Virus record (IMG/VR): IMGVR_UViG_3300050139_000038
Location: 1-45,143 of that record
Length of the DNA: 45,143 bases
DNA from: a virus
Direction: 5' to 3' (one strand)
Below the pieces are notes generated by a model that was given only the letters and a program-made list of their open reading frames with translations, was not told the origin of the DNA and ran no database searches. The position numbers and the translations under genes were made by a program. Positions within the stretch are counted from its first letter, which is position 1, and the number at the start of each line of letters is the position of its first letter. Below are positions 1 through 45,143 of this stretch, piece after piece.

Positions 1-1
1 T

Positions 2-100
2 GTGGTGATATTAGTGATCGCAGCTCTTGTAGTAATAATCGGCTTAGTAACAGGCGGCATAGCACCATTTCCGTTTCTTAATGGTCTCATTAAAGCATGA
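2..100 (+). CDS. C-terminal fragment of a small membrane protein (5' end outside window)
   Basis: An open frame runs from the window edge to a TGA and gives 32 residues. About 17 of them form a strongly hydrophobic Val/Ile/Leu segment (LVIAALVVIIGLV), followed by a short polar tail ending GLIKA. It reads as the last transmembrane helix of a small membrane protein. It lies just upstream of a TTATCCACAG box and promoter. The corresponding place at the other end of the window (before 45027) carries a different gene, so this fragment may represent a strain variant or an assembly junction. Function unknown. Confidence 0.45.
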   Translation: MVILVIAALVVIIGLVTGGIAPFPFLNGLIKA

Positions 101-101
101 G

Positions 102-151
102 TTATCCACAGCTAGTTAGTTGTTTATACATTACAAACTAAGACGTATAAT
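102..151 (+). promoter_or_regulatory. Leaderless promoter with upstream DnaA-box-like element
   Basis: TTATCCACAG (102-111) is followed by a -35-like TTTATA (123-128), a 17-bp spacer and a perfect TATAAT (146-151). The ATG at 158 starts 6 bp after the -10, which is where transcription should begin, so the mRNA would have no leader. The same layout recurs at 44969-45018 in front of the second copy of this gene start. Confidence 0.7.
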
Positions 152-157
152 ACACAC

Positions 158-631
158 ATGCCAACAATCACTCCAACAAAAGAAAAGAAAGCAAAAGTTA
201 GTCCACAACAGTTCGTTACACTTGAACAGTTTGATAAATTGACCGATGTATTGAAATCAATTTCAGATACAGTGATCGAATTGAAGACACGCCCAGTAGC
301 ACAAGTACCTGAAACAAAGGTTGAGCAAGAGGTAACCAAAGCAGGACCAAACAAGTCGATGACAAACGTTGAATGGGAAGAAGATGCACGTACAAAAATC
401 GGGGAAGCGTTAGATCATTGTGAAGTAGAAACACCGAAGAATGGTGGAATGATTTACACAATCGTGATTAAGACAGAGTTCTCAAACGCAAACAAGGAGT
501 ACTTGGAAAGGAACAAAACTGATCGCAGGTCGTGCGAGGTATCAACTGGAGGATTCCCAGCGGTACAGAATTGGAATAAGCTCGTTGCGTTGAATCTTAA
601 AAGGGGAGGAGTACGTGGACAAATTGCATAA
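158..631 (+). CDS. Hypothetical protein, 157 aa, head-gene region
   Basis: Not recognised. The first 50 residues are Lys-rich and then look helical (FVTLEQFDKLTDVLKSIS). Residues 60-75 look like a linker, and the C-terminal half is mixed alpha/beta. It has no signal peptide or membrane segment. The ATG is placed exactly at the predicted transcription start, so no ribosome-binding site is expected. A second copy of its start, with a different first few residues, is at 45027. On a circular map it follows the portal-side small genes and precedes the scaffold, so a head-assembly or virion role is possible but only inferred. Confidence 0.75.
   Translation: MPTITPTKEKKAKVSPQQFVTLEQFDKLTDVLKSISDTVIELKTRPVAQVPETKVEQEVTKAGPNKSMTNVEWEEDARTKIGEALDHCEVETPKNGGMIYTIVIKTEFSNANKEYLERNKTDRRSCEVSTGGFPAVQNWNKLVALNLKRGGVRGQIA
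178..280 (+). repeat. Left copy of 103-bp terminal direct repeat
   Basis: It is identical to 45041-45143, the last bases of the window. The copies lie inside the same gene start. Sequence upstream of the repeat (1-177 against the stretch before 45041) is only loosely similar, sharing the TTATCCACAG box, TATAAT and ATG spacing. Confidence 0.95.
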
Positions 632-653
632 TTATTAATTAACATAAAATACT

Positions 654-755
654 ATGTCAGACCCAACACCATCATGTCCAGAGCAAAAAGGCAATGAAGG
701 AGAAGCCCTTATTGACGGACAGACACCAGCCGAGAAAGAACAGCAACTACCATAA
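654..755 (+). CDS. Small hypothetical protein, 33 aa
   Basis: ATG at 654, stop at 753-755. The product is polar and acidic (begins MSDPTPSCPEQ, ends EKEQQLP) with no recognisable domain. It sits 22 bp after the 158 gene and 5 bp before the next. There is no Shine-Dalgarno; the start is preceded by an A/T-rich stretch, as in most genes here. Confidence 0.5.
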   Translation: MSDPTPSCPEQKGNEGEALIDGQTPAEKEQQLP

Positions 756-760
756 TCACC

Positions 761-949
761 ATGTCTCACACTAAAGACGAAAAAAAGGAAAAGAAAGAAG
801 ATTCTCATGCTGATGAAGCTAAGAAGGCTATCACTCGTAAAGATAAAAGTGATGCAATGGAGGACAAGAAAGACAATTACGAGAAGAAGCCGTCAGAGAA
901 GCTAAAAAAAAAGAGAGGAACATCAAACGGTTACCTACACAAGCACTAA
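761..949 (+). CDS. Small Lys/Asp-rich protein, 62 aa
   Basis: Very highly charged: mostly Lys, Asp and Glu (DEKKEKKEDSHADEAKK near the N-terminus), with no hydrophobic core, so probably disordered. Function unknown. It lies between other small head-proximal genes. Confidence 0.55.
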   Translation: MSHTKDEKKEKKEDSHADEAKKAITRKDKSDAMEDKKDNYEKKPSEKLKKKRGTSNGYLHKH

Positions 950-975
950 TTAGAAGCATTTATTTCCAACAACCA

Positions 976-1302
976 ATGAAAATCACACTAAACATACCGG
1001 AGAGACTATACATTTCAGACCTATTCACACTATGGAAAGGTAATGTCCTTACCGAGGGTGCGCAGATTATGGAATGTGCTAAAAGTGTCGTGTTGAGCAT
1101 CGAGGAACAAAAGGAGATTGAGTACGTCCAAGAGGGACAAGTTCGCAAGTGGAATGTAACCAAGGCACAAGATAAGGAAGTTGATCTAAACGCCGAGACA
1201 AAGAATTATATACTCGGAAAGTTGAAGGAGCGTGACGAAGCCAAAGAGGCAACGTTTGCTGAGATCAATATGGTACAGGAATTGAGAAAGAAGTTAGCAT
1301 AG
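976..1302 (+). CDS. Hypothetical protein, 108 aa
   Basis: Not recognised. Starts MKITLNIPERLYISDLF, then a mixed segment and a C-terminal helix rich in Glu and Lys (LKERDEAKEATFAEINMVQ). It is the last small gene before the structured intergenic region and the scaffold gene. Its size and position fit a small head or packaging accessory protein, but nothing in the sequence proves that. Confidence 0.7.
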   Translation: MKITLNIPERLYISDLFTLWKGNVLTEGAQIMECAKSVVLSIEEQKEIEYVQEGQVRKWNVTKAQDKEVDLNAETKNYILGKLKERDEAKEATFAEINMVQELRKKLA

Positions 1303-1317
1303 ATCATTACAAATCAC

Positions 1318-1419
1318 GCCTCGAAAGAGGCTTGACCCCAGCGCCCTGAATCTTAAAGCCAGCAGGACGCCTGGGTCAGGCCTTACGGAAGGCACATAAT
1401 TCTCGCTATCTTCGGCGAG
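1318..1419 (+). ncRNA. Structured intergenic element with four hairpins
   Basis: Four stem-loops follow one another with almost no spacing. (1) GCCTC-GAAA-GAGGC at 1318-1331, a perfect GNRA-type hairpin. (2) A long stem closing at 1334-1338/1373-1377 with an inner CCTG/CAGG stem. (3) GCCTT-ACGG-AAGGC at 1380-1393. (4) CTCGC/GCGAG at 1402-1419. No T-tract follows, so it is not a standard terminator. It ends 24 bp before the scaffold gene. An mRNA-processing, stability or cis-regulatory structure is the likeliest role; an independent RNA cannot be excluded. Confidence 0.55.
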
Positions 1420-1443
1420 TAACAAAAACTGAAGTAAAATATT

Positions 1444-2316
1444 ATGTCCAACACAAACGAACCGGAAGTAAAAGATATCGAACGTATTGAAATCCCACCT
1501 GCCGAGGGGGATGATACAGTCGAAACTCCTGAATCTTCCCAGGAGGAACCAGAGACAGGTGAGTCAGAAAAGGAAACACCTGAAACTGAAGAACCAGAGG
1601 AATCTGAAGAAGAACCCGAGGAACCAAAATCAGTAATTCAAAACGCAGCACCAGAAACTGATGAAAACGGGGAGATTAAACGTCTACCCGATGAGACCCC
1701 ACGAGAGTACGCAATGAGACTTGAAATAACACGTCTGAAAGGTGACTTAAGAAAGGATCGCACAAGCGAAATTCTTACACCACCCCCTGCAACAACAAAG
1801 AAAGAATTATCTCCTGAGAAAAAGAAAATCCTCGAAAAGTATAAACAAGAGGATATCAATACTCTCAAAGAAGTATTCGATGTAATGGCAGAAGACATGG
1901 GATTTGTGAGGCAGGACCAATTAGGCGCTACTGCATATCAGCAGAAAGCGACAGAGGTTCTAGATGATTTCTTGGAGAAACACCCAGAATATCAACCACA
2001 AAACGATAAGGATAATGTCCTATGGGAACGTTTCAAAGGGGAATATTCTCTCTATCGACCCACACAGAATCCAAAGGATCTCAAACGTATACTCGATAAG
2101 GTACATAAAGAAGTTTTTGGTATTAAGCCAGCTGCGGCACTTAACAGTCAAGACGCCGCAAAAGAGAAGATAAAAGTCGCATCTCATAGCAGCGCCTCTA
2201 GACCAGCGCCAATGAAGAACGGTGAGAGACTCGTAAATCGTAATGCCACAGGGTTACGAACGGAAATGCTTAAAGGATTCTCCGAGGAGGAAATCGCCGA
2301 ACTCATAGCTGAATAG
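1444..2316 (+). CDS. Scaffolding-like protein, 290 aa
   Basis: Acidic, largely disordered N-terminal region (residues 1-70) full of Glu and Pro. Helical segments follow (residues 115-220, e.g. KKKILEKYKQEDINTLKEV), then a basic, Arg/Lys-containing C-terminal end (residues 255-290). Acidic N-terminus, helical middle and basic C-terminus are typical of phage scaffolding proteins, which line the inside of the procapsid and leave before packaging. Position supports this: directly upstream of the decoration-like and major capsid genes. I see no protease motif. Confidence 0.65.
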   Translation: MSNTNEPEVKDIERIEIPPAEGDDTVETPESSQEEPETGESEKETPETEEPEESEEEPEEPKSVIQNAAPETDENGEIKRLPDETPREYAMRLEITRLKGDLRKDRTSEILTPPPATTKKELSPEKKKILEKYKQEDINTLKEVFDVMAEDMGFVRQDQLGATAYQQKATEVLDDFLEKHPEYQPQNDKDNVLWERFKGEYSLYRPTQNPKDLKRILDKVHKEVFGIKPAAALNSQDAAKEKIKVASHSSASRPAPMKNGERLVNRNATGLRTEMLKGFSEEEIAELIAE

Positions 2317-2335
2317 AGTAAACTAAAAAACTTAT

Positions 2336-2896
2336 ATGGCACAAGGATTTACCTTGGTATACGATCCAGACACAACGGTCTATCGTAATGTAAGAATTGC
2401 TAGTGGTACCGCAGTCGCCGCAGGTACAGTAGTTGACCAGTCTCATTCTGGGTCAGCCACTGTCGACGTAGCAACCGCAACCACAAGCTCTGTGACCAGC
2501 ACCATCTATGGTGTTACGGTTGAGAGCATCCCATCGACAGCCACCACAGTTAAGATTGCACTCATCACACCAAGACAAGTTTGGTCATGTGATACGGGCG
2601 CAACGAACTCAACGGGTGGAGGAACAGCCGCAGCCGCATACAATGGTCTACGCACGATTCTAGGAACTATGACATTTACAGTCGGCACAACCGCACTACC
2701 TGCGGGAGTATTGTCTTACCTCACATCAAGTGGAGTAAAGTCGTTTGCAACGGCAGACACCATGACATGCTCGACCTCATATGCAACAGGATCAGATGTG
2801 ACCGGCACAACCGGAGTCTGGATTCAAATGGGTCTATTATCAGTAGTTTCCACAGCGCGCGTAGTCGGCCGCTTCCTAGTTGAACACGCCGCATAA
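2336..2896 (+). CDS. Head decoration-like protein, 186 aa
   Basis: A Thr/Ser/Ala/Val-rich beta protein beginning MAQGFTLVYDPDTTVYRNV. Its size, composition and position between scaffold and major capsid match the decoration or cement proteins that stabilise mature capsids. It contains a Gly/Thr-rich loop near residues 85-105 and ends RFLVEHAA. Assigned mainly from gene order; a lambda gpD-type fold is not provable by eye. The start has no Shine-Dalgarno. Confidence 0.55.
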   Translation: MAQGFTLVYDPDTTVYRNVRIASGTAVAAGTVVDQSHSGSATVDVATATTSSVTSTIYGVTVESIPSTATTVKIALITPRQVWSCDTGATNSTGGGTAAAAYNGLRTILGTMTFTVGTTALPAGVLSYLTSSGVKSFATADTMTCSTSYATGSDVTGTTGVWIQMGLLSVVSTARVVGRFLVEHAA

Positions 2897-2908
2897 GCGT
2901 AAATAATC

Positions 2909-3904
2909 ATGTCTACAGCACCTATGAACATTGCTCAGGGCGCTGACCTTGTAGATCTCTCTATTCAGAGAATCTTTGAGAAGTCCAGCGAGCCTGAAGT
3001 AATGTATCCAAAGTATTTTAAGACTAGAAAGACAGAGGATTACTATGAAAAGGATTCTTCTTTGTCAGGTCTAGGCGAAGCTGATTTCGTCGATGAAAAC
3101 GGCGTGATCATCTCCGACACACCAGTTCAGGGTTATAAGAAAGTTTATACCCAGAATATGGTCGGAACGATAATCCCATTCACATTTCAGATGTGGAAAT
3201 TCGGGATCAAAAAGCGTGATCTTGATAATGTCTCAAAGGAATTGAAAGCATCTATCGCACGTAAGAAAGAGCGTCTCTGTGCAGAGCGCATCGATAACGG
3301 AGCAGGAACCTCTTACAGTCACTCAGGACAAGGGGGCACAAAGACCATTGCCACAGTCGGTGGAGATGGGTTGGCAGCATTCTCAAAGACTCACACACGT
3401 GAGGATGGGGGATCAAACCAAAACAACGTTCTCTACGACGGCACAACATATAACCTTCCGTTTGACTATGCAGGTGTAAAAGCCGCATATAGAACAGCTG
3501 GTCTTATGGTCGACCCACGTGGTAATCCAAGGATTCCAGATCTCAATGTTCTAGTATGCAAAAAGAACTCCTCTGTGCACTTCAAGGCAAAGGAAATTCT
3601 GAAGGCTATTAAGGACGGTAAGATTCCAGAGTCCTTCGATCATGACGGATCGGCAGTCAATGCGTTTGAAATCGTTCCTCTCCAGTACTTGCAGAACGCT
3701 GCATATTGGGCAATGTTCGATTCTTCAAAGGCAATGACAGAGGAAGAAGGATTCCAATTCATTGAATCTCAGCCAGCTATGCTAGATCCAGTGAACGTTG
3801 TTTACAAGACGAAGGAAATCCAGACATCTGTTACAACACTGTTTGACCTCGGTCACAATGACGTAACCCGTTCATGGGTCTTCTCAGACGGCACATCGGT
3901 ATAG
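2909..3904 (+). CDS. Major capsid protein, 331 aa
   Basis: Length and position (after scaffold and decoration) fit an HK97-fold major capsid protein. It resembles the Mu gpT-like family in style: an N-terminal arm, a long helical region (residues 95-130, KFGIKKRDLDNVSKELKA), a central domain with a Gly-rich insertion (residues 130-160), and a beta-rich C-terminal part containing LPFDYAGVKAAYRTAGLMV and a final VTRSWVFSDG. It is followed by two tight hairpins rather than directly by the next gene, which suggests its mRNA end is set apart for high expression. Confidence 0.75.
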   Translation: MSTAPMNIAQGADLVDLSIQRIFEKSSEPEVMYPKYFKTRKTEDYYEKDSSLSGLGEADFVDENGVIISDTPVQGYKKVYTQNMVGTIIPFTFQMWKFGIKKRDLDNVSKELKASIARKKERLCAERIDNGAGTSYSHSGQGGTKTIATVGGDGLAAFSKTHTREDGGSNQNNVLYDGTTYNLPFDYAGVKAAYRTAGLMVDPRGNPRIPDLNVLVCKKNSSVHFKAKEILKAIKDGKIPESFDHDGSAVNAFEIVPLQYLQNAAYWAMFDSSKAMTEEEGFQFIESQPAMLDPVNVVYKTKEIQTSVTTLFDLGHNDVTRSWVFSDGTSV

Positions 3905-3909
3905 TTTCT

Positions 3910-3937
3910 GGGCGAAAGCCCGTCCCGTGTGCGGGAC
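3910..3937 (+). other. Two back-to-back hairpins after the capsid gene
   Basis: GGGC-GAAA-GCCC (3910-3921) is directly followed by GTCCCG-TGTG-CGGGAC (3922-3937). Both are perfect and very stable, but no T-tract follows, so they look like mRNA 3'-end stabilisers or partial terminators after the capsid gene. The remaining 114 bp up to the next ATG hold no gene I can support. Confidence 0.6.
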
Positions 3938-4051
3938 AAGGTTCACAAGTTGCGAGTCTTGTCTCTCACATGGGGATTAACAATTTAATCAGAAAGAGGA
4001 TCAATAGATGAGGGGATTGCCTATATTCCGTAAACCTTCTTTCTTAACAAA

Positions 4052-6424
4052 ATGAGTACGTTTAATGGAGATTCATATACGGATCTCAAAAATCTAAATA
4101 TTAAAGGTGGCGCATCTGGTCACGGGTTGATTAGATGGTCACCAGCAGGTTTGTATGGTCAAAACGGTGGTCTATGGGCATCAAACCCATTTTCGACCAC
4201 TGATTATGGATTGTACATTAACTCATCTGGATATTTAGTGTTCTCTTCACAAGGAACATCTACAATATTGGGTGCGGCAGGAAGTGGTGGAACTCTCTAT
4301 ACATGGGACCAGATACAAGCAGGAGATCAAGCACTTGATGTCGGCGGAACTAATTCACTAACGATTACTAGTACAGGAACAGGATCAAACAATGTTCTTA
4401 CTGTTTCAGAAACTGCGGCAGGCAGTGGAGCAATGATTCAAGTATCAAATACTTCAGGATCAGGACCAGGTATAAATTTCACTTCTGGTAATGGAGTTAC
4501 TTATGATGTGCTAGGAACATCAAGTACATGGTCTGCTTCTATAACAGGAGCATTAACTGGTATTTCGCTTACTTCATCTGGGACAACTCTCACACTGGCG
4601 GCAACAGGTTCAAACGCTGTTATTGTGGGAACAGGATCGAACACGGTGACAATCGCCAAAGCGGCATCATTCAGTAGCACGATTGCCACGAGTTCATCGA
4701 TCACTTCTACAAACAGCACGGTTATACTGACTTCAAACTCAAATACTGTAGCTCCACTCATTATTACGGATAATACCGTGACAAGTTATGGAGGTTCAGC
4801 AAGTGAGGGTTTGGCGGTTATTCGTTCAACATCAATCACTAGTGGAACACTATTGAGACTCCAGGCGGCTGAAGGAACGATTACTGGATACTACTTGAAC
4901 GCTTATGACTCGGTTGGGGCAGCTAGTGTATTTAGTATTAGAGCGAAAGGTGCGACAGTGATCGCTGGTAACGCCTATGCAACAGCGGCATTGACACTTA
5001 CAGCAGGAGACATTGTAGTCACGGCAGGTAAAATCAATCACACAGCAGCGGGAGCAACCTCTACGAACGGATACACTGGAACATTCAATGGACTTACCAC
5101 AGGTGTCGGAATGAGTTTGGTACACACAACTTCGGCCATTGCTGATGGTGGATCATTACTCAGACTTGCTTCATCGGGAATTGATACCGGCGGTGCAACT
5201 AACGGTGCGTTGTTCGATTTCAAGTCAACAGCACAGTTGGCCGGAACAGTAGGTAGAATTGATTCAATCGCAACGACAGGTACAGTATTGTCTATTATTT
5301 CAACTGGAATAATGACCACAACTGGTAACCTACTTACACTTACAGCCAATTCAGCTACCACAGCAGCAGGACTTTTGAGAGTAAATTGTAATGGTATTAC
5401 TGATGGTATGGGGGTAGTTATCGCTTCATCGGCGACAGCCTCTACTGCCACCGGTAGAATGTTCTTGGTAAATCATTCTGGTGCAACATCAACTTCTGGG
5501 ATACTTTCAGAGTTCTTGACAGCCGCAACAGATGAAACTATTGCAGTTCAGATCACAACCGCAGCAATGGTTAACGGTATCGCGTTGAACATTATCGGAA
5601 CGACTGGTATGACAACTGGTTCGCTGATTCGTGTTGCCACAGCAACAGCGGGCGCAGTTTCTGGTTCGGGAATAGTTTCAATAACTGGAACTGGGGCGCA
5701 CACGGGTTCAGTAGGTCTATTAGATGTTAGGTCAACAGGAACTACAGCTGGTGCTATTGTAAGCATTGCATGTTCGACAGCAAGTCAGACTGCAACTTCA
5801 CTTTTAAGTGTGGTTCAATCAGGCGCAACAATTACCGCTTTCACAGGTAGCGTTGCTAGCTTCACCGGCGCAGGCACAACTGGTTCAGGAAGCACAATAC
5901 TTGTAACCAGTGTGAACACCACGGCAGGTGATGGTGTCAAACTTGTGTCGAACGCATTAACAGTTGGCGCAGGAACAGCATTGAATATTTCCCACACAAC
6001 TTCGGTGTTAGGTGCGGGCACTTCATTAGTTCGCATTTCATCAACTGGTGTAGATACGGGAGTAACAACTGGTGTTCTTCTAGATCTGAGCACAACTTCA
6101 TGCGCAGGATCGACTCAAGTATTGTTGACAGACTCTTCGGCGGATACGGCGGCACGCGTTGGAATCTATTCAAAGATCACGAACGCCGCCGCGGTACTTG
6201 CAATTCCATTAAAAACATCGAATGTCGCAGTTGTAAACTCAAAGTTTACGAAACACATTGTGATGACTGATGGCACGAAAACAACGACCATTTGGCTTTC
6301 ACAAGACGCGACTGATCCAAACGGAACTCTTACTGGAGTAGCCGGCGACCTATGTCTTAATGGACCGAGTAACAAGCCTTACTACTGCACAACAAGTGGT
6401 ACAGTATGGGCGACAGTCGTTTAA
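4052..6424 (+). CDS. Large repetitive beta-rich fibre or appendage protein, 790 aa
   Basis: Almost entirely Ser, Thr, Gly, Ala and Val, with very few charged residues. Degenerate repeats of the style SLLRLASSGIDTGG / TSLVRISSTGVDTG recur along its length, suggesting a beta-solenoid or stacked trimeric fibre. The last 40 residues (TLTGVAGDLCLNGPSNKPYY) resemble the small C-terminal domains often seen on phage tail fibres and surface proteins. It lies right after the capsid gene, unusual for a tail fibre, so a head fibre or capsid appendage is also possible. No signal peptide. GC-balanced and in frame throughout. Confidence 0.6.
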   Translation: MSTFNGDSYTDLKNLNIKGGASGHGLIRWSPAGLYGQNGGLWASNPFSTTDYGLYINSSGYLVFSSQGTSTILGAAGSGGTLYTWDQIQAGDQALDVGGTNSLTITSTGTGSNNVLTVSETAAGSGAMIQVSNTSGSGPGINFTSGNGVTYDVLGTSSTWSASITGALTGISLTSSGTTLTLAATGSNAVIVGTGSNTVTIAKAASFSSTIATSSSITSTNSTVILTSNSNTVAPLIITDNTVTSYGGSASEGLAVIRSTSITSGTLLRLQAAEGTITGYYLNAYDSVGAASVFSIRAKGATVIAGNAYATAALTLTAGDIVVTAGKINHTAAGATSTNGYTGTFNGLTTGVGMSLVHTTSAIADGGSLLRLASSGIDTGGATNGALFDFKSTAQLAGTVGRIDSIATTGTVLSIISTGIMTTTGNLLTLTANSATTAAGLLRVNCNGITDGMGVVIASSATASTATGRMFLVNHSGATSTSGILSEFLTAATDETIAVQITTAAMVNGIALNIIGTTGMTTGSLIRVATATAGAVSGSGIVSITGTGAHTGSVGLLDVRSTGTTAGAIVSIACSTASQTATSLLSVVQSGATITAFTGSVASFTGAGTTGSGSTILVTSVNTTAGDGVKLVSNALTVGAGTALNISHTTSVLGAGTSLVRISSTGVDTGVTTGVLLDLSTTSCAGSTQVLLTDSSADTAARVGIYSKITNAAAVLAIPLKTSNVAVVNSKFTKHIVMTDGTKTTTIWLSQDATDPNGTLTGVAGDLCLNGPSNKPYYCTTSGTVWATVV

Positions 6425-6436
6425 CAACTAATCTTG

Positions 6437-6473
6437 TCCTCTAACTCTGCTCTACGGAGCAGGGACTAGAGGA
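6437..6473 (+). other. Nested intergenic hairpin with TACG loop
   Basis: Outer stem TCCTCTA/TAGAGGA (6437-6443/6467-6473) encloses CTGCTC-TACG-GAGCAG (6447-6462). TACG is a UNCG-type stable tetraloop. It has no T-tract and ends 12 bp before the next ATG. It is a third structured spacer in the head operon, comparable to those at 1318 and 3910. Confidence 0.6.
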
Positions 6474-6484
6474 TAACAAAAACA

Positions 6485-6847
6485 ATGGGAGCATCATCAA
6501 ATTGGCAGGAAACACTACATACGGCGATCATCAACAATGCTACAGCTGGTGATAATGTCCTTATCACTGCTCCAAATGCAAGTTCGTATTTGGCAATTGA
6601 CTTCATTCAAGTCATTCCAACAACGGCTGTCACGGTGACTTTCTACAGTAATCCATCATCGGGAGGGACGGCACTGACTGGACCATATCCATTGTCAGCT
6701 CAACAGGTAGTCACAGATGAAAACGTATTCCAAAATCAACACGGAATCATGGAATGCAAAGTCGGACAATCGTTCGTAATGAATCTTGGATCAGCAGTTC
6801 AGTGTGGAGGGTTTATAAGATACAGAATTGTAGGAGGAGACAACTAA
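6485..6847 (+). CDS. Small beta-rich virion protein, 120 aa
   Basis: Mostly beta-strand-like sequence (YLAIDFIQVIPTTAVTVTF, then FIRYRIVGG at the end) with a conserved-looking Gly/Pro turn region. Its size and composition suggest a small beta-sandwich such as a decoration, fibre-tip or minor tail protein. No specific family recognised. It sits between the large fibre-like gene and the coiled-coil protein. Confidence 0.55.
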   Translation: MGASSNWQETLHTAIINNATAGDNVLITAPNASSYLAIDFIQVIPTTAVTVTFYSNPSSGGTALTGPYPLSAQQVVTDENVFQNQHGIMECKVGQSFVMNLGSAVQCGGFIRYRIVGGDN

Positions 6848-6848
6848 C

Positions 6849-7481
6849 ATGCAAGTACCAACAACATCAACATTCTCATCAAGGCACAAGGAAGCCAAGG
6901 ACTTGGCTGATGGGAATGCCTTGTTGATACAACAGAAAGAGATTATTGCTAGGGAATTAAAAGAACTCAAAACTCTAAAAGACGAGATTGTTCGCAAAAG
7001 CGGATATACGCCTGCGGAGTATGCAAAAGTCGAAGAAGGACACTTTCAGAGGATAAAAGAGCTTGAGGATAGGGTTGTGAAAGCCAGAATTGAGGCAGGA
7101 CAACTTGAAACTATGATAGAGGACAAAAGGACAGCCTTGAAGATTATGACAGCAAATTGCGAGGTTTTGGCACCACAACTGGTTAGTTTGGTAGCTGATA
7201 TCAAAGTACTCACAGAAAGGAAAGAGAGTGCTATAAAATCAACTGAGGAAGCGGTTAGGAAATATGATTCACTGATCACAGAAAGGAGTAAAGAGTTGGC
7301 ACTTCTCACAAACAAGGTCAACGTCGCCACAGAATCACATATCATAGTTACAAAAAAAATGGAAAAGAGAATAGCAAGTGTGGTCGAACAGGAACGATAT
7401 CTCACTATTCGTCGGACTGATCTTGAGATATATGAGGCACGATTACGTAAGAAATACCCTAATGAGAATATAATATTATGA
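6849..7481 (+). CDS. Coiled-coil protein, 210 aa
   Basis: After a short N-terminal arm, nearly the whole protein is Lys/Glu/Leu heptad-like coiled coil (residues 15-195, e.g. KEIIARELKELKTLKDEI). It has no membrane segment. It is embedded between fibre-type genes and overlaps the next gene by ATGA. A chaperone, linker or trimerising structural role for the appendage is plausible but inferred. Confidence 0.6.
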   Translation: MQVPTTSTFSSRHKEAKDLADGNALLIQQKEIIARELKELKTLKDEIVRKSGYTPAEYAKVEEGHFQRIKELEDRVVKARIEAGQLETMIEDKRTALKIMTANCEVLAPQLVSLVADIKVLTERKESAIKSTEEAVRKYDSLITERSKELALLTNKVNVATESHIIVTKKMEKRIASVVEQERYLTIRRTDLEIYEARLRKKYPNENIIL

Positions 7482-7825
7482 GTAATGTTGTGGGTATCGG
7501 CGACCCTTTCACATCGTCCGAAGAACTAACCATCCAGAACCTGAATGCTTTGGCAGTATCTGGAGCTTCTCAGGCTATACGAAAAACTGGTGCAAATACA
7601 TTTGCTAATGTGGCGACTGGTAGCGGAGGCGGTGTCTCCACCTGGTCTACTCCCCCAGAATCACCTGATGGCACAATAACAGTCTTTACGGTAGGTGCGT
7701 CAGCCCCAACGGACGTTGTTAGCAATGGTGCTTTAATGTTTGCCCCAACTGATTACAGTTTCGACATCAATACTGGAACAATTACATTTATCAATAGTCC
7801 CGTAAACACGGTAAAGTACCGTTAA
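7478..7825 (+). CDS. Small fibre-associated protein, 115 aa
   Basis: The N-terminal part contains [19 protein letters not shown], a motif style common in tail and fibre proteins ('...[11 protein letters not shown]'). A Gly/Ser linker and a beta-rich C-terminal domain follow (residues 65-115, [20 protein letters not shown]). The start overlaps the preceding stop by ATGA, indicating translational coupling. Probably a fibre or adhesin component; not further recognised. Confidence 0.5.
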
Positions 7826-7829
7826 TCAA

Positions 7830-9914
7830 ATGAAGAAATATCTTTTACTTACGCTCATCGCTCTCGGTCTCCCTCTATCAGTCTTTGCGATAAATGAAAC
7901 AGTCAATAGAAACGTGAATGGTGGTTACATCACCCCTCAACACTTTACAGATGCAATGAAGGCATCGTACTTTATAGCCTCCACGACCGCCACCTCCACC
8001 TTCCCTATCGCTTCCTCAACCTGTTTCTGGAATGGTACAGCGTGTTTAACGGCAGGGGGTTCTTCTCAATGGACAACAACAGGCTCTAATATCTACTACA
8101 ATACAGGCAACGTCGGCATCGGGACGACGAATCCAAAACAATTACTTGATGTGATTGGTAGGATTTCAGCAACAACTTTAACTGTTGGTGTAACTGATTC
8201 TCCGGCTAATAACGTTGGAACATTACAAGTTCCTGCTGGTTCCGTTTCCACTCCTGCAATTCAGTTTGGTGATTCTGGGTCCAATGCGGGACTGTATAGA
8301 ACTGGCAATGACCTTAGATATGAAATCGGTGGAGGAGATGTGGTTTCTTTTTCGAACACAGGTAATTTCGTTTACTTAGGTGGATATGGATATGGATTTA
8401 GTGTCCAAAATAGATTGTCAATGTATATAAATAACAATCCGTTCGATGCTCACATTTTGAACACTTCAAATAGTTCTTTGGGATTTGGGACTAATAATAC
8501 TGTTGACCAGATGATAATTTTAGCGAGCGGCAACGTCGGCATCGGGACGACATCGCCATCTCAGATGCTCTCTGTAGCTGGTAATATTGCCGCCACTGGT
8601 ACTATTGCATTGACAGGAACCGCTACATCCACCTTCACAGGTGCAATCTCTACAGGTAACCTAGTCATTCCAGGCATTGTAAGTGCAGGGTGTCTTGCAA
8701 CCAACTCCAGTGGATTGATCATCGCCTCTACAACCTGTTCAGGCGGTTCAGGAGGAGGCCTTACATCCGTAGGGCTTTCAGCACCGACAGGGCTTACAGT
8801 CTCTAATAGCCCTCTTACTGCTAATGGTACGATAGGGTTGGCATTGACTGCTGGATATGTCATTCCTCTATCTGCTTCGACTACCCAATGGAATAATCTA
8901 TACAATGCTTCTACAACGTTCTTGACTGCTGAAACAGACCCGAAATATACGGCGGCATCATCTTCTCTACTTCGCTTCGGAACAACGACAGATACTTTGA
9001 CGGAAGGAAATAATCTATTCTGGACACCTGCTAGATTCGATACGAGATTAAATGCTACAACCTCGTTACCAAATCTTGGAACACTTCAAGGACTATTCTC
9101 TATCGGTTCATCGACAGGACAGACAACGATACTCGGAAAGACTGTGATGACGAACGCCTCGACGACCAACTTAACTGTAAGTGGTTCTCTAAATCTTTTT
9201 GGGGTTCAAATCACTGATGTGGCCTCGTGGTTTACCTCGTATTTTAATTCAAACTTCATTTTGAAAACAAGTGATGACATAACGCAAGGTTCGGTGAATA
9301 AATACTACAGTGATACACAAGTTGCTACTTATCTAGTTAGTTCTACTACAGTAGCAAAAGGAGTTCCGACAAATGGAAACGTCCTTTTAGGTAATGGTTC
9401 TAACTGGGTATCTGTCGCTACTTCATCACTAGGTATCACTGGAGGTGGAACAAATTATTGGTCTCAATCAGGTGCTACTACAACCAATACTGTAGCCAAC
9501 GTTGCTTCAACTCTTGGAGTGTTTGGAACCGTACAGGCGACATCTTCAACAGCTACTTCCACCTTTGCGGGTACGGTAAATGTTACGGCAGGTACGATAC
9601 TCAATAACGAATATCAACCTGCAACTTCTTCTTCCATGACGCTCTCGTGGCTGAACGGAACACAGCAACTCGTAAGACTCGGTCATGCCGCAGTAACGAT
9701 TAACTTCTCTGGTGTAGTGACAGGAGGGGTACTTAGATTACCAGTTTGCCAAGATGGAACAGGAGGTGCAACTGTCACATGGGATTCTCGTATCCTGTGG
9801 GCTTCATCTACACCACCTACCCTATCAGCCGCTAACCATTGCGACCTGATGACTTTTGTAGCAACTGCGGCTACCAGTTCAACAATTATTATGGGTGGCT
9901 ATATAAACTTCTAA
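7830..9914 (+). CDS. Secreted 'GNVGIGTT'-repeat fibre or surface protein, 694 aa
   Basis: Begins with a clear signal peptide ([20 protein letters not shown], probable cleavage after FA). The body is Ser/Thr/Gly-rich and contains two copies of GNVGIGTT (near residues 95 and 235), a [16 protein letters not shown] motif typical of long fibres and surface proteins, and a beta-rich C-terminal domain (last 100 residues). Proteins of this type are frequent in Patescibacteria/CPR genomes and in some tail fibres. A signal peptide is unexpected for a virion part and suggests export to the host surface or capture of a host-like gene. Its stop overlaps the next start (TAATG). Confidence 0.7.
8106..8128 (+). 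repeat. 23-bp direct repeat coding GNVGIGTT (copy 1)
   Basis: The 23 bases here are identical to 8529-8551. Both encode the GNVGIGTT core. Perfect identity at third-codon positions, with more G/C than the surrounding gene, suggests recent copying or a recombination tract rather than only protein-level selection. Confidence 0.8.
8529..8551 (+). repeat. 23-bp direct repeat coding GNVGIGTT (copy 2)
   Basis: Perfect second copy of 8106-8128 within the same gene, 423 bp downstream. The spacing is a multiple of three, so both copies are in frame. Confidence 0.8.
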
Positions 9915-10546
9915 TGAAAAAATATCTTTACAGCATAATAGCAGTGGTACTGATTGCAAGCGTGTTTGTGTGGTTCAATCAGGCGTTAGCGAGTGTAGTC
10001 TTGATTGATAGTTATCCATCGAGCAACGGTGGGTCTCAAGGAGGATTTTCAACAAGTATTCGTGCTCAATTATTTGTTAATAGTAGTTCTATCGTTTTAG
10101 ATAGCGCACAGTTTTACTTTTATTCAACAATTGTTAGAACAGGAACACTAAATGCTTATGTATATAATTATACAGGTACTCCTGGAACTAATGCTGTACC
10201 GACGGGTTCCCCCATAGCAACATCTGACAACGTAGACGCATCTACATTAAACACATCAACACCGTCAGCTGTGAATTTTACTTTTTCTGGTGCAAATAGG
10301 ATAACTTTGTCGGCAACAACAGATTACTTTATTGCTGTTAAAGCAACAGGTTTATCTGGTAGTATAGTTATATGGTTGGGCAGTGCCACACCTTCTAATG
10401 GAGGAAATGGTGCGATTTTTAATGGGAGTTGGTCATCAACTGTTGGCACAAATGTTGTCAGTTACGTCTACGGCGACCATGGAGGTAGTACCCCAACTGT
10501 CGTAGCAGGTTCAGGTCAAAAAATGCTAATGTCTATGACTTACTAA
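9914..10546 (+). CDS. Secreted beta-sandwich protein, 210 aa
   Basis: The ATG at 9914 overlaps the upstream stop (TAATG) and gives a signal peptide: [16 protein letters not shown] then VFVWFNQALAS. A longer frame open from 9839 would bury that signal and is rejected. The mature part is beta-rich and similar in style to 'choice-of-anchor' jelly-roll domains of secreted bacterial proteins (IVLDSAQFYFYS, TDYFIAVKATG). Second consecutive gene with an export signal, so the pair may act at or outside the host envelope. Exact role unknown. Confidence 0.65.
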   Translation: MKKYLYSIIAVVLIASVFVWFNQALASVVLIDSYPSSNGGSQGGFSTSIRAQLFVNSSSIVLDSAQFYFYSTIVRTGTLNAYVYNYTGTPGTNAVPTGSPIATSDNVDASTLNTSTPSAVNFTFSGANRITLSATTDYFIAVKATGLSGSIVIWLGSATPSNGGNGAIFNGSWSSTVGTNVVSYVYGDHGGSTPTVVAGSGQKMLMSMTY

Positions 10547-10575
10547 TATGACCCACTTCTTCGATAAACACTAAT

Positions 10576-10731
10576 ATGAAAACACGAACCAATCATCAAG
10601 AGCAAATAAATACAGCAATACAACTTGCTCGTACCGCCGCTGATACAGCCACTGCTCTTGCCTCTGCCAAAGTTCAATCAGATATTGTAGCCGCTTATGG
10701 TATATATGAGCTAGGTAAATTAACTATATGA
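10576..10731 (+). CDS. Small helical protein, 51 aa
   Basis: ATG at 10576; the TGA overlaps the next ATG. Ala/Thr/Gln-rich and probably helical (TAIQLARTAADTATALASA). No domain recognised. The tight coupling to the membrane-anchored coiled-coil gene downstream supports it being real. Confidence 0.5.
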   Translation: MKTRTNHQEQINTAIQLARTAADTATALASAKVQSDIVAAYGIYELGKLTI

Positions 10732-11141
10732 ACGAACCACTTATTACAGATCACGAAGCTTTATTGTTACTTCGACAAGATGTTCAGGCATTAAAGAGTA
10801 GCCAAGATAACTTTCATAAAGAGATGAAGGAGTCTTTTACTGATTTGAGGAATAACTATGCTACCCGTCTTGACGTTATCGAGAGTGAACAAAATGCTGC
10901 TGATAAGAGGTTCGTTGCAAAGGAGGCGCAAGATAAAAAGAACGATATATTCTCTACCGATATTGAAACTCTGCAATCATGGAAGTCATGGACACTAGGA
11001 TTTGGAATAGGCCTAACTTGTTTAATCGGTTTAGCTGGAATACTTGTGGGATATATATTCACTAATCACGTCACTTCAACTGAGAATGCAATATCAAATT
11101 TACAGATATTGATTACTAATCATATAAATCAAACAAAATGA
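10728..11141 (+). CDS. Coiled-coil protein with one C-terminal membrane helix, 137 aa
   Basis: Residues 10-85 form a charged coiled coil (LLLRQDVQALKSSQDNFHKE). A single transmembrane segment follows at about 89-112 (WTLGFGIGLTCLIGLAGILV), then a short polar tail. The architecture resembles XhlA-type or holin-associated membrane proteins, but it lies among tail genes rather than at the lysis cassette. ATGA overlaps at both ends indicate coupled translation with its neighbours. Confidence 0.55.
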   Translation: MNEPLITDHEALLLLRQDVQALKSSQDNFHKEMKESFTDLRNNYATRLDVIESEQNAADKRFVAKEAQDKKNDIFSTDIETLQSWKSWTLGFGIGLTCLIGLAGILVGYIFTNHVTSTENAISNLQILITNHINQTK

Positions 11142-13069
11142 CAAACCTACCTACACTTAGAACGAAATACGGATCACCTATAGGGGTCGAGTTGTACTTT
11201 GCATTTCCTGAAATCCAAGACGAACAGAAAACATTTCTTGATGCAGATGTAGCGTCTGGTGCTAGTAGTTTGTCTGCAAATGGAGTAAATTTTTCAACAT
11301 CTCAATACATTGTGATTGGACAACCAGGAGCGCTTAAAACAGAAATAGTGCAGATAAGCGGATCACCAAGTTCTACATCGATTGCATTGGTAGGTACTAC
11401 AGCATTTCCACACAACAGAGGAGATATCATCCGTTTCATCCCATACAATCAGATCACGCCAGAATACTCTACGAATGGAACAACTTTCGTGGCATTAGGT
11501 TCTGCAATTTCAATCAGGGCAGATTCTACAGAGACATATCTACAGGACGCAAGTGGACTTTCGACATATTCATACAAATTCCGATTCAATAACGGGTCGA
11601 CATTCAGTGCGTATTCAGACAGTACACCTGCCACAGGGTATGCGGATAACACTATCGGATCGGTGAAACGTAGGGCACTCCGAGAAATGGGCGAAGTGCT
11701 TGGTGACTTGGTAACGGATCAGGATATGAATGATTGGCTGCAACAAGGTAGGAGACAAATGGATCAGATGCCACAGGTGTTCAGGTTCACATTTAGACAA
11801 AAGTTCAACGCGACTATCGGACAATGTATCTCAGGTGCATATTCAGTAGCAGCACCAGCAGATCTCCGTGATCGCAATACATACAAGAACATCTTGGGAT
11901 TGAGATTCGGTAGACAGAATAGACCATGTATCTATCAGGACCAGGTCAGATTCGCACAAAACTTCTTAAATGTGGCGCATACTACATTGAACGGAGCAGT
12001 GGTATTCGGGGCAACTTCGATCACTTTGACATCAACTCACGACCTAGACGATTCAGGCTCAATATCAGTCGCAGGAGGGGCTGTGGGCACTTTGCACACA
12101 AACCTCACATATACGACAAATAATCGCACCACGAACGTCCTAGGGGGTGTGACGGGGGTACCAGCGGCAACAACAACAGCGACATCAGCAACAAGTCCGG
12201 GCACAATGGAAGATGACGCAACAAACGGAACAGTGGCGTGGACTAATCCTGATGACGCAAAAGTTAGTGATAGTAATTATGCTTATGTCAGTATAGGAAC
12301 TTCACATTATCTAAAAGCAACTAATTTCGGATTTGCTATTCCAGCAGGTGCGACCATAACTGGTATTTTGGCAGAAATACAAAAGTTTCCTGCTGGTAAT
12401 AACTATGATGTAAAAGACAGTGAAGTAAAAATTATAAAATCTGATGGAACAATCGGAACGACAAACAGAGCGAATACCACAACAAAATGGCCTGCTGGAC
12501 TTGCATATTATTCATATGGTTCATCTTCTGATTTGTGGGGAGAAAATTGGACGGTCGCAGATATAAATGACATAGATTTTGGTATTGCAATTTCAGCAAT
12601 AGTTGGTGCTGGCGGTGGTGGACAACAATATGCTCGTATTGACCACATTCGCATTACAGTTTATTACACGCTTCCTATATCAGCTTACATCACAGGATTG
12701 GACGTTTGGCAGAATGCTAACTTCTTTGGGCTTCCAACGGCCTATACGATAGATTCAGGGCTGATCCAATTTGATGTTCCATTTATGGACAGCTTAGATG
12801 GGAGGAACATCATCATGGATTATTACACGACCATACCGAGTATCACTTCAGATTCGCAACAATTTGATGAACCTTTTTACGAGATGTATAAAAGTTTTCT
12901 AAAATACAGAATTAAAGACAAAAAGGCGAACGGAAAAATAGATAGAGACTCAGACTCAGACTATAAAGACTTCCAAGAGGGAATGGCAAAGGTGATAGCG
13001 CAAGAAACTATATCACAGAAAATCAATTTTGTCCCAGACGTGGAAGGTTTCTTGTCAGCTACGCAATAG
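11138..13069 (+). CDS. Head-tail adaptor-like structural protein, 643 aa
   Basis: A beta-rich N-terminal region (1-165) is followed by a helical segment (about 175-215, containing VKRRALREMGEVLGDLV and MNDWLQQGRRQMDQMPQ) that looks like a podoviral adaptor/tail-tubular-A core. An inserted beta domain (350-510) comes next, then a C-terminal helical part. Located upstream of the nozzle-like gene, matching the usual adaptor-nozzle order. The inserted domain (AYVSIGTSHYLKATNFGF onward) makes it much longer than a typical adaptor. An alternative reading is a large baseplate-hub or tail protein. Confidence 0.5.
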   Translation: MTNLPTLRTKYGSPIGVELYFAFPEIQDEQKTFLDADVASGASSLSANGVNFSTSQYIVIGQPGALKTEIVQISGSPSSTSIALVGTTAFPHNRGDIIRFIPYNQITPEYSTNGTTFVALGSAISIRADSTETYLQDASGLSTYSYKFRFNNGSTFSAYSDSTPATGYADNTIGSVKRRALREMGEVLGDLVTDQDMNDWLQQGRRQMDQMPQVFRFTFRQKFNATIGQCISGAYSVAAPADLRDRNTYKNILGLRFGRQNRPCIYQDQVRFAQNFLNVAHTTLNGAVVFGATSITLTSTHDLDDSGSISVAGGAVGTLHTNLTYTTNNRTTNVLGGVTGVPAATTTATSATSPGTMEDDATNGTVAWTNPDDAKVSDSNYAYVSIGTSHYLKATNFGFAIPAGATITGILAEIQKFPAGNNYDVKDSEVKIIKSDGTIGTTNRANTTTKWPAGLAYYSYGSSSDLWGENWTVADINDIDFGIAISAIVGAGGGGQQYARIDHIRITVYYTLPISAYITGLDVWQNANFFGLPTAYTIDSGLIQFDVPFMDSLDGRNIIMDYYTTIPSITSDSQQFDEPFYEMYKSFLKYRIKDKKANGKIDRDSDSDYKDFQEGMAKVIAQETISQKINFVPDVEGFLSATQ

Positions 13070-13074
13070 TGTGT

Positions 13075-13116
13075 TATAATATATACATAGATAATGTATG
13101 TAATAAGCGGTATAAT
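13075..13116 (+). promoter_or_regulatory. Tandem TATAAT boxes in front of the HNH gene
   Basis: TGTTATAAT (extended -10, ending 13080) and a second TATAAT at 13111-13116. The second -10 ends 7 bp before the ATG at 13124, again predicting a leaderless mRNA. The inserted endonuclease gene therefore seems to carry its own promoter inside the structural operon. Confidence 0.6.
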
Positions 13117-13123
13117 CAAGAAT

Positions 13124-13900
13124 ATGGAAAAAAACAAATCAAAATACTACAGTGCAGGAACATTCAAAAAAGGACATGCCTTCTTAAAAGGTATGACTGG
13201 TAGACACCATTCACCAGAGTCTTTACTTAAAATGCGAACAATAAAATTAGGTAAAAAACTGTCTGATGAAACTAAGAGAAAAATGTCGGAGGCAAACAAG
13301 GGAAATAAAAATCATTTCTATGGAAAAAAGCATACACCAGAAACATTGGCAAAAATAGGTGCGGCAAGTAGGGGGAGAAAACCTATGCTTGGCAAACATC
13401 ACTCACCGGAGGCCATTGCAAGAATGTCGGCAGTTAAAATGGGGAAAAAGATGCCACCAAAAACCGAAGAACAAAGGAAAAGAATGAGTCTTGCTTCTCC
13501 GAAGTTCTGGTTAGGGAAAAAATTATCCCTCGCTCATCGTAAGGCATTAAGTGAAGGACAGAAAAGGGTTGGAAATAGACCGCCGCCACAATGTATGGAA
13601 AAGAACAGGAATTGGCAAGGTGGGAAATCGTTTGAAATATATCCTAAAGAGTTCAGTAGGAAATTAAAATTGATGATTCGACAACGAGACAATTTTACAT
13701 GCCAGAGGTGTGGAATTACAGAGGAGGAAAGTATCATCACACAAGGTCGTGTACTTTGTGTAAATCATATAGATTTTGATAAAAGAAACTGTGATCTTAA
13801 AAATCTCAATACTCTATGTGGTATCTGCAATTTATTGGTAAACAATGATCGGCCCCACTGGACAAAATACTTCCAAGACCTAATAAACCAAAATGGCTAA
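13124..13900 (+). CDS. HNH homing endonuclease with NUMOD3 repeats, 258 aa
   Basis: The N-terminal two thirds carry repeated NUMOD3-type DNA-binding motifs (GRHHSPESLLKM, GKKHTPETLAKI, GKHHSPEAIARM). The C-terminal HNH domain has Cys-x2-Cys (FTCQRCG), LCVNHIDFDKRN with the catalytic His-Asn elements, and LCGIC. Such proteins are free-standing homing endonucleases. The ATG at 13124 is preferred over 13094 because it sits 7 bp after TATAAT and removes a non-conserved leader. It lies between the adaptor-like and nozzle-like genes and overlaps the latter by 8 bp, typical of a mobile gene inserted in an operon. Confidence 0.85.
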   Translation: MEKNKSKYYSAGTFKKGHAFLKGMTGRHHSPESLLKMRTIKLGKKLSDETKRKMSEANKGNKNHFYGKKHTPETLAKIGAASRGRKPMLGKHHSPEAIARMSAVKMGKKMPPKTEEQRKRMSLASPKFWLGKKLSLAHRKALSEGQKRVGNRPPPQCMEKNRNWQGGKSFEIYPKEFSRKLKLMIRQRDNFTCQRCGITEEESIITQGRVLCVNHIDFDKRNCDLKNLNTLCGICNLLVNNDRPHWTKYFQDLINQNG

Positions 13901-15392
13901 AACCGAACACACAAAAATTCCAATACTTCCCCCTCTTGTCCGCAAGAGTCTTGAGAGTGGACTGATTACCCCGCTCGCAGTTGGAGAAAATAGGTTTCCA
14001 GAAACAGCCGTGACAGAAGCAATAAATTTTGATTTCCCTACAATCGGCGCAGCCAAAACTCGTCAAGGTATCACCCAGATCGGTAATACCCTCACAGGAA
14101 ACATCCTCGGCATTCACCAATTCATAGACACAGTAGCTGGGACGAATACCAAACTTATCACTGTAAACGGAACAACTGCATACTATCTGAACGCTGGCAC
14201 ATGGACATCAAAGCGTACAGGATTGACGGCAGGTTCAAAAGCACAATTCGCAGACTTCTTGAACGCTACATTCATGGTAAATGGAACAGAAGCAACAGCA
14301 ATGTGGGACGGGGGTGCGGGAAACTTTGTCACGACAGGAAGTGCATCGGGTGCACCTATCGGAAAGTACATCGCAACATTTGTCGGTAGAATATGGATCT
14401 CTGGAAACCCAACCCACCCAGATCGTGTCTATTGGTCAACGAGACCAACTCTAGCAACTAATCAGACTGTATCATGGGTTACTTCCGATACTGATGATTC
14501 ACAGTGGGGAGACATTTCACCAAACGATGGGGAGAATGTGACTGCCATGAAAAAGTATAAGAACTGGCTAGTAGTATTCAAACAGAATCGTATATATAAA
14601 ATTTCGAACATTTCTACAGTGGACCAAGACCCCGGATATGTTGTCGGAACATACTCAGCGGAAAGTGTAGTCGAAACAAAAGAAGGACTATTCTTTCATC
14701 ATTCTTCAGGATTCTATCAGTTCAATGTATATGGGATACTTCAAGAAATCTCAATACCTATCCTAGATATCGTGCGTGCTATACCAGCTTCGGCATATGC
14801 TTCCGTTGCGGGTTGGATTGATCCGCTAGACGCAGATCACATTAACTGGTCAATTGGGACTGTGACTTATGGGGGAGTGACATATCAGAATGTAGTCGTA
14901 AGATATCGTTTATCAACACAAGTATGGTCGCATCGTTCATATCCGACACAGTTTCTATGTTCGGGTAGGTACACAGACGGCACAACCTTGTTCAATGTAG
15001 TTGGTGGAACCAACGGAAAGACATATCAATACAATCTAGGAACAACTGACGATGGAACACCAATATCGTGTTCACTTATTCATCGATGGGAAAACATTGA
15101 TGGTCTCATATCAACACGAAAAACAGTGATGACTATAGGATTCAATCACTACGGTGGTGCTGGGTTCAATGTGAATTACCAGATACAAGGTGACCCAGAT
15201 AACGATTGGACCAAAAGGGTCGGACGAGGTCAGTTTGATCAGTACAATACAGGGTTCAATTCGGTAAACATCAAGGGGAAAAAGATACGCATACGCATAT
15301 CAGGACAAAGTACCGGCCAGCCAATTTTGTATCATGGTTACGAAATTATTGCGGCAATGGATGAGTTAATTACTTTTACGAACAATGGATAA
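13893..15392 (+). CDS. Tail nozzle / tail-tubular-B-like protein, 499 aa
   Basis: Beta-propeller-like sequence with repeated blades (e.g. KYIATFVGRIWISGNPTHPD, KKYKNWLVVFKQNRIYKI, GLFFHHSSGFYQFNVYG). This pattern is characteristic of podoviral nozzle or tail-needle-support proteins, such as the T7 gp12 and P22 gp10 type. The N-terminus describes a substrate-binding arm (PFPETAVTEAINFDF-like). Position after the adaptor-like gene supports it. Overlaps the long fibre gene by 8 bp. No signal peptide. Confidence 0.65.
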   Translation: MAKTEHTKIPILPPLVRKSLESGLITPLAVGENRFPETAVTEAINFDFPTIGAAKTRQGITQIGNTLTGNILGIHQFIDTVAGTNTKLITVNGTTAYYLNAGTWTSKRTGLTAGSKAQFADFLNATFMVNGTEATAMWDGGAGNFVTTGSASGAPIGKYIATFVGRIWISGNPTHPDRVYWSTRPTLATNQTVSWVTSDTDDSQWGDISPNDGENVTAMKKYKNWLVVFKQNRIYKISNISTVDQDPGYVVGTYSAESVVETKEGLFFHHSSGFYQFNVYGILQEISIPILDIVRAIPASAYASVAGWIDPLDADHINWSIGTVTYGGVTYQNVVVRYRLSTQVWSHRSYPTQFLCSGRYTDGTTLFNVVGGTNGKTYQYNLGTTDDGTPISCSLIHRWENIDGLISTRKTVMTIGFNHYGGAGFNVNYQIQGDPDNDWTKRVGRGQFDQYNTGFNSVNIKGKKIRIRISGQSTGQPILYHGYEIIAAMDELITFTNNG

Positions 15393-17943
15393 AAATTCTG
15401 TACAAACCGATACGCTTTACCAGTCTTATTCAAAGGGACTTTACAAAATTACTGGCTCAGAACAGATGGATAGTATCAGTACTATGATCAACGCTAATTC
15501 GTCTGCTGATAACTCTACAATGGTCAATATATCCGCTGGATCAATTGGATCAGGTGTGGCTACGGGAATGACACAGTACTCATCTGGTGGTATTGAATCA
15601 GGGAAGGAAGCGTGGGCGGATGGGACAGATGGTTTCTTTTTAGGTATTGATGTGGATGGTGTAGCAAAAATGAACATTGGTGGTGTATCAGCATACATGA
15701 AATGGGATGGGGCCAATCTCACTATTGTAGGTGGTGTAAGTGTAGGAAGTTTGAACATCCCCGACATAACAACTACAAGTTCATTCCATACAGATTCATC
15801 TGGTAACTCATGGTGGGGGACGAATGTTGCTACCGGGTATGCTACGGCACCAGCTTCAATTCTCGCCACAGGAGTCGCACAGTTCACGAATATAACCATA
15901 ACAGGCGGATCGGTGGCCGCAAGCACCCTAGCGGGCATCGTGGCTCTTGCAAACCAAAATGTAGCCGCACAATCTTGGACTCAAACAAGCGTATTCTCAT
16001 TTTCAAGTGCAACCGTGGTGGCGTGGACTTCAGGAACATTCACAACTGCCGCTGGTACAGCGTACTCAATCGGTGATGGCAATACAGGTGCAATGGCCGC
16101 ACGCACATATATTTATTTAGACATTGCCGTTTCAATTACCGCATACCAAATTACAACTACACCGGCATTGGCCGTGGGTACAGGAAAGGTACTCGTGGCA
16201 ACGGCACAAAACAATACCACCGAGGCGACATTCTTGGTATTTGGTTCAAATGGCGGAATGAATGTAGATGGCTCACAAATCGTCAATAGTTCAATCGTTG
16301 CCGCAAACATTGCCAACCAAACGATAACAGCCACTCAAATAGCAAACTCAACAATCACAACATCTCAAATAGCGGCGGCCGCAGCAATTACTGGAGCACA
16401 GATTGCCTCGGCTACTATCGGTGCGGCAAACATTGTTTTGAATACAATTACCGCTTCCCAGATTGCCGCCAACACTATTACCGCAAGTCAAATAGCGGCG
16501 AACACAATCACGGCTGGGCAGATTGCGGCTAATACCATAACCGCTAGTCAAATTGCGGCTAGTACAATTACTGCTTCTCAAATTGCCGCTTCTACGATAA
16601 CTGCATCGCAAATTGCGTCAGGGACTATCACAGCTACTCAAATACAATCAGGAACTATAACGACAACGCAAATCGCCGCCACAACGATTGTCGGTAGCAA
16701 TATAGCCGCCAATACAATCACTTCTGGATTGATAAGTGTCTCAACTTTGTCAGCCATCTCCGCTAACCTCGGCTCAATAACCGCAGGTAGCATTTCAATA
16801 AACGGCGGAGTAGCCGCCATAGATTCGTCTGGCAATTCCACATTCAAATCCATTCAAGTCGGCGGTTCAACTCGTCAGTATACCCTGACCGATTCAGGCA
16901 TATTTTCATACGGAGACGGTTCAGATGGAGCGGCGGCATTTAACGGAGGTGCAGTCACGGGGGCAAGTCTAGCGGGTTCAACCTATACACTCACAAGAGA
17001 TGTCTACTATTCCACAATGGTCGTTTCAGATACTTACGATGTCATCACTGCGGGATATAGGATATTCTGTCAGACTTCATTGACGATAGGCGGAGGTGCT
17101 AGTGGAAAGATACATTGGGATGGTGTTGCTGGAGCAGTCGGAACGAATACTGGTACTAATCACGGAGCACCAGGTGGAGGAGGTGCGGCATTAGCTACTG
17201 GATATTTAACTGGTTCTGTAGCGGGAGTTTCTGGCGGACAATCAGGAGGCGATAGTGGTGGTGGAAACAAATCTACACCTTCGGCTGGGGCAAGTGGAAA
17301 TAGCGTAACAAATTCACTAGGTTCAAATGGAGTGGCTGGAGGCGGCGGCGGAAACGGTAGAGATTCGATTGGCGGAACACAAGCTGGGGCAGGAACAGGT
17401 GGAGTAGGAACAGCTACGGCTTCCAACGTAAAACTTATCGCAAATTGGCACCTTGCCACATTACTGGATATTTCATCATCAGGTTCCACTGTGAAGTTTA
17501 CAACTTCAGCTAGCGGCGGCGGTGGAGGAGGAGCGGGAGGTGGTCAACCGGCTAATGGGGGTGCGTATTCAAATGGTGGAGGCGGAGGTGGAGGTGGAAG
17601 TGGTGGGGGCATGATAGCTATATACGCAAAATCAATAATAATGAACGCTGGTTCACTTATCAACGCAGTCGGTGGAAATGGCGGAAAAGGTGGAGATGGA
17701 ATAAATGGCGGCTCTTATGGAGGTTCAGGAGGTGGAGGTGGAGGTTCAGGCGGTAACGGTGGCGTTATTATACTTGTCTATAATACTCAAACTGGGATAA
17801 ATGCTGGTACGAATATACTTGTATCTGGTGGCGCCGCAGGAGCTTTAGGAGTGGGGGGTACGGGAACGTATCCTGGTATAAATGGCACGGCCGGTTCGGT
17901 AGGTTCAGCTGGAACGATTTATTCCTTCCAACTAAGTTTATAA
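15385..17943 (+). CDS. Long tail fibre / receptor-binding protein, 852 aa
   Basis: Order of parts: an N-terminal virion-attachment region (1-160); a beta-rich part (160-300); ten or more 10-residue repeats of the form TITASQIAAN (about 312-445), likely a triple-stranded beta or coiled shaft; a domain beginning near 490; and a very Gly-rich C-terminal third (about 590-810) with poly-Gly runs. The Gly-rich end resembles receptor-binding tips built from polyglycine helices. It is the best candidate for the host-recognition fibre. It overlaps the nozzle-like gene by 8 bp. Confidence 0.75.
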   Translation: MDKNSVQTDTLYQSYSKGLYKITGSEQMDSISTMINANSSADNSTMVNISAGSIGSGVATGMTQYSSGGIESGKEAWADGTDGFFLGIDVDGVAKMNIGGVSAYMKWDGANLTIVGGVSVGSLNIPDITTTSSFHTDSSGNSWWGTNVATGYATAPASILATGVAQFTNITITGGSVAASTLAGIVALANQNVAAQSWTQTSVFSFSSATVVAWTSGTFTTAAGTAYSIGDGNTGAMAARTYIYLDIAVSITAYQITTTPALAVGTGKVLVATAQNNTTEATFLVFGSNGGMNVDGSQIVNSSIVAANIANQTITATQIANSTITTSQIAAAAAITGAQIASATIGAANIVLNTITASQIAANTITASQIAANTITAGQIAANTITASQIAASTITASQIAASTITASQIASGTITATQIQSGTITTTQIAATTIVGSNIAANTITSGLISVSTLSAISANLGSITAGSISINGGVAAIDSSGNSTFKSIQVGGSTRQYTLTDSGIFSYGDGSDGAAAFNGGAVTGASLAGSTYTLTRDVYYSTMVVSDTYDVITAGYRIFCQTSLTIGGGASGKIHWDGVAGAVGTNTGTNHGAPGGGGAALATGYLTGSVAGVSGGQSGGDSGGGNKSTPSAGASGNSVTNSLGSNGVAGGGGGNGRDSIGGTQAGAGTGGVGTATASNVKLIANWHLATLLDISSSGSTVKFTTSASGGGGGGAGGGQPANGGAYSNGGGGGGGGSGGGMIAIYAKSIIMNAGSLINAVGGNGGKGGDGINGGSYGGSGGGGGGSGGNGGVIILVYNTQTGINAGTNILVSGGAAGALGVGGTGTYPGINGTAGSVGSAGTIYSFQLSL
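16320..16720 (+). repeat. 30-bp coding repeat array in the fibre gene
   Basis: About a dozen degenerate 30-bp units encode TITASQIAAN-like decapeptides. Third-codon positions vary strongly between units, so the array is kept by protein-level selection rather than recent duplication. One stretch near 16375-16440 deviates (AAAITGAQIASATIGAAN). Confidence 0.85.
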
Positions 17944-17947
17944 AAAC

Positions 17948-18145
17948 ATGGACACACAAACACGACAATTTATTACGGAAGAACTCACCACACTTCTTAA
18001 CCGTGTACCGACAGAAAATGAAATACAAAATGGACAGACGGATACACTTATTATGGGAAAGGTGAATATCAGCAAGGCTTCGGCACAATTAGCAACTGTT
18101 TCCACAAAAGTCGATAAATTATCAGCAGTAAAGGTGGTACAATAA
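17948..18145 (+). CDS. Small polar protein, 65 aa
   Basis: Helical, Thr/Lys-rich (begins MDTQTRQFITEELTTLLNRV). No known domain. It starts 5 bp after the fibre stop and ends 5 bp before the LysM protein. Possibly a fibre chaperone or minor virion protein; inferred from position only. Confidence 0.6.
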   Translation: MDTQTRQFITEELTTLLNRVPTENEIQNGQTDTLIMGKVNISKASAQLATVSTKVDKLSAVKVVQ

Positions 18146-18149
18146 AAGT

Positions 18150-19607
18150 ATGTCAGCAATAACAACACAACCTACAGTAAATGTCTCCTCAACCATTTCA
18201 CAGCTTCGTTCACAAATGGCGAATGGAGCTATTACCCCTGCACAGGCAAAATCTCAACTCAACGCTGAGATAACCAAACAGTCTACCTCTCAATATGGAA
18301 TTGCAGTTCAAGGTTCTGTTGTTGATTCTGCAATGTCTCAACTGTTCGCTCCGATGACGATAAATAAAAGCGGGCAGATTATGCAACTGAATGGGGACGG
18401 GAGTGTCACGCTTAATTCCACCACAGTAAATAAATCCACGACTACGGGTCAGGGTACAACCACATCAACACAAAATCAAACACCGGGAAATGCGACTACA
18501 CAGACAGTGAAGTCTGGCGACACTCTTTCCCAGATCGCCGCTTCTAATGGCATGACACTTTCCGCACTTGAGGCACTTAATCCGCAGATAACAAACCCGA
18601 ACATGATACATCCTGGGGATTCGATTAATCTCTCACAAGGGGCTACAACAAGCGCAAATACCAATACACAAGGAAACGGCGGGGGTACCCAAACAAACGG
18701 CACCACAGGGCAAAATGGAGGCCAAACAGGGTCTCCACAGGGAGGTTCGGACATCCCACAACCGACTCCAACAGGTAACGCGGCACTTGACGCCGCGCAA
18801 CAGGCTCAATACGACTACGTGACAGGATCACTCGCACAGGGATATACAATAAATCCAGCACTGACAGGTTCAAACTTGGCGGCAATGTTGCCACAGTTCA
18901 TTCAACAGACTGCGGCACAACTTGAACCAGAACTACTTCAAAACTTCCAATCGGAAATGGCTGGGGTGAACCTTTCGTTGAATACACTCGCTCAGCAATA
19001 TACAGCATCTCAAGGAAAGACTATACAAGACTTTCAACAATCACTAGGAACACTTCGTAATGCAAACCAATGGGGACTGGGTGGTGGCGAGAACACTGTG
19101 GAACAGGCGAGTGCCAACAACACAAACCGAACATTAGCATCACTAGATGCTGGATTTGCTAATCAAGCTGGCGGAGTAATGCAGGCGGCAGGTTCGGCTT
19201 TGGGTCAAGGTGTACCATCGGACTTCCTTTCTAATACAGGTGCCGCAACAACTCCCGGACTATCAGGATTCGGAGCTTCAAGTGTTCAGGCACCGAACGT
19301 AAATCCACTGACAGTAAATCTCCAAGGGGGAAACTCAGTATTGGCAGGTTCTTCAGGACAGGGAAATGCACTCAATTACAACTATGATCCTTCAATATAC
19401 AAATATGGATCTATACCAACAACATTTGGTACAAACTTTGGTAGTACACTTAATCAACTATTCGGCAATTACCAACAAGGAGTTGCAGCGACACCAGCGA
19501 ATGCGAATCCGGGGATTACGAGTTCATACGGAAATACACTTCCCTCTGGGGCAGGCACAAACGGATATGTGAACGCCCAAGGAGTATATGTACCAGCAAC
19601 ACATTAA
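18150..19607 (+). CDS. LysM-containing internal virion protein, 485 aa
   Basis: A LysM peptidoglycan-binding domain is visible at about residues 119-161 (TVKSGDTLSQIAASNG then LEALNPQI and IHPGDSINL). It is flanked by Thr/Gln/Gly-rich low-complexity sequence and followed by helical and Gly/Asn-rich regions. No catalytic residues are visible. It likely belongs to a set of three consecutive large genes (18150-23066) resembling podoviral internal or ejection proteins, with LysM helping the virion engage the cell wall. Confidence 0.65.
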   Translation: MSAITTQPTVNVSSTISQLRSQMANGAITPAQAKSQLNAEITKQSTSQYGIAVQGSVVDSAMSQLFAPMTINKSGQIMQLNGDGSVTLNSTTVNKSTTTGQGTTTSTQNQTPGNATTQTVKSGDTLSQIAASNGMTLSALEALNPQITNPNMIHPGDSINLSQGATTSANTNTQGNGGGTQTNGTTGQNGGQTGSPQGGSDIPQPTPTGNAALDAAQQAQYDYVTGSLAQGYTINPALTGSNLAAMLPQFIQQTAAQLEPELLQNFQSEMAGVNLSLNTLAQQYTASQGKTIQDFQQSLGTLRNANQWGLGGGENTVEQASANNTNRTLASLDAGFANQAGGVMQAAGSALGQGVPSDFLSNTGAATTPGLSGFGASSVQAPNVNPLTVNLQGGNSVLAGSSGQGNALNYNYDPSIYKYGSIPTTFGTNFGSTLNQLFGNYQQGVAATPANANPGITSSYGNTLPSGAGTNGYVNAQGVYVPATH

Positions 19608-19624
19608 TAATTAATAAAAATATC

Positions 19625-21499
19625 ATGAGCACAATTTCAGCATCAACAGGACAAATTCTCCCAGACGGAAACTCATCTCCGTATACTCCAGGCCAACAGC
19701 AAAACCCGTACAACACCTATGTATCAAATATGGGAAATCTTTTGACATACATCACAAAGAAAAGCTCGGCTGGAAATGCTGCCATGATCGCCAACAATGA
19801 AGGACTTCAAAGAGGTCAAGCGGCACTGGCAACTCCCGATAGCCAAAACAATCCACTGAATGGACTGTACTCATTCATGCCTGGATCCGCACGAACTGGT
19901 GTTGAGAAAACTATGGGAAGTATCATGGAACCAGCAATCCTATCTAACGCAGGACAGGCATCGGCGGCAAACCAAACAGCGGCGAGTTTACAGACTACAA
20001 CAGCCGCACAATTACAGGGGGCGATTGCACAACAAAATGCTGGTATTGGAAGTCACGAAATAGGTCAGATTCCTGGCAGTCTGTCGCAATACTCATTCGA
20101 CTCTAGAACCGGGACATATACAAACTTATCTACAGGAACAACAAGTAAGACGCCACCGCCAGCAGATCCAACTCAATTTGGAAATACAACATTTCAGGGT
20201 ATTGATGTAAGCGGAAATGCGACAGGGACAAAGGCGTATGCATCAGAGGGGGTCGACCCATCGGATCCGAATTACAACGCCAAAGCTGGTGCTATCACCG
20301 CAAAAAAATGGCAGAACATATATGATGGAATGCAATCATATGCCCAAACGTATTATCAAACACAATCGACAAAATCACCTGAGTATAGTCCAAATACAGG
20401 AGAAGGAACTGTTCAGGGGGATTGGGTATACAAAAACTATCAATGGGTTAATCAACCATCGGACACAACGAAGGCAAATGCTCTTGGGTCGTACATAAAA
20501 GATCACTCAAAAGGGAGTCCTATTAGCGGATTGATGGTGATGAATGCCGCTAGTCAATATGGACTAGATCCATGGGCACTTGCTGCTGTGATGGCAAATG
20601 AATCTGATTTCGGGACTTCAGGTGTAGCAGTAAATACAAAGAATCCAGGGAACAACGGGAACACCGACAACGGTTCGACCACAACGTATCAAAGTTGGCA
20701 GGCAGGAGTGAATGCGGTGGCGGCCAATCTTGCAAAGAGGTCTCCAGGAAATCCCAATGCATCACCAGCACCAACGGCAAGTCTGACAACGTCGTCTAAC
20801 CCTATAACAAGTTTGGCGGCGCAAGTGCTTGCTGGCCTCAAATCACCAAAAGATGCTGATACTGCTGTATCCGGAATAAACAGTGGTGCAATTGCATTAA
20901 ACCAAGAACTAATGAGACAATCTGGTGGAGCATATGATGCTTCTGTTACTCAAGCTAAATATGACGCAAAACAAGGATCGATAACATCCCAAACAACGTC
21001 AGTGAACGATTTGTCGAGTGCAAGGCAAAGTGTTGGTAATATAGCTAACAGTTTGATTTCTCAGATTGCAACAAACAGCAATCTAAACCCGAGTAACTTA
21101 AATGCACTTAACCTAGTGATTCAAAAGATAGCAGGTCAAACAAGTAACCCACAATACCAGACGCTTGTGAATAGAATGACCGATATAGCATCAACATATA
21201 GTCAAATACTCACACCTGGAGGCAACACGGACTCGACAAGGGCATTGGCAATGGGGTTAGTCGATCAACTAGCAAAGGGTTCATCAATTCAAAAGGTCAT
21301 AGCAGACCTAGATCAACAAGCGCAAGAGAAGATTTCTGGTCAGCAGACTAATATACAGAACATAATATCTGGTAACAACACAAATCCACTAACATCTTTT
21401 ATCAATTCAGCTATTCCGTTAAAGGCAAAGGAAGGAGATATTCACAAAGAAGGCAATATTACTTATAAAGTAATCAATGGTGTATGGACACCTCAATAA
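19625..21499 (+). CDS. Virion-associated lysozyme-like protein, 624 aa
   Basis: A central domain (about residues 295-380) reads like a glucosaminidase/transglycosylase: SPISGLMVMNAASQYGLDPW, then AAVMANESDFG with a probable catalytic Glu near residue 326, then TYQSWQAGVNAVAANLAKR. The N- and C-terminal regions are Ala/Gln/Ser-rich and helical, as in ejection proteins. It probably opens a small hole in peptidoglycan during DNA entry. It is distinct from the endolysin at 24110 and lies upstream of another large internal protein. Confidence 0.65.
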   Translation: MSTISASTGQILPDGNSSPYTPGQQQNPYNTYVSNMGNLLTYITKKSSAGNAAMIANNEGLQRGQAALATPDSQNNPLNGLYSFMPGSARTGVEKTMGSIMEPAILSNAGQASAANQTAASLQTTTAAQLQGAIAQQNAGIGSHEIGQIPGSLSQYSFDSRTGTYTNLSTGTTSKTPPPADPTQFGNTTFQGIDVSGNATGTKAYASEGVDPSDPNYNAKAGAITAKKWQNIYDGMQSYAQTYYQTQSTKSPEYSPNTGEGTVQGDWVYKNYQWVNQPSDTTKANALGSYIKDHSKGSPISGLMVMNAASQYGLDPWALAAVMANESDFGTSGVAVNTKNPGNNGNTDNGSTTTYQSWQAGVNAVAANLAKRSPGNPNASPAPTASLTTSSNPITSLAAQVLAGLKSPKDADTAVSGINSGAIALNQELMRQSGGAYDASVTQAKYDAKQGSITSQTTSVNDLSSARQSVGNIANSLISQIATNSNLNPSNLNALNLVIQKIAGQTSNPQYQTLVNRMTDIASTYSQILTPGGNTDSTRALAMGLVDQLAKGSSIQKVIADLDQQAQEKISGQQTNIQNIISGNNTNPLTSFINSAIPLKAKEGDIHKEGNITYKVINGVWTPQ

Positions 21500-21500
21500 A

Positions 21501-23066
21501 ATGGCACCATCTTTTCAAGTAGGACAGGCACCGTGGGAAGCGCCAGATGCGCCGAGGATGTTTCCTGTTGGTCAAGCTCCATGGGAAACTGGTTCACAGA
21601 CACCAAACCAAGGTGGTGGAATAGAGGCTGCCAAGGCCGTAGGTAACTTTCTGTTTCCGATAGTTGGAGATGTGTATCACGATATTAAAGGCGATGGTAC
21701 GAAGTCAGTATTACAACAGGTTGGGGATGCTGGGCTTTCAGCCTTGCCGTTCATTCCAGGACTTGGCGAACTTGGAGAAGGGGCAAGGGCTGCAAAACTA
21801 GGTATCGAAGGTGCGGGGGCGATAAGAGATGCCAGTATGGTGTCTAGAATAGCGGCTAGTCCAATAACAAGGGGAGCTTTGACTGGTTACGGTGCAGGGG
21901 TAGCTTCTAACCTCTCGCAAGGGGAAGATCTGGGTCAAGCGTTTATGCCGAATACAACAAATGTCGTCAGTACGATATTTGGAGCAGCCGCACCCGCAGT
22001 CATGGGTAAACTATCTAGTACGATAAAAAGCATGAGCGGATTGACTCCTGATATAGAAAATGAGTTGGCAAAAAACATCACACCAGGTGAAGCCCAACAG
22101 TACATAAATACAGTCAAGGCAAGAGGGCAAAATCTACGAGCGCCAACAGCGGTCGATTTGGCGACTAGTAGATTTGATGCAGCCGCAGATCAGGTATCAC
22201 AATTAAAAGAGGCGGCCGGACAAGTGATTGGAGAAACCAAACTCAAGGTGGGACAAATGCCACTCAAAGATGTAACACCAATAATTACAGACTTTGAGAA
22301 TCAGGTACGAGATAGATATGGAATTTCAATAGTTCCCGGTGAAAATGGGTTAGAAGTAATGAAAGACCCAACAAGGATGAAGACTATACCAACAGGTGTC
22401 CAAAGTAGGATATTGGAGATAGCAACACAACTAAATGCACTTAAAGGAGAATCAATAGCGAATGGATCAGACGTGGCATCTAACATCAGCGCAATGGTTG
22501 ACTACACTACCAAGGACCAATACAACAGAAGTCTTGATCCGTTGGAAGGATTGATAACACACATCGACGGATCATTGAGGGGACTGATAAATGAGACTTC
22601 TCCAGACATGGCGTCAGCAAATGCGAAGTTCTCGGCACTAGCAAACCTAGAAAGTGAAATCAAGGCGGTCGCAGGAAGTAAACTACAACGAGGAAGTCTA
22701 TTGATCAGGAGAGCTACGGCTGGAAACAGCGCAGATGCGCAGGCGTTGTTCGATAAGATACAGGCGGCTACTGGTGCAGACCTTACTAAAGAAGCTGTAC
22801 TAGCAAAATGGGCGACCGATGTCGCCGGTAATCCTAGTGAGAAAACACTGTTTCAATCAGCTGTTCAGGGCGCTCAAAATCCTACATGGTTGGGGATACT
22901 TAAAGCTATGGGAGAATATGCAATGAACAAAACAGCTACCCCTGAAAGGGCCGGGATGAACGCTATCACAGGTGGAGGGATTATAAACAAAGTAGCACCT
23001 TGGGCGACAAAGGGTGGAATAGAGTTGCAACGAAGTATTATGGATCTAATGGGTACAAACAATTAG
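21501..23066 (+). CDS. Large internal virion (ejection-type) protein, 521 aa
   Basis: The ATG at 21501 directly follows the upstream stop; a frame open from 21477 would overlap it and is not preferred. The N-terminus has two VGQAPWE motifs about 17 residues apart. Then come a Gly/Ala-rich amphipathic region (about 40-170, including a weakly hydrophobic VVSTIFGAAAPAVMG), a helical middle part and an Ala-rich C-terminal part. Moderately membrane-active helical segments fit a DNA-ejection protein, but no family signature is decisive. Confidence 0.55.
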   Translation: MAPSFQVGQAPWEAPDAPRMFPVGQAPWETGSQTPNQGGGIEAAKAVGNFLFPIVGDVYHDIKGDGTKSVLQQVGDAGLSALPFIPGLGELGEGARAAKLGIEGAGAIRDASMVSRIAASPITRGALTGYGAGVASNLSQGEDLGQAFMPNTTNVVSTIFGAAAPAVMGKLSSTIKSMSGLTPDIENELAKNITPGEAQQYINTVKARGQNLRAPTAVDLATSRFDAAADQVSQLKEAAGQVIGETKLKVGQMPLKDVTPIITDFENQVRDRYGISIVPGENGLEVMKDPTRMKTIPTGVQSRILEIATQLNALKGESIANGSDVASNISAMVDYTTKDQYNRSLDPLEGLITHIDGSLRGLINETSPDMASANAKFSALANLESEIKAVAGSKLQRGSLLIRRATAGNSADAQALFDKIQAATGADLTKEAVLAKWATDVAGNPSEKTLFQSAVQGAQNPTWLGILKAMGEYAMNKTATPERAGMNAITGGGIINKVAPWATKGGIELQRSIMDLMGTNN

Positions 23067-23195
23067 TATCACAATAAAACACAGGACGATACCCGGAAGT
23101 CCAAAGAAGATTAAGGAAAGACTCAAACCTAGAAATGATACACCCAACACTGCTATACACAATAAGAATACTTTGAAATTACTTAATGATGTCAT
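23046..23195 (-). CDS. Possible minus-strand membrane protein, 49 aa
   Basis: On the minus strand an ATG (complement of 23193-23195) opens a 49-residue frame ending at TAG (23046-23048). After MTSLSNFK it is almost wholly hydrophobic (VFLLCIAVLGVSFLG, FFGLPGIVLCFIVILIV), reading as two transmembrane helices. The plus strand has no ATG-initiated gene here. It would be the only minus-strand gene and overlaps the end of the upstream gene by 21 bp. Chance hydrophobicity of an antisense frame is a real alternative. Confidence 0.35.
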   Translation of the reverse strand: MTSLSNFKVFLLCIAVLGVSFLGLSLSLIFFGLPGIVLCFIVILIVCTH

Positions 23196-23257
23196 GTTGT
23201 TAAATTAAAAAGAATAAAGAAAGAAAGTGGACAAAGAAAGAAAAAGAAAAAAGTACT

Positions 23258-23398
23258 ATGAAAAAAGAAAAAACATTACCCAAGTTAGTGAGCCATCCCA
23301 ACGGTTCAAACTATTATACAAATCGCCGCTCCTGTTGGGGAGAAGCGGCAATTGGTAATCACAATTCCCCAACGGAATTACGAACATCACAAGTATAA
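23258..23398 (+). CDS. Small hypothetical protein, 46 aa
   Basis: ATG at 23258, TAA at 23396-23398. Begins MKKEKTLPKLVSHPNG and contains YYTNRRSCWGEAAIG. No family recognised. It lies in the 365-bp gap between the ejection-type protein and the transglycosylase-like gene. The preceding 60 bp are strongly purine-rich (AAGAAAG repeats). The non-random composition of the product makes it a fair candidate. Confidence 0.45.
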   Translation: MKKEKTLPKLVSHPNGSNYYTNRRSCWGEAAIGNHNSPTELRTSQV

Positions 23399-23431
23399 CA
23401 TAAGTGCTATTATAAAGTAAAGTCAACCACC

Positions 23432-24097
23432 ATGAATCTACCAAAACCAATAAATATGGCACCTGCGACCACGACACCACAGACAACCACATCATCACTC
23501 GGGGGTCTGCTTGCTCCATTTGGTATGCCTAGTACGATGCATTTCAACAACCCCTCACCACAGGTAACATCTTCGCAATCTATACAGAGTCAACCATATC
23601 CAATCAAAGAGGGTGTGGACGTTATAAAACCAGGACCACGAATGTCCGCAGCACTTCAATCTGCATATAAACAAAACCCAGATGTTTCACCTGGACATTT
23701 AGAAAGTTTGGCTATGTACGAATCGAAAATGAATAACGATAATTCACAATACAATCCGATCAATGGTAGATTCGGTTATGTGTTCGGTCTTACCACTGGC
23801 GCATTTGCAGATACAAAAAGTAAACCACAGGACGCAAACACACTAGACGGCGCTGCCAATATAGCAGCTAAATATTATTCTATGAGAAGTAAAATTCATG
23901 ATGCCAGTGGTAATGTGATTCAGACACTTACTAAACCCAGCGATATTTATAATAGATATACTGTTCCAACCGCCCACCCAGCAACTACTTTTAATCCACA
24001 AAAATACGATGGCATGGTTAATTATTTCGCACAACCAGCAACCACTTCTCCACAGATAACATCTAAACAAGGACTATCTTTACCGATGGGACAGTAA
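23432..24097 (+). CDS. Transglycosylase-like protein, 221 aa
   Basis: The N-terminal 65 residues are Pro/Thr/Ser-rich and probably flexible. The rest resembles a lysozyme/SLT fold: HLESLAMYESKMNNDNSQYN with a candidate catalytic Glu at residue 97, then GRFGYVFGLTTGAF and GAANIAAKYYS. It lies just before the endolysin and could be a virion-associated or lysis muralytic enzyme. No signal peptide. A TATAAA at 23411-23416 precedes the ATG by 15 bp. Confidence 0.6.
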   Translation: MNLPKPINMAPATTTPQTTTSSLGGLLAPFGMPSTMHFNNPSPQVTSSQSIQSQPYPIKEGVDVIKPGPRMSAALQSAYKQNPDVSPGHLESLAMYESKMNNDNSQYNPINGRFGYVFGLTTGAFADTKSKPQDANTLDGAANIAAKYYSMRSKIHDASGNVIQTLTKPSDIYNRYTVPTAHPATTFNPQKYDGMVNYFAQPATTSPQITSKQGLSLPMGQ

Positions 24098-24103
24098 TAT
24101 AAT
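24098..24103 (+). promoter_or_regulatory. Leaderless -10 box for the endolysin
   Basis: TATAAT ending 6 bp before the endolysin ATG; the string TATAATACAAACATG closely matches TATAATACACACATG at 146. It lies at the very end of the upstream gene. A weaker TTCTCCACAG is found 42 bp upstream of the -10. Confidence 0.7.
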
Positions 24104-24109
24104 ACAAAC

Positions 24110-25126
24110 ATGTTTACATTTCTCAAGTATCTATTAAGAACAGCAAATCCCCAACCAACAGGAGCATTACTAGATACACGTCCACCAGAACAGAAAACTA
24201 ATGATATCCATTTCAGTGAAATTGTAGCTAGTGCCAATGCTGTAAATTGGATAACCAAAGACTCCACAACGTGGAGAACCTTTCCAGCATTGAATCAATA
24301 CCAGACATTTATGTGCGGAGCCAACTCACTATCAAAAGCATGGGGCATATACCTTTCACAAAAATATGGAAAGTATGTACAACTTTCAAGAGGACATATC
24401 TATCAACGTCGAAAGAACCGACCAGGTGCAGGTATGGCACTATACGACATGTTCGACATTCTCAAGCAAGGAGCGACACTAGAACAATTAACAGGCGAGA
24501 ACATACAATCAGATGATCAGGCAGATTCGCTTGTGGTAGATCAACTTGAGGTTGCCGTGGGTCAAGGTTTTGCCACAACGGGCGGGGTATTCCTTCCAAG
24601 CGATATAGACACAATCGCTTCTGTGATCCAAACAACGGGCAAGGGTGTGATTCTTACGACATACTTTACAGCCGGAGAATGGAGTAAAACATTTCCAACC
24701 ATTGTAAATACCAACCTAGGATCACAAGACCCATCAGCTCTCCGTCATTTTGTGGTGGCAGTTGACTTCACTTTATACAATAACCAGAAGTGTCTTATTA
24801 TTGAAGATAGTGCATGGTTCGGTGGAATCAATAGGCGTATCATTTCCGAGGACTGGGTGACTCGTCGAGTCGTGGCTACGGGATACCTTATGACCTTCAA
24901 ATATGCACCACAACCAACGAAACCGACCTATGATGGCATAAGTATCATTTCGGCACAAAAGTGTCTACAGGCAGATGGAGATTTCCCTACCAATATATCA
25001 TTCATAGAAAATCTTGGACCTATTACTCGACAGTCACTGGTGAAGTTTCAGGTCAAATATGGATTACCTCAAACAGGGGCACTCGATATTGCAACTCAGT
25101 CGAAGTTACATCAGGTGTTTCCGTAG
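24110..25126 (+). CDS. Endolysin: papain-like peptidase plus peptidoglycan-binding domain, 338 aa
   Basis: Residues 55-262 look like a papain-fold cysteine peptidase: candidate nucleophile Cys69 in YQTFMCGANSLSKAWG, His213 in ALRHFVVAVDF, and Asp233 in LIIEDSAWFGG. Residues 277-336 form a PG_binding_1-type domain (ISAQKCLQADGDFP, TRQSLVKFQVKYGLPQTGAL). It has no signal peptide, so release should depend on the holin candidate 26 bp downstream. Peptidase plus wall-binding domain is a plausible endolysin layout. It is expressed from its own promoter in addition to any read-through. Confidence 0.7.
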   Translation: MFTFLKYLLRTANPQPTGALLDTRPPEQKTNDIHFSEIVASANAVNWITKDSTTWRTFPALNQYQTFMCGANSLSKAWGIYLSQKYGKYVQLSRGHIYQRRKNRPGAGMALYDMFDILKQGATLEQLTGENIQSDDQADSLVVDQLEVAVGQGFATTGGVFLPSDIDTIASVIQTTGKGVILTTYFTAGEWSKTFPTIVNTNLGSQDPSALRHFVVAVDFTLYNNQKCLIIEDSAWFGGINRRIISEDWVTRRVVATGYLMTFKYAPQPTKPTYDGISIISAQKCLQADGDFPTNISFIENLGPITRQSLVKFQVKYGLPQTGALDIATQSKLHQVFP

Positions 25127-25151
25127 GGGATTATTAATTAATATAACAAAC

Positions 25152-25382
25152 ATGGAACCAACAACAGCGCAAACAATAGGACCGACATCATTTTCGTTCG
25201 CGGGTATCAATTGGAAAAAGGTGGGTATGGGAATACTCTGTGCCGCTGCAGGTGCAGTGCTAACATATCTCACAGCATTCATTTCAGGACTTGATCTCGG
25301 TGCATTGTGGACACCGATCGTGATGACAGCGTGGACAGCAATATCCGTAGTCGTTCGTAAATGGGTGTCAGACAATGAATAG
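25152..25382 (+). CDS. Holin candidate, 76 aa
   Basis: Start chosen at 25152, because a frame open from 25059 would overlap the endolysin. Two hydrophobic segments: about residues 21-44 (VGMGILCAAAGAVLTYLTAF) and 50-68 (LWTPIVMTAWTAISVVV). They are flanked by a short N-terminus and a charged C-terminus (RKWVSDNE). Size, two-helix topology and position directly after the endolysin fit a class II-type holin. Function is inferred from architecture and context. Confidence 0.7.
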   Translation: MEPTTAQTIGPTSFSFAGINWKKVGMGILCAAAGAVLTYLTAFISGLDLGALWTPIVMTAWTAISVVVRKWVSDNE

Positions 25383-25393
25383 TCTGCTATAAT
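25365..25393 (+). promoter_or_regulatory. Extended -10 promoter overlapping the holin stop
   Basis: GTGTCA (25365-25370), 17 bp, then TATAAT (25388-25393) preceded by TGC, an extended -10. No start codon follows; transcription would begin at about 25400, at the base of the three-hairpin element. Confidence 0.5.
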
Positions 25394-25399
25394 TATAGA

Positions 25400-25466
25400 G
25401 CCGGAATCGACCCCGGCAGGCCTTATTGCTTCGGCCTAGCCACCCCCCTCTCTCGGGGGTGGCTTT
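25400..25466 (+). ncRNA. Candidate ~67-nt small RNA with three hairpins
   Basis: Directly after an extended -10 box lie GCCGG/CCGGC (25400-25417), AGGCC/GGCCT (25418-25437) and the terminator stem. They are end to end with no unpaired spacers, and there is no ORF. This could be an independently transcribed small RNA or just a compound terminator for the late operon. Confidence 0.45.
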
Positions 25467-25468
25467 TT
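25438..25468 (+). terminator. Strong intrinsic terminator of the late operon
   Basis: A 10-bp stem AGCCACCCCC/GGGGGTGGCT with a 7-nt C/T loop, followed by TTTTT. It separates the structural/lysis block from the early/middle block. Confidence 0.9.
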
Positions 25469-25470
25469 AG

Positions 25471-25518
25471 TTATCAACAGATGGGCGTTGACACAAAAGT
25501 CAATGGACATGGTACAAT
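25471..25518 (+). promoter_or_regulatory. Promoter of the early/middle block
   Basis: TTATCAACAG (25471-25480), a perfect -35 TTGACA (25488-25493) and an extended -10 TGGTACAAT (25510-25518), spacer 19 bp. An ATG begins 6 bp after the -10 (25525) and opens only a 4-codon frame, MQSS, whose TGA overlaps the ATG at 25536. Confidence 0.7.
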
Positions 25519-25535
25519 GTACACATGCAGTCATC

Positions 25536-25604
25536 ATGATTGCGTACGATGAAAATCGGATGGAACGTACTAGAACTAGCGATCAGAGAGTGAGGACTAC
25601 CTGA
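25536..25604 (+). CDS. Possible leader peptide, 22 aa
   Basis: MIAYDENRMERTRTSDQRV..., coupled by ATGA to the 4-codon frame at 25525, which itself lies at the predicted transcription start. Very short and without known relatives. It may be a regulatory leader or simply the 5' region of the early transcript. Confidence 0.25.
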   Translation: MIAYDENRMERTRTSDQRVRTT

Positions 25605-25677
25605 CACGTTAAGACTAGTATGTTCTATCGGGAATTCATCCCAGGTCGATATTTTAGAAGCAATAACAAAAAAGACA

Positions 25678-25842
25678 ATGAAGCAGACAATAAACTGGAT
25701 CGGGTACTTCGTGGGAATAGTGTTGTTAGTCGATATTGTGATTGTGACTTTCACAATTCTACAGATTGGGAATGGTGGACCAACACAACATATTGATTGG
25801 TGGGACAGCCAAATTCGATTAATAACAAGTATAATGAAATGA
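25678..25842 (+). CDS. Small membrane protein, 54 aa
   Basis: Residues 8-29 form one transmembrane helix (IGYFVGIVLLVDIVIVTFTI). A polar tail with several Trp and Asp residues follows. The TGA overlaps the next ATG (ATGA), so it is translated with the second membrane protein. Early position suggests a role in host takeover or superinfection control, but that is inference. Confidence 0.6.
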   Translation: MKQTINWIGYFVGIVLLVDIVIVTFTILQIGNGGPTQHIDWWDSQIRLITSIMK

Positions 25843-25991
25843 TCAAAACAAAAATAAACAGATACCACAAAAAACCACATACGATTCGTTCGTATCAGGA
25901 GAAGTTCATTACAAGACATGTATATCATAAGTTGGCCACCGCCATAGTCGTGGCAGTGGTAATCGTAATTCTAATATCAATATGGCGTTAA
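25839..25991 (+). CDS. Small basic membrane protein, 50 aa
   Basis: Start at 25839 by ATGA coupling; an upstream in-frame start at 25797 would overlap the previous gene. Basic N-terminus (MIKTKINRYHKKPH) and one C-terminal transmembrane segment (ATAIVVAVVIVILISIW). This predicts a tail-anchored protein facing the cytoplasm. It overlaps the next gene by 10 bp. Confidence 0.55.
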   Translation: MIKTKINRYHKKPHTIRSYQEKFITRHVYHKLATAIVVAVVIVILISIWR

Positions 25992-26227
25992 AATCATGGA
26001 ATATTTGTACGAAGAAGGATATGGGCGAGGGTAAGAAACCGTTTTGGCCTAGTATTGGTCGAATGGTATATTTCCCACCACAAGGAGAAAAGAAGGGAAA
26101 TTACTCAATTGAACTGAATATGTTTCCAAATACGAAGTTTTATGTATTCGAGATCGTGCCAAAACAGGACGAAGGATATCAAGCACCAGCACCAGATGAC
26201 ATATCAGCATCAGATGTGCCTTACTAA
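25982..26227 (+). CDS. Hypothetical small beta protein with acidic tail, 81 aa
   Basis: A beta-rich core (WPSIGRMVYFPPQ, YSIELNMFPNTKFYVFEI) is followed by a Pro/Ala linker and an acidic end DDISASDVPY. The acidic end with a terminal aromatic residue is reminiscent of the C-terminal interaction tail of single-stranded DNA-binding proteins, but the core is too short for a standard OB fold. Position at the head of the recombination genes supports a nucleic-acid role. Not firmly assigned. Confidence 0.6.
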   Translation: MALKSWNICTKKDMGEGKKPFWPSIGRMVYFPPQGEKKGNYSIELNMFPNTKFYVFEIVPKQDEGYQAPAPDDISASDVPY

Positions 26228-26241
26228 TAATCAATAATTCA

Positions 26242-26481
26242 ATGACAGAAGACAAGGTTATCAAATGTATAGATTGCCCAGAGAGTTTCACATTCACAGC
26301 CGAGGAGCAAGAGCATTACAAAAAGATGGTCGAGCAAGGTAAATTTACCGGACCATACACTGAACCAAAGAGGTGTAAGAACTGCCGAGTAAAAAGGAAA
26401 GCACTCAAACTTCAACGAGAGACAAAAGAAGCATCCCCGTTCACTCCGATCCTAAAAGAGATGAAGCACAAGAAGTACTAA
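26242..26481 (+). CDS. Zinc-ribbon protein, 79 aa
   Basis: CIDCPESFTFTAEEQEHYKK and then PKRCKNCRVKRK give the Cys-x2-Cys...Cys-x2-Cys pattern and the FTAEEQ signature of the 'probable zinc-binding domain' (zf-trcl-type) family found in many bacteria. The C-terminus is basic. Probably binds nucleic acid or protein; the cellular role of the family is unclear. It lies 1 bp before the next gene. Confidence 0.75.
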   Translation: MTEDKVIKCIDCPESFTFTAEEQEHYKKMVEQGKFTGPYTEPKRCKNCRVKRKALKLQRETKEASPFTPILKEMKHKKY

Positions 26482-26482
26482 C

Positions 26483-26908
26483 ATGGTCGAGAAGAACCTA
26501 CAGACTTTGTTCTCCGCATGGGTACGAGCAAACTCGGCATACTTTGTGAACTCAACAGTATGGGAATTGAAGATGGAGAAAGGAAACGCATTCGCATTTG
26601 ATCGTGTAGCAGAACATCAGGTCAACGCATTACTCCAAGCAAAACGAGAGGGATTGTATCACAAAATCAGCGATGTTCCAGTATCGTTCGGAGGCAAGAT
26701 GAGGTTTACATTGCAGAAGCCATGTGACTGCTTGTTGGTAAAAGGTGCAGATGCCTACGTGGTCATCTGCTTCTACAAAGTGAGACAACCAAAGGAGACC
26801 TTGTGGATTGACATCGAGAAGTTCCTCAAAGTAAAGGCCGAGTCACCAAGAAAGAGTTTGACCGAAGCAGAAGCAAAGTACATAGCAGACAGAGTGGAGG
26901 TCGTTTAG
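26483..26908 (+). CDS. RecU-like Holliday-junction resolvase family nuclease, 141 aa
   Basis: The pattern WELK (Glu28, Lys30), FAFDRVAEHQVNALL, LYHKISD, KPCDCLL and AYVVICFYK matches the RecU/'penicillin-binding-related factor A' branch of PD-(D/E)xK nucleases. In these the acidic residues and Glu-x-Lys bind the metal. It would resolve branched DNA before packaging or during recombination. It sits close to the annealing protein and exonuclease. Length is shorter than full bacterial RecU, as usual in phages. Confidence 0.6.
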   Translation: MVEKNLQTLFSAWVRANSAYFVNSTVWELKMEKGNAFAFDRVAEHQVNALLQAKREGLYHKISDVPVSFGGKMRFTLQKPCDCLLVKGADAYVVICFYKVRQPKETLWIDIEKFLKVKAESPRKSLTEAEAKYIADRVEVV

Positions 26909-26954
26909 TTGTCCACTCTTAAGCGTTGACAATAAGTACAGACGGCGATAGACT
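26909..26954 (+). promoter_or_regulatory. Promoter with perfect -35
   Basis: TTGTCCACT (26909-26917, a degenerate form of the TTATCCACAG box), TTGACA (26926-26931), 17 bp, TAGACT (26949-26954). The palindrome TGTATACA follows at 26954-26961 around the start site and is shared, within GACTGTATACAA, with 30997-31008. It may be an operator. Confidence 0.6.
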
Positions 26955-26999
26955 GTATACAAGATATTGGTCGATATATCAGACTTAACAAACAAAGTA

Positions 27000-27227
27000 A
27001 TGAAAATCAAACCAAGCAAAGAATACACGATAGCAGAGATATACTCGGAACGATTGTTCCCGTGGGCGAACTGTGAAAGGACAGTGAACCGCTGGATCAT
27101 GAGGGACCGTACACGAGGGAATGTTCTCCAAGCCAAGATCACCGGCAAAGGTAGACTGACTAGATACTATGTTAAGGGCATTAACATTAAAAAGTTCGTA
27201 GAAAAGTATGGAAACATTCTTAGATAA
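27000..27227 (+). CDS. Helix-turn-helix DNA-binding protein candidate, 75 aa
   Basis: After MKIKPSKEYTIAEIYSERLF the sequence CERTVNRWIMRDRTRGNVL reads like the recognition helix of a MerR/excisionase-type winged helix. It is followed by a wing (KGRLTRYYVKG) and INIKKFVEKYG. It could regulate the middle genes. A TTG at 26967 would add 11 residues; the ATG is preferred. Overlaps the next small gene by 20 bp. Confidence 0.55.
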   Translation: MKIKPSKEYTIAEIYSERLFPWANCERTVNRWIMRDRTRGNVLQAKITGKGRLTRYYVKGINIKKFVEKYGNILR

Positions 27228-27351
27228 GATGACCGAGTTACTAAATGACGCAACACTCGAGGGAGTATCCTCATGTTGCGGAGCAAAAGTTTATCAAGGA
27301 GACATATGCGCCGAGTGTCGAGAACACTGTGACGCAGTAACAGAAGAATAA
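27208..27351 (+). CDS. Small zinc-finger protein, 47 aa
   Basis: Contains SSCCGAKVYQGDICAECREH, that is Cys-Cys-Gly...Cys-x2-Cys with a further Cys-His region: a compact zinc ribbon. Many phages carry similar 40-60-residue zinc ribbons of unknown role. It ends 4 bp before the annealing-protein gene. Confidence 0.6.
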   Translation: METFLDKMTELLNDATLEGVSSCCGAKVYQGDICAECREHCDAVTEE

Positions 27352-27355
27352 TCAC

Positions 27356-27979
27356 ATGACAAAAGAAGCAAAAACAACAGCGATCACCAAGATATATGAC
27401 TTGGCGAAACCAGCAGAAGCGGTCGAGATGGCAATAGTACTCAGGGACATGGTCGTAAAGCAAAAACTAGCCGCGAATATCAAAGGAAAGAACTATGCAA
27501 TGGTTGAGGCTTGGCAACTGGCTGGATTCCTAACGGGGACGAGTGTGATGTTGGATGAACCAAAGAACGTCTCTGGACCAAATGAGATCAAGTACTCATG
27601 CACAGCTAGAATCTTCCAAGGAGATAAACAGGTCGGAGTGGGATATGCACTATGCTCGAGCAAAGAGATGAGCAAGAAAGCATTTGATGAATATGCGATC
27701 CTATCAATGTCGCAGACCAGAGCAATTGGAAAGGCATACCGCAACAAGATTGGATGGATTATGAAACTCGCAGGGTACGAACCAACACCAAGTGAGGAAA
27801 TGCAGAAAATGGGAGTGATCCAGACTGAAGCAGATTTTGATAAAGCAATAACATTACTAAGAACCGCAAAGACCAGCAAGGAACTAGAGACGATATGGAA
27901 GATGAAACTGAAAGCAGTAGATCGAGCCGATGACGAAGTGGTCGCCGTCAAGGATGAGATGAAAGCAAAATTATCATGA
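27356..27979 (+). CDS. Single-strand annealing protein candidate, 207 aa
   Basis: The central part (residues 40-150) has the layout of phage annealing proteins of the Sak/Rad52-like type: YAMVEAWQLAGFLTG, a beta strand pair (SCTARIFQGDKQVGVG), then LSMSQTRAIGKAYRNKIGWI and a lineage-style GYEPTPSEEM. The C-terminal region is helical and charged. The gene overlaps the YqaJ-type exonuclease by ATGA, and such pairs form two-component recombination systems like lambda Red. Family assignment needs a profile search; the pairing is the main support. Confidence 0.6.
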   Translation: MTKEAKTTAITKIYDLAKPAEAVEMAIVLRDMVVKQKLAANIKGKNYAMVEAWQLAGFLTGTSVMLDEPKNVSGPNEIKYSCTARIFQGDKQVGVGYALCSSKEMSKKAFDEYAILSMSQTRAIGKAYRNKIGWIMKLAGYEPTPSEEMQKMGVIQTEADFDKAITLLRTAKTSKELETIWKMKLKAVDRADDEVVAVKDEMKAKLS

Positions 27980-28593
27980 AAATTCTACGAATGGAGCAAA
28001 GAACTCCAGAATGGTTCACCGCCCGTAAAGGTCTTGTAACGGGAACTGGTCTCAAGAAGATCGTGGGTCGCAAGGACAGTCAGGAATCATACTTCTATGA
28101 AATTATCGCTGAAAGACTCATGGTATCTGACGGATCGGAAGGAGAAGCACCTATAGATAGGGGTGTAAGGCTCGAGGATGAGGCTAGGAAGGCCTTTGAG
28201 AAGGAAGTAGGGAAAGTGGTCGAGGAGGTGGGTTTCGTGCAAGGTGGGGCAAATTTGGGGGGATATTCACCTGATGGATTAATCAAGAAAGGAAAGAAGT
28301 ATACCGAGGGCATCGAAATCAAATGTCTGGGATCAGGAAACCATGTTAGAGCATGGCTCACGGATCAAGTTCCCGAGGAATATATGCCACAGATCATTCA
28401 GGCATTTATAGTGAATACTGATTTAGTGCGTATGTATGCAGTATTCTATGATCCCCGAATCAAACAACATCCACTTCACATCATCGAAGTGTCCAGAAAA
28501 GAACTCGAGGAAACGATAGAGGATTATAAGAAAAAAGAGATCGAGTTCATAAACAGGGTCGAGGAGACATTAGCCAAGATAATCAAATTCTAA
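27976..28593 (+). CDS. YqaJ-type (lambda exonuclease family) recombination nuclease, 205 aa
   Basis: Motifs of the family in order: QRTPEWFTARKGLVTGT (N-terminal), RGVRLEDEAR (Glu near residue 67), GGYSPDGLI (Asp100), EGIEIKCL (Glu114-x-Lys116) and MPQIIQAF (Gln139). These are the metal-binding and catalytic positions of the PD-(D/E)xK core. The enzyme degrades one strand of duplex ends to give single strands for the annealing protein encoded just upstream. Length is normal. Translationally coupled by ATGA. Confidence 0.85.
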   Translation: MKILRMEQRTPEWFTARKGLVTGTGLKKIVGRKDSQESYFYEIIAERLMVSDGSEGEAPIDRGVRLEDEARKAFEKEVGKVVEEVGFVQGGANLGGYSPDGLIKKGKKYTEGIEIKCLGSGNHVRAWLTDQVPEEYMPQIIQAFIVNTDLVRMYAVFYDPRIKQHPLHIIEVSRKELEETIEDYKKKEIEFINRVEETLAKIIKF

Positions 28594-28594
28594 T

Positions 28595-28885
28595 ATGAGC
28601 CTCGCAATAAACATAAACAGAATTAAGAGAATACTTTTAGCTGATGGTTGGCACAAGGTTATAAAAGATACATTCTTCATAGATTCATATGAATTTGTCG
28701 AAGAATGGATTGCTGAACAGGAGGGAAAACCATATGCAACAAACGCAGTATTCAATGGCGGACAAGATAAGATGATTACATCTACAGGTGCATGTTGGAC
28801 AGAGGATAATATTTCCAATGACGCAGATGATGATGAAAGGGAAATGTATTGTCCCCTTACAAGTATTCTAGCTATATCTTACTAA
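28595..28885 (+). CDS. Hypothetical protein, 96 aa
   Basis: Not recognised. N-terminal helix with hydrophobic residues (MSLAININRIKRILLADGWH) and an acidic C-terminal half (DNISNDADDDEREMYC). It begins 1 bp after the exonuclease stop and ends 1 bp before the next gene, so it belongs to the same operon. Confidence 0.65.
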   Translation: MSLAININRIKRILLADGWHKVIKDTFFIDSYEFVEEWIAEQEGKPYATNAVFNGGQDKMITSTGACWTEDNISNDADDDEREMYCPLTSILAISY

Positions 28886-28886
28886 T

Positions 28887-29111
28887 ATGAACAAGACAAC
28901 ATTCACAATCAGAGGGATCGGACAGAGATACATCCGTTATAATATCCGCATACCGCTCAAAAGCGGGAAGGGTGGATATGTGGATGTCGGGGGAACGTGC
29001 GTGATTAACGAAGTGGTCGAAATCCCCACCGAAGGTGAGGTAATGCCGGAACCAAAACAAGATGAAACAAACACAAGCAACGAAGGACAAGATCAAGAAA
29101 ACGAAATCTGA
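28887..29111 (+). CDS. Hypothetical small beta protein with acidic tail, 74 aa
   Basis: A beta-rich first half (FTIRGIGQRYIRYNIRIPLK) is followed by an acidic, probably disordered tail (EGEVMPEPKQDETNTSNEG). No family recognised. The 3' end overlaps the next gene if that gene uses its first ATG. Confidence 0.6.
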   Translation: MNKTTFTIRGIGQRYIRYNIRIPLKSGKGGYVDVGGTCVINEVVEIPTEGEVMPEPKQDETNTSNEGQDQENEI

Positions 29112-29388
29112 CAATCAAAAGAAGATCATGGATTTGTGCGGATATGAGATATGGACCGACCCATTGAATTACACAACAGTGAAGAATGGTAAAAATCTGT
29201 ACTTCACAACATTTAAGAATGTACTAATTGACATCAGGAATGAAATCATCAGAACAGACCTAAATGGGGCAAAAGTACTAGATAATGCCATAAAGGTGAT
29301 AACTGCGGTCGATGAAAGCTTTATGAAGGCACTTGTGGAGGCTTTGGATGGGCTAGGACGCACGCAAAGGCTCGAGGACGTGGAATGA
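29062..29388 (+). CDS. Hypothetical protein, 108 aa
   Basis: Two starts are possible: 29062, giving a Lys-rich leader and a 50-bp overlap with the previous gene, or the ATG at 29128 (MDLCGYEIWTDP), which leaves a 16-bp gap. The globular part (from LCGYEIWTDPLNYTTV) is the same either way and ends in a helical region. The stop overlaps the following ATG. Function unknown. Confidence 0.6.
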   Translation: MKQTQATKDKIKKTKSDNQKKIMDLCGYEIWTDPLNYTTVKNGKNLYFTTFKNVLIDIRNEIIRTDLNGAKVLDNAIKVITAVDESFMKALVEALDGLGRTQRLEDVE

Positions 29389-29783
29389 GCAGTCTAGGGG
29401 GTATAAACACGCCCACAGGGCAAATTACAATGAGACCAATATCATTCAAAATGCGACAAACACTAGAAGCAATGCCTCGCATGAGGATGTGTGAGATGTC
29501 ATGGTATCCAGAGTTCGGATCATGCGAGGGATATGTAAATTGGCACCACGTTTGGTGTTATGGAGACAAGGGTCAGATAAATGAAATATGGGCAATCCTA
29601 GGAGTCTGTACCAAACACCACGATATGGTAAAAACCAACAGACGAGTAAAAGAATTGCTAGAACTTCGAAGTCTAGAAATAGCTACAGACGAAGAATTGG
29701 CAAAATACCCGAAAAGGGCGTGGAAAACAATGCGAAAGTATTTAGAAGTAACAACAAAAAAATGGAAACAGATAAAAATATAA
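29385..29783 (+). CDS. HNH-like zinc protein, 132 aa
   Basis: Cys35 in RMCEMSW and a second Cys in GSCEGYV precede NWHHVWCYGDKGQINEIWAI and GVCTKHHDMV, giving a Cys/His framework like compact HNH nucleases. Two His pairs could bind metal and catalyse cleavage. It lies in the recombination/replication operon, not as an obvious insertion, so a processing nuclease (NinG-like role) is as likely as a homing endonuclease. Coupled by ATGA upstream. Confidence 0.55.
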   Translation: MSSLGGINTPTGQITMRPISFKMRQTLEAMPRMRMCEMSWYPEFGSCEGYVNWHHVWCYGDKGQINEIWAILGVCTKHHDMVKTNRRVKELLELRSLEIATDEELAKYPKRAWKTMRKYLEVTTKKWKQIKI

Positions 29784-29956
29784 TTTACGGCATAATTAGA
29801 ACAGAAGAAGCCGTAGAGTTTCCGCATCTTGTGATTAAATGTTATGACACACTAAGCCGAGCAAGACTTGGTATTAAACGATTAGCAAAAGAGGTGTGCG
29901 TTGGACAAGACTTCTATACCGTAATTAAATTATCAGTAGAATCATACACATCATGA
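29762..29956 (+). CDS. Hypothetical protein, 64 aa
   Basis: Start at 29762 (METDKNIIYGIIRTEEA) overlaps the HNH-like gene by 22 bp; an open frame reaches upstream to 29588 but only as a shadow of that gene. Compact alpha/beta sequence with HLVIKCYDTLSRARLGIKRL. ATGA coupling to the next gene. Not recognised. Confidence 0.5.
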   Translation: METDKNIIYGIIRTEEAVEFPHLVIKCYDTLSRARLGIKRLAKEVCVGQDFYTVIKLSVESYTS

Positions 29957-30486
29957 GTGTTACATTTTGGGCACAATCCGATCCCACAATTCCTGGTAAA
30001 CTTAGCCTCGGTTCTGAACATAATCGAGCAAGGTTCGCCGACTTCCTCAAAAAGCATCCAGGAGTGAGAATCAAAATCGAACCATTCACCCCGGAGAGCC
30101 GGGAACAAAGAGGCTTCTTCGAAGGAGGTCTAATCCCGTTCATCACCTACTTCGCTGAGAACATGGATTACAATGATAACGAAGACTGCCGAAAAGTCCG
30201 AGAATGGATGATGTTGGAGTTCAACGCCCAATTCCTGACACTCGGAGGCAAGGCGATCAAGGTGGCAAAGTCGAGTAAAGGTCAATTGAGTCGAGGGTTG
30301 ATCGAAAGGATACTTGATTGGTGCGGCGAACAGGGGTATCCAATAGAACTACTGAATCCCGAGGAATATAAAGACTGGCGTGATCGTGTGCGACCGAGCG
30401 CTGGACCAGGATCATTCTTGGATTACCTCGTAAGCACGGGCAAATTACGACCGAAAGAGAGTTACAAAGAGGGTGGGGATAACTAG
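29953..30486 (+). CDS. NinB-like recombination-associated protein candidate, 177 aa
   Basis: Residues 45-125 (FTPESREQRGFFEGGLIPFI, then KVREWMMLEFN and KGQLSRGLIERILDWCGEQG) resemble the layout of NinB/Orf-type single-stranded-DNA-binding recombination mediators. In these, a 'R-x-x-Q' helix precedes an acidic helix. Position among recombination genes supports this. The C-terminus is basic with Gly/Asp. The match is by eye and moderate; it may be a different family of phage recombination accessory protein. Confidence 0.45.
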   Translation: MSVTFWAQSDPTIPGKLSLGSEHNRARFADFLKKHPGVRIKIEPFTPESREQRGFFEGGLIPFITYFAENMDYNDNEDCRKVREWMMLEFNAQFLTLGGKAIKVAKSSKGQLSRGLIERILDWCGEQGYPIELLNPEEYKDWRDRVRPSAGPGSFLDYLVSTGKLRPKESYKEGGDN

Positions 30487-30517
30487 GTATGGACAAGAAT
30501 TAACAAAATGATACAAT
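30474..30517 (+). promoter_or_regulatory. Extended -10 leaderless promoter for RHH gene 1
   Basis: TGGGGATAA (30474-30482; reverse complement TTATCCCCA) lies 29 bp upstream of TGATACAAT (extended -10, TACAAT at 30512-30517). The -10 ends 6 bp before the ATG at 30524. No good -35 is visible. Confidence 0.6.
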
Positions 30518-30523
30518 AATCAC

Positions 30524-30691
30524 ATGCTATTAGAATTTGAAAGGAAATCAAAAAAGAAAATGGTGGGTGTTAGGCTCACGGATGAGGAATATTCTGCTAT
30601 AGAAAAAGTGGCAAAAATGAACGAAGTTGCTATAATGGAAGCATCAAGACAGCTTATCAGGGCATCGTTAAAAGAACTAAAACTAATATAA
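30524..30691 (+). CDS. Ribbon-helix-helix transcription regulator candidate, 55 aa
   Basis: KKKMVGVRLTDEEYSAIEKV gives a basic N-terminal arm, the beta strand (MVGVRLT) and helix 1. AIMEASRQLIRASLKE gives helix 2. This is the layout of an Arc/CopG-type RHH dimer that binds DNA through its strands. It has its own leaderless promoter and its TAA overlaps the initiator ATG (TAATG), so it may regulate replication genes or its own promoter. Confidence 0.7.
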   Translation: MLLEFERKSKKKMVGVRLTDEEYSAIEKVAKMNEVAIMEASRQLIRASLKELKLI

Positions 30692-31398
30692 TGGCAACAC
30701 GTAGAATGTTCAGTCAGAGAATAGTTGGAAATGATCAGTTCCTTGATATGCCAATTTCAGCTCAAGCATTATATTTTCACCTCGGAATATATGCAGATGA
30801 TGATGGGTTCATCAGCCCACACAAAATCATCCGAATGGTTGGGGCAAACCAAGATGACCTGAAAGTACTCATAACCAAAAGTTTCTGTATTCCGTTCGAA
30901 AGTGGAGTAATCGTGATCACAAATTGGAAAGAGAACAACTATATTCAAAAAGACCGATATACACCAACAATTCACCAGACGGAGGCTAAAATGCTAGACT
31001 GTATACAAAATGTATACAAAATGTTACCACAGGATAGGTTAGAGTTAGGTAAGGTTAGAGTTAGGATAGGTAAGAGTAAGGATATAACACTAGCGCCTAA
31101 AGGCGCAGGAAAGAGAGTAAAGTTTTCAACAGAAGGAGCGGACGTAATAAAAGCTCTAGAGGATGTTGATCCAAAAAACAAAACCTACTACAACAACACT
31201 ACACAAAGATCCGCAGCAGACTTCCTAGTTGAACAATACGGTCTAGATCAGGTACTAAAAGTCATCAAAATACTTCCACAATCAAATCTCCAAAACTTTT
31301 GCCCCAATATAACAAACCCATACGAACTGAAAGAAAAATGGGGGAAACTTGCCACATCATTACAGAGATTAAAAAATAACCAACCAATATTACTATGA
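30691..31398 (+). CDS. Replisome-organiser-like replication initiator, 235 aa
   Basis: The N-terminus (residues 1-75: RRMFSQRIVGNDQFLDMPI, SAQALYFHLGIYADDDGFI, and a winged-helix-like KIIRMVGANQDDLKVLITK) matches the N-terminal domain of phage replisome organisers. These bind the origin and recruit the host helicase. The linker (about 100-150) is basic and encoded by tandem DNA repeats. The C-terminal region is helical and may be the loader-contact part, as in DnaD-like proteins. The phage has no helicase or polymerase that I can see, so recruitment of host enzymes is expected. Confidence 0.7.
   Translation: MATRRMFSQRIVGNDQFLDMPISAQALYFHLGIYADDDGFISPHKIIRMVGANQDDLKVLITKSFCIPFESGVIVITNWKENNYIQKDRYTPTIHQTEAKMLDCIQNVYKMLPQDRLELGKVRVRIGKSKDITLAPKGAGKRVKFSTEGADVIKALEDVDPKNKTYYNNTTQRSAADFLVEQYGLDQVLKVIKILPQSNLQNFCPNITNPYELKEKWGKLATSLQRLKNNQPILL
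31000..31021 (+). repeat. Two tandem copies of TGTATACAAAA
   Basis: A perfect 11-bp tandem duplication inside the initiator gene, containing the palindrome TGTATACA. GACTGTATACAA also occurs at 26951-26962 around the start site of the 26926 promoter. It could be an operator or initiator-binding element. Confidence 0.6.
31037..31081 (+). repeat. Three 16-bp iterons, candidate replication origin
   Basis: GGTTAGAGTTAGG at 31037 and 31053, and GGTAAGAGTAAGG at 31069, at exactly 16-bp steps. Since 16 is not a multiple of three, each copy is read in a different frame and encodes different residues, so selection must act on the DNA. A GCGCC-TAAA-GGCGC hairpin (31093-31106) follows. Iterons inside the initiator gene are known in lambda and lactococcal phages. 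Confidence 0.7.
31093..31106 (+). other. Perfect hairpin next to the iterons
   Basis: GCGCC-TAAA-GGCGC, 5-bp perfect stem with a 4-nt loop, 11 bp after the last iteron and inside the initiator gene. It may be part of the origin. Confidence 0.5.
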
Positions 31399-31766
31399 CA
31401 AAATATTTCCGAGTTAAATATGGATATTCCGTAGCAGATCAAGTCTCTATCGAAGAAGAAGATTTGCAACGAGCTATTATGGCAAGAATAAAAAAACTTC
31501 CTGTTCAACTTGGAAATTCGTATATCAGTGGTGGAAACATCATTAGCATCACTCCACACTGGCACAAACATACAGGCTGGTATGATTGGTATGAACCAAA
31601 AGACGGAGATGATTTTGCACAGATAAAACGAGATTGCCCAAACTATGACGGAGTGATTGAAGCACACGAAGCAAAGGTGTATGAACTGATCCAAACAGGA
31701 AAAGAGAAATTATTAGAAAAACACGGGTATATTCCGTTAGATGACGGGATTAAAAAACTCAAATGA
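31395..31766 (+). CDS. Hypothetical protein, 123 aa
   Basis: Mixed alpha/beta; contains ITPHWHKHTGWYDWYEPKDG, an unusual His/Trp-rich loop, and a helical charged C-terminus. No family recognised. Coupled by ATGA to the initiator and by ATGA to the next gene, so it belongs to the replication operon. Confidence 0.65.
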   Translation: MTKYFRVKYGYSVADQVSIEEEDLQRAIMARIKKLPVQLGNSYISGGNIISITPHWHKHTGWYDWYEPKDGDDFAQIKRDCPNYDGVIEAHEAKVYELIQTGKEKLLEKHGYIPLDDGIKKLK

Positions 31767-32233
31767 GAAAAAAAGAAGAAGCAAAACCAAAGATTCCGAA
31801 AAGTCGATACGAAGAACAATGGTCATTCCAAGACTATAAAGACAACGAGCCAGAGTTCAAACAAATGGCAGTCGAGTTGAAAGAATGTCTAGATCATGAA
31901 CACGGAAGTGTAGTCATGGCGAGATGGCTATGGCTTGAAAAACAAGGGGCGGTAAAGTTAACGGCGATCAACGGATTCTTCGAACCACTTGCACGAAAAG
32001 ATTATTCCATGTTTGCCGCAAAGTACGATCGATTCACGGAGTGGCTGGCATTCCGAGAAAAGAAAGACCCGAAATATGATGAGATGCTCGCCGAGGTATT
32101 AAAGTCCGGCAGAGCAAAGATAGGAGTGATTTCAAAAAAGGTCGATAAGGAAACAGAAAGTTTAGAAGCACTAGCCCAAACTGAAATACATAATGACCCA
32201 GTCGCAGAAGAAGTATCAGATAATATACGCTGA
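31763..32233 (+). CDS. Hypothetical protein, 156 aa
   Basis: Lys-rich N-terminus (MRKKEEAKPKIPKSRYEEQW), helical body with VVMARWLWLEKQGAVKL, and an acidic C-terminus that overlaps the methylase start by 41 bp. No catalytic motif is seen. Its position between initiator operon and methylase suggests a DNA-related role, but this is not shown by the sequence. Confidence 0.6.
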   Translation: MRKKEEAKPKIPKSRYEEQWSFQDYKDNEPEFKQMAVELKECLDHEHGSVVMARWLWLEKQGAVKLTAINGFFEPLARKDYSMFAAKYDRFTEWLAFREKKDPKYDEMLAEVLKSGRAKIGVISKKVDKETESLEALAQTEIHNDPVAEEVSDNIR

Positions 32234-32804
32234 TCCACCATGGTCATATAACGATAAGATGTCTGGACACTCTTTTTCTCTAGATCATGAATATTCCACA
32301 CAGAGTAAAAATTGGATTTGTGGTTTACCAGTGGGGGGGGTAACGGATACTAATTGTGTTTTGTTTCTCTGGGCAGTATCTCCACTTTTACCAGAAGCAT
32401 TTGAAGTTATGAAGGCGTGGGGTTTCAAGTTTAAGACAGTTGCATTTGTTTGGAGTAAAAGACACAAAGACGGAAACCCTGTATCTAACTTGGGTAGATG
32501 GACAATGGGAAATGTTGAATTATGTTTGCTGGGTACAAAAGGATCACCAAAAAGACAATGCAAGAATATTAAGCAATTGGTGGAAGATTACAGATCAGAA
32601 CATTCCAAAAAACCAGACTCGATTAGGGATATGATTGTAAATTTAATGGGAGACATTCCTAGACTAGAGTTATTCGCTAGAGATAGAGAGGGGGCTGATT
32701 TATTTGGAAAGGATCGTTTTGAAGGGTGGGACGTATGGGGAAATGAGGCAAAAAACAGTATAAAAATAACTGTGGATAACTCGCTTGCAAAGAATACGCA
32801 ATAG
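32193..32804 (+). CDS. MT-A70-type adenine methyltransferase, 203 aa
   Basis: The hallmark DPPW is at residues 14-17 (YQIIYADPPWSYND). It is followed by the family features CVLFLWAVSPLLPEAFEVM, WGFKFKTVAFVWSK and a C-terminal LELFARDREGADLF region. Such enzymes methylate adenine at N6 in DNA; in phages they protect against restriction or mark DNA. A full-length compact version. The overlap with the upstream gene is 41 bp. No partner restriction gene is nearby, so it is an orphan methylase. Confidence 0.85.
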   Translation: MTQSQKKYQIIYADPPWSYNDKMSGHSFSLDHEYSTQSKNWICGLPVGGVTDTNCVLFLWAVSPLLPEAFEVMKAWGFKFKTVAFVWSKRHKDGNPVSNLGRWTMGNVELCLLGTKGSPKRQCKNIKQLVEDYRSEHSKKPDSIRDMIVNLMGDIPRLELFARDREGADLFGKDRFEGWDVWGNEAKNSIKITVDNSLAKNTQ

Positions 32805-32812
32805 TATATAAT
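32770..32812 (+). promoter_or_regulatory. Leaderless promoter for RHH gene 2
   Basis: CTGTGGATAA (32770-32779, reverse of TTATCCACAG), TTGCAA (32785-32790), 16 bp, TATAAT (32807-32812). The ATG at 32820 is 7 bp after the -10. The box lies in the end of the methylase gene. Confidence 0.7.
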
Positions 32813-32819
32813 TACAACC

Positions 32820-32960
32820 ATGAACAAAGACACAAATATCAGGGTATTCAAAGAAGACTTGGAAATGTTGCGTAAGATTTCAAAGAGGGAAGGTCGAACA
32901 TTGAAATCTATGTTCAAAGTAGTTTTGAAGTATTGGAAAGAAGAAAATGACCAAACTTAA
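32820..32960 (+). CDS. Ribbon-helix-helix protein candidate, 46 aa
   Basis: A short strand (NIRVFKEDLEML) then helix 1 (LRKISKREG) and helix 2 (TLKSMFKVVLKYWKEE) fit a CopG/Arc-type RHH dimer, the second in this genome. It has its own leaderless promoter and overlaps the HNH gene downstream by 14 bp, suggesting it arrived with, or regulates, that segment. It could act as a repressor at the box next to its own promoter. Confidence 0.6.
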   Translation: MNKDTNIRVFKEDLEMLRKISKREGRTLKSMFKVVLKYWKEENDQT

Positions 32961-33561
32961 TCAAACGTGGGTAAGACAAGTTCCATTCAAAGAAAGACCA
33001 AAAGCAAAAGGCAGAAAAGTGTGGAACAAGGGAAAGAAAATGTCAGAAGATTGGATAAGGAAAAATAAGGAAAGTCATATAGGAATTAAACATTCTGAAG
33101 AATGGAAAGAAAAAATGAGAAAGATCGCCAAAGAAAGAGGATTTGGAAAATGGATGAAAGGAAGAACTGGTGAATTGAGTTATCAATGGAAAGGAGGAAA
33201 GGAGGCTTATCCAAGATGTGTAGACTGTGGAAAGTTATTATCCACACCCAACTATGTCAGATGTGATTTATGTGTTCGCAAATATAGAGTGGGTGAAAAT
33301 CATCCAAACTGGAAAGGTGGAATATCTTATGAAGAATACTCGGTTGATTGGAAAAGTAGTTTGAAGATAAGTATCAGAGAGAGGGATCATTACACTTGTC
33401 AGGTTTGTGGAGAAAAACAAGGTGATGTAACGCACCACGTTCACCATATAGATTATATTAAGACTAATTGTAATCCAGAAAATCTAGTCACTTTATGTGT
33501 AAAATGTCACATGAAAACAAACTATAATCGTGAATACTGGAAAAAATATTTCACAAGATAA
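32947..33561 (+). CDS. HNH homing endonuclease with NUMOD3 motifs, 204 aa
   Basis: The N-terminal part has NUMOD3-type elements (WNKGKKMSEDWIRKNKES, GIKHSEEWKEKM). A zinc ribbon follows (CVDCGK...CDLCVRK), then a second Gly-rich linker, and the HNH domain: YTCQVCGEKQGD, THHVHHIDYIKTN and LCVKCH. Both Cys pairs and the catalytic His/Asn positions are present. It is a typical free-standing homing endonuclease of phage genomes, next to the methylase and RHH genes. Confidence 0.85.
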   Translation: MTKLNQTWVRQVPFKERPKAKGRKVWNKGKKMSEDWIRKNKESHIGIKHSEEWKEKMRKIAKERGFGKWMKGRTGELSYQWKGGKEAYPRCVDCGKLLSTPNYVRCDLCVRKYRVGENHPNWKGGISYEEYSVDWKSSLKISIRERDHYTCQVCGEKQGDVTHHVHHIDYIKTNCNPENLVTLCVKCHMKTNYNREYWKKYFTR

Positions 33562-33565
33562 ACCA

Positions 33566-33979
33566 ATGAAAATTATTATATCAAAACCACCACAATGGAT
33601 TTGGGATGAATGTGTTAAAAGATTTGGAATAGACAAAAGGAAAGGTGTTGTGTTTACGGTTGGTGAAAATTTATACAATCCTGATAATGTAGTAATTCCA
33701 GATCATTTGTACGAGCATGAATTGACTCACGCAAAACAGCACGAATATAATGATACAGTAGCAACCCTGTGGTGGAAAAGATATTTTGAAGATCCAAAAT
33801 TTAGATGCGAACAGGAGGTCGAAGCATACAGCAAGCAATACCAATTTATATGCACCAAGATCAAAGACAAGAACGCCCGATATAGAGCATTGCACCAGCT
33901 AGCGGTCGATCTAGCTGGGGATATGTATGGTCGAAGTATATCTTACACAGATGCAATTAGAAGAATCCGAGGCAATTAG
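33566..33979 (+). CDS. Zinc metallopeptidase-like protein, 137 aa
   Basis: Start at 33566; an in-frame start at 33530 lies inside the HNH gene. HELTHAKQHEY at about residues 52-62 is the HExxH zinc-binding motif. A further Glu in QEVEAYSKQYQF may be the third ligand, giving a gluzincin-like layout. No membrane segment or signal peptide, so it should act in the cytoplasm. Small HExxH proteins occur in many phages; substrate unknown. Confidence 0.65.
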   Translation: MKIIISKPPQWIWDECVKRFGIDKRKGVVFTVGENLYNPDNVVIPDHLYEHELTHAKQHEYNDTVATLWWKRYFEDPKFRCEQEVEAYSKQYQFICTKIKDKNARYRALHQLAVDLAGDMYGRSISYTDAIRRIRGN

Positions 33980-34000
33980 GGACTTAAAAAATACAATTAT

Positions 34001-34324
34001 ATGAAACACGACACCATAATTAAAGAGTTTGATGAGAAGTTTCCTGTTCAAGAACACTACTTAGAAGAAAGTGTAAAGTCACAAATGAAAGCTTTCCTCC
34101 TCAAATCCCTCAAATCCCAACAGGAGGAGCATGAAAAAGAGAAAGAAGAAATCAAAGAGGATTGTGATGCCGCAATGACTAGACATGATGAGGAGGCGGT
34201 GAAGATGATTGAGGGGATGAAGTATGAAGAACAACACCTTGGAAGTCCAAATATTAAACCAACAGAGATGTTTGAAAGAGGATTCAATTCAGCAATTATT
34301 CAAATTATAAACAAACTAAAATGA
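34001..34324 (+). CDS. Coiled-coil protein, 107 aa
   Basis: Residues 25-80 form a Lys/Glu coiled coil (LKSLKSQQEEHEKEKEEIKE). The C-terminal part (GSPNIKPTEMFERGFNSAI) is globular. No family recognised. The stop overlaps the next tiny membrane gene (ATGA). Confidence 0.55.
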   Translation: MKHDTIIKEFDEKFPVQEHYLEESVKSQMKAFLLKSLKSQQEEHEKEKEEIKEDCDAAMTRHDEEAVKMIEGMKYEEQHLGSPNIKPTEMFERGFNSAIIQIINKLK

Positions 34325-34395
34325 CATTAGGAATAATAGCTTTAGCCCTAGCATGTTTCTCATTAGGTTTCTCATTGCGAGGATTATTAAAATGA
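34321..34395 (+). CDS. Tiny membrane peptide, 24 aa
   Basis: MTLGIIALALACFSLGFSLR then GLLK: one hydrophobic helix with a basic end. Coupled by ATGA to the previous gene, which supports translation. Too short to classify. Confidence 0.45.
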   Translation: MTLGIIALALACFSLGFSLRGLLK

Positions 34396-34434
34396 CCCCC
34401 ATTACCAGCGAGAGAATAATATAATAAAAAGGAT

Positions 34435-34611
34435 ATGAAAGAATGTATATGCAAAGATGAATTGATGATAGATAAGGTGTATTGCCATTTGGCATGGTGT
34501 CCCCATAGTTACGTTTACAAACGAGATGTTGAAGAATATGAAAACCTGAACTGGTTTTTGAAACTATTTCGTCGTGACCCTAGAAAGTATTATAACTATT
34601 TACAACTCTAA
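34435..34611 (+). CDS. Small Cys/His protein, 58 aa
   Basis: MKECICKDELMIDKVYCHLAW contains CICKD...CH...CPH, a possible zinc site, followed by a basic, Tyr-rich C-terminus (KLFRRDPRKYYNY). TATAAT at 34420-34425 lies 9 bp before the ATG with AAAAAGG in between, so a near-leaderless transcript or a weak ribosome-binding site is possible. Confidence 0.55.
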   Translation: MKECICKDELMIDKVYCHLAWCPHSYVYKRDVEEYENLNWFLKLFRRDPRKYYNYLQL

Positions 34612-34625
34612 TACACCCCCACACC

Positions 34626-35057
34626 ATGAAAAATAATCTAACAGAGCATGTGCAGAGTTTGAGAGAAAGGCTTGCAGAAATCGAGCATGAGCAATGGATT
34701 GCTTGGAGTAAGGACATTGCAAAGACCGAAGGCATATCAGAAGAAAGATTTATAAGGTGGCAGAAATTGTGGCGTCCATACAATGAACTTACAGAAGTGG
34801 AGAAAGACCAAGACCGAGAATGGGGCGATAAGGCTTTCCTCTCCCAGTTGAAGACTATTGAGCTTTTGAAAGAGGAGTTGGAGGGAAGAATGAGTGAACT
34901 TGAAAAGTACCCATTTTTTTCTCAAAATTGTCCTCGTATGAAGGAGCAAGGTTGGTGTGAGAGTTGTGCAGAAATAACTGGAAGGATAAGTGAACTTAAA
35001 AGAGCCATCACCCTCCTAGACACTATTATTCAAGAGGTTAAATCACAAATGAAATGA
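34626..35057 (+). CDS. Coiled-coil protein with Cys motif, 143 aa
   Basis: Helical with charged repeats (e.g. SLRERLAEIEHEQWIAWSKD). A NCPRMKEQGWCESCAEITG segment near residue 105 could bind zinc. The end (LLDTIIQEVKSQMK) is homologous at DNA level to the 18-residue gene at 35399. ATGA coupling downstream. No known function. Confidence 0.55.
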   Translation: MKNNLTEHVQSLRERLAEIEHEQWIAWSKDIAKTEGISEERFIRWQKLWRPYNELTEVEKDQDREWGDKAFLSQLKTIELLKEELEGRMSELEKYPFFSQNCPRMKEQGWCESCAEITGRISELKRAITLLDTIIQEVKSQMK

Positions 35058-35221
35058 AAAAATACGAAGTCCTATTAAACTGCAATGGTTTCAAGGTGGT
35101 AACCGTTGAGGCAAAAAACAAAGAAGAAGCTAAGGAACTGGCGATGAGTAAAATGTCTCATTCAGACCACGGAGAGTATGAGTTCGGCGAGTTTTTATCA
35201 ATCGAGAAAATTACTCACTAA
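35054..35221 (+). CDS. Small alpha/beta protein, 55 aa
   Basis: MKKYEVLLNCNGFKVVTVEA, then a helix (NKEEAKELAMSKM) and a strand (YEFGEFLSIEKI): a compact beta-alpha-beta pattern, as in small ferredoxin-like or DUF-type phage proteins. Coupled by ATGA to the previous gene. Confidence 0.55.
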   Translation: MKKYEVLLNCNGFKVVTVEAKNKEEAKELAMSKMSHSDHGEYEFGEFLSIEKITH

Positions 35222-35234
35222 TCTAATAACAAAT

Positions 35235-35402
35235 ATGATGAATAGACAAGAAATATATGATGCGATACAAAAGGTAATTAAAGAGTGTACTAATCTCGAC
35301 GGGCACATCCGAGCTGATAATTTTAGGAAAGAATTGTTAATAGAAGTGTTCCCAGAGATAGATGATACAGAAGGGTTACTAACCTCACATAACAAATCAT
35401 GA
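35235..35402 (+). CDS. Small hypothetical protein, 55 aa
   Basis: Double ATG at 35235 and 35238; the first is taken. Helical and charged (RQEIYDAIQKVIKECTNL). A frame open from 35178 overlaps the preceding gene and is not used. ATGA overlap with the next tiny frame. Confidence 0.45.
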   Translation: MMNRQEIYDAIQKVIKECTNLDGHIRADNFRKELLIEVFPEIDDTEGLLTSHNKS

Positions 35403-35455
35403 CCTCAAACTTCCTAGACACTATTATTCAAAATATTAAAACACAAATTAAATGA
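35399..35455 (+). CDS. Mosaic 18-aa peptide gene
   Basis: MTSNFLDTIIQNIKTQIK. Its first 19 bp (35398-35416) equal 35882-35900, the start of the later 149-aa gene. Bases 35412-35431 equal 35014-35033, the end of the 143-aa gene, and similarity continues to the stop. It looks like a recombinant joining one gene's start to another's end, so it may be a deletion remnant rather than a functional gene. Confidence 0.4.
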   Translation: MTSNFLDTIIQNIKTQIK

Positions 35456-35520
35456 ACATCATCTTCCTATTATCTTGTTGCCTATTATTCCTTGTATTGA
35501 TTATAATAAGAAGTGCCTAA
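35452..35520 (+). CDS. Tiny membrane peptide, 22 aa
   Basis: MNIIFLLSCCLLFLVLIIIR then SA: one hydrophobic helix containing CC. Coupled by ATGA to the preceding frame. Similar in style to the peptide at 34321. Confidence 0.4.
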   Translation: MNIIFLLSCCLLFLVLIIIRSA

Positions 35521-35532
35521 TATACAAATGAA

Positions 35533-35691
35533 ATGAAAAAAGTTATCAAAGTAATATATGAATGTGGGTGTAAAGAAGTGATACCTGAACATGGATTAAC
35601 TGGTGGTGTTCGTTGTCCTGAACATCACAGACAACAAACCAATGAAATTACTAGGGAATGTCCTAAAAAGACAGATATAATTGGAAACTAA
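35533..35691 (+). CDS. Small zinc-binding protein, 52 aa
   Basis: IYECGCKEV and RCPEHHRQQ give a Cys-x-Cys...Cys-x2-His-His pattern, a likely zinc site. Its N-terminus (MKKVIKVI) follows an ATG without Shine-Dalgarno. No function known. Confidence 0.5.
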   Translation: MKKVIKVIYECGCKEVIPEHGLTGGVRCPEHHRQQTNEITRECPKKTDIIGN

Positions 35692-35692
35692 T

Positions 35693-35881
35693 ATGACCAA
35701 TGACGAAACAAATGTATTATCTAGAATGATTCTAGAATATCAGACACAGAAAAGTTACCCATTCGGCGGTTCTGCAATGCTCTGTGCGATAGATAATTAT
35801 GTAACAAAAATGGAAACAAAATATCAAAACATGACGCCAATAAGAAAAATAGCAAATCACTTATTATTTGAATTAAACTAA
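35693..35881 (+). CDS. Small hypothetical protein, 62 aa
   Basis: Start at 35693, 1 bp after the previous stop; an in-frame upstream start at 35681 is less likely. Helical (NVLSRMILEYQTQKSYPFGG, then YQNMTPIRKIANHLLFEL). Not recognised. Confidence 0.5.
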   Translation: MTNDETNVLSRMILEYQTQKSYPFGGSAMLCAIDNYVTKMETKYQNMTPIRKIANHLLFELN

Positions 35882-35882
35882 C

Positions 35883-36332
35883 ATGACCTCAAACTTCCTA
35901 CAAGTCGGTAGAACAGTGAAGTGCGGACATTGCGACCCTAGTCTACAAAAGATAGATGACGTTGTGCCAGGAATGGTATGTGAATGTATTTGCCATGATC
36001 AACTTCCATGTGGTTGTACAGCAGAACAACATGATGCCTTTATGTGTTGTCCCAATAATAGAAAACCTCTAAAAAAGAAAGACCTCAACAAACTTAGACA
36101 GAAGATGAAGCCTAGTGACTTCAAGAATCAAACGACTGCAAGCACCCCTCCTGGCACTTGGTACACTGGAGAACGTTGCCCCCACCTCCACCTAGCAGAT
36201 ATGCAAGCGTTCCTACCGTACTTTATAGATGCAGAGTTCAAGAAAGGTAAGAGTAAGAATAGGGGTATGGCGATATTGCATGTAACCTTATTCTTGGATT
36301 GGTGTAAGAAAAATGTCAAAATCAAGAAATAA
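35883..36332 (+). CDS. Cys/His-rich protein, 149 aa
   Basis: N-terminal zinc-ribbon-like part: VKCGHCDPS, CECICHD, CGCTAEQHD and CCPNN. It is followed by a basic helix and a C-terminal domain ending LFLDWCKKNVKIKK. Many Cys pairs indicate one or two zinc sites. A degenerate copy of the last 17 codons is found at 36435-36485. Its start shares 19 bp with the tiny gene at 35399. Function unknown. Confidence 0.6.
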   Translation: MTSNFLQVGRTVKCGHCDPSLQKIDDVVPGMVCECICHDQLPCGCTAEQHDAFMCCPNNRKPLKKKDLNKLRQKMKPSDFKNQTTASTPPGTWYTGERCPHLHLADMQAFLPYFIDAEFKKGKSKNRGMAILHVTLFLDWCKKNVKIKK

Positions 36333-36441
36333 ATCAAAAGCTCGTAAGAGAAAGATATGGAATAAGGAATTAAAGGTCAGTTGGAGTCGGAAAGCGCATA
36401 GGAGAGCCAAGATTCAGGGGGACTTGCGATACTACATGTAG
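36313..36441 (+). CDS. Small basic protein, 42 aa
   Basis: MSKSRNKSKARKRKIWNKEL...: over a third Lys/Arg, likely nucleic-acid binding or disordered. It overlaps the 149-aa gene by 20 bp and lies between that gene's end and the duplicated copy of that end, so it may have come in with the duplication. Confidence 0.45.
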   Translation: MSKSRNKSKARKRKIWNKELKVSWSRKAHRRAKIQGDLRYYM

Positions 36442-36485
36442 CGTTGTTCCTAGATTGGTGTAAAAAGAATGTTAAGTGTAAGTAG
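36435..36485 (+). pseudogene. Duplicated 3' remnant of the 149-aa gene
   Basis: Reads HVALFLDWCKKNVKCK then TAG, against HVTLFLDWCKKNVKIKK at the end of the 149-aa gene. DNA similarity extends through ATTGGTGTAA. There is no start codon in frame nearby, so it is a fragment. Confidence 0.7.
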
Positions 36486-36503
36486 TTCATTGAACCCTAG
36501 ACC

Positions 36504-36567
36504 GATGCTCATGGTGGTTGGATATATGTGTAGTAAAAGGCGCAAACTTTTACCCTCCGTGAGCATC
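36504..36567 (+). ncRNA. Structured non-coding region: hairpin within a hairpin
   Basis: GATGCTCA (36504-36511) pairs perfectly with TGAGCATC (36560-36567). Inside, GTAAAAG (36533-36539) pairs with CTTTTAC (36547-36553) around a GCGCAAA loop. No ORF crosses it. It lies in the 367-bp gap between 36441 and 36809, which otherwise holds only the promoter, leader peptide and terminator listed next. Independent RNA or terminal structure of the middle operon. Confidence 0.5.
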
Positions 36568-36584
36568 ATTCTGGGGTGCAAAAA

Positions 36585-36630
36585 CTGGGGATAAGTCCAC
36601 ATTGTCACATACCAGATCGGGGTATATAAT
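36585..36630 (+). promoter_or_regulatory. Strong consensus promoter
   Basis: CTGGGGATAA (36585-36594, reverse of TTATCCCCAG), TTGTCA (36602-36607), exactly 17 bp, TATAAT (36625-36630). It drives the region with the leader peptide at 36640 and downstream small genes. Confidence 0.75.
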
Positions 36631-36639
36631 GAAACGGTA

Positions 36640-36699
36640 ATGAGGGATAGATTATTAAATGGCAAACAACTACATACCGACGTAAGCCGCAACTTTTGA
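36640..36699 (+). CDS. Possible leader peptide, 19 aa
   Basis: MRDRLLNGKQLHTDVSRNF; starts 9 bp after the -10. Its TGA lies in the loop of the terminator hairpin that follows. The arrangement looks like translation-coupled attenuation. Another 8-codon frame (MANNYIPT) in a different frame ends just before the same hairpin. Confidence 0.3.
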   Translation: MRDRLLNGKQLHTDVSRNF

Positions 36700-36713
36700 G
36701 ACTGCGGTATTTT
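36686..36713 (+). terminator. Attenuator-like intrinsic terminator
   Basis: GCCGCA (36686-36691) and TGCGGT (36703-36708) form a 6-bp stem around an 11-nt loop, followed by ATTTTT. It lies about 50-75 nt into the transcript from the promoter at 36602-36630. Confidence 0.55.
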
Positions 36714-36808
36714 TGTGCAGAGGATCGAGGATATACAAGACACACACTGATTTAAAAGCTTGGACATATCTTCGGCCTTCGGCATAAAGTCGAAGGGAAA
36801 GTAAAAAA

Positions 36809-37003
36809 ATGAATGAGAAAGTCTGTATTGCCTGTAAAAGGGTTGAACTTGCACGGACGGGAACGGCTCGATGCCCGTCTGCTGAATGTAAAGCACAGAT
36901 GGAGGCAGATATGGCGAAACCTCCGACACCGTGCCTACACGGGTTAGACTCACCACCAGATTGCGTTTCGTTGCCGCACAAGCGGCCGCAATGCCGGGAT
37001 TAG
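36809..37003 (+). CDS. Small Cys-rich protein, 64 aa
   Basis: VCIACKRVELARTGTARCPS and later CKAQ, CLHG, CVSL and CRD: a possible zinc ribbon followed by a Pro-rich tail. A CTTCG/CGAAG hairpin-like stretch precedes it. Local base composition is more G/C-rich than neighbours (through 37310), hinting at different origin. Confidence 0.45.
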   Translation: MNEKVCIACKRVELARTGTARCPSAECKAQMEADMAKPPTPCLHGLDSPPDCVSLPHKRPQCRD

Positions 37004-37036
37004 TAACACACGTTACATCTCAAAAGAAAGGAGTTT

Positions 37037-37306
37037 ATGAACTTCAACTACCAGAGAAACCTAGCACCCTTAAAGGGTTGCTTCGTCAAAAGAGTAGTAC
37101 GGAGAGACATGAAACTCCCACGCTACTCTCAATACTGCTTCTGCCGTTTCGGAGTAGAAGACAGACGTACAGACCCAGTGGTTGGTGCGCATAGAATTGC
37201 ACAGCTTCGCTCGTGGGTTTTCGCCCATCGACTGATCGGCAAGGGCCACATGCAAGTGCATAAACTCTTACCACCATCTCATCCTCCGCAAGGGGAATTC
37301 GATTAG
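37037..37306 (+). CDS. Basic hypothetical protein, 89 aa
   Basis: One of the very few genes with a good ribosome-binding site: AAAGGAG 4 bp before ATG. The product is basic (CFVKRVVRRDMKLPRYSQYC, then HRIAQLRSWVFAHRLIGKG) and may bind nucleic acid. A second overlapping frame (36931-37194) is open but lacks a comparable start signal. Function unknown. The Shine-Dalgarno and local composition set this segment apart from the rest of the genome. Confidence 0.5.
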   Translation: MNFNYQRNLAPLKGCFVKRVVRRDMKLPRYSQYCFCRFGVEDRRTDPVVGAHRIAQLRSWVFAHRLIGKGHMQVHKLLPPSHPPQGEFD

Positions 37307-37349
37307 TTCTTTCAGTCAGTGCCGACGAATGCTATCTTAGGCACAAATA

Positions 37350-37380
37350 GCCGTACTCTTGGTGAGGGTACGGCATTCTT
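37350..37380 (+). terminator. Hairpin, possible weak terminator
   Basis: GCCGTAC (37350-37356) and GTACGGC (37368-37374), 7-bp perfect stem with an 11-nt loop, followed by ATTCTT. It stands just before the next promoter, so it may insulate the packaging operon. Confidence 0.45.
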
Positions 37381-37417
37381 ATCCACTATGGTTGACAACC
37401 TGAAAAGGTGGTATAAT
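37379..37417 (+). promoter_or_regulatory. Leaderless extended -10 promoter of the packaging operon
   Basis: TTATCCACT (37379-37387), TTGACA (37392-37397) and TGGTATAAT (extended -10; TATAAT 37412-37417). The TTGACA spacer is only 14 bp, so the extended -10 may carry the promoter. The -10 ends 6 bp before the ATG at 37424. Confidence 0.7.
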
Positions 37418-37423
37418 AAGACC

Positions 37424-37651
37424 ATGAGAACACCACACTCAAGCACAAACAAAGGCAAGAGGGTGAAGATCACTATGAGGAATGGGGATGTAATAATAGG
37501 AAAGTTCAAGGACAAAAAAAGTGGTAAGATATTTCTCGAACCCGGATACATTAGAGGGAAAGAAGGAGAAGAAAGAACATCAACGTGGGCAAGATCGTGG
37601 ATTTCGATGAATTGTGTAAGAGCATTTTCGATATACAAACCAACAACATGA
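37424..37651 (+). CDS. Small beta-barrel-like protein, 75 aa
   Basis: Start moved to 37424, because an upstream frame open from 37319 covers the terminator hairpin and promoter. Core sequence KRVKITMRNGDVIIGKFKD, KSGKIFLEPGYIRG and NCVRAFSIYKP reads as a small SH3/Sm-like beta barrel. Such folds often bind RNA or protein. It is the first gene after the packaging promoter. Confidence 0.6.
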   Translation: MRTPHSSTNKGKRVKITMRNGDVIIGKFKDKKSGKIFLEPGYIRGKEGEERTSTWARSWISMNCVRAFSIYKPTT

Positions 37652-37770
37652 CAAGTAACAAGTGTTACAACTGCCGGAAGCCAATAAAGAAAGGTCGAGT
37701 GGTGTGCGACAAGTGCATTAACAAGAAGATAGAACCTTCTCCGATACTAAAGATTTACGATAAAATATAA
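37648..37770 (+). CDS. Small zinc-ribbon protein, 40 aa
   Basis: CYNCRKPIKKGRVVCDKC: a clean Cys-x2-Cys...Cys-x2-Cys ribbon. Start by ATGA coupling at 37648; an upstream GTG at 37585 would overlap the previous gene. Its TAA overlaps the TerS ATG (TAATG). Confidence 0.6.
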   Translation: MTSNKCYNCRKPIKKGRVVCDKCINKKIEPSPILKIYDKI

Positions 37771-38285
37771 TGACAGCAAATCTCGATGAAATGAAGAAAG
37801 CACTTGAAACCATCTCTAAAGGGGATGGAGTAGATAAGTCTATAACACACGCAGTCAAGCCACAGAAAAATCCAAACATCCAAAAAGACGAGAATGGAAT
37901 TAAAATAGATAGGAGGCATTTCAATAAACATAGTCCAGGATCGGGCAGAAAGACTCTAGAGAAGACTATAATCAACAAAGGCATAAAGGAATGGATGGAC
38001 GACCACGCTAGTGAATTGGTGGATATGAACCTGATAGACAAGAAGACTGGTAGACAGGTGACAATCAAGAAGCCCCGCCGAGTAGCCGTTATAGAGAAGA
38101 TATTCGAGATAGGAATGAAAGGAGATCGAGTGATAGGAAATGTGGCGGCTCTCAAAGAATGGATGGATAGGTATGCTGGAAAAGCCAGCCAACCTATTCG
38201 TGGAGAGGGAGAGGATTCGCCAATCAGGTTACATGTCGATAACTTGGATAGAATATTAGAAAAAGCATATGGTAATGAAGATTAA
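37770..38285 (+). CDS. Terminase small subunit candidate (TerS), 171 aa
   Basis: Basic N-terminal half with a possible helix-turn-helix (TIINKGIKEWMDDHASELVD). Then come VAALKEWMDRYAGKASQPIR and an acidic C-terminal end (VDNLDRILEKAYGNED). The 'GKASQPIRGEGED...LDRILEKAYG' ending is typical of small terminase subunits, which recognise phage DNA and hand it to TerL. It is followed by an HNH gene and then TerL, so the homing gene has split the normal TerS-TerL pair. Confidence 0.65.
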   Translation: MTANLDEMKKALETISKGDGVDKSITHAVKPQKNPNIQKDENGIKIDRRHFNKHSPGSGRKTLEKTIINKGIKEWMDDHASELVDMNLIDKKTGRQVTIKKPRRVAVIEKIFEIGMKGDRVIGNVAALKEWMDRYAGKASQPIRGEGEDSPIRLHVDNLDRILEKAYGNED

Positions 38286-38835
38286 AAACCACTGGTTGGG
38301 TAGGAAACATACTATGGCGAGTAGGCGTAAAATGAGCGAATCACGAAAAGGAAGAATTATAGGACCAGAATGGAGAAAACATATGAGTGAGGCAAAACAG
38401 AGGCAGAGAATACGAGATGGATATATCCTTTCACCAGAGGTAAGAAGAAAAGTAAGTGAATCAAAGAAGGGAATACCACGACCAGAATGGGTGAAGGTAA
38501 AATTGAGAGGAGCAAACGGTGGAGGATGGAAAGGTGGTGTATCGACAATAAACCACTTGATACGAGAAAATATTAAATATCGTCAGTGGAGATCAGATAT
38601 ATTTCATAGGGATGATTTTACATGCAAGATGGGAGGGGAGCGTGGTGGAGTATTAAATGCTCATCATATAAAACCATTGTCGTTAATTATTAAAGAGAAC
38701 AATATAAAGACCCTAGAACAAGCTTTGGTGTGTGAGGAAATATGGGATTTGAATAATGGAATAACCGTCTGTGAGAAATGTCACAGATTAACCGAAACAT
38801 ATGGTACGAGAACAAAACATAACAAGATGTATTGA
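38269..38835 (+). CDS. HNH homing endonuclease between TerS and TerL, 188 aa
   Basis: NUMOD3-like N-terminus (WLGRKHTMASRRKMSESRKG, then GPEWRKHMSEAKQ), a Gly/Trp linker (GGWKGGVSTI), and an HNH domain: FTCKMGGERGG, NAHHIKPLSLI, NNGITVCEKCH. The second Cys of the first zinc pair is Gly (CKMG instead of Cys-x2-Cys), which may weaken zinc binding; the His/His and Asn positions remain. It overlaps TerS by 17 bp and TerL by 35 bp. Start may be 38269 or 38275. Confidence 0.8.
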   Translation: MVMKIKNHWLGRKHTMASRRKMSESRKGRIIGPEWRKHMSEAKQRQRIRDGYILSPEVRRKVSESKKGIPRPEWVKVKLRGANGGGWKGGVSTINHLIRENIKYRQWRSDIFHRDDFTCKMGGERGGVLNAHHIKPLSLIIKENNIKTLEQALVCEEIWDLNNGITVCEKCHRLTETYGTRTKHNKMY

Positions 38836-41086
38836 TACGGCTGTCGAAGCTGGGTCACCTATGGATCAAGTTAAACAGTTTATTGAATGTTCTTACATTC
38901 CATACGAGTGGCAATGGCGATTTCATTCAGCATGTAGGGAAGCAGACAGGGCAGATGGACCAGTGGATATAGGGCTAGGAGGTGCAAGAGGACCGGGAAA
39001 GAGCCATGCAGTACTCTCACAGGCCGCTTTAGATGACTGTCAAAGGGTTAAGGGGCTCAAGGTGCTCTTTTTACGCCAAACAGGACAGAGTGCCAAGGAG
39101 TCGTTCGATGACCTCGTGGCGAAGACCCTATTGGGTCATATCGTGTATTGGAAAACACAGAACTCATTGAGGTTCGAGAATGGATCGAGGATCATATTGG
39201 GGGGGTTCAAAGATGAGCGGGACATCGACAAGTATATCGGTATCGAATACGATCTAATCATTGTCGAGGAATTGACACAACTTACGCAAGCCAAGTATGA
39301 GAAGCTTCGGGGATCATTGAGAACATCAAAACCAAATTGGAGACCGAGAATGTATACATCATTCAATCCAGGAGGGATAGGTCACACATGGGTCAAGGAA
39401 AGATATGTAATACCATTTAGATTAGGAGAGCAGAATATAACTCGATTTGTGCCATCAACGTACAAAGACAACCCAGCACTCAACAAAGAGTATATCGAGT
39501 ATCTAGAGGGATTACAGGGCGATCTAGGGCGTGCGTGGCGTGAGGGAGACTGGGATCTGTTCGAGGGTCAATACTTCGCAGAATGGAGACGAGACAAGCA
39601 TGTGTGTGAACCGTTTGAAGTCCCGGACACATGGCCAAAGTTCAGGTCAATAGACCCGTCAGGACGTTCAGGTATTACATCATGTCACTGGTACGCTGTA
39701 GATCGTGATGCAAGGGTATGGGTGTATAAAGAGCATTACTGCACGGGAATGGACATGGATGAGCATGCCGAGCAAATCAAGAAGATGTCGTTTGATAGGG
39801 AGGGAAATGCCGAGAGATATCAATACACGGTCATGGATTCGGCGGCGTGGGCAAAAGCCGGATACGCCGAGACTGGGATAGAGATTTACATGCGACATGG
39901 AGTAGGTGTGGATGAGCAGTTGATCGCTTCAGACAAACACAGATTGGTTGGTTGGAACGTTGTGCATCAGTATTTACGCATTGACAAACCAACTGTGGAT
40001 AATCCCAACCCACAACCGAAACTCAAAGTGTTTAAGACGTGCTACAATATGATACGAACAATCCCAGAATTAAGACATGATGAACTTCACCCCGAGGATG
40101 TGGACTCGAAAGGTGAAGATCATTGCTTGACAGGAGATACGCTCGTTGATACTAACAAAGGACAAAAGATGATTAAAGATTTGGTTGGTAAAGATGGCAG
40201 GGTAGCCACCCTTGTTGGGTGGAAAAACTACCGCTCAGTTAGGATGACAGCACAACAACAAGAGATATTCAAAGTAACACTTGGTGATGGACGAAGTTTC
40301 AAAGCAACAGCAGATCACAATGTACTTACCGATAAGGGTTGGAAACAAGTGAAGACGCTTGATTTGGTACACGACAGTGTGATATGCTTAGATACATGGA
40401 AAAACCCATTATCATTTCAAGAACAATCCAAGAGTTTGAAGGAATCAGATACTATCTTTGCGGGAAATACTTCCAAAGGAAAGGACGCAGACTTCATGTT
40501 CGGGTATGGACGAGCGCTCATGGAAAAGTGGAGGGAGGATATCATGTCCATCATAAGGATAACGACAGATCAAACAACAGTATTGGAAATCTGGAAAAAC
40601 TATCTAGGTTCTCCCACCTCTCCCTTCATGCAAAGTTACCAGAGAATCGTAGAGCATCTGCGGAACGCATCGTTAAATACGCAGTACCAAAAGCAAGAGC
40701 ATGGCACGCCACAGCAATTGGATCAGAATGGCATAGTGAACACGCAAAAGAAAGTTGGAAACACTGGAAACAATATACAAAAAGATGCAAAGAATGTAAG
40801 AGAAGATACACAACCTATTTTCCAAGCAGATCGAAGTTCTGCCATCTTAATTGCAAAATGCGAGCCTTGCGGGAAAGAAGACGTCTACAATCTCACAGTT
40901 CCTAGTGTTAAGCACTTCTCGATAAATGGTGGTATTATAGTTCATAACTGTGGTGATGAACTCAGATACTTTCTTCAGACACTCCGAGAAGGCAAGGCTC
41001 CAAAACTTGAAAACGCTATTGAAAAGAGAATGAGACAAGCACAAGAACAGGAGACAAGTTACAATTTCAACTATACTCGCAACTAA
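38801..41086 (+). CDS. Terminase large subunit (TerL) containing an intein, 761 aa precursor
   Basis: ATPase: Walker A GARGPGKS (residues 61-68) and Walker B LIIVEEL (Asp151-Leu158 region). Nuclease: DPSGRSG (Asp285) and VMDSAAW as acidic positions; the third lies in the conserved EDH-x-x-DELRY motif. An intein (residues 442-716) interrupts that motif exactly after EDH; splicing would restore EDHCGDELRYFL and give a 486-residue enzyme of normal length. TerL packages phage DNA into proheads. An internal ATG at 38861 is an alternative start that avoids the HNH overlap. Confidence 0.9.
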   Translation: MVREQNITRCIDTAVEAGSPMDQVKQFIECSYIPYEWQWRFHSACREADRADGPVDIGLGGARGPGKSHAVLSQAALDDCQRVKGLKVLFLRQTGQSAKESFDDLVAKTLLGHIVYWKTQNSLRFENGSRIILGGFKDERDIDKYIGIEYDLIIVEELTQLTQAKYEKLRGSLRTSKPNWRPRMYTSFNPGGIGHTWVKERYVIPFRLGEQNITRFVPSTYKDNPALNKEYIEYLEGLQGDLGRAWREGDWDLFEGQYFAEWRRDKHVCEPFEVPDTWPKFRSIDPSGRSGITSCHWYAVDRDARVWVYKEHYCTGMDMDEHAEQIKKMSFDREGNAERYQYTVMDSAAWAKAGYAETGIEIYMRHGVGVDEQLIASDKHRLVGWNVVHQYLRIDKPTVDNPNPQPKLKVFKTCYNMIRTIPELRHDELHPEDVDSKGEDHCLTGDTLVDTNKGQKMIKDLVGKDGRVATLVGWKNYRSVRMTAQQQEIFKVTLGDGRSFKATADHNVLTDKGWKQVKTLDLVHDSVICLDTWKNPLSFQEQSKSLKESDTIFAGNTSKGKDADFMFGYGRALMEKWREDIMSIIRITTDQTTVLEIWKNYLGSPTSPFMQSYQRIVEHLRNASLNTQYQKQEHGTPQQLDQNGIVNTQKKVGNTGNNIQKDAKNVREDTQPIFQADRSSAILIAKCEPCGKEDVYNLTVPSVKHFSINGGIIVHNCGDELRYFLQTLREGKAPKLENAIEKRMRQAQEQETSYNFNYTRN
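40124..40948 (+). other. Intein within TerL, 275 aa
   Basis: Block A: CLTGDTLVDTNKG, starting at Cys1. Block B: FKATADHNVLTDKGW with the T-x-x-H element. C-terminal blocks: DVYNLTVPSVKHFSINGG, then IIVHN with terminal Asn and a following Cys+1. All residues needed for standard splicing are present. The middle third in this frame has no LAGLIDADG or HNH signature; instead an HNH gene is encoded there in another frame. Insertion in an active-site motif of TerL is typical of inteins. Confidence 0.85.
40384..40905 (+). CDS. HNH endonuclease nested out of frame inside the intein, 173 aa
   Basis: A second reading frame wholly inside the intein encodes IRYYLCGKYFQRKGRRLHV, then GGYHVHHKDNDRSNNSIGNL, the classic HNH_3-type core with catalytic His and Asn. 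SHLSLH follows, and a C-terminal zinc finger (KRCKECKRRY...FCHLNCKMRAL). Both this frame and the intein frame are open for over 500 bp. Alternative start at 40396. It could be the homing nuclease of the intein, translated separately from the host protein. Confidence 0.8.
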   Translation: MLRYMEKPIIISRTIQEFEGIRYYLCGKYFQRKGRRLHVRVWTSAHGKVEGGYHVHHKDNDRSNNSIGNLEKLSRFSHLSLHAKLPENRRASAERIVKYAVPKARAWHATAIGSEWHSEHAKESWKHWKQYTKRCKECKRRYTTYFPSRSKFCHLNCKMRALRERRRLQSHSS

Positions 41087-41098
41087 TTACAAACCAAT

Positions 41099-43345
41099 AT
41101 GGCAAAAAAAGAAAAAGTCATCGGATCACCAGAGACAAAAGGCAATCTGCCCGATAAGGACATCGAGAAAAGACTCAAAGACAAAAAGACTGTCCCTGAG
41201 TTCGCACCAAACTCCACTGAACGGGTGACAGCAAGTTACATCAAGAAGCGATCAGGTGAGATGATAAAGTTTAGACAGCAACTCAAAGTCGAGGGTCGCT
41301 GGAGAGAAGCAGATCAAGAATACTTACCACATGAACTGGACTTTGGCACAACTCGCAAGAGATTTGAAACTGATCAGGATACAGGATTACGTTCACGAAT
41401 GGTACCAGTGGGAGATATCACACAGCAATGGAGACAAGCTTCAAGTTCTCCTACTCTCTTGGCGAAAATACAAACAGCAATCGGTCTTATCATTGACCAA
41501 ATGCCAGAGGCAGAGCTTGTTCCGCTTCTTAAGAGATACCAAGCGACTACAGACATGGCATATGCGCTATGGAAAAGGAACTGGCAAATCAGTGGATCAA
41601 AAGACAAATTGAAAATGACAGTATTTAACATGTTTAAGTATGGTTGGACTGTTCAACGTACGTTCCCACACAAGTATTCGATACCAAAGCGTGTGAGAGT
41701 GACTGTGGATACAGAAAACCCTGAAAAGGATACATATGAAGAACGTGAAATTGAGAGATATAACGACGTGGATGTACAACCACTCGATCCGTTCAGAACA
41801 TGGATTGATGAGATGACCTTGCCGTACCAGCCAGAGACTATGAAAGAGTGTTACTACGAAGTTGACATGGACTACGACACATTCATGACTGAATACGGTG
41901 ATTATCCGAACGCAAAGTTCGTACCGCCAAATTCATTCATGCAACGTGGTGAAGAAGAATCAAAAGTTAGACTTGGCGGAACGATCCGAGACAACACGAA
42001 TGCTGACATCAAAGAGCGTACAGACATCGTGACTGTGGGTATATTCGAATCAATCCGCAAAGACTTATTCAGTATTTACATCCCAAAGTGGAACATCCCC
42101 GTGTATGTTAGTCCCCTACCAAACGATGAGGGGTATTTGTCGATTACGCACACGATGTACATCATTCGTTCAAGTAAACTTCCGTATGGTATCTCAATCT
42201 GGGAAATCATCAGACAAAACAAAGGACTATACGACAAGATGAAGAACATGACGTTCGATCAGCTCGTGCTATCGATCATGAAGTCATTCTTCTACTCGGG
42301 GACGAATATGAACCTCGGTGACGGAAAGATAATGATCGTGCCAGGTGAGGGTAGACAGATAACTTCATCAACAGGAAAGCCTGAAATCACATGGAACGAA
42401 GTCCCTGGACCAGGCAAAGAAGCGTGGGAGGGTATGAAAGCTATCCAGGACATGATGGATGATGACACGGGTATCACACCAACACTTGAGGGTGAAATCA
42501 CAGGCAAGACGCTCGGTGAGATACAGCTCGCCCGTGAGGCGGCACTGCATCGTCAGAAGATTCCATTGGATAACATTGCATGGCTTATTGAGCAAGATGC
42601 ATATCTCCGTCTCTCATGGATGTCACAACTCTACACTATCCCCACAGTCAAGGATTTCACCGATGAACAGGAACTTATGGATTATGAGAAAGAGAATCAG
42701 ATCGAACATTCTGAGTTATTCCAAGAACAGTCAAGTGATGGAAACCCAGAGCCAAAGATTACAGCAACATACTTGCCACAATTATCGCTTCATCTATCAG
42801 ATTCCGAAGGGAAGTTGGTTGCGGGAAAAGAGTCGCAGTTCTATCAGTTAGGTCACAAGAAAGGTCAGATACATCCCCGTCAACTAAAGTGGAAAGGTAT
42901 ATTCAAAATCATACCAAGGTCGATCATTGATTCATCGCAGACACTGGTGCATGCGGCGAAAATGGAAATGGCAAACTTACTTGTGCCTTTGCTATCAAGT
43001 CCATTACCAAACGCAATGCAGTTACTAGCCAAGATCGCAAAGCAGATCATTAAGGTACATGAGGAGGATGAAAAGGATTGGTTACCAGATACATGGGTCG
43101 ATTTTCTGGAGAATCCGGAGGCACAACAGCCTCAACAGCCAGGAACAGGGGGTCTACCACCCGGACAAGGGGCGCCACAAGCGCCAGGACAAGCCCAGAC
43201 GCAAGGAAACCCTCAAGGTGGGTCAATGCAAGGTAATCAGGGAATGGCGCCGCCACAAGCACCTACGGCAGTACCAAGAGGACAAGTTTCATCTGGCACC
43301 CCACCCCAGTCAGGTCTAGGTTCTATATTCCAAAAAAAGCTCTAG
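41099..43345 (+). CDS. Portal protein, 748 aa
   Basis: Length and position right after TerL fit a large podoviral (P22-size) portal. Features: a helical N-terminal part (ASYIKKRSGEMIKFRQQLK), a wing domain, the long helices of the stem/crown (e.g. IWEIIRQNKGLYDKMKNMTF, GKTLGEIQLAREAALHRQK), and a Gln/Gly/Pro-rich disordered C-terminus from about residue 670. The portal forms the dodecameric gate through which TerL packs DNA. No intein or frameshift is seen here. Confidence 0.85.
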   Translation: MAKKEKVIGSPETKGNLPDKDIEKRLKDKKTVPEFAPNSTERVTASYIKKRSGEMIKFRQQLKVEGRWREADQEYLPHELDFGTTRKRFETDQDTGLRSRMVPVGDITQQWRQASSSPTLLAKIQTAIGLIIDQMPEAELVPLLKRYQATTDMAYALWKRNWQISGSKDKLKMTVFNMFKYGWTVQRTFPHKYSIPKRVRVTVDTENPEKDTYEEREIERYNDVDVQPLDPFRTWIDEMTLPYQPETMKECYYEVDMDYDTFMTEYGDYPNAKFVPPNSFMQRGEEESKVRLGGTIRDNTNADIKERTDIVTVGIFESIRKDLFSIYIPKWNIPVYVSPLPNDEGYLSITHTMYIIRSSKLPYGISIWEIIRQNKGLYDKMKNMTFDQLVLSIMKSFFYSGTNMNLGDGKIMIVPGEGRQITSSTGKPEITWNEVPGPGKEAWEGMKAIQDMMDDDTGITPTLEGEITGKTLGEIQLAREAALHRQKIPLDNIAWLIEQDAYLRLSWMSQLYTIPTVKDFTDEQELMDYEKENQIEHSELFQEQSSDGNPEPKITATYLPQLSLHLSDSEGKLVAGKESQFYQLGHKKGQIHPRQLKWKGIFKIIPRSIIDSSQTLVHAAKMEMANLLVPLLSSPLPNAMQLLAKIAKQIIKVHEEDEKDWLPDTWVDFLENPEAQQPQQPGTGGLPPGQGAPQAPGQAQTQGNPQGGSMQGNQGMAPPQAPTAVPRGQVSSGTPPQSGLGSIFQKKL

Positions 43346-43348
43346 GTG

Positions 43349-43357
43349 TGGTATAAT
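43349..43357 (+). promoter_or_regulatory. Extended -10 leaderless promoter after the portal gene
   Basis: TGGTATAAT; the -10 ends 6 bp before the ATG at 43364, in the string TGGTATAATAAAGACATG. It is nearly the same as at 37409 (TGGTATAATAAGACCATG). No TTATCC box is visible here. Confidence 0.65.
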
Positions 43358-43363
43358 AAAGAC

Positions 43364-43564
43364 ATGGAAGGAACACTAACAGAACTCATCATGGCATGTG
43401 GGAAAGACTTTGTAGCCTTACACAAAGTTGTCGGAGGATTTCGTGCTGACGGAAATAAAGAAGTAGATGACATGGAGTTCCCAATAAAACACTTTGAGGA
43501 AATGGGAGATACTCCAGAACACGCAGTCGAAAAACTATTATCAAAATTACAGGTAAAAATATAA
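43364..43564 (+). CDS. Small hypothetical protein, 66 aa
   Basis: Start set at the ATG 43364 rather than the GTG at 43346, because the latter would translate the -10 box (MWYNKD). Begins MEGTLTELIMACGKDFVALH; mixed alpha/beta, slightly acidic. Not recognised; lies in the portal-to-head segment. Confidence 0.6.
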   Translation: MEGTLTELIMACGKDFVALHKVVGGFRADGNKEVDDMEFPIKHFEEMGDTPEHAVEKLLSKLQVKI

Positions 43565-43565
43565 C

Positions 43566-43844
43566 ATGAGTAAACGCTCTACATCTGATGGATATATGTC
43601 TTCGGTAGAAAAAGGAAGTCGTAAGCTCGATAGATTTTTTAAGAAGATGGGAGGCAAGAGCGAAATGAGTATCATGCAAGAAAAACGAAGAGAGGAAGAT
43701 ATAAAATCTGGTGCTTATGCAAAACGAAAAGCGGAATCTGAATTGGATACAAAAAAATATAAAGAAGTAGTTAGAAAATATCATGCTGAGGTATCTGCGG
43801 GAGGTAATCCAATAAATCCTTATACAGGAAAAACTCATCACTAA
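43566..43844 (+). CDS. Basic hypothetical protein, 92 aa
   Basis: Lys/Arg/Glu-rich and helical (SKRSTSDGYMSSVEKGSRKL; KKYKEVVRKYHAEVSAGG). Shares the motif R(S/T)TSDGYM with the gene at 43873, so the two probably arose by duplication of a short module. No family recognised. Confidence 0.55.
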   Translation: MSKRSTSDGYMSSVEKGSRKLDRFFKKMGGKSEMSIMQEKRREEDIKSGAYAKRKAESELDTKKYKEVVRKYHAEVSAGGNPINPYTGKTHH

Positions 43845-43872
43845 GTAATTATTAACAACTAACAAAACTATT

Positions 43873-44172
43873 ATGACAAAGGTAAATGCAAGTGAAGTAT
43901 CAGAAAAAGCAAAGTCGAAGTTACGCCCGACAGTTAAGATGGGTGGCACGGTGACTGTTAATGGAAAAACTCCGTCAGCGGCATGGGAAAAGAAAAGTCA
44001 GGCAAATCACGAAGCTAATCGTGCAAAACGTACAACAAGTGATGGATATATGCCGAGAGTTAAAGAAAATATGATTCAATATAACAAAGAACGGGGTAGT
44101 AAAATGTCTCCGTTGGAAACATCCGTAAGGAAACATAATAAGAAAGTAACAAAAGAGGATTTGAAACAATAA
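43873..44172 (+). CDS. Basic hypothetical protein, 99 aa
   Basis: Basic, probably partly disordered. Contains VKMGGTVTVNGKTPSAAWEK and the shared motif AKRTTSDGYMPRV (compare KRSTSDGYMSSV at 43566). Possibly a DNA- or capsid-binding accessory protein; not recognised. Confidence 0.55.
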   Translation: MTKVNASEVSEKAKSKLRPTVKMGGTVTVNGKTPSAAWEKKSQANHEANRAKRTTSDGYMPRVKENMIQYNKERGSKMSPLETSVRKHNKKVTKEDLKQ

Positions 44173-44173
44173 C

Positions 44174-44341
44174 ATGTCCCAGAAGCAAATCAAACAAGCG
44201 AATAAGTTCACGGTGAAACAAGTCCTCGCAAGTATCGAATGGTCAATCGAGGACGGTGAGTTGATATTGCTGTCAAGACTATCAGACGAGTTTATCACCA
44301 TAAACATGGACGCAGTAATAAACAAAAATGGCGAAGATTAA
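44174..44341 (+). CDS. Small hypothetical protein, 55 aa
   Basis: MSQKQIKQANKFTVKQVLAS, then an acidic beta/alpha part (ELILLSRLSDEFITINMDAV). Overlaps the next gene by 14 bp. Start without Shine-Dalgarno. Function unknown. Confidence 0.55.
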   Translation: MSQKQIKQANKFTVKQVLASIEWSIEDGELILLSRLSDEFITINMDAVINKNGED

Positions 44342-44585
44342 CAAATTACAATCAGGACAGTTGATGGCACTCATGGATAAGCCTGGGTGGTCAGCACTTC
44401 TGTCACTTGTCGCAATGACCATAAACGAATTGAACGCCCGAGAGGTTACGGGTCAGAATGAGTTCGAGATTATTCGTTCAGTCTATCTCCGAGAAGGTCG
44501 GGTCGGTGCCCTCAAAGAGTTCTTCAATGATATCGAGAACGGTAATTCATTATCAGGTGAGGCGACTAGAGGACAATTAACATGA
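44328..44585 (+). CDS. Small hypothetical protein, 85 aa
   Basis: Helical: KLQSGQLMALMDKPGWSALL, then TINELNAREVTGQNEFEI and REGRVGALKEFFNDIENG. Proteins of this size and style often lie beside portal genes in podoviruses, but the family role is unknown to me. ATGA overlap with the next gene. Confidence 0.65.
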   Translation: MAKINKLQSGQLMALMDKPGWSALLSLVAMTINELNAREVTGQNEFEIIRSVYLREGRVGALKEFFNDIENGNSLSGEATRGQLT

Positions 44586-44983
44586 TTCCAGAACATTCAA
44601 TTCTACAACTCACTGGACCCGATGGTACATGTGAGTTCAATGTAGATCCAGATCAGGAACAATTCAAGATGACAATGGGTAAGGAAACGAAACGATTCAG
44701 ACGGGTTGACCTATGGAGTCTCACATTTGCCATAGCCAACGCCGAACAACAAGCAGACATGATACCCGTGAGACGAAGTGAGGTAGTAACATATCGCAGG
44801 AAGCATAATGTCAAACTCAAAAAGGACATGAAGAAAGGTGAAGTGATTCATGTATCGTGCGAGATGAATGTAGAGAAAACAGTCGTCGAGGGGCTTAAGG
44901 GTCTTATTGAACAAAATGCCCCCAAGGTAGTAGATCGAGGAGGATTACCAATCATCGGAGCATCAAAGTTATCCACAGGATAG
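44582..44983 (+). CDS. Hypothetical protein, 133 aa
   Basis: Beta-rich N-terminus (ILQLTGPDGTCEFNVDPDQE), a middle section with FRRVDLWSLTFAIANAEQ, a basic loop (TYRRKHNVKLKKDMKKGEV) and a C-terminal helix. Not recognised. The TTATCCACAG box of the next promoter is inside its last codons, as at other promoters here. Confidence 0.65.
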   Translation: MIPEHSILQLTGPDGTCEFNVDPDQEQFKMTMGKETKRFRRVDLWSLTFAIANAEQQADMIPVRRSEVVTYRRKHNVKLKKDMKKGEVIHVSCEMNVEKTVVEGLKGLIEQNAPKVVDRGGLPIIGASKLSTG

Positions 44984-45018
44984 TAGTTGTGTACAAATTA
45001 TTAAATAACTTATATAAT
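44969..45018 (+). promoter_or_regulatory. Promoter upstream of the second copy of the 158 gene start
   Basis: TTATCCACAG (44969-44978), TGTACA (44990-44995), 17 bp, TATAAT (45013-45018). The ATG at 45027 is 8 bp after the -10. Same architecture as at 102-151, where the box-to--10 distance (34 bp) is identical. Confidence 0.65.
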
Positions 45019-45026
45019 ACAGACAT

Positions 45027-45143
45027 ATGACAACACTCATAAAAGAAAAGAAAGCAAAAGTTAGTCCACAACAGTTCGTTACACTTGAACAGTTTGATAA
45101 ATTGACCGATGTATTGAAATCAATTTCAGATACAGTGATCGAA
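45027..45143 (+). CDS. 5' part of the gene also found at 158 (continues beyond window)
   Basis: Encodes MTTLIKEKKAKVSPQQFVTL and onward. From the sixth residue (Lys) it is identical to the 157-aa protein at 158, whose own start reads MPTITPTKEKK. The frame is open to the window end. On a circular map this is the same gene with a variant first few codons. Confidence 0.85.
   Translation, partial: MTTLIKEKKAKVSPQQFVTLEQFDKLTDVLKSISDTVIE
45041..45143 (+). repeat. Right copy of 103-bp terminal direct repeat
   Basis: Perfect copy of 178-280, reaching exactly to the last base of the window. It marks either circular closure of the assembly or a real duplication. Confidence 0.95.

Follow-up and report, generated by a model that had tools for sequence, protein, structure and literature searches.

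A probable three-module replication origin nested in the replisome organiser gene of an uncultivated phage

The linker of a replisome organiser gene in an uncultivated phage contains an element of three modules, which is very probably the replication origin of the phage, nested in the gene of its own initiator. The element comprises direct 11-bp iterons, a tract nearly free of C residues, and a hairpin (Table 1), and it would place the origin to about 110 bp in the window, by which we mean the whole stretch of DNA analyzed, a 45,143-base virus record. What the compared sequences show directly is that the modules exist and are conserved, that they do not depend on the reading frame, and that the iterons are paired with the N-terminal domain of the organiser. 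An earlier note on this DNA had also proposed an origin here, bound by the product of the gene in which it lies. The nesting in the initiator linker was borne out by comparison with relatives, whereas the 16-bp units to which the note assigned the binding were not.

The product of the host gene matched PHROG 8489 (E = 1.3e-52) and PHROG 5708 (E = 3.1e-51), both DnaD-like helicase loaders, over approximately residues 1 to 110. Its N-terminal domain shared 53% identity over 103 aa with Tuc2009 Rep (E = 3e-36), and the homologous gene of Tuc2009 carries the database annotation 'contains origin of replication', which supports the nested-origin reading. The relatives in phage records were replisome organisers of phages of Streptococcus, Lactococcus, Lactobacillus, Enterococcus, and Brochothrix. 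In a fold search, the best PDB match of the N-terminal domain was chain C of 5kbj, a RepA_N plasmid initiator-DNA complex (E = 3.1e-3, probability 0.98, TM 0.48), and 4pta, 4pt7, and 4pql were also among the top ten matches. A PDB sequence search with profiles of the N- and C-terminal domains gave nothing significant. The C-terminal domain had no match in a Pfam scan of the window protein and no significant match in a fold search with the full-length model; it is probably the contact for the helicase or a helicase loader. The origin DNA coincides with the linker that is disordered in the AlphaFold2 model (residues 110-141). A 55-aa ORF at 30524-30691, whose end overlaps the start codon of the organiser gene (TAATG), encodes a product with a faint likeness, below the cut-offs, to RelB-type/DUF6290 small proteins and is possibly a regulator of the replication gene. 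Three genes 3' of the initiator gene lies a gene for an MT-A70 type adenine methyltransferase (32193-32804).

Table 1. Positions of the organiser gene, its domains, and the modules of the probable origin in the window
Feature	Position	Strand	Evidence
Gene hosting the origin; replisome organiser of 235 aa, a DnaD-like helicase loader	30691..31398	+	PHROG, Tuc2009 Rep similarity
N-terminal winged-helix DNA-binding domain (aa 1-104)	30691..31002	+	AlphaFold2 pLDDT 92.9, fold search
Iteron 1, TGTATACAAAA, probable initiator-binding site from sequence	31000..31010	+	Family PWM 13.7 bits
Iteron 2, TGTATACAAAA	31011..31021	+	Family PWM 13.7 bits
Iteron 3, degenerate, TGTTACCACAG	31022..31032	+	6.0 bits, exact 11-bp phase
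Linker codons (aa 110-141), mostly origin-encoded, predicted disordered	31018..31113	+	AlphaFold2 pLDDT <50
C-free tract, 5- and 6-bp steps, probable unwinding element by analogy	31031..31087	+	Repeat scan, TRF, resampling
Hairpin GCGCCT-AA-AGGCGC, third module of the origin	31093..31106	.	Folding; relatives
Helical C-terminal domain	31114..31395	+	AlphaFold2 model; domain also joined to unrelated N-terminal domains

A 19-nt unit was present in three copies in the linker, starting at 31031, 31047, and 31063, with a spacing of 16 and 16 bp and 89-100% likeness; the copies placed earlier at 31037, 31053, and 31069 are this array in the register of GGTTAGAG. TRF reported a period of 16, 3.4 copies, and a score of 80 for the array, and AGGTTAGAGTTAGG with at most two mismatches occurred three times in the window, always in the array (0.23 expected). 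The repetition exists at the DNA level and not at the protein level, as had been argued. When the protein was fixed and codons were drawn from 26 of the remaining genes in the window, none of 20,000 resamples (mean 16.3) attained the observed 16-bp self-match of 32. The same protein-fixed resampling gave P = 0.007 for the lag-11 self-match and P = 0.0006 for the codon segment of 57 nt at 31030-31086, in which one C was found against 6.9 expected. The duplication of TGTATACAAAA 5' of the array, also claimed earlier, was confirmed as two exact and adjoining copies with no further copy in the window. The third iteron, TGTTACCACAG, occupies the place of the terminal iteron of the family, TGGATACACAG, which borders the tract (compare L003, L005, and L067). 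A competing iteron array was not found in a repeat scan of 34300-36000, 25100-26500, 43300-45143, and 1-1000. Cumulative GC skew, which had been suggested as evidence for the origin, rose across the whole window without a switch at the site and was uninformative either way.

Viral contigs were scanned with the N-terminal domain, and 80 loci were kept of 526 relatives, with 80 of 311 in a more distant set; 167 complete genes were reduced to 125 by dereplication at 80% identity. The three-part element was present in the linker DNA of most of the 125 relatives, so that the conservation expected in the earlier note was observed, though the 16-bp period was shared by few of them. A motif model of the iteron converged on TG[T/G]ATAC[A/C]AAA and located 418 sites in 118 genes, at a density of 34 per kb in the linker region compared with 3.7 per kb over the remainder of the genes, the model having been fitted on the same data. 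The mean was 3.5 sites per gene, compared with two good iterons and one weak one in the window, where the iteron has a palindromic core, TGTATACA; many sites of the family are asymmetric (TGGATACA and others). The spacing of adjacent sites was exactly 11 bp in 263 cases and 22 bp in 15, and all three codon phases were in use (168/138/112). In per-gene synonymous shuffles that kept the gene's own codons, which have lower power than resampling, lag-11 repetition reached P < 0.01 in 42% of the genes. The four-mer content of the iteron region was correlated with N-terminal domain distance (Mantel r = 0.47, P = 0.0005) and showed no correlation with C-terminal domain distance (r = 0.04; partial r = -0.01). 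The C-terminal domains of the relatives formed many clusters, and one N-terminal domain family was joined to many C-terminal domain families; the correlation of iterons with the N-terminal domain may in part reflect physical linkage. Judged by the sequences, the 11-bp direct repeats are likely to be the initiator-binding iterons, and it is this repeat, treated earlier as an accessory, that is the conserved one of the family.

The tract directly adjoins the last iteron, and an overlap of 2 bp is the commonest arrangement in the family. In the window it runs in the steps AGGAT AGGTT AGAGTT AGGTA AGGTT AGAGTT AGGAT AGGTA AGAGTA AGGAT..., and its score was 28, against a mean of 10.6 and a maximum of 21 in synonymous resamples. 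The tract of the family consists nearly throughout of A, G, and T (C, 0.5%) in 5-bp steps of AGGAT, AGGTT, and AGGTA, and in 91% of the 125 genes its score was above that of every one of 60 synonymous resamples made from the same gene. In shuffles keeping the gene's own codons, P < 0.01 was obtained for the C-free run in 43% of the genes and for lag-5 repetition in 68%. Tract codons were nearly invariant across amino acids (Leu TTA, 157 of 158; Arg AGG or AGA, 189 of 189), a contrast that is inflated because the tract was picked partly for lacking C and of which the resampling with the same search is the fair version. Tracts were alike in phages with differing 11-mers, such as TGTCAACCA in L018 and TGTATCCAAAA in L014. 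In lambda ori, iteron binding opens an adjacent A+T-rich stretch of 40 bp (PMC5043065), and by analogy the C-free tract is probably the unwinding element.

The GCGCC/GGCGC hairpin reported earlier 3' of the array was also found. As DNA it had a stability of -6.0 kcal/mol (z = -3.4), which was equaled in 0 of 200 shuffles. A perfect 14-nt hairpin had P = 0.045 with the protein fixed; the window hairpin alone is therefore marginal, and the weight rests on the relatives. A perfect stem with a score of at least 16 was present 3' of the tract in 44% of the relatives and in 6% of control stretches from the same genes, and the hairpin scores differed from those of the controls with a Mann-Whitney P of 1.8e-17. 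The hairpin was missing or weak in approximately 40% of the relatives. Of 118 regions, 16 had an AA loop, compared with 2 of 623 controls; no region had a TT loop, and TAAC and ACAAG were recurrent. Among close relatives, stem covariation yielded few clean compensated pairs (L015/L016 and L151/L168), most pairs being too distant to align.

The stem of the hairpin differs from phage to phage, and its place is constant even with unrelated N-terminal domains. A scan with the C-terminal domain retrieved relatives whose unrelated N-terminal domains were of the lambda-O type, PF04492 (L010/L101 and L110), of HTH_36 (L111 and L113), or of other DnaD-like families (L007/L100, L102, L103, and L105). 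Each of these relatives had different linker repeats. At 70-112 nt 5' of the conserved C-terminal domain anchor, a hairpin score of at least 15 was reached in 11 of 15 genes compared with 7 of 183 controls (P = 1e-10). L010/L101 and L110 encode chimeric initiators in which a lambda-O-type N-terminal domain is followed by linker repeats of their own and the window-type C-terminal domain. In L105 (1036-1779), the initiator linker is a G-poor hexamer tract of AATTCT repeats encoding NSNSNSNTNT, and it resembles the AATGAC/NDNDND linker of Oenococcus phages (PMC12403621).

From these features we infer binding, melting, loading, and a role of the hairpin as follows. The winged-helix N-terminal domain would bind the direct iterons at 31000-31032, which, at a distance of about one helical turn, would present their sites on the same face of the DNA. 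The iteron-bound assembly may then strain and open the adjacent C-free/G-free tract, whose strong strand asymmetry would allow the specific capture of one opened strand. The C-terminal domain, tethered through a flexible linker encoded by the origin DNA, would recruit the replicative helicase or the protein that loads it. The hairpin, probably on the minus strand, may mark a site of entry or arrest for helicase, primase, or unwinding.

The 16-bp units at 31031-31084 could instead be the initiator-binding iterons, with the TGTATACAAAA pair as an accessory, as in the earlier note, and they are indeed three good frame-shifting copies that protein repetition does not explain. However, their period is composed of steps of 5, 5, and 6 bp, and the units are thus tract steps and not the conserved binding repeat of the family. 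The 6-bp step (TAGAG[AT]TAG) occurred in 20 of the 125 relatives, a 15-bp period being typical elsewhere, so that the indivisibility of the period by three is a local accident. The repeat with fixed spacing and independence of the frame is that of 11 bp, and the tract is similar across phages with different 11-mers, whereas the 11-mer region varies with the N-terminal domain. The 16-bp units are therefore improbable as iterons, and the roles of binding and unwinding given earlier to these parts should be exchanged. It is scarcely credible that there is no origin and that the linker is a low-complexity sequence, with repeats arising from selection on a basic, RLGKVRLGKD-like protein or from slippage. 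The 15-bp tract period does entail peptide repeats (VRLGK) in most relatives, but the 11-bp repeats lie in all frames, the tract score stood above synonymous resampling in 91% of the genes, and codon choice was nearly fixed whatever the amino acid, although this last point is partly biased by the picking of the tract.

Two further explanations concern the hairpin and the exchange of domains. The hairpin is part of a coding sequence, and its loop shows a strand bias (AA, 16; TT, 0), as might be expected of an mRNA element, such as a translation pause, a processing site, or an attenuator, that is not a part of the origin. In an exploratory, post hoc test, however, stems with one sense-strand A.C mismatch were enriched 2- to 8-fold, whereas those with one G.T were not enriched. 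A sense-strand A.C corresponds to a G.T on the minus strand, which is a hint of folding in the minus strand and speaks against a hairpin in the sense mRNA. In addition, a promoter and terminator scan found no terminator and no terminator-like T run, its promoter matches being uninformative, and an Rfam search gave no match. We regard an mRNA element as unlikely. The joining of one N-terminal domain family to many C-terminal domain families, and of one C-terminal domain to several N-terminal domains, could mean that the linker is chiefly a recombination hot spot for initiator-domain exchange, with repeats kept for that purpose; domain shuffling has also been reported for the replisome organisers of Oenococcus phages (PMC12403621). 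We give this explanation very little credence, because the iterons follow the N-terminal domain instead of being common to both partners, and an initiator that moves along with the sites it binds, as happened in plasmid pPR9 (PMC5703833), explains the swap.

An origin nested in the organiser gene has close counterparts. According to the introduction of PMC8965321, the organisers of Tuc2009 and TP901-1 bind direct repeats within their own genes, and these repeats act as ori. The P335-type lactococcal organisers (Tuc2009 Rep/orf16 and r1t orf11) share with the window a homologous N-terminal domain, direct repeats of 11 bp within the organiser gene, a C-free tract of 5-bp steps, and, in r1t, a hairpin at the same place in the linker. 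They differ in the letters of the iterons, and 6-bp steps are a feature of the window tract. The C-terminal domain of Tuc2009 Rep is PF06926 Rep_Org_C (E = 2e-44), whereas the window protein had no such match; Rep_Org_C does not define the wider class, since C-terminal domains vary among the relatives. The link to the experimentally defined origin of Tuc2009 stands at the gene level. TP901-1 rep/ori resembles the window in the repeats inside the organiser gene that PMC8965321 reports as ori, but a comparable tract or strong hairpin was not seen in TP901-1 rep. TP901-1 Rep was rejected as a sequence homologue, having no detectable similarity to the window protein.

Lambda ori, in gene O, has the same plan, namely an N-terminal DNA-binding domain, linker iterons, a purine- and A-rich tract, an imperfect inverted repeat, and a C-terminal domain (PMC6022878, PMC5043065). 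The imperfect inverted repeat, ATTCGTCAGA/TCTGGCGAAT inside gene O, was read by eye. The lambda iterons are inverted repeats of 18-19 bp that bind dimers, whereas those of the window are direct repeats of 11 bp, and a Pfam scan of the window N-terminal domain gave no match to Phage_rep_O (PF04492). By homology of sequence, the window origin is to be placed with the Tuc2009/r1t type, with a lambda-ori-like mode of working outside the lambda O protein family. In the RepA_N plasmid initiators (pSK41 and pPR9), which have DnaD-like domains and the nearest PDB fold to that of the window N-terminal domain, ori is central in rep, and in pPR9 the N-terminal domain and ori were replaced together as a block (PMC5703833). 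The fold similarity is modest (TM 0.48), however, the window protein had no match to the RepA_N domain (PF06970) in the Pfam scan, and PMC5703833 describes no such C-free tract or hairpin. The window also resembles the DnaA-trio/DnaD recognition element of Bacillus subtilis oriC in having a strand-asymmetric tract of short steps beside initiator sites, and its G-free strand resembles the DnaD-bound strand of that oriC (PMC10201434). The DnaA-trio steps are 3 bp, whereas those of the window are 5 and 6 bp, and the initiators differ, so that this is a resemblance only. Identity with the DnaD recognition element was rejected in favor of analogy, the trinucleotide steps being absent from the window tract. 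TCCT and TACT were noted by eye on the minus strand of the tract as instances of the 5'-TnnT-3' motif, which occurs in pairs in the DnaD recognition element and is too short to exceed chance.

The arrangement of an origin within the initiator gene is already known from phages of dairy bacteria; what is less familiar is that the hairpin is conserved and that domains are exchanged. We tentatively suggest, as a possibility that we hold at somewhat below even chances, a widespread class of phage origins with exchangeable modules in one gene: an N-terminal binding domain accompanied by iterons of its own, a tract with strand asymmetry, and a hairpin that acts on the minus strand. The hairpin would stay with the C-terminal domain when the N-terminal domain, iterons, and tract are replaced, lambda-O-type replacements included; its stem would be free, its place fixed, and its plus-strand loop A-rich, and it might serve as an entry site for helicase or primase or as a boundary of unwinding. 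If this rule for the hairpin is true, it offers a testable answer on helicase and primase entry at initiator-encoded phage origins, with the natural domain swaps available as a test set. Looking for 11-bp iterons, a C-free tract, and a hairpin within the linker of DnaD-like organisers also provides a recipe by which origins can be located in hundreds of phage contigs that lack annotation.

Several other features were observed in the window. Two genes encode HNH-type endonucleases (38269-38835 and 32947-33561), the former of which has a NUMOD3 motif and runs into the 5' end of the terminase gene. The gene of the terminase large subunit (38801-41086) contains an intein, with matches above the cut-offs for the N-terminal splicing region (TIGR01445, residues 442-510) and the C-terminal one (TIGR01443, residues 694-717); the intein starts with CLTGDTLVDT and ends with HFSINGGIIVHN, followed by a cysteine. 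An in-frame tandem repeat of 30/60 bp lies in a large structural-protein gene at 16440-16617.

Follow-up and report, generated by a model that had tools for sequence, protein, structure and literature searches.

A complete homing-type HNH endonuclease gene lies, out of frame, inside the intein of a viral terL gene. We think it about 80% probable that this nuclease is translated separately and is overprinted on an intein spacer that is constrained mainly to stay open. The gene was found in a viral sequence of 45,143 nucleotides (IMG/VR record IMGVR_UViG_3300050139_000038), which we call the window.

We envisage that ribosomes read one part of the terL mRNA in two frames. Reading in the TerL frame would give a precursor in which two HINT halves flank a disordered spacer of ~146 amino acids, and active TerL would remain once the intein had excised itself. 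In the HNH frame, internal initiation at ATG 40396 or ATG 40384 would produce a separate HNH_3 endonuclease of 169-173 amino acids with a C-terminal zinc finger. This enzyme would cut terL alleles that lack the intein, at the codons for a conserved nuclease-domain motif, and repair of the cut allele would copy the intein and the HNH gene together. The amino acids of the spacer would matter little in the TerL frame, provided that no stop appears among them. Out-of-frame nesting probably persists because ribosomes that translate TerL do not encounter the HNH stop codon. With an in-frame insertion they would meet that stop, and an essential protein would be truncated unless the intein split, as it has in the fractured form found in relatives. 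Under this model, a selfish nuclease gene can occupy an essential gene that stays unbroken, and its product need not be a domain of the intein.

The TerL intein and the nuclease ORF inside it

The TerL and HNH ORFs are both open, on the same strand and in different frames, and the HNH ORF fills the spacer between the two halves of the intein (Table 1). The initial annotation had described an intact set of TerL intein splicing motifs and a complete HNH protein in a different frame, and we find both as described.

Table 1. Features of the TerL precursor and the overlapping HNH ORF in the window
Feature	Position	Strand	Evidence or remarks
TerL precursor ORF (N-extein, intein, C-extein), 761 aa	38801..41086	+	Pfam Terminase_3 E 2.9e-17, Terminase_6N E 1.8e-8
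TerL N-extein, last residues before intein SKGEDH	38801..40123	+	intein-free relatives L300 and L297 read GEDH, then AADELRYFL
Intein, 275 aa: Cys1, TADH block B, VHN end	40124..40948	+	motifs; AlphaFold HINT-like core
Splicing domain, N-terminal half, residues 1-90	40124..40393	+	pLDDT block means 93-98
HNH_3 homing-type endonuclease ORF, out of frame, 173 aa	40384..40905	+	Pfam, switch in frame of selection, pLDDT
Intein-frame spacer, residues 91-236, predicted disordered	40394..40831	+	pLDDT block means 37-56; low amino acid conservation
HNH_3 catalytic motif HVHHKDND...SNNSIGNL	40489..40608	+	Pfam HNH_3, ORF residues 36-75
HNH C-terminal Cys4 zinc finger: C131, C134, C149, C153 (from ATG 40396)	40786..40854	+	kept in 155/155 overlapped copies, window included
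Splicing domain, C-terminal half, residues 237-275, blocks F and G	40832..40948	+	pLDDT block means 95-98 from residue 241
HNH ORF 3' end adjoining intein block F	40861..40905	+	substitutions follow intein frame
TerL C-extein, starts Cys+1 GDELRY	40949..41086	+	splice-junction motifs

The intein is inserted directly ahead of the D..RY motif of TerL. Its Cys1 codon is at 40124-40126, the TxxH of block B reads TADH, and at the C-terminal junction VHN is followed by C. Pfam Intein_splicing matches it with an E value of 3.1e-8 and 34.0 bits, slightly below the 35.8 cut-off. In the AlphaFold model of the intein, residues 1-90 and 241-275 form a core with pLDDT block means of 93-98, against 37-56 for the spacer, and comparison with the Ssp DnaB intein (1mi8) gave a VIA Z of 22.4 and an rmsd of 1.1 over 128 residues. 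The motifs and the predicted HINT fold confirm the element, at the level of sequence and model, as a class 1 intein, which would be expected to splice. Because one ORF (38801-41086) spans both halves, the window does not have a fractured or split-intein layout.

The HNH ORF matches Pfam HNH_3 with an E value of 1.2e-13, and its AlphaFold model (40396-40902) is well folded, with a mean pLDDT of 96.0. A sequence-profile search of the PDB returned two matches at E <= 0.1, namely I-HmuI (1u3e chain M, E 2.5e-4) and one non-nuclease chain. Foldseek found no match between the HNH model and the PDB at E <= 0.001, with I-HmuI (1u3e) again the best at E 0.24. I-HmuI is encoded in a group I intron. The HNH resembles it in sequence profile, but the Rfam scan of the window found no match at the gathering threshold, a group I intron included. 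We therefore rejected a group I intron here, at a threshold that a divergent, sub-threshold intron would escape.

Frame of selection across the overlap

Of 2000 synonymous shuffles of the window HNH codons, 0.35% left the intein frame open, and the mean number of stops was 3.3, so the overlap is beyond what chance would be expected to give. Over the same HNH, 10 stops interrupt the third forward frame.

Counted by codon position in both frames, substitutions between the window and one relative, L002, change their pattern at the overlap. At TerL codon positions 1, 2 and 3 they number 19, 8 and 38 in the N-extein and 11, 14 and 43 in the N-intein, then 14, 44 and 20 in the overlap, and then 0, 0 and 5 in the tail at 40861-40905, 1, 0 and 4 in the C-intein, and 13, 6 and 24 in the C-extein. 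The peak is at TerL position 3 outside the overlap and at intein position 2, which is HNH position 3, inside it, and this indicates that selection switches frame and then reverts. Roughly the last 45 nucleotides of the HNH ORF (40861-40905, beside block F) look bound to the intein frame, judging from 5 substitutions.

An earlier test of paired relatives was biased in that pairs had been picked by HNH identity, and it was rerun on pairs that had been selected by the identity of their TerLs. The HNH frame was better conserved than the spacer frame in all 33 disjoint pairs, and HNH position 3 was the substitution maximum in 30 of them. The proposal that more than 500 bp are dual-coded thus stands as far as both frames being open, but not as selection in both. 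Judged from the substitutions, the dual coding is dual reading, not dual selection, and the intein-frame spacer drifts in sequence.

Recurrence of the layout among phages

We looked for the same overlap in other phage inteins. Loci came from scans (the best 80 loci each), from sets of 19, 3 and 17 loci, and from 17 GenBank regions; most were fetched by HNH similarity, while one 3-locus set and L039 were fetched by intein similarity. Altogether 296 sequences were loaded, window included, and 294 had a forward-strand HNH match. Repeats (81 sequences) were dropped to leave 213 that are distinct in the HNH core, although near-identical ones are still in this set.

Among these 213 distinct HNHs in the matches listed, window included, 155 are overlapped by an intact intein ORF in a different frame. 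This count excludes five further overlapped loci: L094 and L113, which were assigned to the class "none" but on inspection proved to be overlapped, the N-only loci L166 and L283, and the C-only locus L267. The class "none" has 29 members, and three others of them (L018, L036 and L295) have weak HNH scores. In-frame HNH inteins, sought by our own HMM classification, make up 0 of the 213 listed HNHs, and a canonical intein with an in-frame nuclease was rejected on this count and because the window HNH is in another frame. Nearly all of the 213 belong to a single HNH family, and the picture may be different in others.

Fractured genes, in which a split intein has a free-standing endonuclease gene between its halves, were reportedly described by Dassa et al. 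in 2009. This layout, in which the nuclease lies between two ORFs that carry the N- and C-intein separately, accounts for 19 of the 213 listed HNHs, 18 with a strong HNH score and one (L039) with a weak score only. The endonuclease is separately encoded between intein halves there as in the overlapped copies, but the window and the 154 others are unbroken, and the host frame continues through the nuclease gene. The findings as a whole suggest a route to natural split inteins.

The overlap is in register +1 in 127 of the 155 listed copies and in register +2 in 28, and the third frame is open in none of the 155. Codon shuffling predicts open intein frames in 17.4 of the 127 and 0.1 of the 28, the overlapped class being open by definition. 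These copies therefore offer many natural cases of overlapping genes, with the third frame as an internal control. All 155 inteins have Cys1, a final Asn, and C, S or T at +1, and their last two residues are HN in 116, SN in 29, KN in 7, AN in 2 and GN in 1. Block B residues T62 and H65 are invariant in all 32 aligned inteins. In the HNH, the residues that we take as the catalytic triad (H53, N61 and H74) are all kept in 154 of the 155. Host genes were checked against Pfam for 79 of the 155 N-exteins. No terminase match was obtained for L192 and L293. The pattern by which D..RY was tested is lenient; in L195, the sole case 5 residues past the Asp, the anchor is probably wrong.

On the HNH tree, which is a FastTree tree only, the register changed at least 8 times, compared with a mean of 26 when labels were shuffled. 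The initial annotation had wavered between an invasion intermediate and a stable overprinted solution. The 155 listed cases and the number of register changes argue for the stable solution and against a passing intermediate.

We lean, by a little, towards a widespread and undescribed class of overprinted inteins. In such a class, HNH homing genes aimed at terL would lie mostly in alternative frames of intein spacers, with at least about 8 changes of register, because an essential ORF that bears an intein could accommodate an autonomous gene only when the stop of that gene is out of frame or the intein is split. If this is true, the long protein segment that makes up the spacer is a by-product of the coding of another gene. 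Homing genes of a single HNH family, whether free-standing, fractured or nested, would also be linked at one target motif.

Mobility, translation and known systems

The suggestion that the HNH makes the intein mobile draws support from empty sites and from pairs of relatives. Intein-free TerLs are 77.7% (L297, over 443 aa), 72.2% (L300, over 133 aa) and 43.9% (L301) identical to that of the window. L300, which has 133 aa of TerL only, has the same TerL end as L297, so both may be one phage type. Three pairs were picked for discordance from the 33 chosen by TerL identity. DNA identity across the intein and HNH is 97.0-98.5% in L198/L274, 94.5-99.4% in L237/L238 and 90.0-97.0% in L208/L211; in the same order, it is 73.5-75.7%, 69.2-82.5% and 66.0-74.2% in upstream terL, and 67.2%, 67.5% and 72.1% in the first 120 nt past the intein. 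L128/L145, picked for the opposite discordance, has no transfer pattern (81% in terL DNA but 72.4% in HNH DNA). Intein-HNH DNA of 94-99% identity in TerLs about 70% alike, together with intein-free sites in TerLs that share 72-78% identity with that of the window, indicates that the intein and the HNH move together.

The TerL nuclease part of the window is 70.3% identical to that of L002 and 62.4% to that of L044, and the HNH ranks likewise (85.1% and 50.6%). Only the ATPase part is discordant (33.0% and 65.9%), so TerL recombination alone could explain the window case. By these identities, the picked relatives show transfer independent of the host gene, which is less clear for the window versus L002 and L044.

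Alternatively, the HNH could be a domesticated DNA-packaging partner of TerL, of the GVE2 or HK97 gp74 type, which we consider unlikely. It is mostly found in or beside terL, and in 19 of 24 free-standing relatives the profile starts no more than 106 nt past a TerL-like ORF. According to the available portion of PMC12724721, HNH genes adjoining TerL can act in packaging rather than homing, and TerL-adjacent GVE2-like HNHs are interpreted as packaging factors; for other phages, a partnership in packaging has also been proposed for HNH genes located between terL and portal. However, HNH_3 was found in all 32 overlapped copies scanned, and the only nuclease among the PDB profile matches (E <= 0.1) is the homing enzyme I-HmuI. 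Empty sites occur in L300 and L297, one overlapped copy (L275) sits in an aminotransferase gene, and some pairs show the intein and HNH moving jointly between diverged terL genes.

For a separately translated homing nuclease, we judge ATG 40396 to be a more likely start than ATG 40384. The start in the window has a 5-nt Shine-Dalgarno match (GTGAT, 12 nt upstream) without the purine-rich core, so HNH expression may be weak. Among the listed loci, matches of at least 5 nt were found in 27/153 overlapped copies, 13/152 controls, 17/18 fractured copies and 14/26 "none" rows; any stretch of the 13-nt reference counts, so that the 5-nt class takes in poor matches such as GTGAT, and the 26 "none" rows, here as in the tree, still contain L094 and L113.

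Programmed frameshifting from the intein frame into the HNH frame, and perhaps back, would instead yield an intein-HNH fusion and no free nuclease. The window would require a -1 shift, close to an A-run at 40400-40404, and the HNH ORF lies just downstream of the N-intein half. We nonetheless regard this as very unlikely, since L002 lacks that A-run (ATGGAACCAATC at the aligned start), the two registers would need opposite shift directions among relatives, and in 139 of 153 overlapped copies an ATG scored best among the candidate starts, by a score that favours ATG. It is harder still to credit the HNH ORF as a decaying relic or chance open frame, as the weak translation signals in the window might suggest, given the near-universal triad, the zinc finger cysteines kept in every copy, the gathering of substitutions at HNH position 3 and the confidently predicted fold. 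Sequencing or assembly frameshifts that split a normal in-frame intein endonuclease are refuted by the recurrence of the layout in so many distinct HNHs, GenBank phages among them, and by a frame of selection that tracks both ORFs; no error merging the two frames was found.

Arsenault, Gosselin and Gogarten (2025; PMC11855218, available portion) describe the ShiLan-domain insertion, an out-of-frame HNH with zinc fingers in a phage DNA methylase. It shares with the homing nuclease proposed here an open host frame, no detectable ribosome-binding site and a scattered distribution. According to that portion, no intein or intron was found there and the insert is thought to be retained by the host protein, whereas here the HNH is enclosed by a TerL intein with splicing residues, and 155 distinct listed HNHs have this layout. 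Kelley et al. (2016; PMC5050341, likewise in part) report mycobacteriophage TerL inteins that are also associated with mobility nucleases, with splicing shown for five and cleavage for two. Those inteins are in the ATPase domain, while the site here is a motif of the TerL nuclease domain, and the nucleases tested there are two LAGLIDADG domains between the splicing blocks, as opposed to an out-of-frame HNH. Among the papers listed by literature searches, titles and abstract openings gave no out-of-frame HNH inside a splicing-type intein, although some of this might already be covered by Gosselin 2025 (bioRxiv, with "Non-Canonical Architecture" in the title) or by Gorbalenya 1998 ("Non-canonical inteins"). 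The GenBank phages TJE1 (a cultured Tetrasphaera phage), Highwayman and LS06-2018-MD07 have the same layout and are annotated across the HNH as TerL only, which is a warning for annotation.

The HNH frame within the TerL intein

An HNH ORF lying out of frame inside an intein of TerL, the large terminase, had been proposed in the initial annotation, and closer inspection agrees: both ORFs are present, on one strand and in different frames, within a window that is the whole virus record of 45143 bases. Both have Pfam matches (Terminase_3 and HNH_3), and the splicing domain scores 34.0 bits, slightly below the cut-off of 35.8.

Positions of TerL, its intein and the HNH ORF in the window
Feature	Positions	Remark
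TerL ORF	38801-41086	same strand as HNH ORF, other frame
Intein	40124-40948	exact
HNH ORF	40384-40905	same strand as TerL ORF, other frame

The HNH is modelled with a mean pLDDT of 96.0 and a pTM of 0.61. Confidence in the intein model is limited to the two HINT halves, with block means of 37-56 in the spacer joining them, and its core matches the Ssp DnaB intein (Z 22.4). The HNH has a profile match to I-HmuI (E 2.5e-4), which a Foldseek search with the model also finds weakly (E 0.24).

Recurrence of the overlap and its host genes

Relatives of the HNH were gathered from GenBank phages, virus contigs and species genomes; HNH similarity was the criterion for nearly all of them and intein similarity for a few. 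We sorted them with HMMs of the N-intein half, the C-intein half and the HNH. The 294 loci with a match yielded 213 distinct HNHs, that of the window included. The same overlap, which the initial annotation had suggested seeking in other phage inteins, recurs in 155 of the 213, the HNH being out of frame in a single intact intein ORF. A further 19 lie between split intein halves (fractured copies), 10 have only one detectable half and 29 no recognised intein; by this sorting, none of the 213 is in frame within an intein. Inspection by eye adds five overlapped loci, outside the 155, from the last two classes. All 155 inteins have Cys1, the final Asn and C/S/T+1, and all 155 HNHs retain the Cys4 finger; H53, N61 and H74, taken as the HNH triad, are jointly retained in 154. 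From profile start to stop codon, the HNH lies entirely within the intein in 153 copies and overruns it by 2 and 5 nt in the other two. The arrangement is common and has good support from sequence.

The D..RY-like motif of the TerL nuclease domain could be anchored in 145 of the 155 copies. The intein is inserted 2 residues before its Asp in 86 and 1 before in 43; it follows the Asp by 1 residue in 5, by 2 in 10 and by 5 in a single case, probably a wrong anchor. A scan of 79 N-exteins gave 54 matches to Terminase_6N and 42 to Terminase_3, some N-exteins matching both. L192 and L293 lack a terminase match, and in L275 the overlapped intein sits in a DegT/DnrJ/EryC1 (DegT-type) aminotransferase gene rather than in TerL.

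Several precursors appear to hold more than one intein. Those of L190 and L293, and weakly that of L278, also match LAGLIDADG_3 upstream, which suggests that a further intein, this one in frame, lies in the same gene; that of L261 has a second splicing domain. In Vibrio phage 1.245.O (L034, Schitoviridae), TerL apparently has an upstream intein and a fractured second one, with an HNH of the hidden family between its halves; L040 is similar. For Shewanella phage KASIA (L036), the annotation assembles TerL from three joined pieces, overlapped by an HNH gene; this may reflect an intein or an intron. Brochothrix phage BL3 (L039) has a close N-intein half (51.7% identity), a C-half in another ORF and a weak HNH trace, and may represent a fractured intein after nuclease loss.

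Selection, registers and translation signals

Substitutions between the window and L002, its closest relative among those fetched, were tallied by TerL codon position (1, 2, 3). The N-extein has 19, 8, 38 and the N-intein 11, 14, 43. The overlap has 14, 44, 20, and its final 45 nt have 0, 0, 5. Beyond it, the C-intein has 1, 0, 4 and the C-extein 13, 6, 24. Because intein position 2 is HNH position 3, selection tracks the HNH within the overlap and TerL on both flanks. In 33 of 33 disjoint pairs, picked by TerL similarity only, the HNH frame is better conserved than the spacer frame, and HNH position 3 is the most-changed position in 30. The codon-position comparison in both frames that the initial annotation had called for finds the frame of selection shifting to the HNH inside the overlap. 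Another 113 pairs give the same picture, with a bias from having been picked by HNH similarity.

Relative to the HNH, the intein is read at +1 in 127 of the 155 copies and at +2 in 28; no copy has the third frame open (mean 15.5 stops). Shuffling of synonymous codons predicts 17.4 open frames of 127 and 0.1 of 28. Overlapped copies are open by virtue of how they were defined, so a fair comparison starts from all 174 loci that have both halves of the intein; 155 of these are open. On an HNH tree (FastTree, 197 rows), a minimum of 8 register changes is needed, where 100 shuffles need 26 on average, and overlap and fracture interchanged at least 4 times. Overlaps are therefore inherited, yet have been established repeatedly.

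For 139 of 153 overlapped copies, the top-scoring start candidate is an ATG, which the score favours. Shine-Dalgarno-like matches of at least 5 nt occur in 27/153 overlapped copies, 13/152 controls, 17/18 fractured copies and 14/26 rows without a recognised intein; matches of at least 6 nt occur in 13/153 overlapped copies versus 0/152 controls. Weak starts are thus probably the norm for overlapped copies, and fractured ones have strong signals. The sole match in the window, GTGAT, 12 nt 5' of ATG 40396 and kept in L002, is not counted here as a clear signal.

Transfer, origin and escape

Window-related TerLs with the empty site GEDH|AADELRY are found in L297 (77.7% over 443 aa), which instead carries, at another place, an in-frame intein that includes a LAGLIDADG-like stretch, and in L300 (72.2% over the 133 aa covered). 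In three pairs selected for discordance, DNA identity is high across intein and HNH and falls in terL upstream and just downstream: 97.0-98.5% against 73.5-75.7% and 67.2% (L198/L274), 94.5-99.4% against 69.2-82.5% and 67.5% (L237/L238), and 90.0-97.0% against 66.0-74.2% and 72.1% (L208/L211). The step falls at the intein edges in all three, which is the pattern expected if the element had moved whole, by homing or by recombination. L128/L145 has the opposite pattern (terL 81% alike, HNH 72.4%). The case for transfer is weaker for the window itself than for these three pairs. With L002, the window has 85.1% identity in the HNH, 70.3% in the TerL nuclease part and 33.0% in the ATPase part; the values for L044 are 50.6%, 62.4% and 65.9%. 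Because the ATPase part alone is discordant, recombination within TerL could account for this pattern. The TerL of L002 is chimeric relative to the window, and DNA identity between the two peaks in the HNH and C-intein.

The best reading is that a terL-directed HNH gene settled inside the spacer that joins the halves of a terL intein. Its stop codon, being out of frame, would leave TerL unterminated; selection would then hold the TerL frame free of stops, the spacer otherwise being free to drift. The HNH would be translated internally and would presumably cleave DNA. The fractured form would be an alternative solution, requiring trans-splicing.

Split inteins around a free-standing nuclease were reportedly described by Dassa in 2009. 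Our literature search, resting mostly on titles and abstract starts, found no report of an out-of-frame HNH within a splicing intein; a preprint on actinobacteriophage inteins may touch on it. Published HNH insertions in a phage methylase (PMC11855218) are out of frame as here, but their host is a methylase and they lack an intein.

Free-standing HNH relatives sit directly 3' of TerL in 19 of 24 cases. One of them, in L011, follows an intein-free TerL and is preceded by an intein-like remnant (560-760) with DTLRYSD as in L007 and a similar stretch in L014. L011 seems to retain a scrap of intein, suggesting that a nested copy is able to get out of the intein again. The window also has a second, free-standing HNH gene (38269-38835; NUMOD3 and HNH_2), of a different Pfam family from the hidden HNH, directly 5' of TerL and overlapping its start by about 35 nt.
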